A DNA stretch of 64,000 nt from Dromaius novaehollandiae. Its lineage: Eukaryota; Chordata; Aves; Casuariiformes; Dromaiidae. The position numbers were made by a program, and so were the translations under genes. Below the pieces are notes generated by a model. It did not search any database. It was not told where the DNA came from and saw only the letters and a program-made list of their open reading frames with translations. Within the stretch, counting starts at the first letter, position 1. Each line of letters starts with the position of its first letter. Where the stretch lies: NCBI RefSeq assembly GCF_036370855.1, contig NC_088113.1:20170501-20234500 (forward strand). The letters run 5' to 3'. Below are positions 1 to 64,000 of this stretch, in pieces.

Positions 1-1027
1 ATGGGGGGTTGGTCTGTCACGCCCAACAGTTTCCCCTTGAACCTTCCAGAAACAGTTAACAGCATTTGAAATTTGCAGCCTTAGTCTTAGGCAAGGTGCT
101 ATTTCCCAGTGACTTACTCAGATGCAGACAGTGCGGGTCACACTGGGTTGAACCACCGTGGAGAAGCTGCAGTAGAAGTACTCAGACCTGGAGAGGGTGG
201 AAGGAAGGGGGTGTAGGCCTAAGGAAACAACATTTTGGGTCCCCTGTGGATCTACTTAAGACATCTTTCTGTCACAGAGTTTTAAATGAGAATAAATGTT
301 GCGATTAAGCATGTATATTTGCCTGATAAGCTTTCCGAGTAACCAAATTGGAGCTTATTCTCAATGTATTGCACACGTTATATCCATGTGTATATTACTA
401 AGTTAGTGAGAAGAGTTCTGATCAAAACCAGTGTAATTAAGGGCATCAATTCTCTATATAAATATGTGGTATGTGAGAATGCTAGTTTTTGCTTAACAAA
501 TAGTAAGATGTGACACACTTTCTTGTCATTCGTGAAGAAATTTCGTTAGAAAGAAGGGGGGTATCTGAAATTCCAACTTAGGGGAGATTTTTAGCAGCTG
601 GCAAAAGTGTCATTTTTGTACCACTTTAGTGCTTCTTTTTTTTCTTATACCAAGAACCAAAACACTTGGAGAGGAAAGCTTTTCTTTCCTGTGAGTTTAC
701 AAATGATTGCAATCTTATTCACACAAGGATATCAAGCTGAACTTCCCTAAGCTTGTATAAGAAACATCATCCCTGAAGTTTTAAGTGAAGTCCCCCATCG
801 GACAGATCTGTTGAGATGCTCCATACAAATAAGCAGAAGAACCTCAGAAATCTAGAAGTCTTTGATTCCCCGAAGTTTTTTCCCAAAGCATTCAGCTCAG
901 GCCATAATTTAGCAGTGTCTTTGAAAGAAATGCCCAGTTTAAGTGGCTCCCACTTTCCTGTAGTGCTTATTTCCACCCCCACGCTCCCCTCCAGTTGTTC
1001 CGGTGCAAATGTTTGTACAACCATGTA

Positions 1028-1129
1028 GTGAACCGGATTGGGGAACTGATCTGGGTTTAAAAATAACTTTTTTTTTTTTTAATAAACTAGTTTATTTTTA
1101 ACGTGTATCAGTTCCGGTCTCCAGTTCAC
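1028..1129. repeat. 102-bp imperfect palindrome, MITE-like
   Basis: The left arm (from gtgaaccgg through gggaactgat to taaaaataa) and the reverse complement of the right arm (gtgaactgg through ggaactgata to taaaaataaa) align over about 40 bases, separated by a T-rich centre. Such a structure fits a small non-autonomous DNA transposon or another foldback element. I cannot name a family, and I see no clear target-site duplication. Confidence 0.55.
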
Positions 1130-1339
1130 CTCACAACTATACATATGGTCTTGGTACAACTGAGGGAGTAGCAGGGGAAGGCATAGGAGCATTTGGGGTG
1201 GGGGAAGAAGTTGCTAATGTCGGCACCTAGTCCCTGTAAACAAAATGTTGTTTGCCAACATGCTAAAAGTTATCCAACATTAGTGTGAAGCAGACCCTAA
1301 ACAACCACCCCAGATGCCTGCGTTCATCACAAGGAGATA

Positions 1340-1850
1340 CCGAGGCAATGTCATTTGCTGCGTTCATTAGCAGCCTGGACGATGGGCTGGAGCGTACCCT
1401 CGGTAAGCTCTGGGACGACACCAAACTGCGAGGAGCGATCTGCCCGAGGGCACTGTTGCCAGGAGCAGCATGAGTTCAACGAAGACAAAAGTAAAGGCGT
1501 GCGGGTGGGACAGGATAACCCCGTGCACCAGTGTAGGTTGGCAGCCAACTAGCACGAAAGCAGCTTTGCAGAGAATGCGTTCTGGGGGATAGCAAGCCGA
1601 ACGTGAGTCTCGCGGCAGCAAAGGCCAACCGCATCCTGGGCTGCATTATTAGGAGCACAGCTGAATGTCAGGGGAACCAAGATCACCTTTGGAGTACTAG
1701 GTCCAGTTTTGAGATCCCCAGTACAAGCTCGAACAAGCCCAGCAGAGAGCATCAAGATGGGCTAGAGGGTGTTGTGTATGAGTTGAGGCTGAGAGAGCTT
1801 GCTTTGTTAAGCCTGAAAAAGAGAAGTAGGGGAAGGGGGGGGGGTGTCTT
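1340..1850 (+). mobile_element. CR1 LINE fragment (reverse transcriptase 3' part)
   Basis: The translation around 1365-1440 (SSLDDGLERTLGKLWDDTKL) matches the YLDD-to-ADDTKL region of CR1-type reverse transcriptases, with the ADD motif decayed to WDD. Downstream DNA keeps CR1 landmarks: an AAGGCCAACxGCATCCTGG-like stretch near 1620 and a CTGAGAGAGCTTGCTTTGTTAAGCCTG-type block near 1790. Stops and frameshifts show it is dead. CR1 is the dominant LINE of birds and reptiles, which supports the organism call. The boundaries are approximate. Confidence 0.75.
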
Positions 1851-4800
1851 TCTAGGTGTGAGTAGAGTGTAAGATTATCTAGTGTTCCTTTAGTTAGCTC
1901 CAGATAGTTGGATCATGCTGTCACCCCTAGCTTTGGTGAGTGTCCACAAAATGCAAGCAGCCGAAGACTTTGGCTGGATTTTGGTGCTGGTGGACATAAT
2001 CTCAGGTGGAAAGGACATTAGTGAAAACGGCAAGACAACGGCTCCATTCTGCTGAAGCTGCTAAAGGTTTAAGTTGCTGCGGGTACATGTACCGGAGCTG
2101 TGCCGTGGGGTAAGCTGTACAGAAAGGATAGAGACACTTTTCAGGGCAGGGAGGTATTAGGAAGTCCAAAGAGCGGCTTGGGATCATCGTTATCTTTGGA
2201 GATTGCAGGGAGAGGGACCTGTAAAGATGTGATGAGTTCATTCCAGGTGCTGAGCAGTGATAACCTAGTTCAGAGAGGCATGCCTGGAGAAACAGCTAAT
2301 GCTTTATGGAAAAGCACTAAATTCAAGGAGAGTTGAGGACAGATTTGGAAGGCTTCCTAAAAGCCTTTCTACATTTCCCAGGGTGATAAAGAGAACTTAC
2401 AGAAACTGGCCTAAAGCTTTGGCTGTAAACAATAAGCTAAATACTGTTGCAGTCCTTTCAAGGACTACTGTATTTGCTGGCTGACTTCCTCCACCTCTCT
2501 GGTGCTGGAGTCGCTTTGATTTGGTAGGCAGTTGTCAGGCGGCCTCGTCCCCCTGCAAGCTCCGAAGGCTGAGGGAGAAACAGTGCCGCTTTGTGCTTCC
2601 GCCAAGCGGAAAGGGACTTTGAAATGGAGATGACAGACGACTTAGATTTCCTTTTACCTTGGGACTGTAATGAAAAGAACAATATTTAGGAATAGTGACC
2701 TAGCAAAGCATTCCCGTTAGTTCTTGGGGAAGGGTTTGTTTCTGCTTTCAATGTTCCAACATGTGTGACTTCTATTCCCACCCTTCTCCTGGATCAATGG
2801 GATTAATCCTCTCTACAGATTTGTAGAAAATACTCAATTTTGAATAGCAGAGAGCAGGAATAAAAATTGAAGTAGAAAAAAACTAGGAAAGAGAAGAATA
2901 GCAATGACAAATATCACTGGGGATATGCTCAGAAGACAAAAATACAATACAGACAAGAAATAAGTGGCGTCAGAAGCAGACACTGCGGAGATAGTTTGGT
3001 AATGTGTGAGTGTAAGCTGTAGCAAGGCAACATGAATGAAGCGGTGAAAAGAAATTCAACAAAAATTTATTCTGTGCCTTAAAGAAAGGAATTACTTTAT
3101 GTACTCGAATGAATTCCCCCTTTAAAATGGAGGAGCTATTTCCTTGAGCTAGGTGGTCTTTCTGAGGTGGCACATGTGTTTTTCAGTCATTCAGCTAGGT
3201 TTAATGCTTTTGCTGATGGTTTTCTCCTGGATATTGGGAAATAGTTTATAAAGTTTAATGTTTCATTCACATATTTTTAGTAAGTTGCGTCACCTTTATT
3301 TTTGTCATAGCTCTTCCCAAAGGGCTGGTAGTCATGACTTCTTCATTTTTGAATAGTACAACTTCTTTTTTTTTTTTTTTTTTAAAGGAAATTGGAACTT
3401 GTTATCGACAATGACCTTGATACCGATACGCTATAGTTGACTGAAGTGGGTTTTAAACACATATGTATTCTATTACAGATACAGCTCCCACGGTAGAATT
3501 AAATTTTTCATTTATTTGTTTCACTCTTTGTGAGCATTGTGGTTTCTGATCTTGTTCTTTTTATTGCAGCAATAAATTTTAATCTTAAGCCAGACTGTTT
3601 TGAAACTCTGAGTACATGATGAATCCTTGGGAAAGATTATTTAGATGGGATAACCTATCTCAGGCTAAAGAAATGCGACTAGTAGCCCAACAGCCTCGAT
3701 GACTCTTCTGCAATGTGCCCTCAGCCACACTGATCACTAACACTATCCTGGAGCCTTTTTTTTTTCTTTTAATATGATCCAAAACTGTCTATCTGTTTAT
3801 TATCAAGTTGCATGACTGCCTTGGTCTTGCTCAGGGGTTTTGGTCCCCGAAGGGCTGTCCGTGTGTACCTGCCACGCTCATGGCTTCCCGCGGAAAGTGG
3901 TTCGCTAGTAACACGGAGCTGTGTTTTGAGACTCCTTAAGACAGCAGTGACTAGACGTAAATTTTTTTGTCTTAGTCTCCATTTCTGGTGTAAAATCTCT
4001 TGTATTGGTGTTGTATCTGTAACATTGCATCTTTGAAATGGCCCTTGAATATCTGAATGATTTTTCAACAGAAAGTATTACTTTGTCTCTCTAATTAGCA
4101 GTACAAGCACAAATTAAATACTTAGGTCCCTGTATTTGTTTTGTTTTTCTGATGTCTGGGTTTGTGACATCTGTTTACATGACTTTCAAATTAAGTCTTC
4201 ATGTGAAATCTTTTTTATGATAGTAGTGGCATGCCTGCTGCTAAGTGGGGTCCCTAATCTGGATTAGGGCTTCACATAATGTAGCAAAGACAGCGCGTGC
4301 CCCGTCTCTCCCAGCTCCCTGGCCGAGCAGGTATGCAGGTCACTTTTATTTTGCCCCAGCGTAAATTCCTGCACCTTTGGGGCGTCGCGTTGCTCCCCTG
4401 CCGAACGGCACCAGGCTGGTTCTTGTTTGCGGGCCTGCTGCAGGCTGCCTGGGTGGTGCGAGGGGCTGCGATCGCTCCTGCTCAGTCCGGAGAAGGGGCT
4501 TGTAGTTGGGCTTCCTATAGTCCTTTTATATGAGGCTTTCATGTGTAAATAAGAACTTTACTATGTAAATGTTGCTTTCGCAGTTTCAGGGATGCATGGC
4601 AAATACTGTTGCCAAAACTGTAAAAATAGGCTCTGTGTTTTATTAAAAAACTTCATTCATCTGAGTGAACAAACTAATAAAGATTTTCTAAAGCTTCAGT
4701 GTTTTTGAAAGCAGGCTGGTGTAATAAAATAACTGCAAAATAATTATTTACTAAAGAGACTAATGAGCTCAGTTTTTTTGAGCAGCATTAATTCCACATT

Positions 4801-5329
4801 TAACTTGCTGCACTGATCGGGATTTCCTGTGAATGGTGCCTGGAATCCATACAATAAAGGGGATTGTCTCAGTGGTGTGAAAAATGAATAATCTAAGATT
4901 TAGATGACTATTTCAGGCTTGCCACACGACCGATTGCCTTGAATAATTACAAAATAGCTCATTTACTGAAACTTGGTTTACATACTTTTGGAGCACTCTG
5001 ATAAACAATTTAGATTATGGGCAGTAATGGATACTTTTGATTCATGTAGTTCTTTGCCTAAATCTTGCTAAAGAAATTGCATCCTAGAGAAAAGAGAGAA
5101 GTGGTTTTGGAGGCTCCGTGAAGAGGAACTTCAGGCATTTTTGGGTTTTGGTGTACTGAGAGTATTTTGGTAATTATGTGACTAAGTGGATATTTATTTT
5201 GCCTTAATGTGTATTTGATTAGGTTACTTCAGCTATAAATATTTCAAGCTCTAAAGCCTCTGTTTCACTGTCTCTAATCTTGGCTTTTGAGGAACATTTA
5301 ATGTCTTGTTGTGGTTACAATTAATCTGC

Positions 5330-5610
5330 ATGTGTTTTAGCAATTAGTGTTTATGTGCAGCAGGCAGCAGCAGATTCTGGCAACTGTCAATCAGCGCCTG
5401 TAACCGGCTCTGAAAGCAGAAGCGAGGAAACGCAAGGTGATTTACTGCCCAGCTTTTTGGCAACGCCGTTTTGTTGACAAACACCCGCTCTGGCCTGGAT
5501 TATTCGCCATGTTTTGCAGAGTAGATGGGGAGAAGCAGAGGAATAGCAGCATTAGCATTGCTTTCTGTTTGATAAAGCTGCTTGATAAATCACCCTTTTA
5601 ATGGGCTAGG
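5330..5610. promoter_or_regulatory. Candidate intronic cis-regulatory block
   Basis: This is a stretch of mixed composition inside the AT-rich intron. It is dense in recognisable homeodomain and zinc-finger motifs: TGTCAATCA (PBX/MEIS type), GGATTA (bicoid/OTX type), TTGATAAAG and TTGATAAATC (GATA/TCF-like). It resembles a conserved noncoding element by look only. No alignment was possible, so this is a weak inference. Confidence 0.2.
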
Positions 5611-6159
5611 ATTTCCTTTCTTCACTGCCTCTTGGAACAGCTGTTGTGTCTTTTAAACGCTCATAATTTCCCTTTATACGGAAGTGTTCGTTTTTAAAGC
5701 AAACTTCAATATCTTTTTAAAAAGATACTGATACCTGCTAGCTGTTTGCACTGTAATAGAAGTGTGACAAAATATGTAAAAATTCAAAGCAATTAAAATG
5801 TTCTTCTGCTTGGCTAAGATTTAATAAAACTGATAAGATTACACAAACAAAACACAGATGGAGGAGGGCAAATGACTTCAAAGAGAGAACATCTCTGATG
5901 GTTCATGTCACTGCTGCTATCGTGTCTGTAGTCTCCAACCTTGAATATTGCCTCGGTCTCCCAAGCAGGGGAGTACTCCTTGCTAATGATCCTTGTTTTC
6001 CTTGCTGTTTGCTTTAGGCTTCTCCTTTTTTTAAAGGAGGTAGAGTAAGTTAAAAGCAAGCTGTAATGAACTTCTGTATATGCAGTAAAGTACAATTTAG
6101 TAAAGTAAATCTGAATGTGTTAAGGAATTTAAAATGCTTTGCACTTGGGGCTAGGAGAT

Positions 6160-6290
6160 GCACCGAGTCTGATAGGGCTCCGCTGGCACGCCAGACACCC
6201 TGAGCAGGTCGCTTCGTCTGTTGTGGCTGTTACCGTCTGCAAAATGGAGATGAAAGTAATGATCTTCCTTCAGCAGTTTTTCAGGTTAGA
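6160..6290 (+). mobile_element. MIR-type SINE (sense)
   Basis: The order of a CCTGAGCAGGTCGCTT segment followed by GTCTGCAAAATGGAGATGA and TAATGATC matches the MIR consensus (ctTGGGCAAGTcactt, then tctGTAAAATGGgGATaAtaa). This core is shared by ancient amniote SINEs. The ends are approximate. Confidence 0.65.
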
Positions 6291-7079
6291 GCAGAAAGGC
6301 ACTGTATTAGCGTCCTCGTTAGCCTTTTTAATAAGGCTGTACAAATTGGTGTTTTGCCCTGGTTTTGAAGCTTCTGAGCGGTACAAGGCGGTGTGAGTGT
6401 GCGATCCTTCCTTCCTTCCTTCCCTCCCTGCTAATGAGTTCTGGTGCCGCGCTGCTGAGAAGCCTCCGCGTAGAAATCGGTGCTTGTCGCTGCGTGGTGC
6501 GTAGGCAACACCTGAATTCCTTGCGCTGAGAATCGGTGCAAGATGTATTAATGGATGCAGCTAAGTGGTAATTTTGTACACATGCCCCCACTATGAACTC
6601 TAATAGCCGCCTTTTGCATTAAGGGGATTTTAAAGTATTTTGACCTCTGAGGGAATAAAGGGTTAAAGATCTGAAAAACTGCATCTTTTTCTGTCTGATC
6701 ATTCATTATCAGTGCCTTCTCATGGGATTTGGCTGTGTTTCCTCTCCATCTTGGACAGTACACATGCTACAAAGGCAATCGTTTGTTGGGAAGCTTTAGC
6801 CATTTTAGCCATGTACGTGATTGAGTTTTGAAATATTTGGCTGTATTTTGCTTCTGCATGTTCCTGGCTAGTTAATTTTAGTTTATGTGTGCTTTATAAA
6901 TGGAGTAACAACCCTTGGAGGGTGGGGGGGTGGGGTGGGTGATTCTTCTGAAGAGTAGAGATACGGATACAAATCACTTTACTTTAGATAAAAATACACA
7001 TATTACTTTAGACTGTAAGAGAATCAAAGTTCATACCAAGAGAGACTCTTCTCTTAGGCCTTCCAAAAATTGCAAAAAT

Positions 7080-7117
7080 ACATTACATACATACATACAT
7101 ACGTATATACATACATG
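7080..7117. repeat. (ATAC)n microsatellite
   Basis: A run of ATAC/CATA tetramers with one interruption. A short (CTTC/CCTT)n run also occurs at about 6407-6428 in the same intron. Confidence 0.85.
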
Positions 7118-7856
7118 TGAACCCCTACAAAACTGAGAAGGCTACAACAAGGGGTGCCGGGGAGGAATTACCTTGTTGCAGTCTTCTGGGTTTTGTATGG
7201 CTTCACTAACTGGTGTTTTTTGTTAATAGTCCGTTATGCTTTATGCACTTTCTCAGCAGCTTCCCATCGCAACTTGGGTAATCTGACTTTTACAGTGTGT
7301 TGCTTCTATGTAAAATCTACCCTCTGGGATATGCTGAGAACAAGTGGTTAGTGCGTACTTTTTTTTAAATAAATGCCTCCAAGAAATTTATACTAGTTAT
7401 CAGTCCACTGTAATAAGCAGTTTATTACTGGATTTTTTTTTTAAACCTTCATCATGAGGAAGAAACGAAAGTATGAAAATTTTGGACTATCAGAGTAAAG
7501 TTATAGAAAAACAGAATTTAAATGTTTGAAAGTGATTTCAGTACTTTCAGCTATCCTAAAGTCTTAATGCAGGTAGCCATTGGGGTTCCTGTAGTAGTTA
7601 AAAATGAGTAAATACGTTTATATATATATAAATTTCAGTTATTGGTTGGGGTTTTGTATACATCTCTCTGCCTGGGAGAGGGCCCGAAAGGCCAAGCTCG
7701 CCTCGGTTTTTTTGGAAAGGGGGTGGGAGGGAACGGAAGATAACCAAGCGGTGCCAAGGCGGCCGTGCCTTTCCCGTGCTCGCTTAGGCAGGCGCGTGGA
7801 TGTGCCCGGCCTCGGCCCTTCGCGCGGGGTCTCTGACGGCGTCTGTCTTCGCGCAG

Positions 7857-8138
7857 GTGCCGACGCGGCGGCCGCCGAGCCCAGCAGCTCCGACAGCCAC
7901 GTGGAGCGGTCCGACCTCTACGCCGGCGTGGACGACGCGCTCCTGGGGGGCGAAGCGAGCTACCTCTCCCAGCCGCTGACGCCGGAGAAGGAGGACGCGC
8001 TGCAGGCTGCCACGGTCGCCAACCTGCGGGCCGCGCTCATGAGTAAGAACAGTTTGCTGTCTCTGAAAGCTGACATGCTGGGAGAGGATAGTTCTCTGCT
8101 GTTTGAGTACTTACCCAAAGGCACGCATTCGCTATCTC
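7857..8138 (+). CDS. ZBTB46: ZBTB46 exon A (linker before the zinc fingers)
   Basis: This is an internal exon of 282 nt bounded by gcgcag at 7851-7856 and gtaagt at 8139. It starts and ends in phase 1, so it is frame-symmetric. The peptide contains SSSDSHVERSDLYAGVDD, GGEASYLSQPLTPEKED, an ATVANLRAALMSKNSLL segment and ends LFEYLPKGTHSLS. This matches, from memory of the family, the part of ZBTB46 just before its fingers. ZBTB46 is a BTB/POZ zinc-finger transcription factor, a nuclear repressor best known from classical dendritic cells and endothelium. The BTB domain is outside the window. The donor at 8139 is phase-compatible with two acceptors, 14059 (alternative end) and 23844 (canonical end), so this exon is probably the branch point of alternative splicing. 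Confidence 0.93.
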
Positions 8139-11100
8139 GTAAGTGTGTGTTTTTATATTTTTGCTTACTGATGCTTTAAGTGAAACCTTTAGTGAGAAGA
8201 AAAGAAAATACAGGTCATCTCCTGGTGTGTTGCTACCTAACTGTTTAAGTCCAGTTTTACGTTCTGCTTAATCACACTTCTCATAAAGTTTGGAAACCTG
8301 TACCTGTTATTGATACCACCTTAATGTCAACTTCTGAAACGGTAAATGAAAGTATGTCGTACATATATGTAGCACTTATCGCCAAATTTCTGTTTTACCT
8401 GTTTGCAAAATGGTATTTGCAAGCCACCCTTCGAGTCCTCCAGTTTAAAAAGCAGCTCCAAAGGTTTTGTATCCAAGACTGACTAATGTTAAACTGGAGG
8501 GGGGTGACCGTGGCTTGAGCGGTGCTCCTGTGTTCTTAAAACCGGTTATGATTTTGTGGATCACGTGATCTTTACTTTTTGATGTTTACTTTTAGACCCC
8601 ATCTCTAAGTAATGAACAGGTATGGCTTTGTTATACTTGTGCTTGGAAATAAGTATTTATTTCACTGCTGGCGATCTGCTGGACACAGCTGTTATGTACC
8701 AGTACGTGCGGATAGCCTGTTTTTCAGCGTACTTGCACATCCTCTTCATTGTGATTGTAAAGTAGTTTGATTCTGTGGTGCACAAAAAAGCCCTGTAAAT
8801 GTTGCATTTGAATAATACTTTCAAAGACGGGAACATGAATACACGGGACAGTTTGTGACATAATTTAGAACAGATTTCTGAGTATTCCATGTCCGTTTCC
8901 AGCCAAAAAGGTTTAATCTAAGAGATATGCTCAATTAAATAGGGTGAAAAGTTTACTTAAGGTATCTATTATTTTGTTTTTATTTCCTTTGATGGCAAAA
9001 AATAGATTATGCTTTAACTTAATGGTCACTCAGATTTTATGACAAGTAAAGGGAAATAACTGCACAGCCTAATGTCAGTCTTGGTGTCTCTTTTCCCTTC
9101 CCATATCTTAACAGTGGATTTTTTTTTAATCTGTCTGATTTAGAAAAAAAGCAATGGTTTTGTACCTTCTTCTGCCACTTAAATATTGGGGAGGAGAGGG
9201 AGTTGTGAAAGCAACGCTCTTGTTTCCACAGTAGTTTGCTTATCGAATAATCTCCAGTTAAATCAGATTTAGATGGTTCAAACTAAGCTAAGGAAATCCC
9301 TTCATTGCAATGAAATAGCCAAGATCCTCTGTAGCCGTCTAATCACCAGGCTTGGGTGCCAGAAAAAGGGTGTCCCCGGCACCTGGGTGGCGGGTGGTAC
9401 GGGGCAGCCTGCGGCTGGGGACGTGATTTATGCACGGTGTGGTGGAACCTCTGGTTCATGACTGATGACATTAGTGGCTTCATCTTCTGTCATGATAAAC
9501 TGGAATAATGATTGGACTGCACTCTATCCATCATCTTTGTCTTGGTTTGGGGATTTTGGATTTTACTTGTGAGCTGAAGGACCACTTGGCATAAAGACAA
9601 ATGAGTAGAAACCGGTCATAAATTAAAGCTAGGAATTAGAGGGTGTCTAACCAGCTGAGAAATGAAGTCCTGAAACGGGCATGGTGTAGGCAAAAGACCA
9701 GCTAGGTTTAAAATGAAGATTGATAAATTTATAAATGGAGGTAAATGATAGATCGTGAATGGATGTGATGACTCAGGAGTTCCCTTCTGGTCTATATCTG
9801 AGGTCCCCGTTTTCCTGTCCTTTCACTATTGTATGAATTTCATTCAGCTAAGCTCCAGTCACCTCATCTTTATGGAAAAGGGAATTACTTGAGACAAATT
9901 TGGCTATTTGGTCTGTGGATTTCACAGCAGGTAAGGGGATGCAGCTGTGGCCGATAAGGGAATTCTTCTACAGAAGAAGTGGGCAGTTGAGGACCGAATT
10001 TTGTCTTCACCTTATTCAGAGTCAGAGGTTTTTGTTTACTTTAATATAAGACTCATGTGTTTTGGGGTCACTATTAAATAAACAAGGACAAGGAGTTTAA
10101 TAGAAATTTTCAGTGAACAAAATGAGGGTAAAGCAAGTGATACAATTCTGGAGATCTGGAAACGCTGCCTAGGTTGGTGCTAGCTTTGTAGGGGTTTTTC
10201 ACTTCTACAAACACAATTTGAGGATGTTGAGTCATTTTAACTCCTGGGTTGTAATAATAAAAGGGGGGGTAGGGCAGGAGCACAGTAAACAAGATTCCTT
10301 TTTGAAAACCAGACGGAGCAGCGTGGTGGTTCTCATTTGCCTGATGTGAGAAGGAAATGTGCTGATTTAAAGAATTAGAAGTGAACATTTGCTCTGAGTT
10401 TAAAAAACATAAGATGTACTTTAATCTTAACTGCAACCTCTGGATAGTTTTCATATTTTCTTTTGAACTAGTACAGTAAGTAACTGACTCAGTGGCAGCA
10501 TTAACATTTATTTTTCTTTTCCGGAGTGAGACTTGGTTGAGGTGAGAGATCAGAAGAACGTGTTGGGCATGTTTGAAATCCCGCCGGGCCGTTTCTAAAG
10601 GGGGTATAACTCTCAAGGTTACCGTGTACGTTCCGAGTTTTAATTTTTCATATTGTTGTAAAAGTTAATAGAGGTTACCCCAAGGTTTTCATTTTACCTC
10701 ATGCTCTTTTTTCTAATTCGCTGTATATTGTAATGATAACGTGAGGTGTGAAATTACTTAACATTCAGTTAATGGAAAACAGAGCACAGAGTGGTATTTT
10801 TTCCATGAATATCACTTTATTACTCTGATACAGTGAAACATGCGTACAGTATTTTTAAAGTTAACCAATTCAAAGCAATTTAAAACCAGAAGGGAAAACT
10901 GAAATGTCTGGTCATTCGGGTGATATGGTTACAGATAACCTGCAGCTAGGTGGTTTGAGGCTTAACATAATGCCGTGGCGTATGGTGAAGACTGACTTGC
11001 TTAATGCACTGGTTGGAAATCTGAAGAACACGTGTTTTGCAGAAAAAGGATGTGTCAGTGACTTGTGGGTAATACTGATTTCTCCTTGGGTGTCACTAGT

Positions 11101-14058
11101 TACTGAACCTGCATCACTTCTTGCTGTAGGTGCCTTTCAGATGAGACTCAGAGGTTCAGTTTTCCTTGCCTTTACACGTGTTCCCGGGTTGTCCGTAAGG
11201 GCAGGTTGTTTGCCGGTTCCCAGCTTCGGCGGTGCTATTGTACTGAGTCGCTTTGTTGTTTAACAATGTGCATTTTATTTATGGTACTGAACTTTGGTAG
11301 CATTGTTATCTGCAGTTGCACCACACTTATAAAATTCTCAAAGGTTTTTTAGGTGAACAGTTTTTAGCTGTTTTTGCCAAGTATAAGCAAGAGAATGGGA
11401 ACATTAATACTCATTAAAAATGAGTTGGCTAATTTACATCCTTCTTTTTTTAAATGTGAAAACAAGTCAAAAAGTTTTCAGATTTGGGGGTGATTGACTA
11501 CCTGCAAGAGTGAGTCCTTTCACGTTTTCAGAATAGCACGTTGCATACTTCTTTATATGTCTAAGTTTGGCTTTTCCTGTTTACCCTGTTGCAACTGGAA
11601 CTGTTTATAGAAGCAATTCCTATGAAGCTTGTTGTCCAAGTGATTGCATGGTACACAGAGCCCTTTTCTTTTGGGCAAACCAGCTAATATTTTCTTTTTA
11701 GTTAGCAGTTCACTGAAGCCAATAATTCGTACTTGCACTAGGTGTTAAAGGAATACGTTTACCCAGCGGTCAGTTCTCCCAAGTGGGAGTTAAAGGTATT
11801 CGATTTGGCATGGAATTTCGGTACATGGTAAATGAAGATTTAGGGGAGAACGGTTGTCATTTTAAACAAGATATAATAACCTTTGCCCTTCTGTTTGTTT
11901 TCGACAATAGTTTATTGTTGAGCTGTCAGTTCTCTGAACAATAGCGAATGCTATAGTCATATAGATAACCGCTAAACCAATGCATCTTGTTCCATATGCG
12001 AAGCTGACTGAAGGAAAGCGCCTTTAATTTCTGATCAAAAAGTTAAAATATTTTTCATTAAAGACAAACACAAATTTAGGAGGAAAAAAGAGGTTGTTCA
12101 CCATACTAGTCAGAATGAGACAAAACCTAAATTCAGATGCTGTTTGCGTTCTTGCATACAAACTATGGATCACCATGTGGTTTCTCTTCTTGTGATACTT
12201 GCAGTTGTTGAAACCCAATAAATATTTATTATTGTTTTAAAATTCATGTTTGTACCTTTTTGTTGTGTTGTATATCTTCCTGGCTCATTTTGAACGACTG
12301 AGTTTGTTTCTCCTTATTCTATTTCATTGCTCATTCATTAACTTTAACTTTTGTTTTAAGAAGTGTGTAGTTTCTTAGGAACCTGTGTAACTTTGTAAAG
12401 GTGCTAATAAAGAATTAATAAAGCCAGACTACTGGCTTGTCTTTACTGTATGCTGAAATACAGGTTGTTTAAGGAAATGCAACCCAGAGCTTCCTCTAAG
12501 TTGCCCGAAGTCAGTGCATGGCTCCAACATAAATAGCACAGTTTGAATAATTTTGTGAGATTCAGAAAAACAGTGACATTTTTGGATGGCTAGATAGGAA
12601 TTTTGCTATCAACCTAGAAAGCTATAACCCTAGTAACACTTTCTAACTGGAAATACTGATGAATTCAGTCTTTTTTCCCATTGTTTCCTATCTCAGCTTA
12701 TGGGGTTTCGGCATTTTGTTGCCCTCCCCTTAAATTATAATAGCAAAATATGAGCAGCACCAGAAAGAAGGCTTCCGTATTGTTATCATGCTTGAATAGA
12801 TTTAACTAAGTTGTGCAAGGCTTCAATCTGTGATCAAAGCAGAGGAAAGCAGATCAAACATCCAGCCTGTGGTACACGAGTAGAATTTCCTTTGATAGCT
12901 GATAAAAAGCTAGGTTTGGGGTAGTTCCTATTTAGAAACCTGCATGCAGTTTGACTTGAATGCTTTGTTGTGACCCAGATCACAGTGTGCTGTGCTGGGA
13001 TGCAGTATAAACTCTGTGTGACTTGTCATTTGTAACTGCATTAAAGAGTGTTTTTTGTATGCATAAAAGTTTCAGTCATACCCTTTTGTAGGAGGAGTAA
13101 AAAGCCTTTAGGACATAGAGTGCTTTAAGTATGATCTTGTTTAGTTTTACTTGTTATAATTTATATGAGCCTACAATATTTGCTTCTGATTTTGCCTGCC
13201 TTCTTCCCAAAAATAATGACCTGCTCGATACTTCATTCCAATATGTAGTCGATGCCAAGGTGCAGTCAGTGTGTGTTAAGGTTTAATTAACAATTTGTAA
13301 TGTATAGAAACTAGCCTTGCTCACAGTCTTTATTTGTATATAGATTTGTCACTGATTATCAGCATATTTGGGGGAATATTGTATACCATTTGGCTGCTGC
13401 TGCAGAGTAAGGAAAAGGTTGTGATTCTGCTTCGGTCTGACAAATAATTTGTTTTCCCCTTTTTTTAACTGCAAGAGATTTTTAGACTGTAATGGCTGTC
13501 AGGTATAACGGAATAGTTTTGTACAAATCTTTCAACTTCCAAGCCTATAAAATCAGAGTAATACATTTTTTCCATCTTTTGTAAAGCACTTTGAGATCAA
13601 GGAATAACAGTTCTGTATCAAATAAAACACAAAAGTCAAGTCTTGGGTTTGAAAGCTTTAAATTTTAAAGAAGTTTAGTACTAGAATAAAGTTTCTTGTA
13701 TATATGTTACTTGAAAATTTACATGTGTGTATTTGAAACGGTGCTTCTCAAAGAAGTGTCTTTCAGACCTGTGATTGCTCCGGATGTTTGTGCTGCGTTG
13801 TGCTCCTCTCTCCCGCCGTGCCATGCGACCTGACTCCGCCACCCACATCGCACGCAGACAAGGCGTTTTGGGTGGGGAGGCCGGTTTAAAAAACAAGCAG
13901 ACAAACAAAAAAAGCCTGGCATCCCTGTACTGCTGCCTCCCCTCCCACTGACAGAAGATAAGCTGCGAGTGCTCATTCACTGCCTGTTCGAGGCCTTTTT
14001 TAAAACCGGCAGCTGGTGCTAGTTCACGTGGGTGAGATTCGTTTCCTGTGTTCCCCAG
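8139..14058 (+). other. ZBTB46: ZBTB46 intron between exon A and exon B
   Basis: This is AT-rich intron sequence with no supported coding exon. The longest open frames (10110-10616 on - and 10904-11263 on +) lack domains, a codon signal or splice context. A MIR-type SINE lies near its 3' end. For the canonical transcript this stretch is part of one 15.7-kb intron (8139-23843). Confidence 0.7.
13540..13645 (+). mobile_element. MIR-type SINE tail (amniote form)
   Basis: CTATAAAATCAGAGTAATA is followed by TTTGTAAAGCACTTTGAGATC. This is the 3' half of the amniote MIR consensus (tgTAAAATggGgataata ... TGTAAAGCgCTTTGAGATC). It lies about 400 bp upstream of exon B. Confidence 0.6.
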
Positions 14059-14231
14059 GGCCTGGCACCAACTTGAGTCGTTCAAGGGGCGAATGTGATG
14101 GCAAAGTGGAAGCACCATCTCCCCCGCTGCCTTCAGCACACCTTGCCACTCAGAGCCCCCCCGCGGTCTGCTCTTCTGGTGAAATGTCACCAGAAACCCT
14201 GATAAAAGGAGAGAGGCCTTCCTCAGCCCAG
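14059..14231 (+). CDS. ZBTB46: ZBTB46 alternative exon B (linker)
   Basis: This exon of 173 nt lies between a pyrimidine-rich acceptor (tgttccccag, ending 14058) and donor gtaagc at 14232. It enters in phase 1, exactly the phase left by exon A's donor (C|GG gives Arg), and leaves in phase 0. The peptide is Ser/Pro-rich: RPGTNLSRSRGECD, then VEAPSPPLPSAHLATQ, then GEMSPETLIKGERPSSAQ. It has no domain and looks like a flexible spacer. Its end phase does not allow splicing to canonical exon E, so it must go on to exon C. I do not recognise it from published ZBTB46 proteins. The evidence is splice-site quality plus phase continuity across four junctions. Confidence 0.72.
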
Positions 14232-15404
14232 GTAAGCTCGTGGGGGGGAAATGCACACTCACTTAAATGTACAGGGACCTGCTTAATCAAGTTCTTCCCA
14301 ATTGGGAGTACTCTGAAAGACCATTGTATCATATATTTTGATCTCTTGGCTAATTTTTTAAAATATAGGTTATTTTTAAACCTGAAAATCTGTTGAGGTC
14401 AGAGCTGGCATTGTCTTAATTTTACCCTTTTCTTCCTTACCTCAACAGAACTTGCATTCAGAAAATGGTTTTTTTTTTTTTTAAGTATACATGTCTTTTA
14501 TTGTAAATCCATTAGTTTGCAAAACCTTATATGTAAGATATTACTAATGGCATGAAGGTATCCAAGCACCCAGCTGTCTAGTGCTTATTTTTGGTGTTTT
14601 GGATTTGGGTTTTTTTGAGCTATGTAGGTATGGATAGAGGCAGACTGATTTTCTGCGTTATAGGAGTTAGACATAAAATCCATTGCTTTCTGTAGCATTT
14701 CTTATTTGTAGTATTTTGAGTAAGACTTTATCCCCATTAAACAAATGGATGAAAACACAGATTTTGCTTTGCGGTCACCTTAGAGAAAAATGAGATGGTA
14801 AGAGCTGCTAATAGCCACTTCCCCGGTCTGACAGAGCTGCCCAGACTGCATCGTGTGCTCGACCTCATGGAGGGTTGCCATCTGCCGCACTCTGGCATAT
14901 TGCAAATGGTTTATGAAAAAAATCAGCTTTTATTTATAATTTGATTCAGCAATGCCAGAGAGCATTGCGTAAAGGGAACTGAGCAGAACGTACATTGTTT
15001 TCTATGGGCTTTGCTCTGTGGAGAGAAGTATCTTTCGTAGGGCTAAGGGAAAATTTTCTAATTTTGTGGCATCTGCTAGAAATTTTCTATCCCATGTTTC
15101 CCACTGGCTTGAGTGGGAGCTACAAGTGCTTAGTGACACTGAAAACTGAGTACTGTTACCAAGGACCTAGATAGGAGTGTTGATTACTTGTCTTTAGGCA
15201 TCAAATCTTGCAGAATATGGCCTAAGTAACTAAGCTTTGTTAACAGCGAAAATTTTGCAAAGACGAATAGCATTGCCAAGTCTAACGATGGACCTCCCTT
15301 AAACAAGGGGTGAGGGTATTGGTGAGATAGGAGTCTGAGCATTAGCTGCAAAGACGTGTTCTTGTAAATGCTTGCCTTAACTTAAGTACGCTTTTCATTT
15401 GCAG

Positions 15405-15456
15405 GCCACTTACAATGGATTTTTAACACTTTGGCAGTTTGATAACTCCGACTCAG
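15405..15456 (+). CDS. ZBTB46: ZBTB46 alternative exon C (52-nt mini-exon)
   Basis: This short exon lies between tttcatttgcag and a perfect donor, CAG|GTAAGT-like, at 15457. It enters in phase 0 (as exon B leaves) and exits in phase 1. It encodes ATYNGFLTLWQFDNSDS, 17 residues with no known motif, whose aromatic residues suggest a conserved short peptide rather than random reading. Its phase-1 exit fits exon D (G|AT, Asp). It would also fit canonical exon E (G|TC, Val), so a hybrid transcript that inserts exons B and C before the canonical fingers is formally possible. Confidence 0.68.
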
Positions 15457-15546
15457 GTAAGTAGAGTTAAAAATAGTTTTTTAGTTATTGTTGTTTTATA
15501 CCAGAAGACATTGATTTGTACGTGTGTATGTGTATTTCTGTTTTAG

Positions 15547-16100
15547 ATTTAAGTTTTTCAAGATCTGAAGACATGGACTTAACCAATGATGGCCTATTCC
15601 TAGACTCAGCCCTAACCAAGAGACTGGTTTGTGGTTTCTGCAGGAGGGTTTTCGAGTGTGCTGACCAGCTGAAGGAACACGTCCTCGAGCACGCGTTGTC
15701 CGTGATTCTCCCGTTTGACTTCGCCGACTGTCCCCGGCCGGGCCTCGCGGACGGCGTGCCCCCCGGCCAGCTCGCTCGCTTCCAGTGCTCCAAATGCCCT
15801 GCGAGCTTCACCCTGAAGTCGAACATGGATCGGCACAAGAAGACAATCCACTTCAACTGTAAGAAGATGCAGTGTCCGAACTGTGCCAAGCTCTTTCGAG
15901 ACAAGACAGACTTAAACCGGCACCTTATGTCTGTGCACTCCAGCGAGCGTACTTTTGTGTGTCTCTCTTGCGGCAAGGGCTTTGGTACCCAGAAGAACCT
16001 CACGAACCATATGAAAGTGTGTTCCCCAGGCTCTGCCCCGCTGGGAGGGTTTGAGCTTTTGGATAGCGTGGAACAAAATCAGGATCCTGAGGATGTGTAG
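15547..16100 (+). CDS. ZBTB46: ZBTB46 alternative terminal exon D: four zinc fingers
   Basis: The acceptor tatttctgttttag ends at 15546 and the stop TAG is at 16098-16100. The 184-residue reading has four fingers. Finger 1 (about 15627-15692) begins LVCGFC and is C-X2-C-X12-H-X3-H. Finger 2 (about 15780-15851, FQCSKC) and finger 3 (about 15867-15941, MQCPNC) have H-X4-H endings. Finger 4 (about 15955-16020, FVCLSC) ends H-X3-C, so it is C2HC. A SSERTF linker joins fingers 3 and 4. Helix positions -1 to 6 differ from those of the canonical fingers (for example LKSNMDR and DKTDLNR against RREHMKR), so a different DNA target is expected. A 25-residue acidic leader precedes finger 1, and the tail ends QNQDPEDV. 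Phase continuity from exon A argues for an alternative end of ZBTB46. A separate decayed or nested finger gene is the other possibility. Confidence 0.78.
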
Positions 16101-16174
16101 CTACTGTTGTGTATGTTAGGGGTTTATTTCTTTTAACTAGGAAAACAAAGTTGTGTCATTGTTTTCCTACTGCA

Positions 16175-16180
16175 AATAAA
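16175..16180 (+). terminator. Intronic poly(A) signal AATAAA after exon D
   Basis: A canonical hexamer 75 nt after the exon D stop codon would give a short 3'UTR and close the alternative transcript about 7.7 kb upstream of the canonical zinc-finger exon. Confidence 0.6.
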
Positions 16181-16383
16181 CTTGCCACAGGTGTAATGTA
16201 ACGTAGTAACTCCCAAATGCTGATCAGGTTGATAACGCACAGGTTCCAGATACTGTATAACTAATAATTGCAACCATGGTGCAATGTTTGTGTAAAGATA
16301 CTTTGGTCAATCCATATAATGGCACTTTGGATATTTTATTGTATGGTAATACTGTGTACTTACTGCCTTAAACTTTTTTATCA

Positions 16384-16560
16384 GTAGATCTCAAAGTGCT
16401 TTATAAAAGAAATGGGGTGTTTTCCCGTGTTGAAAGGGAAAATAACGTACCAAATCTTGCGAGCGTGTTAGCAGTAGGATCGGTAATAGGCTTCAGTTGT
16501 CTGAGTTCTGGTCTAGTGCTCTGTCCATTAGGCAGCTCAGTCACTGCAGGGTTGTTTCAG
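16384..16560 (-). mobile_element. MIR-type SINE (antisense), amniote form
   Basis: On the + strand it starts GATCTCAAAGTGCTTTATAAA and ends near TCTGGTCTAGTGCTCTGTCC and ATTAGGCAG. This is the reverse complement of the MIR tail followed by its tRNA-like head. Both ends of the consensus are present, so the copy is nearly full length. It sits about 200 bp past the alternative poly(A) signal. Confidence 0.75.
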
Positions 16561-18040
16561 GAAGCTGTGAGGCGCTGGGTTGCTCAGCACCATAAGATGT
16601 TTATGAAGGCTGGTTTTCTATGTCACTTAAAGGGCGGGGGAACATGCATCTTTGCATTTGTGCAACAGGGGGTATATTATTTGGGCTTTCAAAATTGTTG
16701 CAAGGTGTGTATATTTTATTACTTGGTATTATCTTTGAATATGTTAGGACTTTTTAAAATATACTTGAGTATGGCTGTGACTTTCAGGAGTTCGCTACAT
16801 TTTCTGACTCTAGTTTGTTTTAAGTGATGTATTAAGTTGGCCAAACTGTAAATGTATGCTGTTGAAATGGAAAGAAGGGGCTATACTGTGAGCTATGGTG
16901 CGCGTAGAAAATCAGTCATGGTTGTTGCTGGAAGGTTGAAGACTTACCTTAATGCCTATTACATTACTTTTTTTTTTTTTTAAGAGATTAAGTACTTATA
17001 TGCGCCTCTTGCTATATATTTATACACAAAGCCAGATTATAGTAACTGTTAAATGAAAGTCGCGTAATTGAAAGTCTGCTGCGTACAGCCCGGCTGGTCA
17101 GCAGTTTGAGCTTTAGTGTTGTGTGTCGTAGGGTTGCTTTCCTTAACAAGCAAGGCACAACTAGAAAAAACAGAGCAACTTGCAAATAATCTTTTGACTC
17201 CTTAAGAAAGAAGTTACTTCTCTTGTAATATAGTTGCATCTCAGGGAGACAAAAATGAGAAATACTTAATCACGCACAGAAGGGACTTAAACAGCCTGAG
17301 GTCTTCAGTGGAGACTTTCTTGCAAAGTTGTTTTCTGTGGAAAGCCAGAGGAGAAAGATCTGTCGTTTCTTTCTGCCCTGTATTCTTGTTATAGCGGGAA
17401 TAGGTGTATTCTGGCATAGTGCTGCTCCACCCGTTCCTGCTGAAATTTGGAGCTTCATTGCCTCAGGGCAGGGTTTCTGAGCATTGGGAAGCTGGTGTTT
17501 CCCTGTTTGGCTTAGTTCTCACACTTCATTTAAGCTAGGTATAATCAGAGTTGAGAATATGTTTCTATATAACCACACTTCAGTCAATTTTTTGGTGAAG
17601 TTATGCAAATTTTTTTGTTCCCATAGACTTCCTTGTCATTGTCAATCACAGGTACCTGTGAATATGTCTAGTTTCCAATCCTTATAAGGATTATGAGTAA
17701 TTTGCTTTTGAATACGAAGCAGGTGAAGTAGGAAAAAGCTGAGCCAGAAGAGAGAGTTGTGACCAAAATGTGTCTTATCTGGAAGTCTGGGAGGAGCACA
17801 CTAGATTTTTTTTTCCCTGCCTTAGAAGAGTAAGACACCAGCAAAAGTAATTGCAGCAATTTTTAAAAGACTCCATTCACATGGCAGTTGCTATCAGCAT
17901 ATTTCATGTTTGTTCATTTTTTTTCTCACATGGAAATTTTTGTCCCATTATTATATCAGCCATGCATCTGACTTCTCTAATGTATTCACTGGACAAAAGA
18001 TAATATTAAAATCTAGTCACCATCATAATAGCAGACATGA

Positions 18041-18058
18041 TGGGACATATATGTCCCA
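18041..18058. repeat. 18-bp perfect palindrome
   Basis: TGGGACATATATGTCCCA is its own reverse complement. It consists of two GGGACA half-sites in inverted orientation separated by four bases. It may be a protein-binding site or chance. Confidence 0.6.
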
Positions 18059-21000
18059 GTATTGACATATGTGCTCATGAAAGACCATATTTAACCATTT
18101 CAACAGTTTTCTAATTAAAATTTTCAACAGAATCAAGTATTTTGAGGTTCATATGTCACTGCATATGAAAGCACTCGTATAACTTGAGAATTTAATTCAA
18201 CATTAAACTATTTTCCTGTAGTCAGATAAACTTATTCTCTTTCTAGTAGAGGTTTAAGTAGTGTTTTACTTTCTCCATAGCATCAAATTGCTTTCCTGAC
18301 TTCAGTGCTGGGTTTTTCCGGAGCAGATTTTTTAAAATATTAAAACCAAAGGGTAAAGTATAACAGAGGCTTACAGAGTTTGCATTTTTTTTTAATAGTA
18401 TATGCACGTTAGAAAGTGGTGTGGGAAGATGATGGAAATTGTAAATTTGACTGTTAAATTGCATCTTGCTATTTACAACCTTAAAATATAATGAGGAATA
18501 AGTAGACAAAAATTGTCTTAAAGCTAGTTTGTGAATTCTTCATAATAAGCAAATGAGTGTAGTATTTCAGTGATTACTGCATGATTACTGGTTTACAGAG
18601 TAAATACAGAGTAGCTCTGTCAGGCAGTAAATCAATCACTAGTGCTTTCACTCCTCTCACGTCAGGAATATGGGAACCTGTTTCATTTAACACCCCTTGT
18701 CCTGAAGGAAGTTTTGTCACTGTCTTCTGCCACCTGGAAGCTTTGTTGCATGCCTGTCTGTACTTCCACCTGCAAACTCAGGCTGTTGTAATACTTCATG
18801 GAAAAGAGCCGGTTTGTCTCCGTTTGTCCCCTCGTCACTGCCTCGTCACTGCCTCTTAGCATCGCCAGCGGGAACTGTTCGGGATTCAGAGCTCTAGATG
18901 GTGCAGGCAGCATTCGGGGAGCTAGTGGCGTCGGTGAAACCATTTCTGGGGGTGTCTTCCCTGCCTTTCTCCTGCTTCGACTGTGCAGGTTGTCAAATGC
19001 TCGGTTTTGTTTCTGTTCTCGTGGGATTGCAGGAAAGGGGAGGAACCAGAGCCTAAGGTCTGAGTTGTGGCATTTTCGGTCTTCTACCGGGGCTTTTCTC
19101 TCGTTAAGACGTATTGCAAAGTGCTGAGCTTTCCTCCCGCTCCAGGACCTCCTTGCTCCAGAGGCAGCTGGTTTGCAGGTTGTCCGGCTCATCTTGCAAG
19201 CGGGGTCCAAAAGCCAAAGGTTGAGTTACCAAATGTAGGCAGTCCACGTGCCGTGGGAGGGAGGAGAGAGAAAATGAGGGTGTAGGGAGTTGAGCCGGAG
19301 GTTCGATCTGATTCCTCTGTAATAGTAACGCTTCCAATTGCACTGCTAGAATATGGCATTTTTAAGACAAGATATTACACTAAAAGGTTTTCTTTCTGAC
19401 CTATGGAAATTAAAAATTGCATAGTTTTAAAATATTTTGGGGGAAAGTATACAGAGTATAGATTTTTTTCACCAAAATTCTGCCACCCAAGCTTAGCAAA
19501 TGTCTTGGTTTATGTTTTGCTTTCTCTGATTCAGAGGAATTTGTGTATGATCTCCATCAGAGGTTGATAGACCAGGTTTTTTATTATTATATTTTTGCAG
19601 TTTATTCATATTTTTTAAAAAGCTTCATTCAAAGGTGATGGACAGTAAATGCATTTCCAAAACCATATAGTGTTTAAACTACTTGTTACATTTTTAAATG
19701 AGGAAAGAGTGGTAACTTTATTACTTAAGAAAAATATTAGAACATAAAAACCAAGAAAAATTAACCTCAGTGAAATAAGTAGTTACTTGAGTAGACAACA
19801 CCAAAGGCTGCTTTTTCAAGCATTGTTGGGTTGATTTAAAAAATGCACATAATTTGTAAATATTTTAATGAAATTAAGTACGTAGATTTTTACTGTGGCA
19901 CTGTTTGTATTATATTCTCCATTTCTTGGTGCTGTTCTTCATATAGTGCTGTCCAATAGCTAGTTATCTATGGTGCTACTGTTAATGGTCTTGGTGATCT
20001 TGTTAAAGATTATTTCTTTAGACCTTAATGCTGCTATACTTAAGCTCTATAAAATATTAATACGAGCCTTTTTATGTAGGGCCAATAGTTTGTACATTTT
20101 AACTTTGTCATTTAGACAAAAAATTATGCCTATACCAAAGTTGGTATGTTGCTCATTAAATATATGTGCATGCAGGCATATATATTTAACAGTACTGTGA
20201 AAATGTTAACTGCAATACTTTTTTTTTTTATCTACAATGCTGTAATTTTTCAGGTGTTGACTTTTGTAGATACAAAAATCAAACATATGGCTATTTGGTG
20301 AAAGAGTTTTCAATAAAACTATAACTGCAAAAAAAGTTCTGTGACTATTTTTAAATGTAAGCGCACTGGAAGCTGAAAATGTTATTCTCTGGTGATTTAA
20401 GATGAATACCAGCAAAAGTATGCGTGAGGGATATTGTAATCAGGAATTGTTATGAATATGTTGTTAGAAACAGATTTTCAATCTGTTTGACCTTAAGGCT
20501 TTCATCTCCCTTGATAAATAGAAATAATTAAAATGGTATGATGGATTAGTAACTCTTCTTTGAAAATATACAAACGTGGGCTTTTTTGTCCAGGTTAGAT
20601 ATGCAAATACACACCTTATCAGCGTGAGCATGCCCTGATTATGCATCTAAAGTGGGATAAATACTTACAAATCTAGAGAACTGCGTGTGTGCGAAAGCAG
20701 CTTGTTAATGATGCGGGTTCTTGCACCTAATGTCTGAAGTTGCCTTTTGAGCTTCTGCGCTAGCTCAGACGTGCAAGCTGAAGGGATCAGTAATGGACAG
20801 TGAACGGTGGAAAGCACGTGGTCATTTAGGAAATGACAGCGTCAGGTACCATCTGGTGATACAGGAAATGAAGTATTTTGTAGCATTCTCGTCTCTAAAG
20901 CACTTTTGTTTCGTAACATTGGGACCTAGTTGCTGTGTTGCTCCGTGGCAGATTTTGGGGAGCGAGGTGGTTAACGTGGCTTCCGGAGCAGCTCGGCTCT

Positions 21001-23843
21001 GCTCGCCGTGCCCTCCGCCCGGGCCCGGTGTATGTCGTGGAAAGGACCTTGGGCTGGAGGAAGGGGGTTATGTGACCCCTGTTGACTTCACTTGATCAGC
21101 TTATAGCTTGCTTACCTTGTCTAGACGACGCAGTAATAGGTTTACGGTGATCCTGGGGAATACAGATGTTTTGGCTGTATGGCCTACTGCTAATACCCAA
21201 GCAGCTACAAGATCAGACTGGAAACATTTATCATAAATAGCTTTGTGTCATGAAACTGAAACTTGCTGAGGATTTTCCTGTAGGAGAAAGTGGGCTCCTT
21301 GCCTCAGATTGTGTAGACCAGGGTGGTGTGTCATATCCAAAGGAGAAGATGCAGCAAAAAATGTTTTTCCTGTAATTTAAGTTTTCCCAGGAAGGGAGCA
21401 AATACAAGAGAGAAGGCCTTTTCATATTCTAGTTGTTTCAACAAAATCTTGTAAGTAAGAAGTTGGATATGTGGTGGGACTGTGCAGACGAGCTGAGCTG
21501 TTGTTACGCGGCAGCAAAAGCTGGCACAAAGCCCTGGATGCTAGAGTCTCCGTTCCTGCCTGGAACCTGCACGCTGAAGCGTCATCTTGGAGCTTCCCAA
21601 AGCGGCACGAGTGTGGGTGCACGTTATCGCGTTAAACCAGCCTTTTAAAATGCCACTTGATTGCAGGAAGTAATCTTTACTGACAGGTGGATAAAATATT
21701 CTTAGCTTTCACTATTACTGTCATCGCTATTGCAGCCATGATCCAGGTGAGTGAGTGAGATTTTCTTCCCCCTCATTTTGGGCTAGAAAATTCTCATGGC
21801 TGCTTTACAGACACGCTTTAGGCATCTGTAGGAAGCAGTACCACAGCTGTTGAGCAGCCCAGAGGGGCAATTTAGGAGTAAAGAATATTAGATCCAAACA
21901 AACTGCTGATCCAAGGGGATATTTTTTCAGTTACCTGCGTGGCGGCTTTTTTTCCTTGTAAGTAACCAGAAGAAATGCTAAGACAAAATTCATATCATGA
22001 CAACTTTTAAGATTTTGAACCATGCTTTTATTCTGTCTTAGAAAAAAAAAATTTCTAAGCAAACTTTAAGATGATCTTGTGTTGAAACCTTTGTTCTGAT
22101 TTAAAAGGTGGTGGATGTGAATTCTCATTAAAATGTTGGCTGCGGTAACAAAGCACCTTCCGGCACAGTTCTGTAGGACTTTTTTCCAGCATTGGCTTAG
22201 AGAGAAGATTCCTCCCAGTAAGGGGAAGAGGATTTCCACTTCCTGTGGAATTCTGTTTTATTTATTCCCCTGGCCAAATACTGAACATGCGAAGCTTGCT
22301 CAGCTTTTGAAACCTTGTAAAATAGTGTGTTTTCTCTTTATATTGGAAGCAGCATAGCTCTTTATCTCCTGCCTGGATTTCCTGGTGGAAAAAAGAACAA
22401 ATGGTCAGTTAAAGAGTGACATTTCTAACACTATATCCTCCTCTAGTGAAGACGTCTTTGGCTATGTCCTGCCAGCTTTATAGTATCAGCAGCGTCATGA
22501 TGTAGTTTTCACTGGTTTTACATGAGAGTCAAATGTAGTTGTTCTTCACATTGTTTTCATCTGCATTGCAAATATAAGACAAAGTAAATTTTCAAAACAG
22601 AAGGAAAAAAAAGCCCACAAATTGGGTATTAAATAACACCGAATGCAGAGACATGCTGAGTTTAAAAAAGGGGGGAGAGGGCTTTTTTTTTAAATAGCTC
22701 TTTTTTTCAGAATACAGTTCAACTCCCCAGGGCATTATCTGTGGTATACCGAGAATATGCGGCATGCATTCAGCCAGTAGGGCTTTTCTAGGAAATAACA
22801 TTTGAATATGTATCTAAAGATATTGCAAAGTATTCAGTATGTCAGAAACCTATAGTAGGTATGGCATTTCCCTTATTCCCTTCACTCTCTTACATACACT
22901 GTTTCATGTACCAGAAGAAGCCATTTACATATACAATACCATATTTAAGAGATTAACCAGAATTTGCTTTCTTTTTTTTTTCTCCTTGTTATGTAAACAG
23001 TACATTGCTTTGAGAAATGACAATAATTAGGACAGAAGTGGGTGAAAATTAACATATTAATGGAAAGAAATAGAATTATAGAAGGTGGAGATAAAAATTA
23101 TATCCACGTGGACAGTCATTTCCAAATTTATAGTGGGTGGATTTCCTTAGGGAATAGCAAATACTCTATTTTCACCTGCCATATTTTGCATATTGCACTT
23201 TCATTTTGTTTGGAGGAGGAAATACCAACACAGCTGCTATGCGCATTCTTCTGGCAAATTAGACCCTTGGGCTGTCAATACTGCACGTATCCCTTGAGTC
23301 TGCTTTCAGTGCACTTCCAAAGAGATGACATGAAGAAAAGACTCAAAAATGTCAGAATGACTTCAGATAATTCATCATCTTCCAGTCCGGCAAAATATGA
23401 TTAAAAAGAAAAGTCCATGAAGGACTGTGCAGTTGAATTGAAGCGTGACCCTCACAAGCCTCCTTAAGACTCAGTGTTTTGCACCTTTCTGTATTTCTCT
23501 GCCCATGCCATAGCGGTATTTAGGCTAATTCATTATAGTAAATTAACATAGCAGATTGTCAGCTGCCTTTATTTCCTCTTTAAAAAGTATTAGACAATGT
23601 GTGTTGATGGCTGTTGCTTAATGTTTGTGTACTGGCTTTTCCAAAAGTTTCTCTGATGAAGGTACTCGAAGTTCTTAGCTTTAATCATGTCGTATGAGTA
23701 CATGGATTAAAAAAGGTTTAGATGGTTACGAGGTGAGAATATACTTTCACAGTGAAATAATTGAATAGTGAGATACTGAGCAGGGAGGCTGACCGTGCTG
23801 GGGTGTTCTGCGAGTAACCTCTGTTTTGCTTGCTCTCTTGCAG

Positions 23844-24019
23844 TCAACGAGTTCACGGTGATCAGAAAGAAGTTCAAGTGCCCCTACTGCAGTTTTTCAG
23901 CCATGCACCAGTGCATCCTGAAGAGACACATGCGATCCCACACGGGAGAAAGGCCCTACCCGTGCGAAATCTGCGGGAAGAAGTTCACGCGCCGCGAGCA
24001 CATGAAGCGGCACACCTTG
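23844..24019 (+). CDS. ZBTB46: ZBTB46 exon E: canonical zinc fingers 1 and 2
   Basis: The acceptor cttgcag ends at 23843 and the donor gtaagg starts at 24020. The exon enters in phase 1, completing the Leu codon started by exon A (SLS-L-NEFTV), and leaves in phase 0. It encodes [15 protein letters not shown] and the first C2H2 finger, a classical linker (HTGERPYPC), and a second finger with recognition helix RREHMKR ending HTLV into exon F. This matches the human protein closely from memory. The two fingers form the sequence-specific DNA-binding unit of the repressor. Skipping this exon and the next in favour of exons B to D would replace the whole DNA-binding domain. Confidence 0.95.
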
Positions 24020-27000
24020 GTAAGGAGGCCCCGCCGAGGCAGCCGGCGTGGGGGGCGGTTGGAAACGGAGATGGTCTGTGCAGGTTAAAGATAACGGGAG
24101 CTTCCTGCGATTTAGGTGCGTGTTTTGCCTTCCCCTCCGGGGCTCCTCTGAGCCGCTGCAGCCTCCCCCGGTGTCGCGTCCCCCGCTTCGCCGGGTGCCC
24201 ATCCCGAGCTGGGCGCTGCCCCGCGTCTCGCGCCGCTCGTTCCTTCCTGTCGCCTCGGGGCTGGGAGGAAAAATAGCGAAGGCTGCATAAAAAGGAGGTT
24301 TTTCAGTAGGTCAAATGATTGAGTACAGAAAGTTTTAAAAGGCTATGTCTCTCGCACAGGAAAATTCAAGCCAAAGCTACTCTAGTCTGACAATACTTAA
24401 TGATCAAAACCAATGCTACGTTTTATTAAAACCTCCTTGCTATTCAAAAACCTAGTAGGAGGCTGGTTAATGGCATATCAGGCTTTTTAAAACTTCTCCA
24501 TAAATAACATTTTCAAGCCAATTTTTTTTTTCACGGTAGAATTAATTTACCGTTGTAAAGTGGTTTCTCTAAGCTTTGGTATAGATGTGATAGTGTGTGG
24601 AAAACCACATCATTTCTATGTAATTATTATTATTATGTCATTATTTCAGTAATGCACACCAGTAAGCTCTATTGCCCCTCTAATTAAGCCTGTAGAGAAA
24701 ACAAGTTCTTCATTAATACTAGGGGCTGTACTTGCGCGGCTCTAATGCTGTGAGATATTTAAAACAAAAAAAAATCACGAGAGTGTAGACAGTTTCAGTG
24801 ACTAAGAATTACTTGTTCAGGTCATTTGAATAACTTTATCTATATTTGCATTATCAAATTTTGGATGCAAAATTACCTTAGTGGAGGAGATACGATAGAT
24901 TAATGAACGCTTTCCTGGTTGTAACTCATGAAAAGCCACAAAGCATTTGAGTGCCCTCCTCCTGGCCCTGCAGGCATGTGCCTGCCCTTACGTACCTTCC
25001 TTCAAGGCAGTGTAAGAGCAGTAATGTACCGCTTTCAAGTATAGCAAAATCTGCGAGTTCCTTCTCCTCTTCTAAAAAGCGGCCTCTAAACTGATGAGAC
25101 TCAGCGCGTTTTTACATGCTGTGGCACAGGCAGCAAACTGCGCTGCAGCCTTCAGGAATGAAATCGAGGTGATCTGCAAATTAATTTTCGTTCTCAATTT
25201 CTGCTGCTGGAATCATTCCAGGTCACTGACTTAGCGTGTTGAGTTTGAAGTTCCAGTTCCCTTCTTCATACACAGGGAAGATGAAGTCAGATATTTGTGA
25301 ATGTAGACAGGAGCGGATATATATGTATTTATCCTTCATGTCTGTCTGAATCTTCTTCTCAGACTTCTTGTGTGTCAGGAATTAAACTTGTTTAGAAAAT
25401 GCCAACTAGGTTATGGATTTGTAATGCCAGGAGAAATTCCTGAAAAAAGCGCAACACTGACAGTGACAATTTGCTTTTATCCCAAAGAGAGACCGAGATG
25501 TATCTTGTAATACCTGCACTAAAGAAAAAGGGACTTTCTGATGCTGCAACTAAAAGAAACTAATTTTTATATTTGGATTCAAAAATCTTTCCTTGTGAAA
25601 GAAAACATCACATGGTTGTGTCTTTTTTTCCGTTTTTCCCACTGGATTCTGCTGTACTGTGTCGAACTGCTGCTAACTATCAAAAATTGCTGCAAAGGAG
25701 CCTAACGGTGGGGGTGACTTGTGGAGCCGGGAGCCTTGTGTGTGGCGTTAGGAAGAAAGCCCCAGAAAAGTTTTATTATTACAATTTTATTATTAATCTG
25801 AAGTTTCTGTTGAAATTAAGCTATGAAAAGGGGGATTTTCTTATGTCCAAATGACGTCTTGATCCTCATTTACCGAAGAGGTGCAGTGCAAGCTGTGTGA
25901 AGTGCTTATGGCAAGCGTAACTTCTGCGTTCTCACGCTTCGCTTGTCTGGTTACCTTATTTCCGTTGTGTATGACGCTTTGGGGCTTAATTTTCAATATT
26001 CAGGTAAATCTGCACAGATGAATGCTGGTGTGCATCAAATGAAAATACGTGTTATAAAAATAATGTGTAGACAAAGGAAATAGATTTAACATGCCAAAAG
26101 TCATGTTTCTCTCAGTTCCTTGACTGAGAACCAAAGGCTGAAGGGACTGTTTTAGTTGTACATTTAGCTCAGATTAAAAAAAAATAGTTTTTATGAGTCT
26201 TTGTATAAAATTTGAGTTGAATAGATATGTTTGTGGGGTTTGTTTGTTTGGATATTAAAGTAAACACAAGTTTTGCTTTCTGAAATCTTTGCAGCTGTGA
26301 CACATCTATATTGTCCTAGAGCATAAATTGAGATTTGGAGACCGGTTGCAGTAAACGGCCTGTGTCCAAAAGGAGATGCTACCCCTGTAGTATCGTAAGG
26401 GTTTGCAGCTAGAGGGATGAATTGAGAGTTGCTTGGCTCTAGTTTGAAGTGATTTGTCTCCATGCATGCTAAAACTTTCTTGCCCAGGCTGTTGCAGCGT
26501 CCCAAGCACCCGGCAGCTGCTTAAAAGTGGCAGCCTCAACTCGGAAGGGAAAAGAGCAGTTTCATCTGCTTGCTGAGCGTCTGTCTCCTCGCAGAAGCTG
26601 TTATTTAAGAATCGGCAGTGAGCTTTGCTGCGATCGTCGGTGCGGCGCTGTGCCCGCAGTGTGCCTTGTGCCCGCTGCCGTTCCCGGAGCGCGTGCCTTT
26701 TCCCGGGAAGGGCTGCTGCAGCGCAGCTGGTCGCCCGTGCCCTGCTTGCGGCAGATGCCGGGGCCACGGCGGGGCTCGCCGAGCGGCGGTGGGCCGAGCC
26801 CCGTTTCTGTGCTTAATACTTAGTATTTTGGCAATAAGAGAAGTAGGATTAGTTTCTGTTCAGCTGCATCCAGCAGTAGTGTTCCCTGAGGATACGCTGA
26901 CTAAACCGTCACTGTTGGAAAAGAGGGAGCGAGGTGATCAGTTCACGCTTTTTAACAGATAGTTACACTGTGCGTTATTTTTGGTACCTCTTTTACCATT

Positions 27001-29318
27001 CCTTTTTTATATGGCTCTTTTAGCCCTTATTCTGCACCTTTTAGCACTTTCTATAGCTGTATTCAGCTTTTGATTCTTCAAAGCCATGTTTCTCACAGTT
27101 TAACTGAGTGCTGTGTGTTGAGCCTGTTGGACGGCTTTGAGCAGCCCTGTCCGACAGCGTTTCAAAGCGCTTACATACAGTGTTAAAAAAGAAAAAAAGA
27201 CCAAAAGTCAGCAGTATGGCCTGATACAGTTGGAGAACGTGACGTGGAGACCAGCCCAGAGCGCGGGAAAGCCGTAGCGAGAGAGTCGGAGAAACGCGCA
27301 GGCTTTGAGCGCAGCTGGGGGGTCAGAGAGCCGGAGCGAGCGCCTGCGGCAGCAAGCGCAGAGGGGACAAGGTCGGTCAATTTGTCCTTTTTCCAAATAT
27401 CTGTAGCTTAGCAGGGTATTGGGTGAGAAAAAAGAAACAGCTGGTTAGGTGGAATCCAGCTGCAAGAACAGATTAGCCTGAACGCGGGAGAGGGAACCGG
27501 CCTTGCCGTCGGCTCTGCCCGCTCCGGCCGAAGGTGCGCGGGCCGGGGACTGCTCAAAGAGCGGCCGTGGGGCCTGGGCGCTTTCACGCCGACACCGGTC
27601 TCCGAGAAAGGGCCGGGCAGCCGTCCACGTGCAGACCGCTACGCTCTCACCTGGCAGCTGCTTTCAAACAAAAGGAAGTACTTTTTCACGCAGGGTGTAT
27701 TTAAGTAGTAAAACCTTCCGTACGGGCCGTTGTGAAAATGAAAAGTGTAAACGAGTTCAGAAGAGGATTAGACACGGGCAGCCCATGCCCAGAGGCTCTG
27801 ATAGCTGCTGGTGGCCAAGGTGCATTTTGGGCAGTCCCGGTACGGCATTTCTAGACCCAGAGGCTCACCCTGCCCTGGGGCCTGAGAGCATCCGCAGGCG
27901 CCTGCCGCTTGGCCCTCTCCCTGCTCTCCTTGCTGCAGCTGCAGAAACGGCCCCGTTTCTGCCGGCCTCGTAGATGCATCTCTTTCCAAGACCCGATAGC
28001 CGTGCATCCGAATGCAACGGTACCTGGTCGAAGTAGGTGGTGAACGTCATCGCCCTTTAGCACAAAGGACGCGTTCAGCGGAGGTGCCCGACCCGGGCTC
28101 CGGGCTGCCGAAGCGCTGCGGTTCCCACCGGCGCGGCAGGCCGTGCTTTTTGGGAGAGAAGCAGGTGAAAGCATCACTGAGCAAGTTCCTTGGCTTCTGC
28201 ACGTGGAAAAAACAGCCGGAGACAGGATTCACCTTGGGGTGCTTCTGTCCTCCTCAAAGTATGTCACTTTGGTCACTGCATGGCGAGGTTTGAATCTTGA
28301 ATGATTTCTGGTATCCTGCAGAGCATTTTCCCTCTTACGGCTGATTTTGTATGTGTGGCAGCTCTATTTGCCTGTTATTTGCAGACATAAGATGCAGCGT
28401 GATTTATAGAACAGAAACATTTGTGACAAACCATTTTTCAGCTTCCAGAGTAGTCAGAAATAAGGTTAGAAGTGCATTCAACAGCATTTTTTTTAAAAGA
28501 TAGAGGATGCATTCATTGTGTTGCTGTTCTTTGGTCCCTGATAGCGAAGGGATCAGGAGGGAGACTGCTAAATTAACGTGACATTAACCTGTTTGACAGT
28601 GGGTTGTTCTGGTCTCGTCTATGCAGAGGGCCATTTGGGTGGTTCGTTAGGTTTTCCTCGTGTTGTTGCAGTGCAGTTGAAGATGTGCTCAGCCGTGCTG
28701 CATCTGCAAAGCGTTGGTTCAAAGCAGGCTTTTCTCAGGGGAGGTCAGCCTCGCTCCACCATCAGAAACCTCGCCTGAAGTCATGCAGCTCGTCGTCACT
28801 AGGATTTTTAAATGCAGTTGCGTTTAGCAGCTTCATGAGTGAGAAGCCAGCAGAGGTAATTGCTTCCTTTGACAGATCTGCAGAAAATCTGGTGTTGCGC
28901 TGTCATTGCTACAACTTTCAAACATGTTTCTTGGCAACTTTTAACTCTTGTGTGGTTAAGGTGTTACCTTAAGCTGGTTTGTGACTGTGAAAACTGTAAC
29001 AGAAGTTTTTAGAGTTACTGCGCCCTGGACTAGAAAAAAAGGGGGAGAAAATGTAAGCGATGAGAATTTCATCCCAAGATTACTAGTTTGGTGATGAAGA
29101 GGCATTTCCGAAAGGGTTTTCCATTGTATTACACAGTTGCAGGGTTGAATTAATCATGATGGGTTTAAGTTGCACTGTGAAAGCCCAGGATGCTCTCGGG
29201 TTGCAGTCACGGGCTCCAGTGCTTTTCCTTTGCAGAAAGGTAGGGGAGCGTGTCCTTCCTTGCAGCTCTCGGTTTATCTTTGCTGGCATTAATTTTTCTT
29301 ATTGTTCTCCTTTCCCAG
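24020..29318 (+). other. ZBTB46: ZBTB46 last intron
   Basis: This runs from gtaagg at 24020 to the tttcccag acceptor at 29318. It is AT-rich with GC-richer islands near 24050-24280, 26600-26800 and 27480-28200. A CR1/L3-like fragment lies near 27655-27830. No coding exon is supported. Confidence 0.7.
27655..27830 (+). mobile_element. CR1/L3-like LINE 3' fragment
   Basis: AAAGGAAGTACTTTTTCACG, then a GTATTTAAGTAGTAAAACC segment, then CAGAAGAGGATTAGACA follow the order of the ancient CR1/L3 family 3' coding end (AAGTACTTCTTCACACA ... GGGATTAGACA). The copy is degraded and its boundaries are approximate. Confidence 0.5.
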
Positions 29319-29705
29319 GTCCACAGCAAAGATAAAAAATACGTGTGCAAAGTTTGCAATCGAGTGTTCATGTCTGCGGCCAGCGTGGGAATCAAGCACG
29401 GCTCTCGCCGCCACGGGGTCTGTGCCGATTGCTCCGGCCGCGGCATGGCCGGTCACTTGGATCATAACGGCGGCGAAGGGTCTCCGGATGAGCTGTATCC
29501 TGGCGAAGGCCAGTACATGGAAGACCCAGATGACATCAAAGTGGAGGGAGACGAAGAGATGGGAGACGACGACGACATAAAGTGGAAAGATGACGTAGGG
29601 ATATCACAAGATGATGTGATTTTAGATGACGACAAAGATGTCGACTCTCCGCAGGAGCAGGAGAACTCTGGGGAGAACGACAAGGATTTTACCTGGATTT
29701 CTTAG
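29319..29705 (+). CDS. ZBTB46: ZBTB46 exon F: last canonical exon with acidic tail
   Basis: The exon starts after tttcccag (ending 29318) in phase 0 and stops at TAG 29703-29705, coding 128 residues. It opens VHSKDKKYVCKVCNRVF, which completes finger 2 and gives a third, degenerate C2H2-like unit ending SRRHGVC. Then comes a Gly/acidic tail with runs of Asp/Glu (GDEEMGDDDD, ILDDDKDVD) and the terminus DKDFTWIS, close to the human ending. An IKVE motif in the tail fits the SUMO consensus (hydrophobic-K-x-E), which would suit a repressor. This part is absent from the predicted exon B-C-D isoform. Confidence 0.95.
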   Translation, partial: VHSKDKKYVCKVCNRVFMSAASVGIKHGSRRHGVCADCSGRGMAGHLDHNGGEGSPDELYPGEGQYMEDPDDIKVEGDEEMGDDDDIKWKDDVGISQDDVILDDDKDVDSPQEQENSGENDKDFTWIS

Positions 29706-32700
29706 GGATTTTTTTTGTTTCGATGTTTGTAGGGGGAGGGAGGGCGGGGGAGGAAGGAGTATGTTGGAAAAACTAAGTAGCCTTGTTGTCGTCCACGTGT
29801 GCGAAATAATTTTTGTGTTTTATAAACAAGTCCTTATCTGTACCACTCAGATACTGTATTAGTGAGTGTCGCTTTCGGTGACATGACCTCCTTCCCCTTC
29901 CCCTTGGTGAACAAAACCGGCCGCGTCGGCCCCGCCGGCGGCCCGAGCCGGCTTGCATGCAGGTGCGAGCGGCCCCCGCGCCTTCCCCCCCCGCGTCAGG
30001 CACCGGGAGCTTTGGTCCGAAGCAGGTTTTGGTGGTGGTGGTTCGTTTCGTTTTTTGTTTTTCGGTTTTTCCGAACACCTTTTCTGCGTTCTCAAATCCC
30101 AGCAGCAGTGGAGTTAGGAACTAGTGTTGTGGAAACCGGTTGATTTATATGTCGAGGGCTTCCCCTAATAACACAGGCCTTTTGCAAAGAGTTATTTAAA
30201 GAGAGTTTTTATTATTTTGTATTGTTTTTATGGAGCCAAATAGATCAAAAGGCAAGTCGGGTTACAGCCTTATGAATTCCTCTCCTAAAAGTGGATACTT
30301 AGCTTCCAAAAGCACCATCAAAAAATTACGGCGTTACTTGGACCTACTGGCGTCTCACCCTTGTCCCGTCTTCCAGCCTTGGTTATCCGTGTTTGATGAA
30401 GTGACTGTTGATATTTCCATAAAAACTGTTTATTCTAGAGGACACAGGTAACTGGGTACCTGTTGCTGTTTTCCACAAATGCTTTCACTTTTCTCCTTTT
30501 GGCGTCAGCTACCTTTCTCAAAAATATATGCAAACTGTAGTGAAAAGGAGGCGTTTAGCAAACTGCGGGGTGAACTGTGAAACACAAGAAACCAAGGGGA
30601 AGAAATCCTGACTTTGTGGAAACCTTACTGTTTCTCTGCAGTAGGTTTCAGTGAGGCCGGGATTTTACCTGGGTTTGTTATTCTTCCTTGCCAAGCTCAA
30701 ATTCTCCTTCCTCGTCGGTAGGCATAACAGCTATTTAATTTATCAAGAAAACCTTCAGTCTTAGTTGCACTGCTTCCATGTCAATTTTCCAATAAAACCT
30801 TTTTATAAGCAGCAGGTTTCTCTCCTAGCGCGTCTCCTCACGGAGCCTGAGGCTCTGTCCGGGTAGTCGGATTCGCATCGGCCGCTGCCGCCTTCTTCCA
30901 ACTACACGCAAGCAGCAGCAGCAGAGCCCGTTGCAGGTGGCCTGTTCATGGGAAAGGCTCGTTTTCCCTTTCTCCTCTTTGCTTCTGGTGCTTTAAAAAA
31001 AAAAAAAGGCAGAAGACCTCACTCTTTCCTTGCTGTGGGGCAGTTTCGTACCGTTGATCCTCTGTTGAAGCCGGCCACAAAAGGCAGCCTGTCACCAGAA
31101 AGCCGAATGACTAAAAGGTGCTATTTATTTTCCAGCGGTGGGAAAGGCGATCTCTGGGGGCAGGAGGGGGAAAGAGCTTAAAAGTTCTTGCAGGTGATTT
31201 TTTTTTAAATGAAAAGCATGGTTCCACCCAGCAAAGAAACTAAAAGCAGGATTTAATACACAAAACCCCAGTAAAGCAAATGATCCCTAAGGATTTCAGG
31301 TGGTCGGTGCCCGCGTTTCTGTCTCTGCGGGGAGGTGGGAGCCCGGGAGCGGGTCCGGGGTCCCTGCGGTTCCCGTCTCCCCGCTGCCCTCGGTTCCCCG
31401 TGGGATTCCCGACATCTCTGCGCGTGCTTCTCCCGGTCCCTGGGGGCCACCGCAGCTCCCAGGCTTCTGCTTGGGCAGTTTTGGTGCATGGCAGTAATTC
31501 GGAAACACGTTTCAAAGCCGCTCGGTCTCCTAAAATCTTCTGTTAGCTTAAAGCGAGGCTACGCGGTCACTGGCTCGGCTGCTGCTAATCGCAGGGGCGA
31601 AGAAGTTAAGTGGAACTTACTGCTTTTAGCCAGTAGGACTGGATAACCCTATTCTTTAAATATTTAAAGAATAACGTAGTAGGGTCATAGAGAAACATTT
31701 TTATTAAACTGTAAAAAGCGAATTTTGCATTTGAGCTTCTTGTAAAGCCCTGTTACTGTATTTAAAAAAGATGTAGACAAGACCAGTGTTTTACAATCGG
31801 ACCTTTGTATACTTTTTTCTAAGTCCAAAAGCAATCAGCAGTTGCATCTGTTGTTTCTGGGTCCTGGAGCGAGGTCGCTGTTTCCGTGCCCTGACTTTGC
31901 CTCTCCGAAGCGCAGGCTCTGTATTTATTGCCATTTATCCTGTAAATATGGAGGCGAGGGGGGGGGCGAGGCCCTGTTCCGTGTAGACAAATACGTACAG
32001 TACTTAAAAGATATCTGTAGCTTTGCTTTTTATATATAAAATCTATTTAAAAGACTTAAAGACCCAAACCATTGAAAGCCCCTTCGTTTCTGTGACATTC
32101 CTTCTGGTTTATCTGCTCTGATTCCAGTGTTTGAATCCACCCTCGTGTTTTGGGGAAAAACAGGCAGCGGCGTCGATCCGGAGCTGACTTTTCCTCCCTT
32201 CTCCCTGCCCGCACGCTTCGAGACTCGCTCTCTGCAATCACTTACGGGGCGCTTAGCTTTCCTTCATGTTTGATTTGGAAATATTTTATTTTATTTTATC
32301 TTATTTTTTCCTTTTTTTGATGGTGGGCAGTGAGCCGCCCGGCTTCCAGGAGCGTTTCCTAACAGTGCCGCTTCGAAGCTCTTTGTGCTGAGGGTGCACA
32401 AAGGAAAAAAGGCGAGAAAAAAGGAAAAGCCACACAAAAAGCTAACTTGTCATAATGTTATCATTATAATATAGCACGTGCTTCTATATTACTAACATAC
32501 ACTATATATACCAAATAAAGTCATTCTAATACGTATATTTTAAGTGCTTTGTTTTGAGGGAGGTGTGCAGATTGGGAAATCCTGATCTTTTAGGAGTTAG
32601 CTGTTAAATTTTCACGCTTTGGCGGGGGGGGGGGGGGGGACATCTCGAGGCTTCGGTTTTCGAAGGAAGTGGCGGCTTTGTTTGCTTTGTTTTTGTTTCC

Positions 32701-33008
32701 AAGTGAAACTTTCTCGAAGTCAAAAGGGGGAATGCCCCTTACCCGACTCCATGGGTCCTTCCTGCACTTCGCTGAGCCTTTCGCGCTGCACTGGGCGAGC
32801 TGCCGGGAGCGAAACACCCCGGCGAGGGGAGGAGGGATGTCGACTGCACTGCCTATGCAAGTTCTCCTTTCGCTCTTCTAGCTTTTAAAAACAGGAGCTT
32901 TGCCTATAGTCCCCGAGCCTCGCTGCAGCAGCCTTTAGCGCCTGGTCTTTGTATTTCCCTTCAGGACTTTGTATAGTTCACTGAGATTCCCTTTTTTAAT
33001 TTTTTCTA

Positions 33009-33092
33009 AACATATATATATATAAATATATATATATAATGTGTGTGTGTGTGCGTGTGTGTGTATATATATATCTATATATATATACAGAG
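33009..33092. repeat. TA/TG composite microsatellite in the 3'UTR
   Basis: Alternating TATATA, TGTGTG and TATATA blocks. The flanking TA blocks are self-complementary and could fold into an AU hairpin in the transcript. Confidence 0.85.
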
Positions 33093-34158
33093 TTAGTTTC
33101 AAAAAATAACTCCATTATAGATGAAAAATCAATGCGTTTAGTCTCAATAGAAGTCTTGCGACTAATTTTTTTTTTAAAGTATTCATATATACTTACAAAT
33201 GCTGTTCACCGAATTTCTTTATTAGTCTCAATTTTTTTTAAATATAAAAATGTGCCAGAAATGCAAAGAGCATTTCAGGTCCCGCTGCGCTGTTTCTCGG
33301 GTGGTCGCGGCCGGCACCGCCGCGGCCCCGGGACGGTTTCGCGTTAGGAGGCTTCTCTAACAATTAAGACAAATTAGGTTCTTGCGTCTCCTCCTGTCAG
33401 CTTGATATCTTCAAATACGTCTTTTAAAAAAATCATGAATTATGCCTATTTTTGTATATTATTTCCCTTATGGATAAAGTTTAAGGTCACCGTTAAACCT
33501 CGCAGAGCTGCAGAGTGGTTTTGTGGGGAGGTGAAAAGGGGATGCGTCTAATGAAGGTTTGCAAAGTGACTATCTTAATTTTTATTATTATTATTATTAT
33601 TATTGAAGAACAGTGTTTGGACTGTAAAAGGAATATATTTCATATGAAAAAGCAAATCTCCCTTAGCGTTAGGTCACGTTTTGTTTCGTATCTTGAATTA
33701 TGCCTTTAAATACCCTGCATTTCCAAAGCGAAAGCTGCATTTGGTTGGCTTCTTATATGTATGTTTTGGGAATTTATGACTTTGGATCATGTGTCAAACT
33801 CTTGTGTCTGACAGAGTTGTGTGTTCTGACCTTGCGCGCGGGGGGAGGCTCAGCCCGCGCTCCGGCTCCACCGTGACGCTTCCGACTTTGCACATCGCCC
33901 TTTAGGAAAGAAACTCCATGGAAATGCAAAAACTGGAATTTTTTGCAATATTATTAAAGATAATCTTATTTTAGCTCATTCTGTGACATGTGCAACTCCT
34001 AAGAAAGCCATACTTAATGGTTCTTTTTATTTTTAGATTCTATATTGTGTTCTGAATTTCTGCCTTTTTTTTTTTTTTTGAGTTCTGCATAGTAAGAGTG
34101 CTGTGTGTATGCTTTCATATATATTTATTTTTCAACGTGCTTTAAACCTGTCTACAAA

Positions 34159-34164
34159 AATAAA
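34159..34164 (+). terminator. Likely main poly(A) signal of ZBTB46
   Basis: AATAAA is followed by a T/GT-rich stretch (34195-34220), as expected of a downstream element. Upstream hexamers at 30791-30796 and 32514-32519 could give shorter 3'UTRs, and 34507-34512 a slightly longer one. Confidence 0.5.
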
Positions 34165-34689
34165 ACTGAACAAAAAAAAAGACAGCGTTTGAAGATTGTT
34201 GGTTTTTTTTTTTTTGCTGGGAATATTCTATATTATACTGACTTTATATTAATGATTATAAACCTGTGTTTGTATTGAAAATGTGTTTAATATTTTGGGG
34301 GAGGTGAGGAGGTTTTAGTAACCAGAAGAAGTGGGAGAACATGGCTGTGTTGTACCGATTTGCTGTAAATGTAGTTGGGGTTAAATACGACCGTATTTCT
34401 CGCGGCTCCGCCGGCTCCTGCCTGCCCGGGCACGGGGGGGGCTGCTGGTTCCGATTACTTTGTGACGGGATTTAGCTTAGACCTACTGCAAAAATCGATC
34501 CGTTTCAATAAATGGGGAAATTGCTGCTACCGCGTTGTCTCGGTGCTTTTCTGGGTGGCTCCGGTCGGGTCGGGTCCGTCCTCGGGCGGCGGCGGCGGTG
34601 CCGGTGCGGGGAGCGCGGGCACCACCCAGCTGCAGCCCGCGGCTCTGCAGCCGCCGCGGCACCGGCCCGGGGGGCCAGGGAGCAGCTGC

Positions 34690-35919
34690 TCCCCCCCCCC
34701 GCTTCTCTTTACCTTTTTCTTTTTTTCCTTCCCCCCCTTTTTTTTCCTCCCCCCCTTTTTCCTTTCTCCTTTTTTTCTTTTTCCCCTTTTTCTTTTTTCC
34801 CCTTCCCCCTTTCCCTCCCTTTTCCTTTTCCCCCCCTTTTCCCCTTTTCTTTTTCCCCTTTCCCCTTTTTTCCATTTTACCTTTTTTTCCTTTCCCCCTT
34901 ATCTTTTCTTTTCCCTTTCCCCCCTTTTTTCCCTTTCCCCCCTTTTTCCCTTTCCCCCCCTTTTTCTTCCTTTCCCCCTTATCTTTTCCCTTTCCCCCCT
35001 TTTTCCCTTTCCCCCCTTTTTCCCTTTCCTCCCTTTTTCTTCCTTTTCCCCTTTTTATCTTTTCCTTTCCCTTTTTATGTTTTCCCTTTCCCCGCTTTTT
35101 CCTTTCCCTTTTTTCCTTTCCCTTTCCCTGCTTTTTCCTTTCCCTTTTTTCCCTTTCCCTTTCCCTTTTTTCCCTTTCCCTTTTTTCCCTTTCCTTTTTT
35201 TTCCTTTCCCTTTTTTTCCCCTTTCCCTTTTTTCTCTTTCCCTTTTTTTCCCTTTCCCTTTTTTTCCCCTTTCCCCCTTTATCTTTTCCCCTTCCCCCCT
35301 TTTTCCCCTTCCCCCCTTTTTTCTCTTCCCTTTTCTCCCCCTTTCTTTTCCCCTTTCCTCCTTTTTCTTTTTCCTTTCCCCCCTTTTTATCTTTTCCTTT
35401 CCCTTTTTTCCTTTTCCCCCCCTTTTTCCCTTTCCCCCTTTATCTTTTTCCCTTTCCCCCTTTTTTCCCTTTCCCCTTTTCTTTTTCCCTTTCCCCCTTT
35501 TTTCCCTTCCCCTTTTCTTTTTCCCCTTTTCCCTTTTTCCTCTTTTCCCCTTTCCCCTTTCTCAATTTTCCTTTTTCCCCTTTTTCAATTTTCCTTTTCC
35601 CCCTTTTTTTCTCCTTTTCCCCCTTTTCTTCCCCCCTTTTCTTCCCCCCTTTTTCCTTTTTCCTTTCCCCCCTTTTTCCTTTTTCCCTTCTCCTTTTCCT
35701 TTTTCCTTTCCCCACTTCCCCTTTTCCTTTTCCCACTTCCCCTTTTCCTTTTCCCCTATTTCCCCCTTTGCTCTTCCCCCTTTCCTTCCCCCCCTTTCCT
35801 TTTTCCCCCTCTTTCTCTTTTCCTCCTCCTTCTTTTTTCCCCCTCTCTTTTTCTTTTTTCTTCCTTTTTTCCCTTTCCCTTTCTTCTTTCACCTTTTCCC
35901 CGTACTTTCCTTACCTTTA
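34690..35919. repeat. 1.2-kb polypyrimidine/polypurine tract
   Basis: The + strand is almost entirely C and T, as runs of C3-C7 alternating with T3-T8 (CCCTTT-like units). The few interruptions are mostly single A or G bases. All three + frames and some - frames stay open for hundreds of codons (Phe/Pro/Ser or Lys/Gly/Glu only), which is a compositional artefact. Such homopurine-homopyrimidine mirror-type DNA can form triplex (H-DNA), G-quadruplexes on the G-rich strand, and R-loops. It lies between the 3' ends of two convergent genes. Confidence 0.97.
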
Positions 35920-36489
35920 GGTGTTTTTTTTAATTTGAAATGACAGTAGCCACCTTTTGCCCAGCAGCTGAGGGGGGTGGGGGGGGCCTGGCCTTCCTCC
36001 CCCCTTTCTGCTCTCCAGCCCCCCCTCGCCCTGGGCCCACCCCAGGGTGGGGTGACCCACGCTGCCCCCCCCCCCCCACCGTCCCCTGCTCCGGGCGCCC
36101 CGCCAGGCCGGCACCCCCCTTCCTGGGGGTCAAAGGAAAGTGGGGTTAATGGTGAAAGAGCAGAAAATTGCTTTTGGGGGGGTTTTTTGGTATGCAAGAA
36201 AAGCTGGGCCCTTGAGCCCACCACCTCGGGCAGACGCCGGGGCGCCCCGGCCAGCGGGAGCCCCCCCAGCCCCTCCTAAAAACCAAAATAAAATAAAGGG
36301 AATTAAAAAAAAGACCAAATTTTTATTTTTCTACTGGATCCGACAAATCCAGCCCTCCTGCGAGAGGCGGGAGCCTCCCCCGCGGCGGGGGGACGGGCGC
36401 GGGGGGCTGCAGCCGGCCCCCCCCGGGACGCCCGGCGCTGGTCCCCCTCCCCGCCAGGGGAGCGTTTAAAAATATGCCTTTTTGTATAT

Positions 36490-37199
36490 TTTATTTAAAA
36501 AATAAAAACACACAAAGAAAAAAAAAAGAAAAAAAAAAACCCAAAAAAACAAGAAACGAAGCCTCTTTGTGCAGTTTGGCTTAGTGCAAATGGGCGCGTT
36601 CCTGCAGGCACTTCCCGGAGCCCCGCCGCCGCGGGAGCGCGGGCTCCGCGCGTACAAAAATTGGGGAGAAATGACGATACAAAGAGTAAAAACCCCCCTC
36701 CAAGGGGGGGGACGAGGCGCCCACCGCCGCCCCGGACGCCTGGGCCCCTGGCAGAGCCAGAGGGCGACTCCCGAGTGCAGCTCGGCCCGGCTGGGGCGGT
36801 CGCAGCCCCCAGTCCGTGCGGGGACCCTGCAGTTGGGGGGGGTGGGGGGGGGGGGGGGTCCGTAGTGCCGGAAAGGGAGGCTGGAGAGAGAGTTAGCTTA
36901 TTTTTAAAGGAGGGGGTAGAAAAGGGGGGGGGGGGGGCAGCGCCGTAGTGGGGGGCTGTGTGCATAAAGCTTCCCGGGGCCGCCGGCTCCGCACGTGACC
37001 CCCCCCCCCCCCCGGTGCCCCCCCCCGGCTCGTCCCGCCGTGCGGCGCCCGGGCACCGTTTCCTGAGTCCAGCGCGGGGCCGGGGGGGGGCGGCCGGGGT
37101 GGTGGTGGTTTGGGGGGGGGGGGGGGGGGCGCGAAGGCACCTGAAGTGCAAAATGTGCAAGAAGGAGGCCGGGGGCGGCGGCGGGCGCCGGGGGGGGCC
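36490..37199 (-). other. SLC2A4RG: SLC2A4RG 3'UTR with AATAAA at its end
   Basis: This runs from just after the stop codon to a TTTATT at 36490-36495, which reads AATAAA on the - strand. A second candidate is at 36322-36327. The segment is GC-rich with many runs of seven or more G or C (36838-36860, 36924-36938, 37106-37130). The space between this 3' end and the polypyrimidine tract (35920-36489) has no gene. Confidence 0.55.
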
Positions 37200-37311
37200 T
37201 CAGTCGACGAAGCGCTGGCAGGCCTTCTTCCACCGGCACGCCGTGCACCACATGTCCCGGTTCTCCATGCCGTACACCTTGCGGCACTTCTTGGCGTCCC
37301 CGCGGGGCTTC
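37200..37311 (-). CDS. SLC2A4RG: SLC2A4RG last exon: C-clamp
   Basis: The acceptor cacccccag precedes 37311 and the stop TGA is at 37202-37200. The exon encodes [14 protein letters not shown], then [13 protein letters not shown] and KKACQRFVD. The four cysteines form the C-clamp, an auxiliary DNA-binding fold also found in long TCF isoforms, which reads GC-rich sequence next to the main site. Confidence 0.95.
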
Positions 37312-40300
37312 CTGGGGGTGCAACGGCGCGGGGGGGGGGGGGTCAGCGGCACCGCGGGAGCCCGGGAGCATCCCGGCGGGACGGGACGGGACGGGGGCTC
37401 ACCTGGCAGCGGCGGGCGGCTTGGGCAGCGCCGGGACGGGCACCGCATGCGTCTTCGCCGCCGGCGCCTGCGGCATCTGCGGCCGCCTCTCGCCGAGGGC
37501 CACGGGCCGGAGCGGAGCCGGGCAGCCCTGCGGGAGCGCAGGCAGCGGCCGCGTGAGCCCCGCGCGGAGCCGGGGGCCCGGCGGGCGGCGGGGGGGGGCC
37601 GCGGCGGCTCACCTGGTACGCGTGGTCGGTGTGGACGTGGCACAGGCCGGCGGGCGCCGAGGGGCTCAGCGGGGGCGGCCGGGGCGGCTCGGGGCTGGCC
37701 AGCGCCGGCGCGGGGCCCGGCGGAGCCTCCAGCGCCGGGAAGGCCGGCGGCACCGAAGAGGTGGGGGACACGGGCGTCAGGCTGGAGAGCCCGTCCGTCA
37801 GCGAGTCCACGTTGACGTCCAGCTCCGTGTAGTAGAAGTCCTCCTCGCCGTCGCTCTGCTCCAGGTCGGCTTTCCGCCTGCGGGGCACGGCGGGGTCTGG
37901 CCGGGGCGGCGCGTCCCCCCCCCAGGCAGGGAGGACCCGGGGAGGGGGACGGACCCGCCGCGGTGCAGCCCCCGGCGCAGGCTGCCTGCCCCCCCCCCCC
38001 AGCCCCCCCGGCCCGCGCTTACCCAAGGTGCACGGTCCGGATGTGCTTCTGCATCCCTGAGGAGCTGCTGAGGACTTTGCCGCAGCTCTTCCACAAGCAC
38101 TTGAACATCACCTTGGTGGAGTTCTGCACGGCAGAGGGGTCACGCCGGCGGCCCCCACAGCCTGGTCCCCATCCCCATCCCCATCCCCGTGCCCCTGCCC
38201 ACCTTCATCCCTATCCCCTTCTCCATCCCAATCCCTGTTCCTATCCCCATCCCAACTCTAATAGCTGTCCCCATCCCTATTCCCAACCCACTCCAATCCC
38301 CATTCCTGTCCCCATCAACCCTCTAATCCCTCAGCCCATCCTGTTCCCATTCCCATCCTCATCCCCTTTCCCGTCCCCGTTCCCATCCCCATTTCTGTCC
38401 CACTTCCCATCCTCATCCCCATTCCTGTCCCTGTTCCCATCCCCATTTCTGTCCCACTTCCCATCCTCATCCCAACTCTGTCCCCATCCTCATCTCCAAC
38501 CCAACGCCATCCCATCCCCATTCCAGCTCCCATTCCCATCCCAGGTCTCATCCCCGTCCCAGTTCCCATTCCAGCTCCCATCACTGTCCCAGTTCCCGCC
38601 CCTGTCCCAATCCCCATCCCAACCCCATCTCCATCCTTGTCCCCACCCCAGGTCCCACCCCATCCCCTCTCCATCCCATTCCCATCCCGACCCCGTCCCA
38701 TCCCTGTCCCCAGGCGCTGGCTCACCTTCCTCTTCCTGGGGATGGGGTCCCCGAAGACGAAGTGGGTGCCGCCGGGCTCCTCGGGGCCCTCGCCAGGCGC
38801 GGGGGCGGGCAGGCGGCCGCGGGCGGCGGGGGGCAGCGGGGGCGACGGCGTGGAGGGGCTCGAGCGGTCGCTGGCCGGGTCCCAGCTCCAGTCGCCGCTC
38901 GTGTTGCTGCTGCTGCTGCAGCTGGAGGACATGGCGGGCGCCTCCTTCCAGGGCTCGCCGCCGGGCTCTGCCGCGCGGCACGGCGCCGGGTCAGCGCCGG
39001 GGCCAGGCCGCCGCGTTGGGGACCGCCACCGCCACCGCCACCGCCGCCACCGCGGGGCCTTACCTGCGCCGGGGGGGCCCGGCGGGGCGCCCAGCACCAG
39101 CGGGCTGCTGGAGAGGCTGGTGAGCACCGTCGCCGCCATCACCTCGTCCAGGCCCGCCTGGCCCGAGAGCTTCCTGCGGGGGGGGGGGACAGTGGTCAGG
39201 GGGTCCCGCTGCCCCCCCACCCGCCGCCTGCCACCACCCCCAAGCAGCCGGGACCCCCCCCACGCAGCCGGGATCCCCCGCTTTGCCGCCTCCTCACTGC
39301 CCCCTGGGCTATGCTGCCAGGGGAGGAAGGCCTCCCCTCCTCCTCCTCCTCCTCCTCCTCCTCCTCGTTGCCCCCTGGGCTATGCTGCCAGGGGAGGAAG
39401 GCTTCCCCTCCTCCTCCTCACTGCCCATTGGGCTACATCACAAGGGGAGGAAGGCTTCCCCTCCTCCTCCTCCTCCTCCTCCTCACTGCCCCCTGGTCTA
39501 TGCTGCCAGGGGAGGAAGGCTTCCCCTCCTCCTCCTCGTTGCCCCCTGGGCTATGCTGCCAGGGGAAGAAGGCTTCCCCTCCTCCTCCTCCTCACTGCCC
39601 CCTGGGCTATGCTGCCAGGGGAGGAAGGCTTCCCCTCCTCCTCCTCCTCGCTGCCCCCTGGGCTATGGTGCTGGGGAGGAAGGCTTCCCCTCCTCCTCCT
39701 CCTCCTCCTCCTCCTCCTCCTCGTTGCCCCCTGGGCTATGCTGCCAGGGGAAGAAGGCTTCCCCTCCTCCTCCTCCTCGCTGCCCATTGGGCTACACCGC
39801 AAGGGGAGGAAGGCTTCTCCTCCTCCTCCTCGCTGCCCTGGCGGCCCTGCCGGGACAGGCCGGCACAGCGCTCTAGGTGCAGGCTGGTGCCGTCACCCCA
39901 CGGCCCGGTCTGGGGGGGGGGGGCAGTGGGTTTGGGGAGGCCCTGGGCCCCCCCCGCCGCTCCAGCCCTGCACCGCTGCTCCCCCCGCCATGTCCACTTT
40001 CCCCCCCGCCGCTGCCGCTGGCCGAAACGACCCGAAAACCGAGCGTCTGCCGCTCACGCGGGCGCCCGGGACCCGGCCAGCGCGGGCGGGCGGCCAAGCG
40101 CCGGGCAAGGATGAGGGGGGCCCGCGCCGGCCCCGGCCTCCCGCTCCGCCTCCCGCCGCCGCAGCGCCGGCTCCGGCCTCGGCTCGGAGGAGGAGGAGGA
40201 GGAGGCGGAGGAGGAGGAAGAGGAGCCGGGCGAACGGGCGGCCGGGCGGGCAGGGGGCCAAGCGGGGCCGCGCGCGGCTCGAGCGAGCGTCTCGGCGCGG

Positions 40301-43300
40301 GAGCTGCCGGCGGCACGTGCATCCTGCGGCCGGGCGCCCGCGCGGCGCGGCTTCGCTCTGCTCGGGCCACCCGACTTCCTGAGGCAGCGGGGGGAGAAAA
40401 AAAAAGAGAGAAAAAGAAAGAAAGAAAGAAAGAAAAGAGCGAGCGAGAGGTCGGGAGCGGCAGGAGCCATTTTGCCCGCGCGTCCCAACGCTGCGGCCCG
40501 CGAGCGCCGTCTCCGCTGCTCCAGGAAGGAAACGGGCCCGGCACGTGCCCGAAAGCGGCGGCGGCGGCAGAGCCCTTCCCGGTGCTTCCCACAGCCCGGG
40601 ATGCGCCGAGGCCACCTCGGCACCTCGCTGTCCCTCGGCACGGAAAGGGCCGAAAAGGGGGGTTTGCCGGCGAGGAGGCTCTGCCGCGGTGCCACCGCCA
40701 TCCACCTCCGCACGGCCGGGGCTTTTATTAAAAAGGGAATAAAGGAGCGAATTTAAAATAAAAAAAAGAAAAGCCCTAAGCGAACAGGACCCTTCCACGG
40801 CGCTCGGTGCAAACCGGGTGCTCTGATTTCATTAGGTTAATTAAGGGCAGAGCATGGCAGCGATGGAGCCGGAGCAGAGCCCATCGCTCCTGCGAGGGGG
40901 CCTGGGAAAAGCAGCCGGCTGGGGGGTCCCGGCGCCGCCACTTTCCGCGCTCCGGAGCCACTCGACGGCTCTCCCAGCCCGCACGGCGGCCGGCTCCGGT
41001 TGCACCATCCCGCGGGCAGGGAAAACCTCCGGCTTTTCCCTTCGGCAGGGGGGAAGCAGAGCGGCCGGGGGGGCAGGAGCTGGCGGTCCCGAGCATCCGC
41101 CACGGCAGCGTGGCAGGGCCGCCCGCACGGCACTCCCGCTCGCCTCCGGAGCAGCGTCCAAAGTCCTCCTCTTTCACCCAGAAAAGGGGAAAGAAAGAAA
41201 GAAAAAAGTGCATTTATCCGAGCGGGGCAGGAAGGCAGGGGAGGCGGCTCCCGGCCCCCCGCCGCGCCGGCACCGGGGACCCCCGGCACAGGGCAGCCCC
41301 GCGGCCGCCTCCGCCCGCGGTTATTTTTATCCCGGGGCTCCCCAGCGCCGGGGGGGCCGGGCAGCACGGCGGGCTGCCAGCAGCGCCGAGCCGAGCCGGG
41401 CCGAGCCGAGCCGGGAGGCCGCTGCGCGAGAGCACGCGCCGCGCCGGGCTCGTGTTTCCCGGCGGAGAGCAGCTGCCGTCGGCACGCGGGAGCCGCGCCA
41501 GGGCTGGCCGAGCCGGGCGGCGGGTCCCTGCGGTGCGGCCGGCAGCCCTCGCCCCTCGCCAGCGCGGCCGGAGCCCCCCCGAGCCCCCGCGCCGCCGCCC
41601 TACCTGTGCCGGGGCACGGGGATGTAAGCCGAGTGCAGCGCCAGGCACTGCTCCGAGCCGGCGTCCAGCAGCCGCAGCATGGCCTCCCGCTCCGCCGGGC
41701 GCCCCGGCGGCTCCTCCGCCGTCCGGCCGTCGAGCAGCAGCGGGTCGGTCCGGCGCCGCAGCCAGCCGTCGGCCTCGGCCGGGGGCCCCCGGCCGGCGCG
41801 GGGGACGGGGCTCTGCGGGGAGAGGCGGCGCTCAGCGGGGCGCCCGGCCCGGCCCTTCGGGCCCCCCCGCCACGCCGAGCCCCCCGACCCGGCCGACGTC
41901 CCCCGAGAGCTCGTCCCCGACCCGGGAGGGGTCAGCGCCGAAGCCCCAGAACGGGGGGTTTGGGGCCCAAAAGGGGCTCGGGACAGTCGTCCGGGGCTCC
42001 CGGCACGGCCCCGCCGCTGGCAGTCCCACGGGGCTGCCGTCGAGGCCCAGCGGATCCCTCTCCGGCCCGATCCTGGGCAGATCCCCCAGGGCTGCGCCTG
42101 GGATTCAGTTGGGCTCTGCCGGGACCTTGGCGGAGCCGGGAGCAGCCTGGCAGCTTCCTGCGGGGCTGCTCCGAGGCTCCGGCACCGAGTGGATCCCTCC
42201 TGGGCAGATCCCAGACAGATCCCGTGGGGCGGTGCCCAGATCCAGCGGGAATCTCCCCGGCGCTTGGCAGAGGGGAGCGGACTCAGCACCCTCCTGAAGG
42301 GCTGCTCCAAGGTGGCAGCACCCAGTGGCTCCCTCTGGGGGCAGATCCCGATGGGATGCACCTGGGATCCAGTGGGATCCTCCTAGAGCAGACTTAGAGC
42401 CTTCCTGCTGGGCTAACTCAAGATAGCAGCAGCCGCTGGCTGAAGGCCAGCACCGAGTGGATCCCTCTGCAGGCAGATTCCAGGTGATCCCCTAGGGCTG
42501 GGCTGGGATCCAGCAGGGATCCCCCAGGAGATCTGCGGAGCGGGCAGCAGTTCTCCCTGCAGGGCTGCTCCGAGCCAGCAGTGCTCGCTGGCCAAGCGCC
42601 ATTACCACAGGGATCCCTCTCCAAGCAGATCCTGGGCGGATCACCCAGGGCTTGGATCCAGCCGGGATCTCCCTGGAGCTCTGCAAAGAGAGGAGCAGAC
42701 GTGGCACGTCCCTCTGGACCGCTCCAAGAGAGCAGCGTCCGTTGGCTGACTGTCAGCACCGAGTGGATCCCTCTCCAAGTGGATTCTTGGGAGATCGCCC
42801 AGGGCTGGGATCCAGCAGGGATTGCCCAAGAGCTCAGGAGCGGACCAGACTGCTCCAAGAGCCGCGCTGCCGGCTGGGTGTCAGCACCAAGCGGATCCCG
42901 CTCCAGGAAGATCCCCGGCAGATCCCCAGGGCTGGGATCCAGCAGGGATCCCCTAAGCGCTGCCGCACGGAGCGGGGCGCTGCGGCAGCATGGCTCGCTG
43001 CACAGATCAGCACGGAGCGGATCCCCCTCCGGGCAGATCCCCGGCAGATCCCCAGGCCGGGCTGGGATCCAGCGAGGATCCCTCGGGCTCGAGCAGCCCG
43101 GGGCGCTGCAGGGCCGCCGGCAGATCCCCCCCCCCGGGGGGGGGGGCAGATCCCCGGGATCCCGCCGGCGGGCCGGGCTGCCCACGTGCGGCGCCCAGCG
43201 GCTCCTGCCCGGGCGGATCCCCCGCCGGCCCCAGGGCTCCGGATCCCGCCGCGCTGCGCGGCGCCGGCGGCGGCGGCGGGGGGCGGGCGCGGCGGCGGGG

Positions 43301-43849
43301 GCGGACCGGGGCCCTCCCCCGCCGCCCGCCCCTCCCGGCCCGGCGCGCCCCAGCCCGCGCCGGGAGGGGGAACGGGCCGGGGGGGGGGGCGGCACCGGGA
43401 GGGGGGGGCACCGGGCCCCGCCGCCCCGCCCGCCGCCCCCCGCCGCCGCCGCCGCTGCCCTGCGAAGTTTCGGCCCCGCACTTGCCCCGCGAGGCGCCAT
43501 CTTAGCGGCGGGGAAACTTTCCGGCGGGCCGCGGCCGGCGCCGCTGTCAGCTGTCACCGGCCCCCCCCCGCCGCCGGCGCCCCGGTACCTGCGGGGCCTC
43601 GCGGGCGCCCCCGGGCTCGGCCGCCGCCGCCGGCGGGTCCTCGCGGCCGCGGCGCCGCCGCCGCCGCGCGTCCTCCACCAGCACCGTGTAGACGGCGTTG
43701 GCGCCCGGCTTGCCGGCGGGCAGCACCACGCCGCCGCCGCCGCCGCCCCGCCCCGCCGGGCCGCAGTCGGGGCAGCCGGTGAGGCCGGGCGGCGGCGAGC
43801 CCTCGCGGTGCGCCGGCGCGGCGCGCTTGGGCAGGCGCTTGGGCTCCAT
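37200..43849 (-). CDS. SLC2A4RG: SLC2A4RG, GLUT4 enhancer factor / HDBP1 transcription factor
   Basis: There are eight coding exons, all with GT/AG sites: 43849-43589, 41812-41604, 39173-39064, 38967-38726, 38123-38023, 37877-37613, 37527-37403 and 37311-37200. They give 1425 nt, or 474 residues, and every phase closes. Family landmarks, recalled from ZNF395 and ZNF704, are: IPVPRHRKLSG with [18 protein letters not shown], a Ser-rich segment with WSWDPASD, a basic PRKRK before the finger, one C2H2 finger (residues 281-306; C283, C288, H301, H306), [12 protein letters not shown], and a C-terminal C-clamp (C447, C460, C463, C469; [19 protein letters not shown]). The family binds GC-rich elements in the GLUT4 and huntingtin promoters and acts in the nucleus. 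The start ATG opens [12 protein letters not shown]. The protein is longer than my recollection of human (about 390 aa), mainly in Pro/Ala-rich parts. Confidence 0.9.
38023..38123 (-). CDS. SLC2A4RG: SLC2A4RG exon 5: C2H2 zinc-finger exon
   Basis: The acceptor ctgccgtgcag lies upstream of 38123 and the donor is GG|gtaagc at 38022. The exon encodes [16 protein letters not shown], then [16 protein letters not shown]: a C-X4-C-X12-H-X4-H finger typical of the SLC2A4RG/ZNF395/ZNF704 family. It is the most conserved part of the protein and anchors the whole gene model. It is listed separately because it is too short for a usual open-frame search. Confidence 0.93.
38150..38720. repeat. CCCATC-type minisatellite in SLC2A4RG intron 4
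   Basis: Pyrimidine-rich tandem hexamer/dodecamer variants (CCCATCCCCATTCCTGT type) fill nearly the whole 600-bp intron. Both strands stay open (His/Pro/Ser or Gly/Met/Asp peptides), but this is repeat composition, not coding. Confidence 0.9.
39297..39832. repeat. VNTR with 50-75-bp units and a hairpin core (intron 2)
   Basis: About nine units each hold GCCCCCTGGGCTATGCTGCC, AGGGGAGGAAGGCTTCCCC, then a (CTC)n run whose length varies from unit to unit. The CCCCTGG and CCAGGGG arms within each unit can form a hairpin with a loop of about nine bases. The varying (CTC)n length explains the uneven unit size and suggests a polymorphic locus. Confidence 0.93.
40100..41600. other. CpG-rich block within SLC2A4RG intron 2
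   Basis: This is GC- and CpG-dense DNA with a GCCATTTTG YY1-like site at about 40466 and many GGGCGG/CCGCCC boxes, within the intron between coding exons 2 and 3. It could be an internal CpG island or alternative promoter. No splice-supported exon was found, and the long open frames here reflect GC richness. Confidence 0.45.
42040..43110. repeat. 120-155-bp tandem repeat, degenerate, SLC2A4RG intron 1
   Basis: About seven to eight diverged units are each marked by a GCACCGAGTGGATCCCTC-type start (42181, about 42326, 42449, about 42602, 42757, 42886, 43006), followed by GGCAGATCCC and GGGCTGGGATCCAGC. GGATCC (BamHI) sites recur throughout. The unequal spacing shows insertions and deletions between copies. 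Confidence 0.85.
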
Positions 43850-44420
43850 GCGGGGCGGGGGCCGGCGGCCGGGGCCCGCTGCGGGCTGCGCTGCGCCGCG
43901 CTGCCCGGGGTCGGCGGCGCGGGCCGGGCCGGGCCACGCCCCCCCCGCCGCCGCCGCCGCCGCCGCCACCGCCCCCGCGCGCGCGCGGGGGGGGCGGGGG
44001 GGGCGCGCGCCCGCCGCCGCCGCCGCCCCTCGCCATTGGCCGCCGCGCGGTATCAACATTCCGAAATGGAACGCGGCCCGCCGGCGGCGCCGCCGCCCAT
44101 TGGCTGCGCCGCGCTGCCAATCCGGGCGCCGCGCCACGCCCCCGCCGCCGCGCCACGCCCCCCCGCCGCGCCCCGGCCTGGGGGACCGGCGCCGCCGCCG
44201 CCGCCGCCGCCGCCGCGGCCATCTTCGCGCCGCCGCCGCCCCCCGCACACGCGCCGCCGCTCCCGCCGCCCCGCTCCCGCCGCCGCCTCCCGCCGCCGCG
44301 CCCTCGCGCCGCCCGGCGCCGCCCCGGCCCGCCGAAAAGCCTCCCCCCCCCTCAAAGTTCCTGCGCCGCCGTGAGCTACGGAGATCCCGCCCCCCCCGCG
44401 CCATGGGGCCCCGCGGGAGT
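43850..44420 (-). promoter_or_regulatory. SLC2A4RG: SLC2A4RG CpG-island promoter and 5'UTR
   Basis: This is extreme CpG density directly upstream of the start codon. It contains three CCAAT boxes in both orientations (CCATTGG at 44033 and 44097, CCAAT at 44117), a GCCATCTT YY1 element at 44218-44225 (AAGATGGC on the coding strand, usually just after a start site), a TEAD-like ACATTCC at 44057, and two (GCC)n runs (about 43946-43971 and 44191-44215) that read as CGG repeats in the transcript. Another YY1 element lies in intron 1 (43495-43503). This suggests transcription starts near 44230-44250. Confidence 0.6.
44191..44215. repeat. (GCC)n / CGG triplet repeat
   Basis: About eight GCC units lie in the probable 5'UTR of SLC2A4RG, and a similar run lies at 43946-43971. 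Both read as CGG in the predicted transcript. Confidence 0.85.
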
Positions 44421-44589
44421 TGCACCCCCCCCCGGGAGCTGTAGCCCCCCCGGTGTTACGGGGCTCCCCGTTTCCTCCAGGCCCCCCAAAAGTTGCAGGT
44501 GCCCCTGAAGCTCCGGGGCTCCCCGGGCCTGCGGGGTGACGGGGCCCCCGTACGTCCCAGCCCCCCCCCCGGAGAGCTACACGGCTGCC

Positions 44590-45320
44590 CCAGGAGCCCT
44601 GGGGCCCCCCAAAGGTACAAGCCCCCCCCAAAGTTATAGGTTCCCCCAGTACTTACAGGACCCTGCAAAAGTTATAGGGCCCCCCAAAAAGTTACAGGGC
44701 TCCCCCCAAAATTTAGGTTCCCTCAAAAGTTATAGGGCTCCCCAAAAGTTGAAAGGCCCCCCCAAAATTTATAGGGTGCCCCCTAAAGCCATAGGACCCC
44801 CCCATACTGGCAGAGCCTCCTAAAGCCACAGGCTTACAAGGCCCTACAGAAGTTATAGGACCCCCTGTAAGTTATAGGGTCCCCCAAATGTTATGGGGCC
44901 CCTGGAAAAGTTATAGGCCCCCTAATATTTATAGGGCTCCCCCAAATGTTGTAGGGATTGCGCTTGGGTTAAAGCCCCCCCCCCATAAGTTATAGGGCTC
45001 CTCCAAAAGTTATAAGGCTCCCCCAAAATATATAGGGTGCTCCCTAAAGCCATAGGACCCCCCCCCCATACTGACAGAGCCCTAAAAAAGTTATGAGGCC
45101 TCCTCGTAAGCTATAGGGCCCCCCCAAAGTCATCGGTCTCCCCCAAAAGTTGTTGGGCCCCCCCGAAAGTTATTGGGCCCCTGGAAAAGTTATAGGGCCC
45201 CCCAAAGTTATAATGCTTCCCCTATATGTTATAGGCACTCGCCCAGAAGTTGTAGCACTCCAAAAGTTATCAGGCTCCCCCAAAGTTACAGGACTCCCAG
45301 AAAGTTATAAAGCTGCCCCA
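44590..45320. repeat. GTTATAGGGCCCCCC-type minisatellite
   Basis: Roughly 30 irregular units of 17-22 bases carry the core AAAGTTATAGG followed by a C run (CCCCCCAAA). It lies immediately upstream of the SLC2A4RG promoter island. The units are diverged, so it is not recent. Confidence 0.9.
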
Positions 45321-45359
45321 AAACTGACATCCCCCCCCCCCCAGGGCTATAGGGCCCCC

Positions 45360-46500
45360 CTGCTTACAGGTGCCTACAGAAGTCATAGGCCCCCCCTCCC
45401 CATTTTTCCCCTCCTGCCAGGAACAGGGCTGCCCCCCGCCCCGGTGCCGGGGTTGCACGCTGCCGGTCCCGCTGCCGGTCTCGCTGCGCGCCGGAGCCCG
45501 TCCGCACTGGCACGGTGCCGGGCACGGCCGCGGCAGCGATCCCGGAGGCAGGCGGCGAAGGCTCGTTCCTTGGGGCAGACCAGACCGTGAAAGCACGCCC
45601 CGGCTGCGAGGACGCGTGGGTCTCGCGTGGGTCTCGCGTGGGTCTCGCGCGGCAGGAGGGCCGGGCTTGCGCCGGAGCCCCCGGTCCGACACTGGGGCTT
45701 TGCCGTGGTCCCGAGGGCTCTCCTGCATCCCGCAATTCTGCTCCCGAAAGGTTGTTCCCCAGTACCGGCCCGCAGAGCCGGTTCCTTCTCCCCCTCTCCC
45801 CCGGCGCAGGCGTCTGCCGAGCGCCCGGGACACCCCGGCCCGGTGCTGCTCGGTGCACGGAGCTGCAGCCTGGGACCGAGCCCAGGCGGCTCCGCGGCCG
45901 GGGATGTCGGCGTGTCCGTACACGAGTCCCGGGACCGCGGCCCTGCGGAGCCGCCTGCCTGGACGTCCCCGCCATCCTCATCCTCGGCGGGACGATGCCA
46001 CCGGTTGCATGGTGGCTGCAGGTGTCACCCCAGCCCTGCCGGGCGGATGGGACGGAGCAGCGGGGGCTAAGCCCGGAGCCCCCGGAAAAGGGGGAAGCCA
46101 TCTCCGCGGGCTGCGCTTGGGCTGCGGGATGCAGCTTGGGCTCCTTCCAGCCTTAAGGTCATTATAACGGGCCCCGATGTCCCTGGGCCCTCGTTAGCGC
46201 GGCCCAAAAGGAGTTAATGATGGAGCAGGTCACCATTGGCTGCAGCAGCAACGCCTCTCCTCCCCCCTCGGAATTATTATCGGACTAACAAGTCTAGGCT
46301 TTATCGCACGGAGACCTGGGTGTTGGCTGGCAGCTGTCCTCCCCCCCCCCCAATCCCGTTTAATCTTTAACGCTGAAATGCTGACCTGGCGTCTTTAATC
46401 AATTTAAATATTATGCAACTCCCGTGAACATCGTTTCCCGGCGTTGCACAAGAGCTCTGTGGGCCACCAGCCCGCCGCACGAGGCCCAGGGCCCCCTCAC
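45360..46500. other. GC-rich intergenic DNA, no gene seen
   Basis: This is unique-looking sequence between the minisatellites that flank it. A small AT-rich island lies around 46150-46430. The open frames on both strands overlap each other and lack domains or splice partners. Confidence 0.6.
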
Positions 46501-46559
46501 GCGCCGCGGTGGGGCTGCGGGGTGGCCCCGGTCCCACGTCTGGGGTGGCCCAGCTCCTC

Positions 46560-47220
46560 CCTTGCAGCGCAGCCTGGTTCCCACATCGCAGGGTGGCCCA
46601 GGTCCCAAGCTGCAGCATGTCTCGGCTCCTGCATCGCTGGGTGGCCCAGGTCCTGCATCGCGGGGTGGCCCGGGTCCTGCTCTGCAGCACAGCCCAGGTC
46701 CTGCATCGCGGCGTGGCCCAGGTCCCACGCTGAAGCATGGCCCAGGTCTTGCATCGCGTGGTGGCCCGGCTCCTGCATCACTGGGTGGCCCAGGTCCTGC
46801 ATCGCGGGGTGGCCCAGGTCCTGCATTGTAGGGTGGCCCAGGTCCTGCATCACTGGGTGGCCCAGGTCCTGCATCGTGGGGTGGCCCAGGTCCTGCATCA
46901 CTGGGTGGCCCAGGTCCTGCATCGTGGGGTGGCCCAGGTCCCACACTGCAGCATGGCCCAGGTCCTGCATCGCTGGGTGGCCCAGGTCCTGCATCGTGGG
47001 GTGGCCCAGGTCCCACACTGCAGCATGGCCCAGGTCCTGCATCGCTGGGTGGCCCAGGTTCTGCTCTGCAGCATGGCCCAGGTCCCATGCTGCAACGTCT
47101 CGGGTCCTGCATCGTGGGTGGCCCAGGTCCCATGCTGCAACATGTCTCAGGTCCTGCATCGCGGGTGGCCCAGGTCCCATGCTGCAACATGTCTCAGGTC
47201 CTGCATCGCGGGCGGCTCTC
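46560..47220. repeat. 24-bp minisatellite with higher-order units
   Basis: About 27 copies of GGTGGCCCAGGTCCTGCATC plus four bases are phased at exactly 24 bp where measured (46808, 46832, 46856, 46880), with some variant units (CACACTGCAGCAT type) recurring as larger blocks. Because 24 is a multiple of 3, both strands stay open and would encode octapeptide repeats. The extended frames have no start context, splice link or domain. Confidence 0.95.
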
Positions 47221-47529
47221 CCAGCTCCTGCCGCTCGCCGGGAGATGCCCGCTGCAGCCCGGGTGCCCTCGCTGGCTGCGAGCCCGTGGCCCCGGGGGTT
47301 TGACTATGGAGCCGGCAGCCTTGCCGAGGTGGCCGTCCCCACCGTGCACCCCGATCTGGGGCTGGGTGCCCCGAGCACGGTGCGGGGAGGCCTTCCTCGG
47401 GCGGGGGAACCGCGGTGGGCGCAGCGGGGATCTGCCTGCCCGCGGCAAAGCACCGGCTCGCGGACAACCAACGGTGCTGCCGGGCAGCCTGTCCCCGCCA
47501 GCCCTCCCGGCCGGCAGCCCGTGGCCTTG

Positions 47530-47660
47530 GCACGCGGGGTCCCAGCACCGCGGGGTCCCAGCACCGTGGGGTCCCGGCACCGTGGGGTCCAGGCACCGTG
47601 GGGTCCCGGCACTGTGGGGTCCCGGCACCGTGGGGCCCTGGCACGCGGGGTCCCAGCCCA
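47530..47660. repeat. 16-bp minisatellite
   Basis: About eight copies of GCACCGTGGGGTCCCG, phased at exactly 16 bp (47536, 47552, 47568). Confidence 0.92.
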
Positions 47661-47939
47661 CCCTCGCGGGCCAGACTCCGGCATGGGCTGCCCGGCCGCT
47701 GCTGGCCATAGGGGTGCAGAGCCATAGGGGTATGGGGCCATAGGGGGTGCGGAGAGGTATGGAGCCGTAGCGGGGGGCAGAGCCGTGCGGGTTGCAGAGC
47801 CATAGGGGCTGTGGGCTCATACAGGGCGCGGAGGCGTACGGGGGGCTGCAGAGCCGCGCCGCGTGCAGAGCCGTACGGTGCGGAGCCACGGGCCGCGCAG
47901 AGCCGCACGGGGCACCGGTCCATACGCTGTGTGGGACAC

Positions 47940-48310
47940 GTCCATGCAGCGTGCCGGTCCGTACGGGGACAGAGCCCTGCAGCGTGCGGCTCTGCACAGG
48001 GGCAGCTCTGCATGGGGACAGATCCGTACAGCATGCAGACCCGCACAGCGTGCAGCTCCGTGCAGTGTGCCGGTCCATATGGGGACAGATCTGCACAGCA
48101 TGCAGACCCGCACAGCGTGCAGCTCCGTGCAGCGTGCTGGGCCATACGGGGACAGATCCATACAGTATGCAGATCTGCACAGCGTGCAGCTCCATGCAGC
48201 GTGCTGGGCCATATGGGGACAGATCCATACAGTATGCAGACCCGCAGAGCGTGCCGCTCCGTGCAGCTCCATGCAGCGTGCCGGTCCATACAGGGACGGA
48301 CCTGCACAGC
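47940..48310. repeat. 67-bp minisatellite
   Basis: The marker GGGGACAGATC occurs at 48014, 48081, 48148 and 48215, a strict 67-bp period. Partial copies lie to each side, and internal GTGCAGCTCCGTGCAGCGTGC sub-repeats are visible. Confidence 0.93.
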
Positions 48311-48821
48311 GTGCGGCTCTGCACGGCGGCGCTGGGCTCCCGCTCGCTCCCCCTTGTGGGAACGGTGACGAGGAGCGCCCGGATCCCGCCCGAGCCAGCA
48401 CCCCGGCTCCGGGAGCGGGACCGGGAAGCAGGGGCCAGGCCGCCCCCAGGCCTCTCCGCCCCCGCGACCCCAACCCTCCCGTTGGGACCCCCCCGGCCCC
48501 GCGTCCCCCTCCGCTGCTCAGCTCCCGCACAGCGACGCGGACGAGGGGCATCGCGCAGCACATCCCCCAGCGCTCCGGGCGATGCCGGGCAGCCCTTCGC
48601 CTGCCCCGCTTTCCCACGCCGAATTCCCGCTCCGGGGGGGCAGAGCCGAAGGCCGAGCCGCGGCGCTGAGCCGGGGACGGAGGGGCCGCGGGGGAGAGGA
48701 GCGGCAGCGTCCTCCCCTTGCAGCCGAGCTCTCCGACGCCGGGCGGCCCGAAGCGGCTTAAAAAAATAATTAAAGAAAAAGGATGCAAAAAATGCACGGG
48801 GGGAAGGGGCGGGCGCGGGCG

Positions 48822-50645
48822 CTAGAGGTTGGTGACGTACACCTCCAGGCCGTTGGGCGCCGCGCCGGGGGGGCTGCGGGGCCCCCGGCTGTCCCACGCA
48901 TCGCCCACGCTCTCGTAGAGGGGCTCAGGGCCGCGGGGCTGCCCCCACCCACCACCCACGGCCTCGTAGTGGGGCTCGGGGCCACGGGCCGGGCTGGGCC
49001 AGCCGCCGCGGCCCAGGGTCTCGTAGCAGGGCTCGAGGGCGGCCGCCGGCTCCGGGCAGCGGGGCCAGCGGGGGCCCGGCTGCCCCACGGCCCGCGGGGG
49101 CCCGGCCGCGTCCTGCGGCTTCCTCCGGGCGCCTTTGCAGACCGTCGAGTACATGTCTTCCACCTGCGGCGGGAGGGCGGGCGGGGGCGAGCCGTGCCCA
49201 TCACCCGGCCTCAGGCCTGCGGGCTCCCTCCGGGCGCCGTCGCCCGGTTCCGGCCTCCTGGCCTTGCGCACGCAGGCGTAGTCGGCGGAGGCGGCCGGGG
49301 ACGGGGCCGCCGGCTCCTCGGGCTCGCGGGGGCCGCGGGGGCGGCGCGGCGGGGCGGGCGGCAGGTTGGAGTAGGTCTGCTCGGGCGCTGGCACGCGCGG
49401 CAGCTCGCGGCGCGGGAGGCCGCCGGAGCCCCACGGCGAGGCCCCTCCGCCGCCCGGCGCCAAGGGCGAGTCCACGCTGACCGGCCTCGGGGCTCCTGCG
49501 GGAGAGGGCAGGGTCGGGGGGGGCCCGGCGGCGCGGCCCCCCCCTCCCCGGCGCGGCGGCTCACCCTCGTCGGCGGGCTTCAGCCGGCAGAGCTCGTGCA
49601 GCCGCGTGTCGGACCTGCTGAGCGAGCGGGGCGGCGCGGGCCTCGGTGGCACCTGCCGGGGGGACCGCGGCCCTGAGGCACCCGCCGGCAGCCGGGCCGC
49701 GCCGCCCCCCCGCCGCCCGCTTACCTGCTCCGCCAGCTTCACCCCGTCCGCCGGCACCGTCTTCTTCCGGCCCCTGCTGCGAGGAGACGCGGGGCTGAGC
49801 CGGGGCCGGCCACGCCGGGACCCTCCGAGCCGGCACCGGGCTCCCTGGTGGGTCCCGTGCTGCCCTGGCGGGATGCTCCGTGCCCCTGGCGGGATGCTCC
49901 ACACCGCCCTGGCGGGATGCTCCACGCCACCCCGGTGGGATGCTCCACGCCACCCCGGTGGGGTGCTCTGTGCCCCCAGCGGGATGCTCCACACCGCCCT
50001 GGTGGGATGCTCCATACCGCCTTGGCGGGATAAATCGCACTGCCCCGGTGGGATGCTCCATGCCCCCAGCGGGATGCACCGTACCGCCCTGGTGGGATGG
50101 ACCGCACAACCCCGGCGGGATGCTCCGTGCCCCTGGTGGGATGCTCTGCGCCACCCCCGTGAGATGCTCCACACCACCCCGGTGGGATGCTCTGTGCCAC
50201 CCTGATGGGATGCTCCGTGCTCCCGGTGGGATGCTCCGCACCACCCCAGTGGGATGCTCCATGACCCCATTGGGATGCTCCACGCCACCCCGGTGGGATG
50301 CTCCACACCCCGGTGGGATGCTCCGTGCCCCTGGCGGGATGCTCCATGACCCCAGTGGGATGCTCTGTGCCATCCTGGTGGGATGCTCCATGACCCCAGT
50401 GGGATGCTCCGCACCACCCCGGTGGGATGCTCCATGTCCCCGGATGCAGGGTCCCCTGGGGGCTGAGTGGGGCAGGAGGCAGTGCCTTGTCCCGCCGGGC
50501 TGAGCGGGGGGCAACGGGGGGGCTCGTACCGTCTGCAGGCAGCGCACAGGGCGCCCAGGTAGACCAGGCCGCCGAGCAGGGCCAGGGGGGCGACGGCCGG
50601 CAGCAGCGGGGGCCCCGGCAGCCCCTCGCCCCGCACCGCCGCCAT
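48822..50645 (-). CDS. LIME1: LIME1, Lck-interacting transmembrane adaptor
   Basis: There are four coding exons: 50645-50530, 49776-49725, 49652-49565 and 49495-48822. They give 930 nt, or 309 residues, with matching phases (exon 2 could begin three bases later at a tandem CAG). The protein has a short N-terminus, one hydrophobic span (about 14-36), a juxtamembrane CAAC palmitoylation-type motif (C34, C37) followed by Arg, then a long disordered cytoplasmic tail. SRSDTRLHEL in exon 3 and TYSNL, DYACV and MYSTVCK in exon 4 match human LIME1 (295 aa) from memory. Tyrosine motifs are Y127, Y158, Y201, Y243, Y262, Y279 and Y305. When phosphorylated in lymphocytes such sites recruit Lck, Csk and Grb2 at lipid rafts. 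It lies between ZGPAT and SLC2A4RG on the same strand, as in mammals. No AATAAA was found just after the stop TAG at 48824-48822. Confidence 0.9.
   Translation of the reverse strand: MAAVRGEGLPGPPLLPAVAPLALLGGLVYLGALCAACRRYEPPRCPPLSPAGQGTASCPTQPPGDPASGDMEHPTGVVRSIPLGSWSIPPGWHRASHWGHGASRQGHGASHRGVEHPTGVAWSIPMGSWSIPLGWCGASHREHGASHQGGTEHPTGVVWSISRGWRRASHQGHGASRRGCAVHPTRAVRCIPLGAWSIPPGQCDLSRQGGMEHPTRAVWSIPLGAQSTPPGWRGASHRGGVEHPARAVWSIPPGARSIPPGQHGTHQGARCRLGGSRRGRPRLSPASPRSRGRKKTVPADGVKLAEQVSGRRGGGAARLPAGASGPRSPRQVPPRPAPPRSLSRSDTRLHELCRLKPADEGEPPRRGGGGRAAGPPPTLPSPAGAPRPVSVDSPLAPGGGGASPWGSGGLPRRELPRVPAPEQTYSNLPPAPPRRPRGPREPEEPAAPSPAASADYACVRKARRPEPGDGARREPAGLRPGDGHGSPPPALPPQVEDMYSTVCKGARRKPQDAAGPPRAVGQPGPRWPRCPEPAAALEPCYETLGRGGWPSPARGPEPHYEAVGGGWGQPRGPEPLYESVGDAWDSRGPRSPPGAAPNGLEVYVTNL
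49850..50450. repeat. GGGATGCTCC minisatellite in LIME1 intron 1
   Basis: About 25 copies of a 21-27-bp unit (TGGGATGCTCCACACCACCC type) occupy most of LIME1's first intron (49777-50529). The repeat keeps several frames open on both strands and fuses exons into one misleading long frame. Confidence 0.93.
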
Positions 50646-51014
50646 GGGCGGCCGCTTCCCGCGCCGCCGCCGAGCCCTGCGGAGAGAGGAGGAGGTCGGG
50701 CTCCGGGGCGGCTCGGAGGCGCGAGCCGGCACCCGGCGCCCCGTTAGTCCTTAACGGCTGCCCGGCCTCCCGCGCCGGCGGCACGACGCCCCGCTCGGCC
50801 CCGCGGCCCCGCCGTTATCGGCCCGGCTCTGGCTCCGGCTCAGCTGCCGACGTGCCATGCGGGGCAGCTGGGAGGGCCAGACCGCAGCCGCGGGGTGTCC
50901 CGCATCCCGGGAAAGCCAAGCTGCTTTCGGCCCTGCTCCCGGGTGCGGGGGAGCGAGTCCTTCCCGGCCCCAGGGACGAGCACCCCAACGGCCTCCCCCA
51001 GGCGCCGGATCTGG

Positions 51015-51370
51015 GTGGTGGGGCAACCCACCGGGCCACCCACCACCATGCAACCAACCACCGTGCCACCCACTGCCATGCCACCACCACCATGTAACCC
51101 ACTGCTATGCCATCCCTGCTGTGCCACCCACCACCGTGCCATCGCCATCGTGCCACCCACTGCCATGCCATCACTGCCATGCAACCCACTGCCATGCTAT
51201 CGCCACCATGCCACCCACTGCCGTGCCACCGACCACTGTGCAACCCCCTGCCATGCCACCACCGCTGTGCCACTGCCACCATGCCACCCACTGCCGTGCC
51301 ACCGACCACTGTGCAACCCCCTGCCATGCCACCACCGCTGTGCCACTGACCTCTGTGCCACCAACCGCGG
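51015..51370. repeat. GCCACCCACTGCCAT minisatellite upstream of LIME1
   Basis: Short CCA-rich units (GCCACCCACTGCCATGCCAC) fill the array. It ends in an almost perfect 73-bp tandem duplication (51206-51278 and 51279-51350). It lies about 400-700 bp upstream of the LIME1 start codon. Confidence 0.9.
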
Positions 51371-53004
51371 TGCAGCAGGAGCGGCCGCGTGGCTGTGGGC
51401 TCCCAGCCAAGGCGTTCGGCCCCGGCAGGGGCAACGCGGCTCCAGCAGCCCCGGGAGCCGGGCGGCCGCCCCGGAGCGAGGAAGGGCCCCGAGGGGCTCC
51501 CGCCCGCCGGCCCCGAGCTGCCCGAGGAGCAGCCCCTTCCTCCCCGAGGAGGAGCCAGGCTCTCTCCGGAATAACCCGAACGGCGCAGGCTCGCCCGCGC
51601 TCGGCTTCACATCCAGGACGAAGCCTCCCGGTGCCAGGGCAGCCGGAGGGACCAGGTTAGAGGATGCCAAACTCCGGTTAACAGGCTCCTTCCCTGCTAG
51701 CGGCATCGCTGCTCCCAGCGGCTCCGGCTCATCCCGGCGGTCTCCGTGCGCGCGGGACCCACTGGTCCCATGCCACCCCGGCCAGCCGCTTTGCGGAAAG
51801 CAGAAGCCGCCCCTTGCCCGAACCTCCTCTCTTGCTCTCCCATGGCTTTTCCCGCAGTTTTCCAAGGACGGAGGCTGCCTTGTGTGGGAGAGGGCAGCCG
51901 AGGGGCCGGGCTCCGCCGGGACGCAGCGTGAGGATGGTCGGACCAGGCAGCCCGGCCCCGCAGCCGGAGCGGCTGCAGAAGGAGGTGTAGGAGACGTGTA
52001 CGAAGCCGCAGCACGCACCCGCTGCGCCCTGTCCCTCCCCAAACCTGCCCCTTGGGGGCTGCCGGGGCTGGGAGCTGCGTTTAAGAGGAAACCAGACCCC
52101 CCCGTCTCTCCTCGTTGGCCGCAGGAGAAGGCAGCTGCCTCCAGCCGCCTCCCCAGCCTCCTCCCTCGCTAGACGAGCCTCAGCAACCACTTCGGGGCCC
52201 TTTTTTTAATGGTCCTGGCCCCGTCGGCAGAGTGGGAGCACCAGTTCCTGCCTGCAGCAGCGTGCATGGGTGCACGGAGCTGGCACAGGTGCTTGGAGCC
52301 GGCGTGGGCACATTGAGGTGGCACGGGTGCACGGAGCCAGCACGGGTGCTCGGAGCCGGCAGGAAGCCCAGGGCGAGCGCAGCAGAGGAGCGCGGGTGCC
52401 GTGGAGCCCGGACCCAGCGCGGAGGGCAGCAGCAGCTGCTCCCGGCTCCGTGCGAGCCTCAAGGGCAGCGCTCAGCTGCTCGGACGCTACTCCCCGAGAA
52501 GGCTGGCGTGTTACTAGACATCAGCGCGCCAGCGTTTGGGAAACGCCTTGGCCCAAAGCCTTCCCTGGGCCTGCACAGCCAGCAAAGGAGAGACCACGGT
52601 GGTCTGCAGCCCGGCAAACACTGGAGTAAAACCTCGCATGCTAAACTGGGGCCCAGCCAGGCAAAGCGGGGACTTCCCTTGCGCCAGCTCCGGTTGATGA
52701 ACCTCCTTTGCATACGCAGAGTCGCTGCCCTCCGAGCAGGGACCAACGCCAAGACGCAAATGCGGCGCCTCCCGGCCGGGTGCCTCGTCCTCCGAGCCGC
52801 AGCATCGCGAGCGGGAAGGACCAGGGCGAGGGGAGCTTGGATCCATCAAGGGACCTGTCTCGCTCCTCTGCCCAGCGCATCTCGCGTCACTCTTGGCGCA
52901 TCTTCACCCAAATAACCGGCCGGGCTCTGCCCACCTGCAGCTCGGTTTTATCTGAGAGCTTCCCACGCTTGGGGGACTTCACCGACTGACGCTTTAACCC
53001 CCAG

Positions 53005-53130
53005 AGAGCAATTATTTCGCTGTGGAAACTGAGACGGGTTTAAGGGACTAACCCGGCTGGACAGGCTGGCTTAGATCAGAGCTGGGAAGGGAACCAGGTT
53101 CTCTTCAGCAACGCTTTAATTAGGCAGCCC
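53005..53130 (-). mobile_element. MIR-type SINE (antisense)
   Basis: TGTGGAAACTGAGACGGGTT, GGGACTAACCCGGCTGGACA, then CAGAGCTGGGAAGGGAACC and CAGGTTCTCT follow the antisense MIR core (GAAACTGAGGCACAGAG ... CAGAGCTGGGAatagAACCCAGGTctcc). Confidence 0.55.
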
Positions 53131-56100
53131 TGCTTTTCCGTCTGGGCATACCTTAATTATATGGATTACCCACAACACAAGCAGTTTTAGACAGTCCTCG
53201 CTTAACTTGTCTAGCTTATTAGAGTGGCGGGACCACAGGCTGCCAGAGCAGCTGTGTTCAGGGCAGAAGCGAAGACCTGGCTCTGCAGTTCAGCAGACAA
53301 AGCGATAACAAGACACAGCAGCTTCCAGCCGGTGTCAAACCGAAACGGAAGCACGAGCTTTTCCCGCTGAGGTCAGCACCCCCGGGATGGTTTTGCCCCA
53401 GGGCGCGGATTTTCTACCCCCAAATTTCTAAGGTTCGAGAATGAGACTTGCTACGTTGGAATTAATACGGAGAAGTTCCTGTGACCTGCTTTGCTGATGC
53501 TCCATGTTGGGCAGCAGGGCAGTGGTCCTGCCTGGATTTTCCACCTCCGGAAGCGCTCGGCGCGCACTCGGCAGCGTATCCAGCTTCAGCTACGGCTGGA
53601 TCAGCTGCGGCTGCATCAGCTCCACTCGGTCTCACAGGCAAAGAGGGGCCCTGAGACCAGCCAGGGCAAATGAAACCATTAGCACTGATGTAGTGCCATG
53701 GGTAAGAAATGACTGCTTAAGCCCCAGGAAGGGCCAGTTCTCCCGCCTGACATGTAAGCTCCAACCTTTCAGAGAGTTTCGGGTAGGCAAAGAAAACGCT
53801 TCGTCTGTCTGAGAACCATGAATTTGAGAGACTGACACTTGAAAATCCAGTGTGTGACTGAATTTGCTCAGACTCGCTCAGATAAGACCGAGCCGGTTTA
53901 GCTAAGTCAGGTGACAGGGCTTTACAAGACCGAGTTTTAAACAGACTTTGTGAAACCTGCAAACGAGCTTCCTGCCAGCGACGCTGTCGACCCCGAGCCC
54001 TGGGGCTCTCCTCCGGGGCAGGAGGCTCCGCAGGCGGCATTTCGCGCCGCGCTGCCTTCGTGAGCCGAGGTGGCTTTGAAGACGACGGCAGTTACGGTGG
54101 TGCACGGCGCGAACGCCCACAACCCCGGCGCGCCGGGGAGGGAGCAGCTCCATTTCGCGGTGCCCGAGCACCAGCATCGCGAGCACAGCCGCCTCGCTGC
54201 TCCGCGGGTCGGGCGACGAGCTTGCTGCGGCTTCAAAAACCCGTCTAACAAAAGGCTCAAATTTCTCAGCTAGGCTTCAGGATAATAAAATTAAAATCCA
54301 CTGTAAAATTAAGTTCTGCCACTAGTGATTCTGCCTGGTTTGCAATTCATCTAAACAGATAAATTGGCACACAATATTCAGTGCAGGGTAACGAGAAAAA
54401 AAAAATCCATGAAACTACTAAAAACATGTTTGCAGGGAAGCGGGACAAACACGACAAGTTGCTTGTCATCAGCAATTGTGAACAAGGCCGCAGTCGGCCC
54501 AGGCACCCTGGGGAGTCCTACTGAAAAAAAAGTCTTGAGAAGGAAAAGTAGCCTTTTTTTTCCCCCCCCAATCGCAAAAAGCAAAAGCCCCATAGCAGTT
54601 GCATCCACAACGTTTAATCTGCCCTAAATCATGGGACGTAACCACTAAATCTTAAAAATATTTCCAACATGGAGCAGGCAGAAGATCTCCTTCACTACGC
54701 TTGCGTTTCAGCAGCAGGAGCAAGGTAGGCTTCGAAGGGACAGGTTTCATGGTTAAACTCCTACTGAGTTGTTTAATTTATACAGGACCAAATGCATTTC
54801 TGAAGGTCAGTCCCAAATGTCACAAAACTTGGATGCACAATGCTTCTAATTACAGTCCTGATTGCTACTCACATGCTGGACCGGCCTTTATAGAAAACTT
54901 ACCTTAGGGTTTCAAGACTACAAGTGACTCTTCTGTTCATACCATGTGGCTTTGGTTGAGGCTGAAATTGTTTCAGCATTTTTTAATTTGTGTCCTTCCG
55001 TATTTGCTCTGAACAGAGTCACTTGGCAAACAAACGCACTCCTGAGCACTAGCTGAGAAACGGCAGGACAGGTTTTTTTGCAGAGATGAGCCACAGCATG
55101 ACACAAGGTCTGATGAGACCTCAGTGCTGCATTTATAGGAAGCCAGATTCCAAAATACGGAATAAGGGCATTAAGGAAACATGTTTTTTTCCCCCCAGAA
55201 TCGCCTGCCTACCACAGCGGTTTTCCTTGCCACAAAATCGGTAGTTAATCGCAATTTCAGGTCTCCAAAAGGCAGTGTTTCAAAGACCACACTCTCGAGC
55301 CTCCAGAGACTCCCCACGGCGGTCAGCACTTCAGCATTTCTACAGGAGCCGTTTCACATGTGAGCAAAAAACCTAGTTCCCCCAGATCACTTTTTTTTTT
55401 TTGGGTGGGGTGACAGAACAGTGTCCCACACCTCTGAACTCAACAATTAATTCACCAAGAAAGTAATCAGTTCCCACTCAATTTCTAGGTTCAAGCCACG
55501 GGATCCCAGCCAAGCTCAAGTGCCTTTTCCTCCTTTCTCAGCCCGGGTGCTTCTAGGGTGACCAACCATTAAATTGCACCGTGCTTACAGACCTCCTTGC
55601 TGCTGACTGAAAGTTTGTTAAATAATCCGGCTGATGCTTCGACACTGAAGTGCTAAAGAGAAGGAATCCTGCCTTTCCAGTCCAGCTAGCCACAACAACA
55701 TCTCTCTATGGAACATTTAAGTATTTTTCAACCCCTAGGTTAGCCGAATATACCCAAGTTTGCCAGACAAGAAAGCAAACACCACTTACTTTGCAGAAAC
55801 TCAAAAGCCAGCAAGCATGAAGAACAGCAATCCAACCATAATCTCTTCCTTGCCAATCAATCTGGAGAATTTAGCTTCTTTTATCCGGCAGTTATTCCTA
55901 ATTAGGGGCTCCAGGGCATTTCAAACATCGTGATCTGAGCTCTCCCGCTCTTCCTTCGGCTGATGTAGAGCAGACGGCTCTGAGCTGATACCATGCAGCG
56001 TGATACCACAGCTCACTTCCTGGCCCGCAGAGGTGGCTGCTTCACCCAGTTGTAGGCTGGGTTTCTCCCCGCCTTGGCTGCGCAGGCAGCGCTGCAAACA

Positions 56101-56257
56101 GGCTCCGCAGGCGCCCGGCACACAACAGCACCCTCTGCCTTTCCCCTTCTGGCAGAGCTGCTTTCGGTGCCAGCGGTCTAGCCGAAAGAATGGGCTGCCC
56201 CACACAATCATTACCTCTCAAATGATCGGTGCCTTTCCAAAATAGAGAAAAAAAGAC

Positions 56258-56263
56258 TTTATT
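56258..56263 (-). terminator. Possible ZGPAT poly(A) signal
   Basis: TTTATT on + reads AATAAA on -, about 2.1 kb after the ZGPAT stop. A nearer ATTAAA variant is at 57445-57450 (TTTAAT on +). I cannot decide between them from sequence alone. Confidence 0.3.
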
Positions 56264-58237
56264 CACCAGGGACATAAACTGTCTTGGGCGGGATGCAGCA
56301 GCCACTTGAACAGGAAGTCTGACAACCGAAGCTGTGGGAGTTTCGAGGAGGGGTCAAAATGCAACTTAGCCAGGACACAGGACTAATACGCCCAAGTATT
56401 ACAAAGTAAAAAAAGACATGTAAAGTAGTGTGAGAACACAAAGCAAAGCTAAAAAATTTCTCTGCCCAGCTCGGCTCACCAGCCATGGGTCACTTCAGCA
56501 AGCACCCATGCTAAGTTGGGCACGTTAATCCCTGTCATCACTCAACACTCGAGCATGGGAAACAGTCATTGGGGAGGGAAGGGCACTGAACAACCATTGT
56601 TAAACCCTCGAGCTAAACCCAGTGCGTGGAGAACATGAATTCAGAACAATGAAAAGGGTATGGCCAGTTTAGTTAGAAACCGATGGATGCTGATACGCTC
56701 AAGGCAGTCCACGTCACCTTCTACATCTGCCGTGAAGCTGGAACTTCGGTGCCCAACACAGCAGAATCCAAGTGCTTTCCAGGAGGAAAGAGTCACTATA
56801 ACAGATTTCTTGAAGACATTTCTCTTCTTGCTTCATTTCACTGTTGCTCTGTGGTTTCTGAGCTGTCTGCAGTAATGCTAAATCACACATGACTTAACAA
56901 CCCTGATCGTATCTCCTTCAGCCTTAGATTTTCTGATTAGCTCAGCAGTGAATCAGACAGGCTTGGCCCTTGTAAGAAGGGGAAGCCCTGCCCAGAGTAA
57001 CAACTTTTTTAATTTTCTTAGAAATAGATAAAAAGAGTAGCATGAAAAGAGCAAAACTCTTCATTAGAAAAATGATTCACAGAATAAAAGGGATCTGATT
57101 TTTTTTTAACTTAAGGAAAAAAATGCATTCAGTATCCTTAAGATACTGAAAATAGTGAAATTTCTAACAAAAACAAGTCCCACCAGAAACAGAGTCTGAT
57201 GGAACCACCATCTCCTCTGGGGCAAAGGCTGGCTGCCACCAACGCAGCACATAACCTAGGGGAGAAGTTATCCTTCCTGTCTGAGGACTGTTCATGCTGC
57301 AGGGAAGGGCGTTTTGCTTGCTTGGCCGGCCTCCAGCGTAGCCTGAAGCTCTTCCACCGGCAGGGCTGCGTGCTCAGCACAGACCTCCTGAGCTTTGTAC
57401 TCATCCAAGGCCCATTCGGACCCAGGATTGGGTCCTGAGGGTTTTTTAATCTAAAAGGAACCCGTGTTCAACGAGCCACCTAGGACAGAAAAACTCAAGT
57501 AATGATGGCAGAAGCATAAGGTTCCCCACAGAGTTGTTCCTAGCTAGAAGCTGAGACTCTGTTACTCTTCCGTCTTATTCCCCCAGTTTTGGCATGTTGC
57601 TTGTGGAATGATGCAACTTTCTATGCCAAATCAATGGGTTTGGCCATAACATGGCCTAGGGATACTCTTACAGTCTGACTGAAGAAATACGTTGCTTGAG
57701 ACTGCTCGTACCCACCTCCACGCTGCCAGTTTTCTGTCTATTCGTTATACCAGGACTGCAAGTAACTACTCTCAACCTAACTAAGATCCCACATAAATCC
57801 CCTAGCACAGAACGGACGGGAGAGAGCCGTTGAAGCAATCTGCCGTTGCTTTTGTCACCCGGCACTAGTACCTGCCCTTTCTGCTCTGCCGGAACGTGCC
57901 TGGGACCCTGCCCCCACTTGCAGGCGTTCAGTTGGCTGCTGCGGAGACAAGCCACAGTTGATGGCAGGATGTGGGGCTTTCAAAGCCCCTCCTCGGCTGG
58001 TGCACAGCCAGCAACGTTACCACCCAAGCGACTACAGACTGAATGGAGGCACTACCACAGTGATAACAGAGGAAAGACGTGCGCAGGAGAGCAGGGAATC
58101 GTATTTCTTGCAGCCAGTCCTTATACAAGGCTTAGGCTTACTGAATGCTTTCAGGGCTAGACAGACATATACTCTTCCCCGTCCCAGCAGAGCTCAGCTC
58201 AGTAGCATCTAGTTTTGGAAACTGCTGCTTTTCAGCC

Positions 58238-58362
58238 CAGTTTTCAAGCTGGACAGACTGAGGTCCAGAGGAGTGGGATGGCTCACCCAGGCTCTGAGGC
58301 TGAGCGCGGGGCCTGCCTAGAAGGACGACCGCTGCAGTCCAACGCCTTCCTCAGAGAGACTA
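58238..58362 (-). mobile_element. MIR-type SINE abutting the ZGPAT stop codon
   Basis: GGACAGACTGAGGTCCAGAG, GATGGCTCACCCAGGCTCTG, then GCAGTCCAACGCCTTCCTCA and GAGAGACTAG follow the antisense MIR order (aaACTGAGGcaCAGAG ... ttGCCCAAGGtc ... CAGTCCAGTGCTCTATCCACTAG). Its right end reaches the TAG stop of ZGPAT at 58360-58362, so the element would form the start of the 3'UTR. Confidence 0.5.
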
Positions 58363-61300
58363 GAACTCAGTCATTTTTTTGTGTGTGTCTGCTTTCTTCT
58401 GCTCCCGCTGCAGACTGGCTTCCTGGGCCTGCAGCTGCCCCAGCTGCTTGTGAGCATTAGCCAGTTTCTCCTCCAGCTGAGCTGTAGCAACGCTGTGCCT
58501 GAAAGCAAAAGGCGTTAAAAAAATATCATCCTGCAGGCCAAGAGCAAAGGTCTGCCATCATCCTGGGAGGGGACCCCCTTTCCTATGGGATTAGCGCAAG
58601 TGCTGAAAGCCAGGAAGTACCTGATGCTCAGCACAACCTGAGTTGCAAAATGTACAGATCTTCCTGTGACGCTCAACAGAAACACTGTGGAGGTGGGCGT
58701 GGGAAAGAAAGGACTCCAGTACTTTTCCTCAAAAAGCTCCTCTCTCCCGCATCTCGAATTCCACCCAAGGGACCCCAGACAAATATGCTCATGACCGAGC
58801 TGGTCTGAAGAGCACATTAAAGGCTCTGTCCTCTACCTCCCCTTACGTCCCATCCAAATGTGTTTCATCTGTTCCTGCGCCACCCGATTTGAAGCCCCTC
58901 CCTTCCCAGAAGGGCCAAGAATGATCAGTTCATCCTGTAGCCCCAAGGAGGACTTTTTCCTACCGTCCAATGTTGCGTGCCAAGGCCTGCTGGATTCCTC
59001 TGATATCCTTCTGCGTTTGTTCAATCTTTTCCATTGTCTGGAAGAGGCGGACGCTCAGGGCCTTCTTGGTGCTCTTGCTAGCATGGTAGATCTCTTTGCT
59101 GTTCCTCTGCGGCAACGCTGTCCCTCCAGCCTTCTCTCCAGTGCTCTTCCCCCGCAGTTTCTCATTCAAAAAGTCAAACACATTGCGGGAAGGCTTACGG
59201 CTGCCCGCAGGGGACCGGCCAGCACTGTTTCCCTTTCCTTGGCATTTTCTTGGTTTGCCTGGGTCCAGCTTCCCCTGTTTCTTCTTCTGAAGCACCTCAG
59301 CACACTGGTCAAGGGACTTCCCTCGAGGAAGCACTACGGCCTGCACCGGCTCCACGCGTCCCTCAGAATTCTTCCCTAAACCTGAGGGGGAGAAGCCGTG
59401 AGGAGAGGCACCAAGCCACTACCACAGGGACACTGCCTTCCCCAGTCACCTCTCGCCACAAACTGCGACTGACAAGCTTAGAACAAGCTTTTGAGGTACA
59501 AAGTCGTGACTACCATCAAAGTCAAGGGGGGCAGCAAGGGCCACAGACATTTGTGATGGATGCTATGACAGGAGGCTTCTGCAGCAGAAGATAAGTGATA
59601 AAAAGCCCACGGCCATCCGTCAGGCTAATTTCTATGAAACTAGGTTCAGCTTCACATTCTCAGCTACCTAAACCAGGTTCTCCTTAAAACTGGTTTGGTT
59701 TCTCCAGAAGAACTAGAGACAAACGCAAGTAGCAGACTAGTCTCCTAAAACCCCCAAGGCTCAGTACAATTTGTATAGCGAGAAGCTAGTTCAGCAGGCT
59801 TTGCAGTCTGTGTCTAGAGCCAGAAGATGCTTTAACACAGACATCAGAAGCTTCATAGATCAGCTCTCTTCTGTCTAAAGCCTTTGAACATCTCATACAA
59901 CAGTTCTCGCAGCTTTAATCGTGAGCTTGACCGTGGTTCTAAATGCCTCTAATTTTTGCTATTACCATACAGGTACTGGTGTATACATGTGCCTGTACTT
60001 AGATGAAATATCCCTTCTCACTTTTTAACACTTCCACACAGGCATGATTCATCACAGTCTGAGCCTTATCTAACAGGCCCTTCAGCAAAGGAGTTTTAGC
60101 CTCATGCAAAATCTTGCTCTTTGTAACCAGCCCCTGGGATCCATCATAAGACTAAGGTTACGAGGCAGGCAAATAAACTCAAGCCCTCACACCCCTGGGA
60201 TCATCTTCTCCCCTTACCTTTTCCAAATTCATATCCCATCTGAGCAAGCAGTTTGGAGCCAATTCCACGAGTATGGGCTTCCCAGCCACCGAAAGAGGAA
60301 CTGCAAGCTGGAGTCCATTCCCCGTTCTCTGGGATGGCTGAATCTATCACTGTGGCACAGAAGAGACAGATCAGTGAAAGGCAAACAAAACTGCTACGTG
60401 AAACCTTCAGCTGAGGGTAGGGGAGGCCCACACAACACGAAAACCCCGCACTAGGCAGGGATTGACTGCACATATAATCTTATAGTTCCAGGGAGAACAA
60501 TCCAGAAGTTTTTATGCTTCTCTGCCTTACTCCTGGGATGATCACAGACAGTGACATACACCACCAGAGTAGAATTTGGCACTGAGTCTACTGCAAGTAT
60601 CATTCCGCACCTCCACCTCAATTCTCTTGTATGAGGCTCCTCTAAGCCGCTACGCTAATTTTGTATTATTAGCATCCAATAATCTCAATTGGAACAAATT
60701 TAAAGAGCTCTAGGACACAGCTTTGTCCCTGTGAAGTAACTGGGGCACTAGCACAAGGAGGGTGTTGCCTGTGTAATCTTAAAGTTAAGTTACTTGGGCT
60801 CCTTCTGTGTCAGCTTTCGACAGTAAAACAGGGCAGGGCTGTTACTCCTACTCCCCCAAAGCACTGGGAGGACCAAACACTTGCAATTCCTGGGATCTTG
60901 TATTCCAGTATCATGGAGTTACATGAAGCTCTCAGAGAGACTAGGAAGCCTTCTGATTTATTTATTTATTAGCTCAACTCAGTCAGTCACATAAAAGAAA
61001 GCCACACACTCACAGCTTGGAACCTACCCGTAAAGTACACCCTCTATTTTCATTTGTTCGGAGTTCTCATGGAAACCCCCAGCTTTCATTAGCCTAGTAG
61101 AGTAATTTGCATGAAACCAAGATTGTAGTTAGCAATTGTAACATAACAGATACTTAGTGTTCTCTGTTATCTTTCAGCAACACATAAAGAGATTATCTCC
61201 TCTTTCATCAGACACGATACGCCTGTGATGAAAGCTGCAAGCCAGGAGAGTAATTCAGTAGGTCCCAGAGAGGAGGGCAAGCCTAGCTCACAGGCCGTTT

Positions 61301-63814
61301 TTGCGCAGGTCCTCCCCACTCTCTACCTTTAGCGTAGCCAGAATCATCAACGCTATCTTCATCAGATTCAGCAGAGGAGGCGCCATCTTCGCTTCGTAAC
61401 GGGGGAATGATACCGTCTCCTTCTACAACAGCTTCCTTCAGCAGAAGGGAATCAAACTTCACAGTGTAGTAGCCACTGTCGATGTCTACGGAAGGAAAAG
61501 CAATGGACAGGAGTTCAAGTGCACAATGTGCAGCTGGCAGAGGGCTTTCTACAGCACAGTTAGCTTCAGTGGGAGAAGATGAAGGCCCAAGGAACATGTG
61601 TTTAAAGAAAAACTCTGGATTTTTTTTGCTTGAGATTTCTGTCTAGAAGGGAGAAGTATTCGCTGCAGTGAAGAGCTATTTCCACAGTGCCTGTGTTCAT
61701 ACTTAGAGACATATTTATAAAAGTAATGAAAGACAGGTTGCTGAGAAATTGAATTAAAGAGAAGGCAAACATGTTCCCTCAGACCTAGCAATAGCCAAAG
61801 AAAGAAGGAAAGTGGGAATAAACCCCCACCCTGCCCAGGACACAGAGGAGCCTGTATCAGCAGCTGACAAGCAGGGCCAGCTCCCTCAGCTTTTCTTTAA
61901 ACAAGCGCAGATTATTGCAATTCTAGCATTCATGCAAGTTCCTGTAATACCTGTCTCTCTCCTACCAGTGCAGTTAATGTCTACATAGTTTTTTTATTCC
62001 CATACTCCTGCTCCTATGTTACCTTCTTGTCTAATGCTCTGTTTCCTAACCTCTTCCCATCCCAAGCCCTACAAAACTCAGAATATTTTCTCAGCTCTTT
62101 CCAAATTTTCAGTTTAGGCCTGTAACAACCTAGTCTACTTTTTTACATCATCAAACAAAACAGTCAACTTTTTTATGTCACATAAGTGTCCATGTTCACC
62201 CTCCATATAGCAGCCTGACAAAACACACTAAAACAAGACTCACCAGTTATTTTTGCAGTGTACCATATTCCATCACTGTGTTTTGCTAGGCAAGCCGAGC
62301 CCACCTCCAGAGTGCTCAGATTGGGCTCCTGAAATGGCTGAAGCTCTTCCACAGACACCACTTGCCCATGGGAAAACCTGCCAGGGATGGTGGAAGAAGA
62401 ATTATATCTGTCCCACTTGGAAAGGGTTTAAATAAAAATTCCTTCCCTCATCAAAGAAAATATGAGCCAGTTGTCAGCAGCGACGAATCTTCACCAATAA
62501 TTATCAAAGTTTTATCACACGCTATGTCAATCACCCAAGATATTCTTCAGTTTTCATCTTAAAGACATTATTTATGACATTTGACAGTGCATTCTATCCT
62601 AGAGAATTAAGCTCTTCTTGCTAGTGACATGCCCAGTAAAAAATTTCACAGAATTAAATTCTGTGAAATGCAGAATTCACAGAATTCACACAGAAATGTA
62701 GGTCTCTAGTCCAAACTCCTGCTCGAAGCAAGACCAGCTTCAAAGACAGATCAGGTTGCTCAAGGCCTTCTCTAGCTAAGTCTTGAAAATCTCCAAAGAT
62801 GGAGACTCCACGACCTCTCAGTGCAACTTGTATGCATGCACTATCTACAGACTAACTTTTTTTTTTTTTTTTTTAAACATCTTAATCGATTATTAATGTA
62901 GCTACTCAGTGGAGTGGGTAAAATCTCTGCATTCTTCCACGGGATTTACCATTTCACCTCTGCATTAGCTGAAGAGAACAGTCAAACTGCTCGATGCCAC
63001 TGTTTACCATATCACAGTTTAAAAACAGAAAAAAAATATTTGGCAAAATTCCACCTGGTACAAAAGCCAAACGTGGCACTTTCAGAGGAGCTTTCTTCCC
63101 TTGCATGACAAGGCCTTTAGCAAAAAGAAAGCCATAAATTTCCTCCCACCCCTTTCTTTTTTACCGACAGTTCTCTTTAAATCTGCATTTGTCATCCAAG
63201 AAGAATGGACACGGCTTCAAAGACTTGTGCGTTGGATAGAGATACAGCACTCTGACTCCTGCACTGCCATCTTCCAAGTATTCTGTGCCCACAATCATGG
63301 CATTATGGTACTCCAGGGTCCCCCAAGAACTGTAGTATGGGGCTTTAACCTTCATCCCACTCAACTCCTCCTCCTCTCTGTCAGACTCCTCCTCCTCCTC
63401 CTCCTCCTCTTCACTGTACTTTGATTCACTTTTCTCATCAGTTTGTTCCTCTCTCTTTGATGATAGCTCAACGTTAGTAGCTGGAGGTTTGTGCTCAGTT
63501 CCAAGCTCAGCAATGGCTTCTTTAAAAGCAGCATATTCCTCATCTTGGGTGGAACTGTCTAGGTTGGCCTCCCGCTCGAGGGGGCCTACAGGGGAGGAGG
63601 AGGATGCGCTCGGATCTAACGTAGCCAGAAGTTTGCTCTTTTTAATAGACACCAGGCTAGATTCAGTCAGTTCTATCAGCTGCTTTAGGTCTTCCTGCAG
63701 CTGAATCAAGTCAGCGTGCTGCGAGGGGTCGAGGCCGGCCCCCAGGGCCCGCTCCACCTGCTGCAGCTGGGCGCCGTAGCTGTGGATGGCGGCCTCCAGG
63801 CTCTCCTCGTCCAT
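58360..63814 (-). CDS. ZGPAT: ZGPAT, CCCH zinc-finger and G-patch protein
   Basis: There are six coding exons: 63814-63165, 62377-62244, 61485-61327, 60349-60218, 59381-58964 and 58498-58360. They give 1632 nt, or 543 residues (human about 531), and all phases close. I chose the start MDEESLEA over the in-frame ATG three codons upstream because human ZGPAT starts there. Domains: an N-terminal helical segment; an acidic run (about 137-157); one CCCH finger (C202, C210, C216, H220; spans the exon 1/2 junction); a Tudor-like segment (about 243-275, GSACLAKHSDGIWYTAKIT, then GYYTVKFD); a G-patch (about 342-385, TRGIGSKLLAQMGYEFGKGL, across exons 4/5); RNVFDFLNEKL; and a C-terminal coiled coil ending KKMTEF. 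ZGPAT is a nuclear NuRD-linked repressor of EGFR-type genes and its G-patch activates the DHX15 helicase. Confidence 0.95.
62640..62860 (-). mobile_element. CR1 LINE 3' end in ZGPAT intron 1
   Basis: On + it reads TCTAGTCCAAACTCCTGCTC, CAGATCAGGTTGCTCAAGGC, then TCTCCAAAGATGGAGACTCC and ACGACCTCTC, the classic antisense CR1 3' region. The left end carries the short tandem tail typical of CR1 (TTCTGTGAA / TTCACAGAA repeats), here folded as a palindrome at 62643-62669. A poly(T) run follows at 62858-62875. Confidence 0.88.
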
Positions 63815-64000
63815 CGTCAGCACAGCGCAGGCGGCTCCGACCGCGTCCCTTCGGCGAACTCACGACACATTCGAGCAGGTTACTTAGAGCGATGAACGGG
63901 TCTCCGGGCGCAGCCGCCAGCGGCTAAACCCACCGTCCTGCTGCTTCCCCGGAGGAGGCCCGACGCGGCGCCTGCAGCGGGGGACACGGAGCGGCGCGTT
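63815..64000 (-). promoter_or_regulatory. ZGPAT: ZGPAT 5'UTR / promoter edge
   Basis: GC- and CpG-rich sequence lies upstream of the ZGPAT start codon up to the window edge. It is consistent with a CpG-island promoter that continues beyond the window. No TATA box is visible. Confidence 0.45.

Follow-up and report, generated by a model that had tools for sequence, protein, structure and literature searches.

The Drosophila BTB-zinc-finger gene lola produces at least 20 isoforms that have a BTB-containing front in common but vary in their last exon, which in most cases encodes fingers (PMC1947980). Within the vertebrates, a change of fingers linked to polyadenylation is already known in this gene family: intronic poly(A) isoforms of PATZ1 in human cells are predicted to carry four or five of its seven fingers (PMC5928244), and four splice variants of the same gene, some with distinct C-termini, have been described and are credited with four to six fingers (PMC5751127). 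ZBTB46, a regulator of dendritic cells, belongs to the same kind of gene. In humans its fingers are encoded in exon 4, and there is a circular RNA composed of exons 2 and 3 (PMC13421333); the gene is also among those giving the most abundant scrambled-exon transcripts (PMC3270023). Among immune cells ZBTB46 is described as specific to classical dendritic cells (PMC6600524). Unlike in mice, chicken single-cell work places it in putative plasmacytoid dendritic cells (PMC10634274).

Here we analyse a 64,000-nt stretch of the Dromaius novaehollandiae genome (the window), in which an intron of a gene that is very probably ZBTB46 holds a chain of three predicted exons (B, C and D) that ends in a second zinc-finger array. 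Its likeness to lola lies in the shared front that fits different last exons; it differs in that the ends of lola number about 20 (PMC1947980), with trans-splicing also in use, whereas ZBTB46 would have two ends and belongs to a vertebrate. With PATZ1 it would share its membership of the vertebrate BTB-zinc-finger genes and a poly(A)-linked change of fingers (PMC5928244); however, PATZ1 loses or alters part of one array, whereas the D array of ZBTB46 is a separate, dissimilar array that would replace the usual one. The canonical exons (A, E and F) fit the layout of human exons 2–5, with the fingers in exon 4, but an alternative finger end goes unmentioned for the human gene in the available part of that report (PMC13421333).

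Results

Identity of the gene

The features of the locus are collected in Table 1. Exons A and E were open and joined in phase, and F added a third finger motif, an acidic tail and a stop, as expected of one transcript unit. The fingers and acidic tail of E and F read as those of ZBTB46. The neighbours of ZBTB46 at human 20q13.33 are SLC2A4RG, LIME1 and ZGPAT. In the window, minus-strand ORFs at 37203-38107 resemble SLC2A4RG and a minus-strand ORF at 49742-50743 resembles LIME1, both without a Pfam match. A G-patch domain in the minus-strand ORF 58963-59418 (Pfam E 6.1e-05, above the cut-off) fits ZGPAT, and the ZGPAT-like minus-strand ORFs reach position 63859. The sequence of the fingers and tail, the order of the neighbours and the G-patch neighbour make it very probable that the gene is ZBTB46. 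The identity proposed in the initial annotation of this DNA is supported by the sequence of the fingers and tail and, for the part of the neighbourhood that was tested, agrees with the G-patch domain.

ZBTB10 was also considered. Its chains 8gn3 and 8gn4 matched exon E, but many other finger proteins did so too, and the comparison was not decisive; the exon A peptide together with the start of E returned no matches at 1e-6. No BTB domain is present in the window, where the plus-strand open stretches in 1-7597 are at most 111 aa long; it would be encoded by an exon further upstream. Since the human fingers are in exon 4, exon A would correspond by order to human exon 3, an exon whose splicing is variable in humans too, given the scrambled-exon transcripts and the exon 2-3 circular RNA (PMC3270023, PMC13421333). 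Elsewhere in the window, a pyrimidine-rich tract of about 1.2 kb (34719-35895) consists of C and T runs on the plus strand, and several minisatellite arrays lie within 44602-51373 in the GC-rich gene block (e.g. 46517-47177 and 49855-50443), some of them within long open frames. An end pattern of the CR1 repeat was sought in the window and proved absent.

Table 1. Features of the ZBTB46 locus, numbered from the first letter of the window
Feature	Position	Strand	Description	Basis
Exon A	7857..8138	+	282 nt; coding exon before the finger exon; ends in phase 1	translation, splice dinucleotides
Exon B	14059..14231	+	173 nt; peptide rich in Ser and Pro, resembling a linker; starts in phase 1, ends in phase 0	
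Exon C	15405..15456	+	52 nt; 17 residues; phase 0 to phase 1; perfect CAG/GTAAGT donor	
C-D intron	15457..15546	+	90 nt; AT-rich; UG-rich tract adjoins the weak D acceptor	
Exon D, coding part	15547..16100	+	about 183 residues; stop TAG at 16098-16100	
Four fingers of D	15630-15692, 15786-15851, 15873-15938, 15960-16022	+		pattern scan, Pfam
Predicted poly(A) signal following D	16175..16180	+	AATAAA, 75 nt 3′ of the stop	
Canonical finger exon E	23844..24019	+	encodes two fingers; starts in phase 1, as B does; by order, equivalent to human exon 4	
Canonical last exon F	29319..29705	+	third finger-like motif, acidic tail, stop	

Layout and reading frame of the exon chain

When exons A, B, C and D were joined, a single open frame of 352 residues was obtained that ran from linker sequence to the TAG stop of exon D, with GT/AG at all junctions and junction phases of 1, 0 and 1. 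The initial annotation had B, C and D joining A and each other in phase and ending in a stop with an AATAAA 75 nt further on, and both statements proved correct. Exon A joins the canonical exon E in the same phase as it joins B, and it also joins D directly in phase 1, as B and C together amount to 225 nt; B and C could therefore be optional. One front thus fits each finger end, as in genes of the lola/fruitless type, and the D end is, by its sequence, a terminal one, with its own stop and predicted poly(A) signal. Since AATAAA occurs nine times in the 15.7-kb intron, the position of the copy that follows D is suggestive only. Within B there is a strong alternative in-phase acceptor at 14137, 78 nt downstream of the first, which would make B 26 residues shorter (14137-14231, summed acceptor and donor score 22.7).

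No second copy of 13700-16400 was found within the window, none of the tandem repeats listed for the window falls in that interval, and Rfam gave no matches in the window at the gathering score.

Splice-site strength and tests against chance

Scores for the splice sites came from a generic matrix, and the sites were ranked within the intron 8139-23843, which contains 1064 AG and 1044 GT dinucleotides. On this scale, the acceptor of B ranked 2nd and its donor 4th, while the acceptor of C ranked 9th and its donor 1st; the canonical acceptor of E came 5th. The acceptor of D was weak (82nd of 1064), as was the donor of exon A (score 5.9). The strong acceptors and donors ascribed to the chain are thus those of B and C, the description failing for the acceptor of D. 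The summed acceptor and donor scores of B (23.9) and C (22.3) exceed those of exon A (14.9) and the canonical exon E (18.9). Among the plus-strand exon candidates of 30-250 nt in the 15.7-kb intron, no more than three scored at least 18, namely B, its shorter version and C, and each of them is open in one frame only, the one needed by the chain.

These properties bear on whether exon D might belong to a separate small zinc-finger gene lying in the intron, with a promoter near 13.8 kb, B in its first exons and the BTB front unused. A CpG-richer block directly before B (13800-13999; GC 0.56, o/e 0.64) could serve as such a promoter, and in-frame ATG codons are present within B and where D begins. 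We nevertheless regard a separate gene as unlikely: the block is short, B is open solely in the frame demanded by A, and the second-best acceptor of the whole intron would be of no use to a first exon. On the minus strand, a 193-residue open frame (13681-14262) lies opposite exon B and the CpG-richer block.

The strength of the chain was compared with that arising in 2,000 simulated introns (order-3 Markov sequences of 7.4 kb, the distance from A to D). An exon as strong as B and open in the needed frame appeared in six of them, and an in-phase pair as strong as B plus C in none (best 42.9, versus 46.15 for the real pair); any in-phase pair with both scores of at least 17 was found in 89. In an earlier simulation of 300 introns there was no exon as strong as B and no such pair, and a candidate of the strength of C, open or not, was present in 7%. 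Five of six real control stretches contained no open candidates scoring at least 20 (the minus strand of intron 8139-23843, both strands of 1-7856 and both strands of the E-F intron). The remaining one, the plus strand of 29706-34000, beyond exon F, contained a single candidate (30377-30447, summed score 20.5). Closed candidates in the control stretches scored up to 22.6.

Taken one at a time, some elements of the chain are unremarkable. The perfect donor motif has an expectation of 0.49 in the window and was present in 38 of 100 shuffles, and AATAAA is not rare in the intron either. Together with the frequency of candidates as strong as C in the smaller simulation, this is what could be said for the chain being an artefact of chance open frames and chance splice sites. 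Such an origin is barely credible, given that the in-phase combination was seen in none of the 2,000 simulated introns and that the zinc-finger content of D, as recognised by Pfam, is non-random. The sequence anatomy of the A-B-C-D chain exceeds chance.

Fingers and coding character of exon D

A pattern scan of exon D recognised three C2H2 motifs and one C2HC motif. With the joined A-B-C-D peptide, Pfam returned zf-C2H2_4 (E 2.7e-15, four stretches) and zf-C2H2 (E 6.3e-15, three stretches), which confirms the earlier count of four C2H2/C2HC fingers. The contact residues at positions -1/2/3/6, predicted by finger rules, were CDQE, LSNR, DTDR and TKNN for the D fingers, and HCIR and REHR for the canonical ones, the third canonical motif being atypical. 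No D finger had all four predicted contacts identical to those of any canonical finger, the Arg at position 6 being common to two D and two canonical fingers. Since the contact sets of D match no canonical set, its targets should differ from those of the canonical array, a prediction that follows the same rules.

Exon D and exons E-F showed generic finger similarity only (at best 36% over 55 residues), and the reading of D as a copy of the canonical fingers was rejected. Nor is D an alternative end that retains the canonical fingers, as in PATZ1, since it precedes E and has its own stop. A named relative of D was sought as well, but the matches in the Protein Data Bank were generic finger arrays, such as ZNF568, PRDM9 and CTCF, among the best 60 of 182, and NCBIfam gave two bacterial matches only, far below their cut-offs. 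No relatives of D were found in the viral_contigs and genome_contigs collections, in which a vertebrate gene would not be expected, as neither is a vertebrate collection.

Of 4,000 composition shuffles, 2 left the 183-codon frame of D open. The frames of B and C were open in 14% and 37% of shuffles, respectively, so the argument from the reading frame depends on D together with the splice sites. The GC3 of D was 0.67, while B and C were without coding-like codon-position bias (in B, GC3 was 0.49, below a GC2 of 0.65). All 16 zinc ligands of D are intact. When neutral decay of D was simulated (substitutions only, with no insertions or deletions; 4,000 runs per level), the frame stayed open with the 16 ligands kept in 24% of the runs at 3% change, 8% at 5%, 1.7% at 8% and 0.3% at 12%. 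Neutral decay would therefore soon break D, which points to an exon that is either kept by selection or of recent origin.

This behaviour is relevant to the idea that the chain has no function, being either a relic made up of former exons or a lineage-specific end that is seldom used and amounts to an isoform at noise level. Such an idea would accommodate the weak acceptor of D, the lack of coding-like bias in B and C, and the failure to find relatives of D in the two collections searched, neither of them vertebrate. It is distinctly unlikely, however, in view of a frame that is open across four exons with every zinc ligand kept, of the speed at which simulated decay breaks D, and of the strong splice sites of B and C.

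Part of D might instead be an internal cassette that is added to the canonical fingers. The donor at 15858, inside D, carries one base (phase 1), as E requires, so that D fingers 1-2 could be spliced to E in phase; its score (4.97) is close to that of the exon A donor. This use of D appears very unlikely: the donor is weak, and D would lose its last two fingers, which are intact, together with the stop. It is compatible with the reading of D as part of an alternative end, and both could occur.

Discussion

The results are best explained if B-C-D is an alternative last-exon chain of ZBTB46 by which one finger array is exchanged for another downstream of a common BTB front, much as in the insect gene lola, and we consider this probable. 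The initial annotation had proposed one front with two DNA-binding ends; that proposal stands as regards the alternative chain, which is in phase, and its terminal exon, which has a stop and a predicted poly(A) signal, and DNA binding by the D fingers is predicted. Once the locus is transcribed, exon A would be spliced to B, or straight to D, and the transcript cleaved after the AATAAA at 16175. On translation, the resulting D form would keep the BTB domain and the linker and have the four-finger D array as its C-terminal end. When D is skipped, A would join E-F, giving the usual fingers and the acidic tail; the two ends would be mutually exclusive. The choice of end may be regulated, as the donor of A and the acceptor of D are both weak and the short C-D intron contains a UG-rich tract.

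The D form would drop the acidic tail and, since the human nuclear localisation signal sits in exon 4 (PMC13421333), it would be without that signal too. Because the BTB domain would be common to both forms, each could pair with itself or with the other, and the same partners might be taken to different DNA sites. The arrangement may also be conserved in relatives.

How far this is new for vertebrates has to be worded with care. The claim of novelty that accompanied the first description of the chain is softened by the intronic poly(A) isoforms of PATZ1, yet it keeps its force in one respect, in that the isoforms described in the available parts of those reports involve no swap to an unrelated array (PMC5928244, PMC5751127). 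What would be new, then, is not a poly(A)-linked finger change in a vertebrate BTB-zinc-finger gene but the replacement of a whole array by an unrelated one. No alternative finger end was reported among the titles and abstract starts listed for ZBTB46 and its aliases, and no vertebrate swap to a different finger array was found among the literature matches listed, although gene-model databases may already list a predicted isoform. A census of chicken C2H2 genes kept one isoform per gene, so the D form could escape notice there; ZBTB46 is unnamed in the main text of that report, as far as it was available (PMC11476951).

More tentatively, and with some reserve, ZBTB46 may be a two-headed factor in this vertebrate lineage and perhaps in others, with a regulated choice of last exon exchanging one complete finger array for an unrelated one behind a common BTB domain, a vertebrate counterpart of lola or fruitless. 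If a second DNA-binding end exists, part of the function of ZBTB46 in such species would be missed by knock-outs and lists of targets that rely on the canonical finger exons, and reporters or probes placed at the 3′ end would give a false picture of its expression. The swapping of whole arrays, known from insects, would then also occur in a vertebrate BTB-zinc-finger gene.
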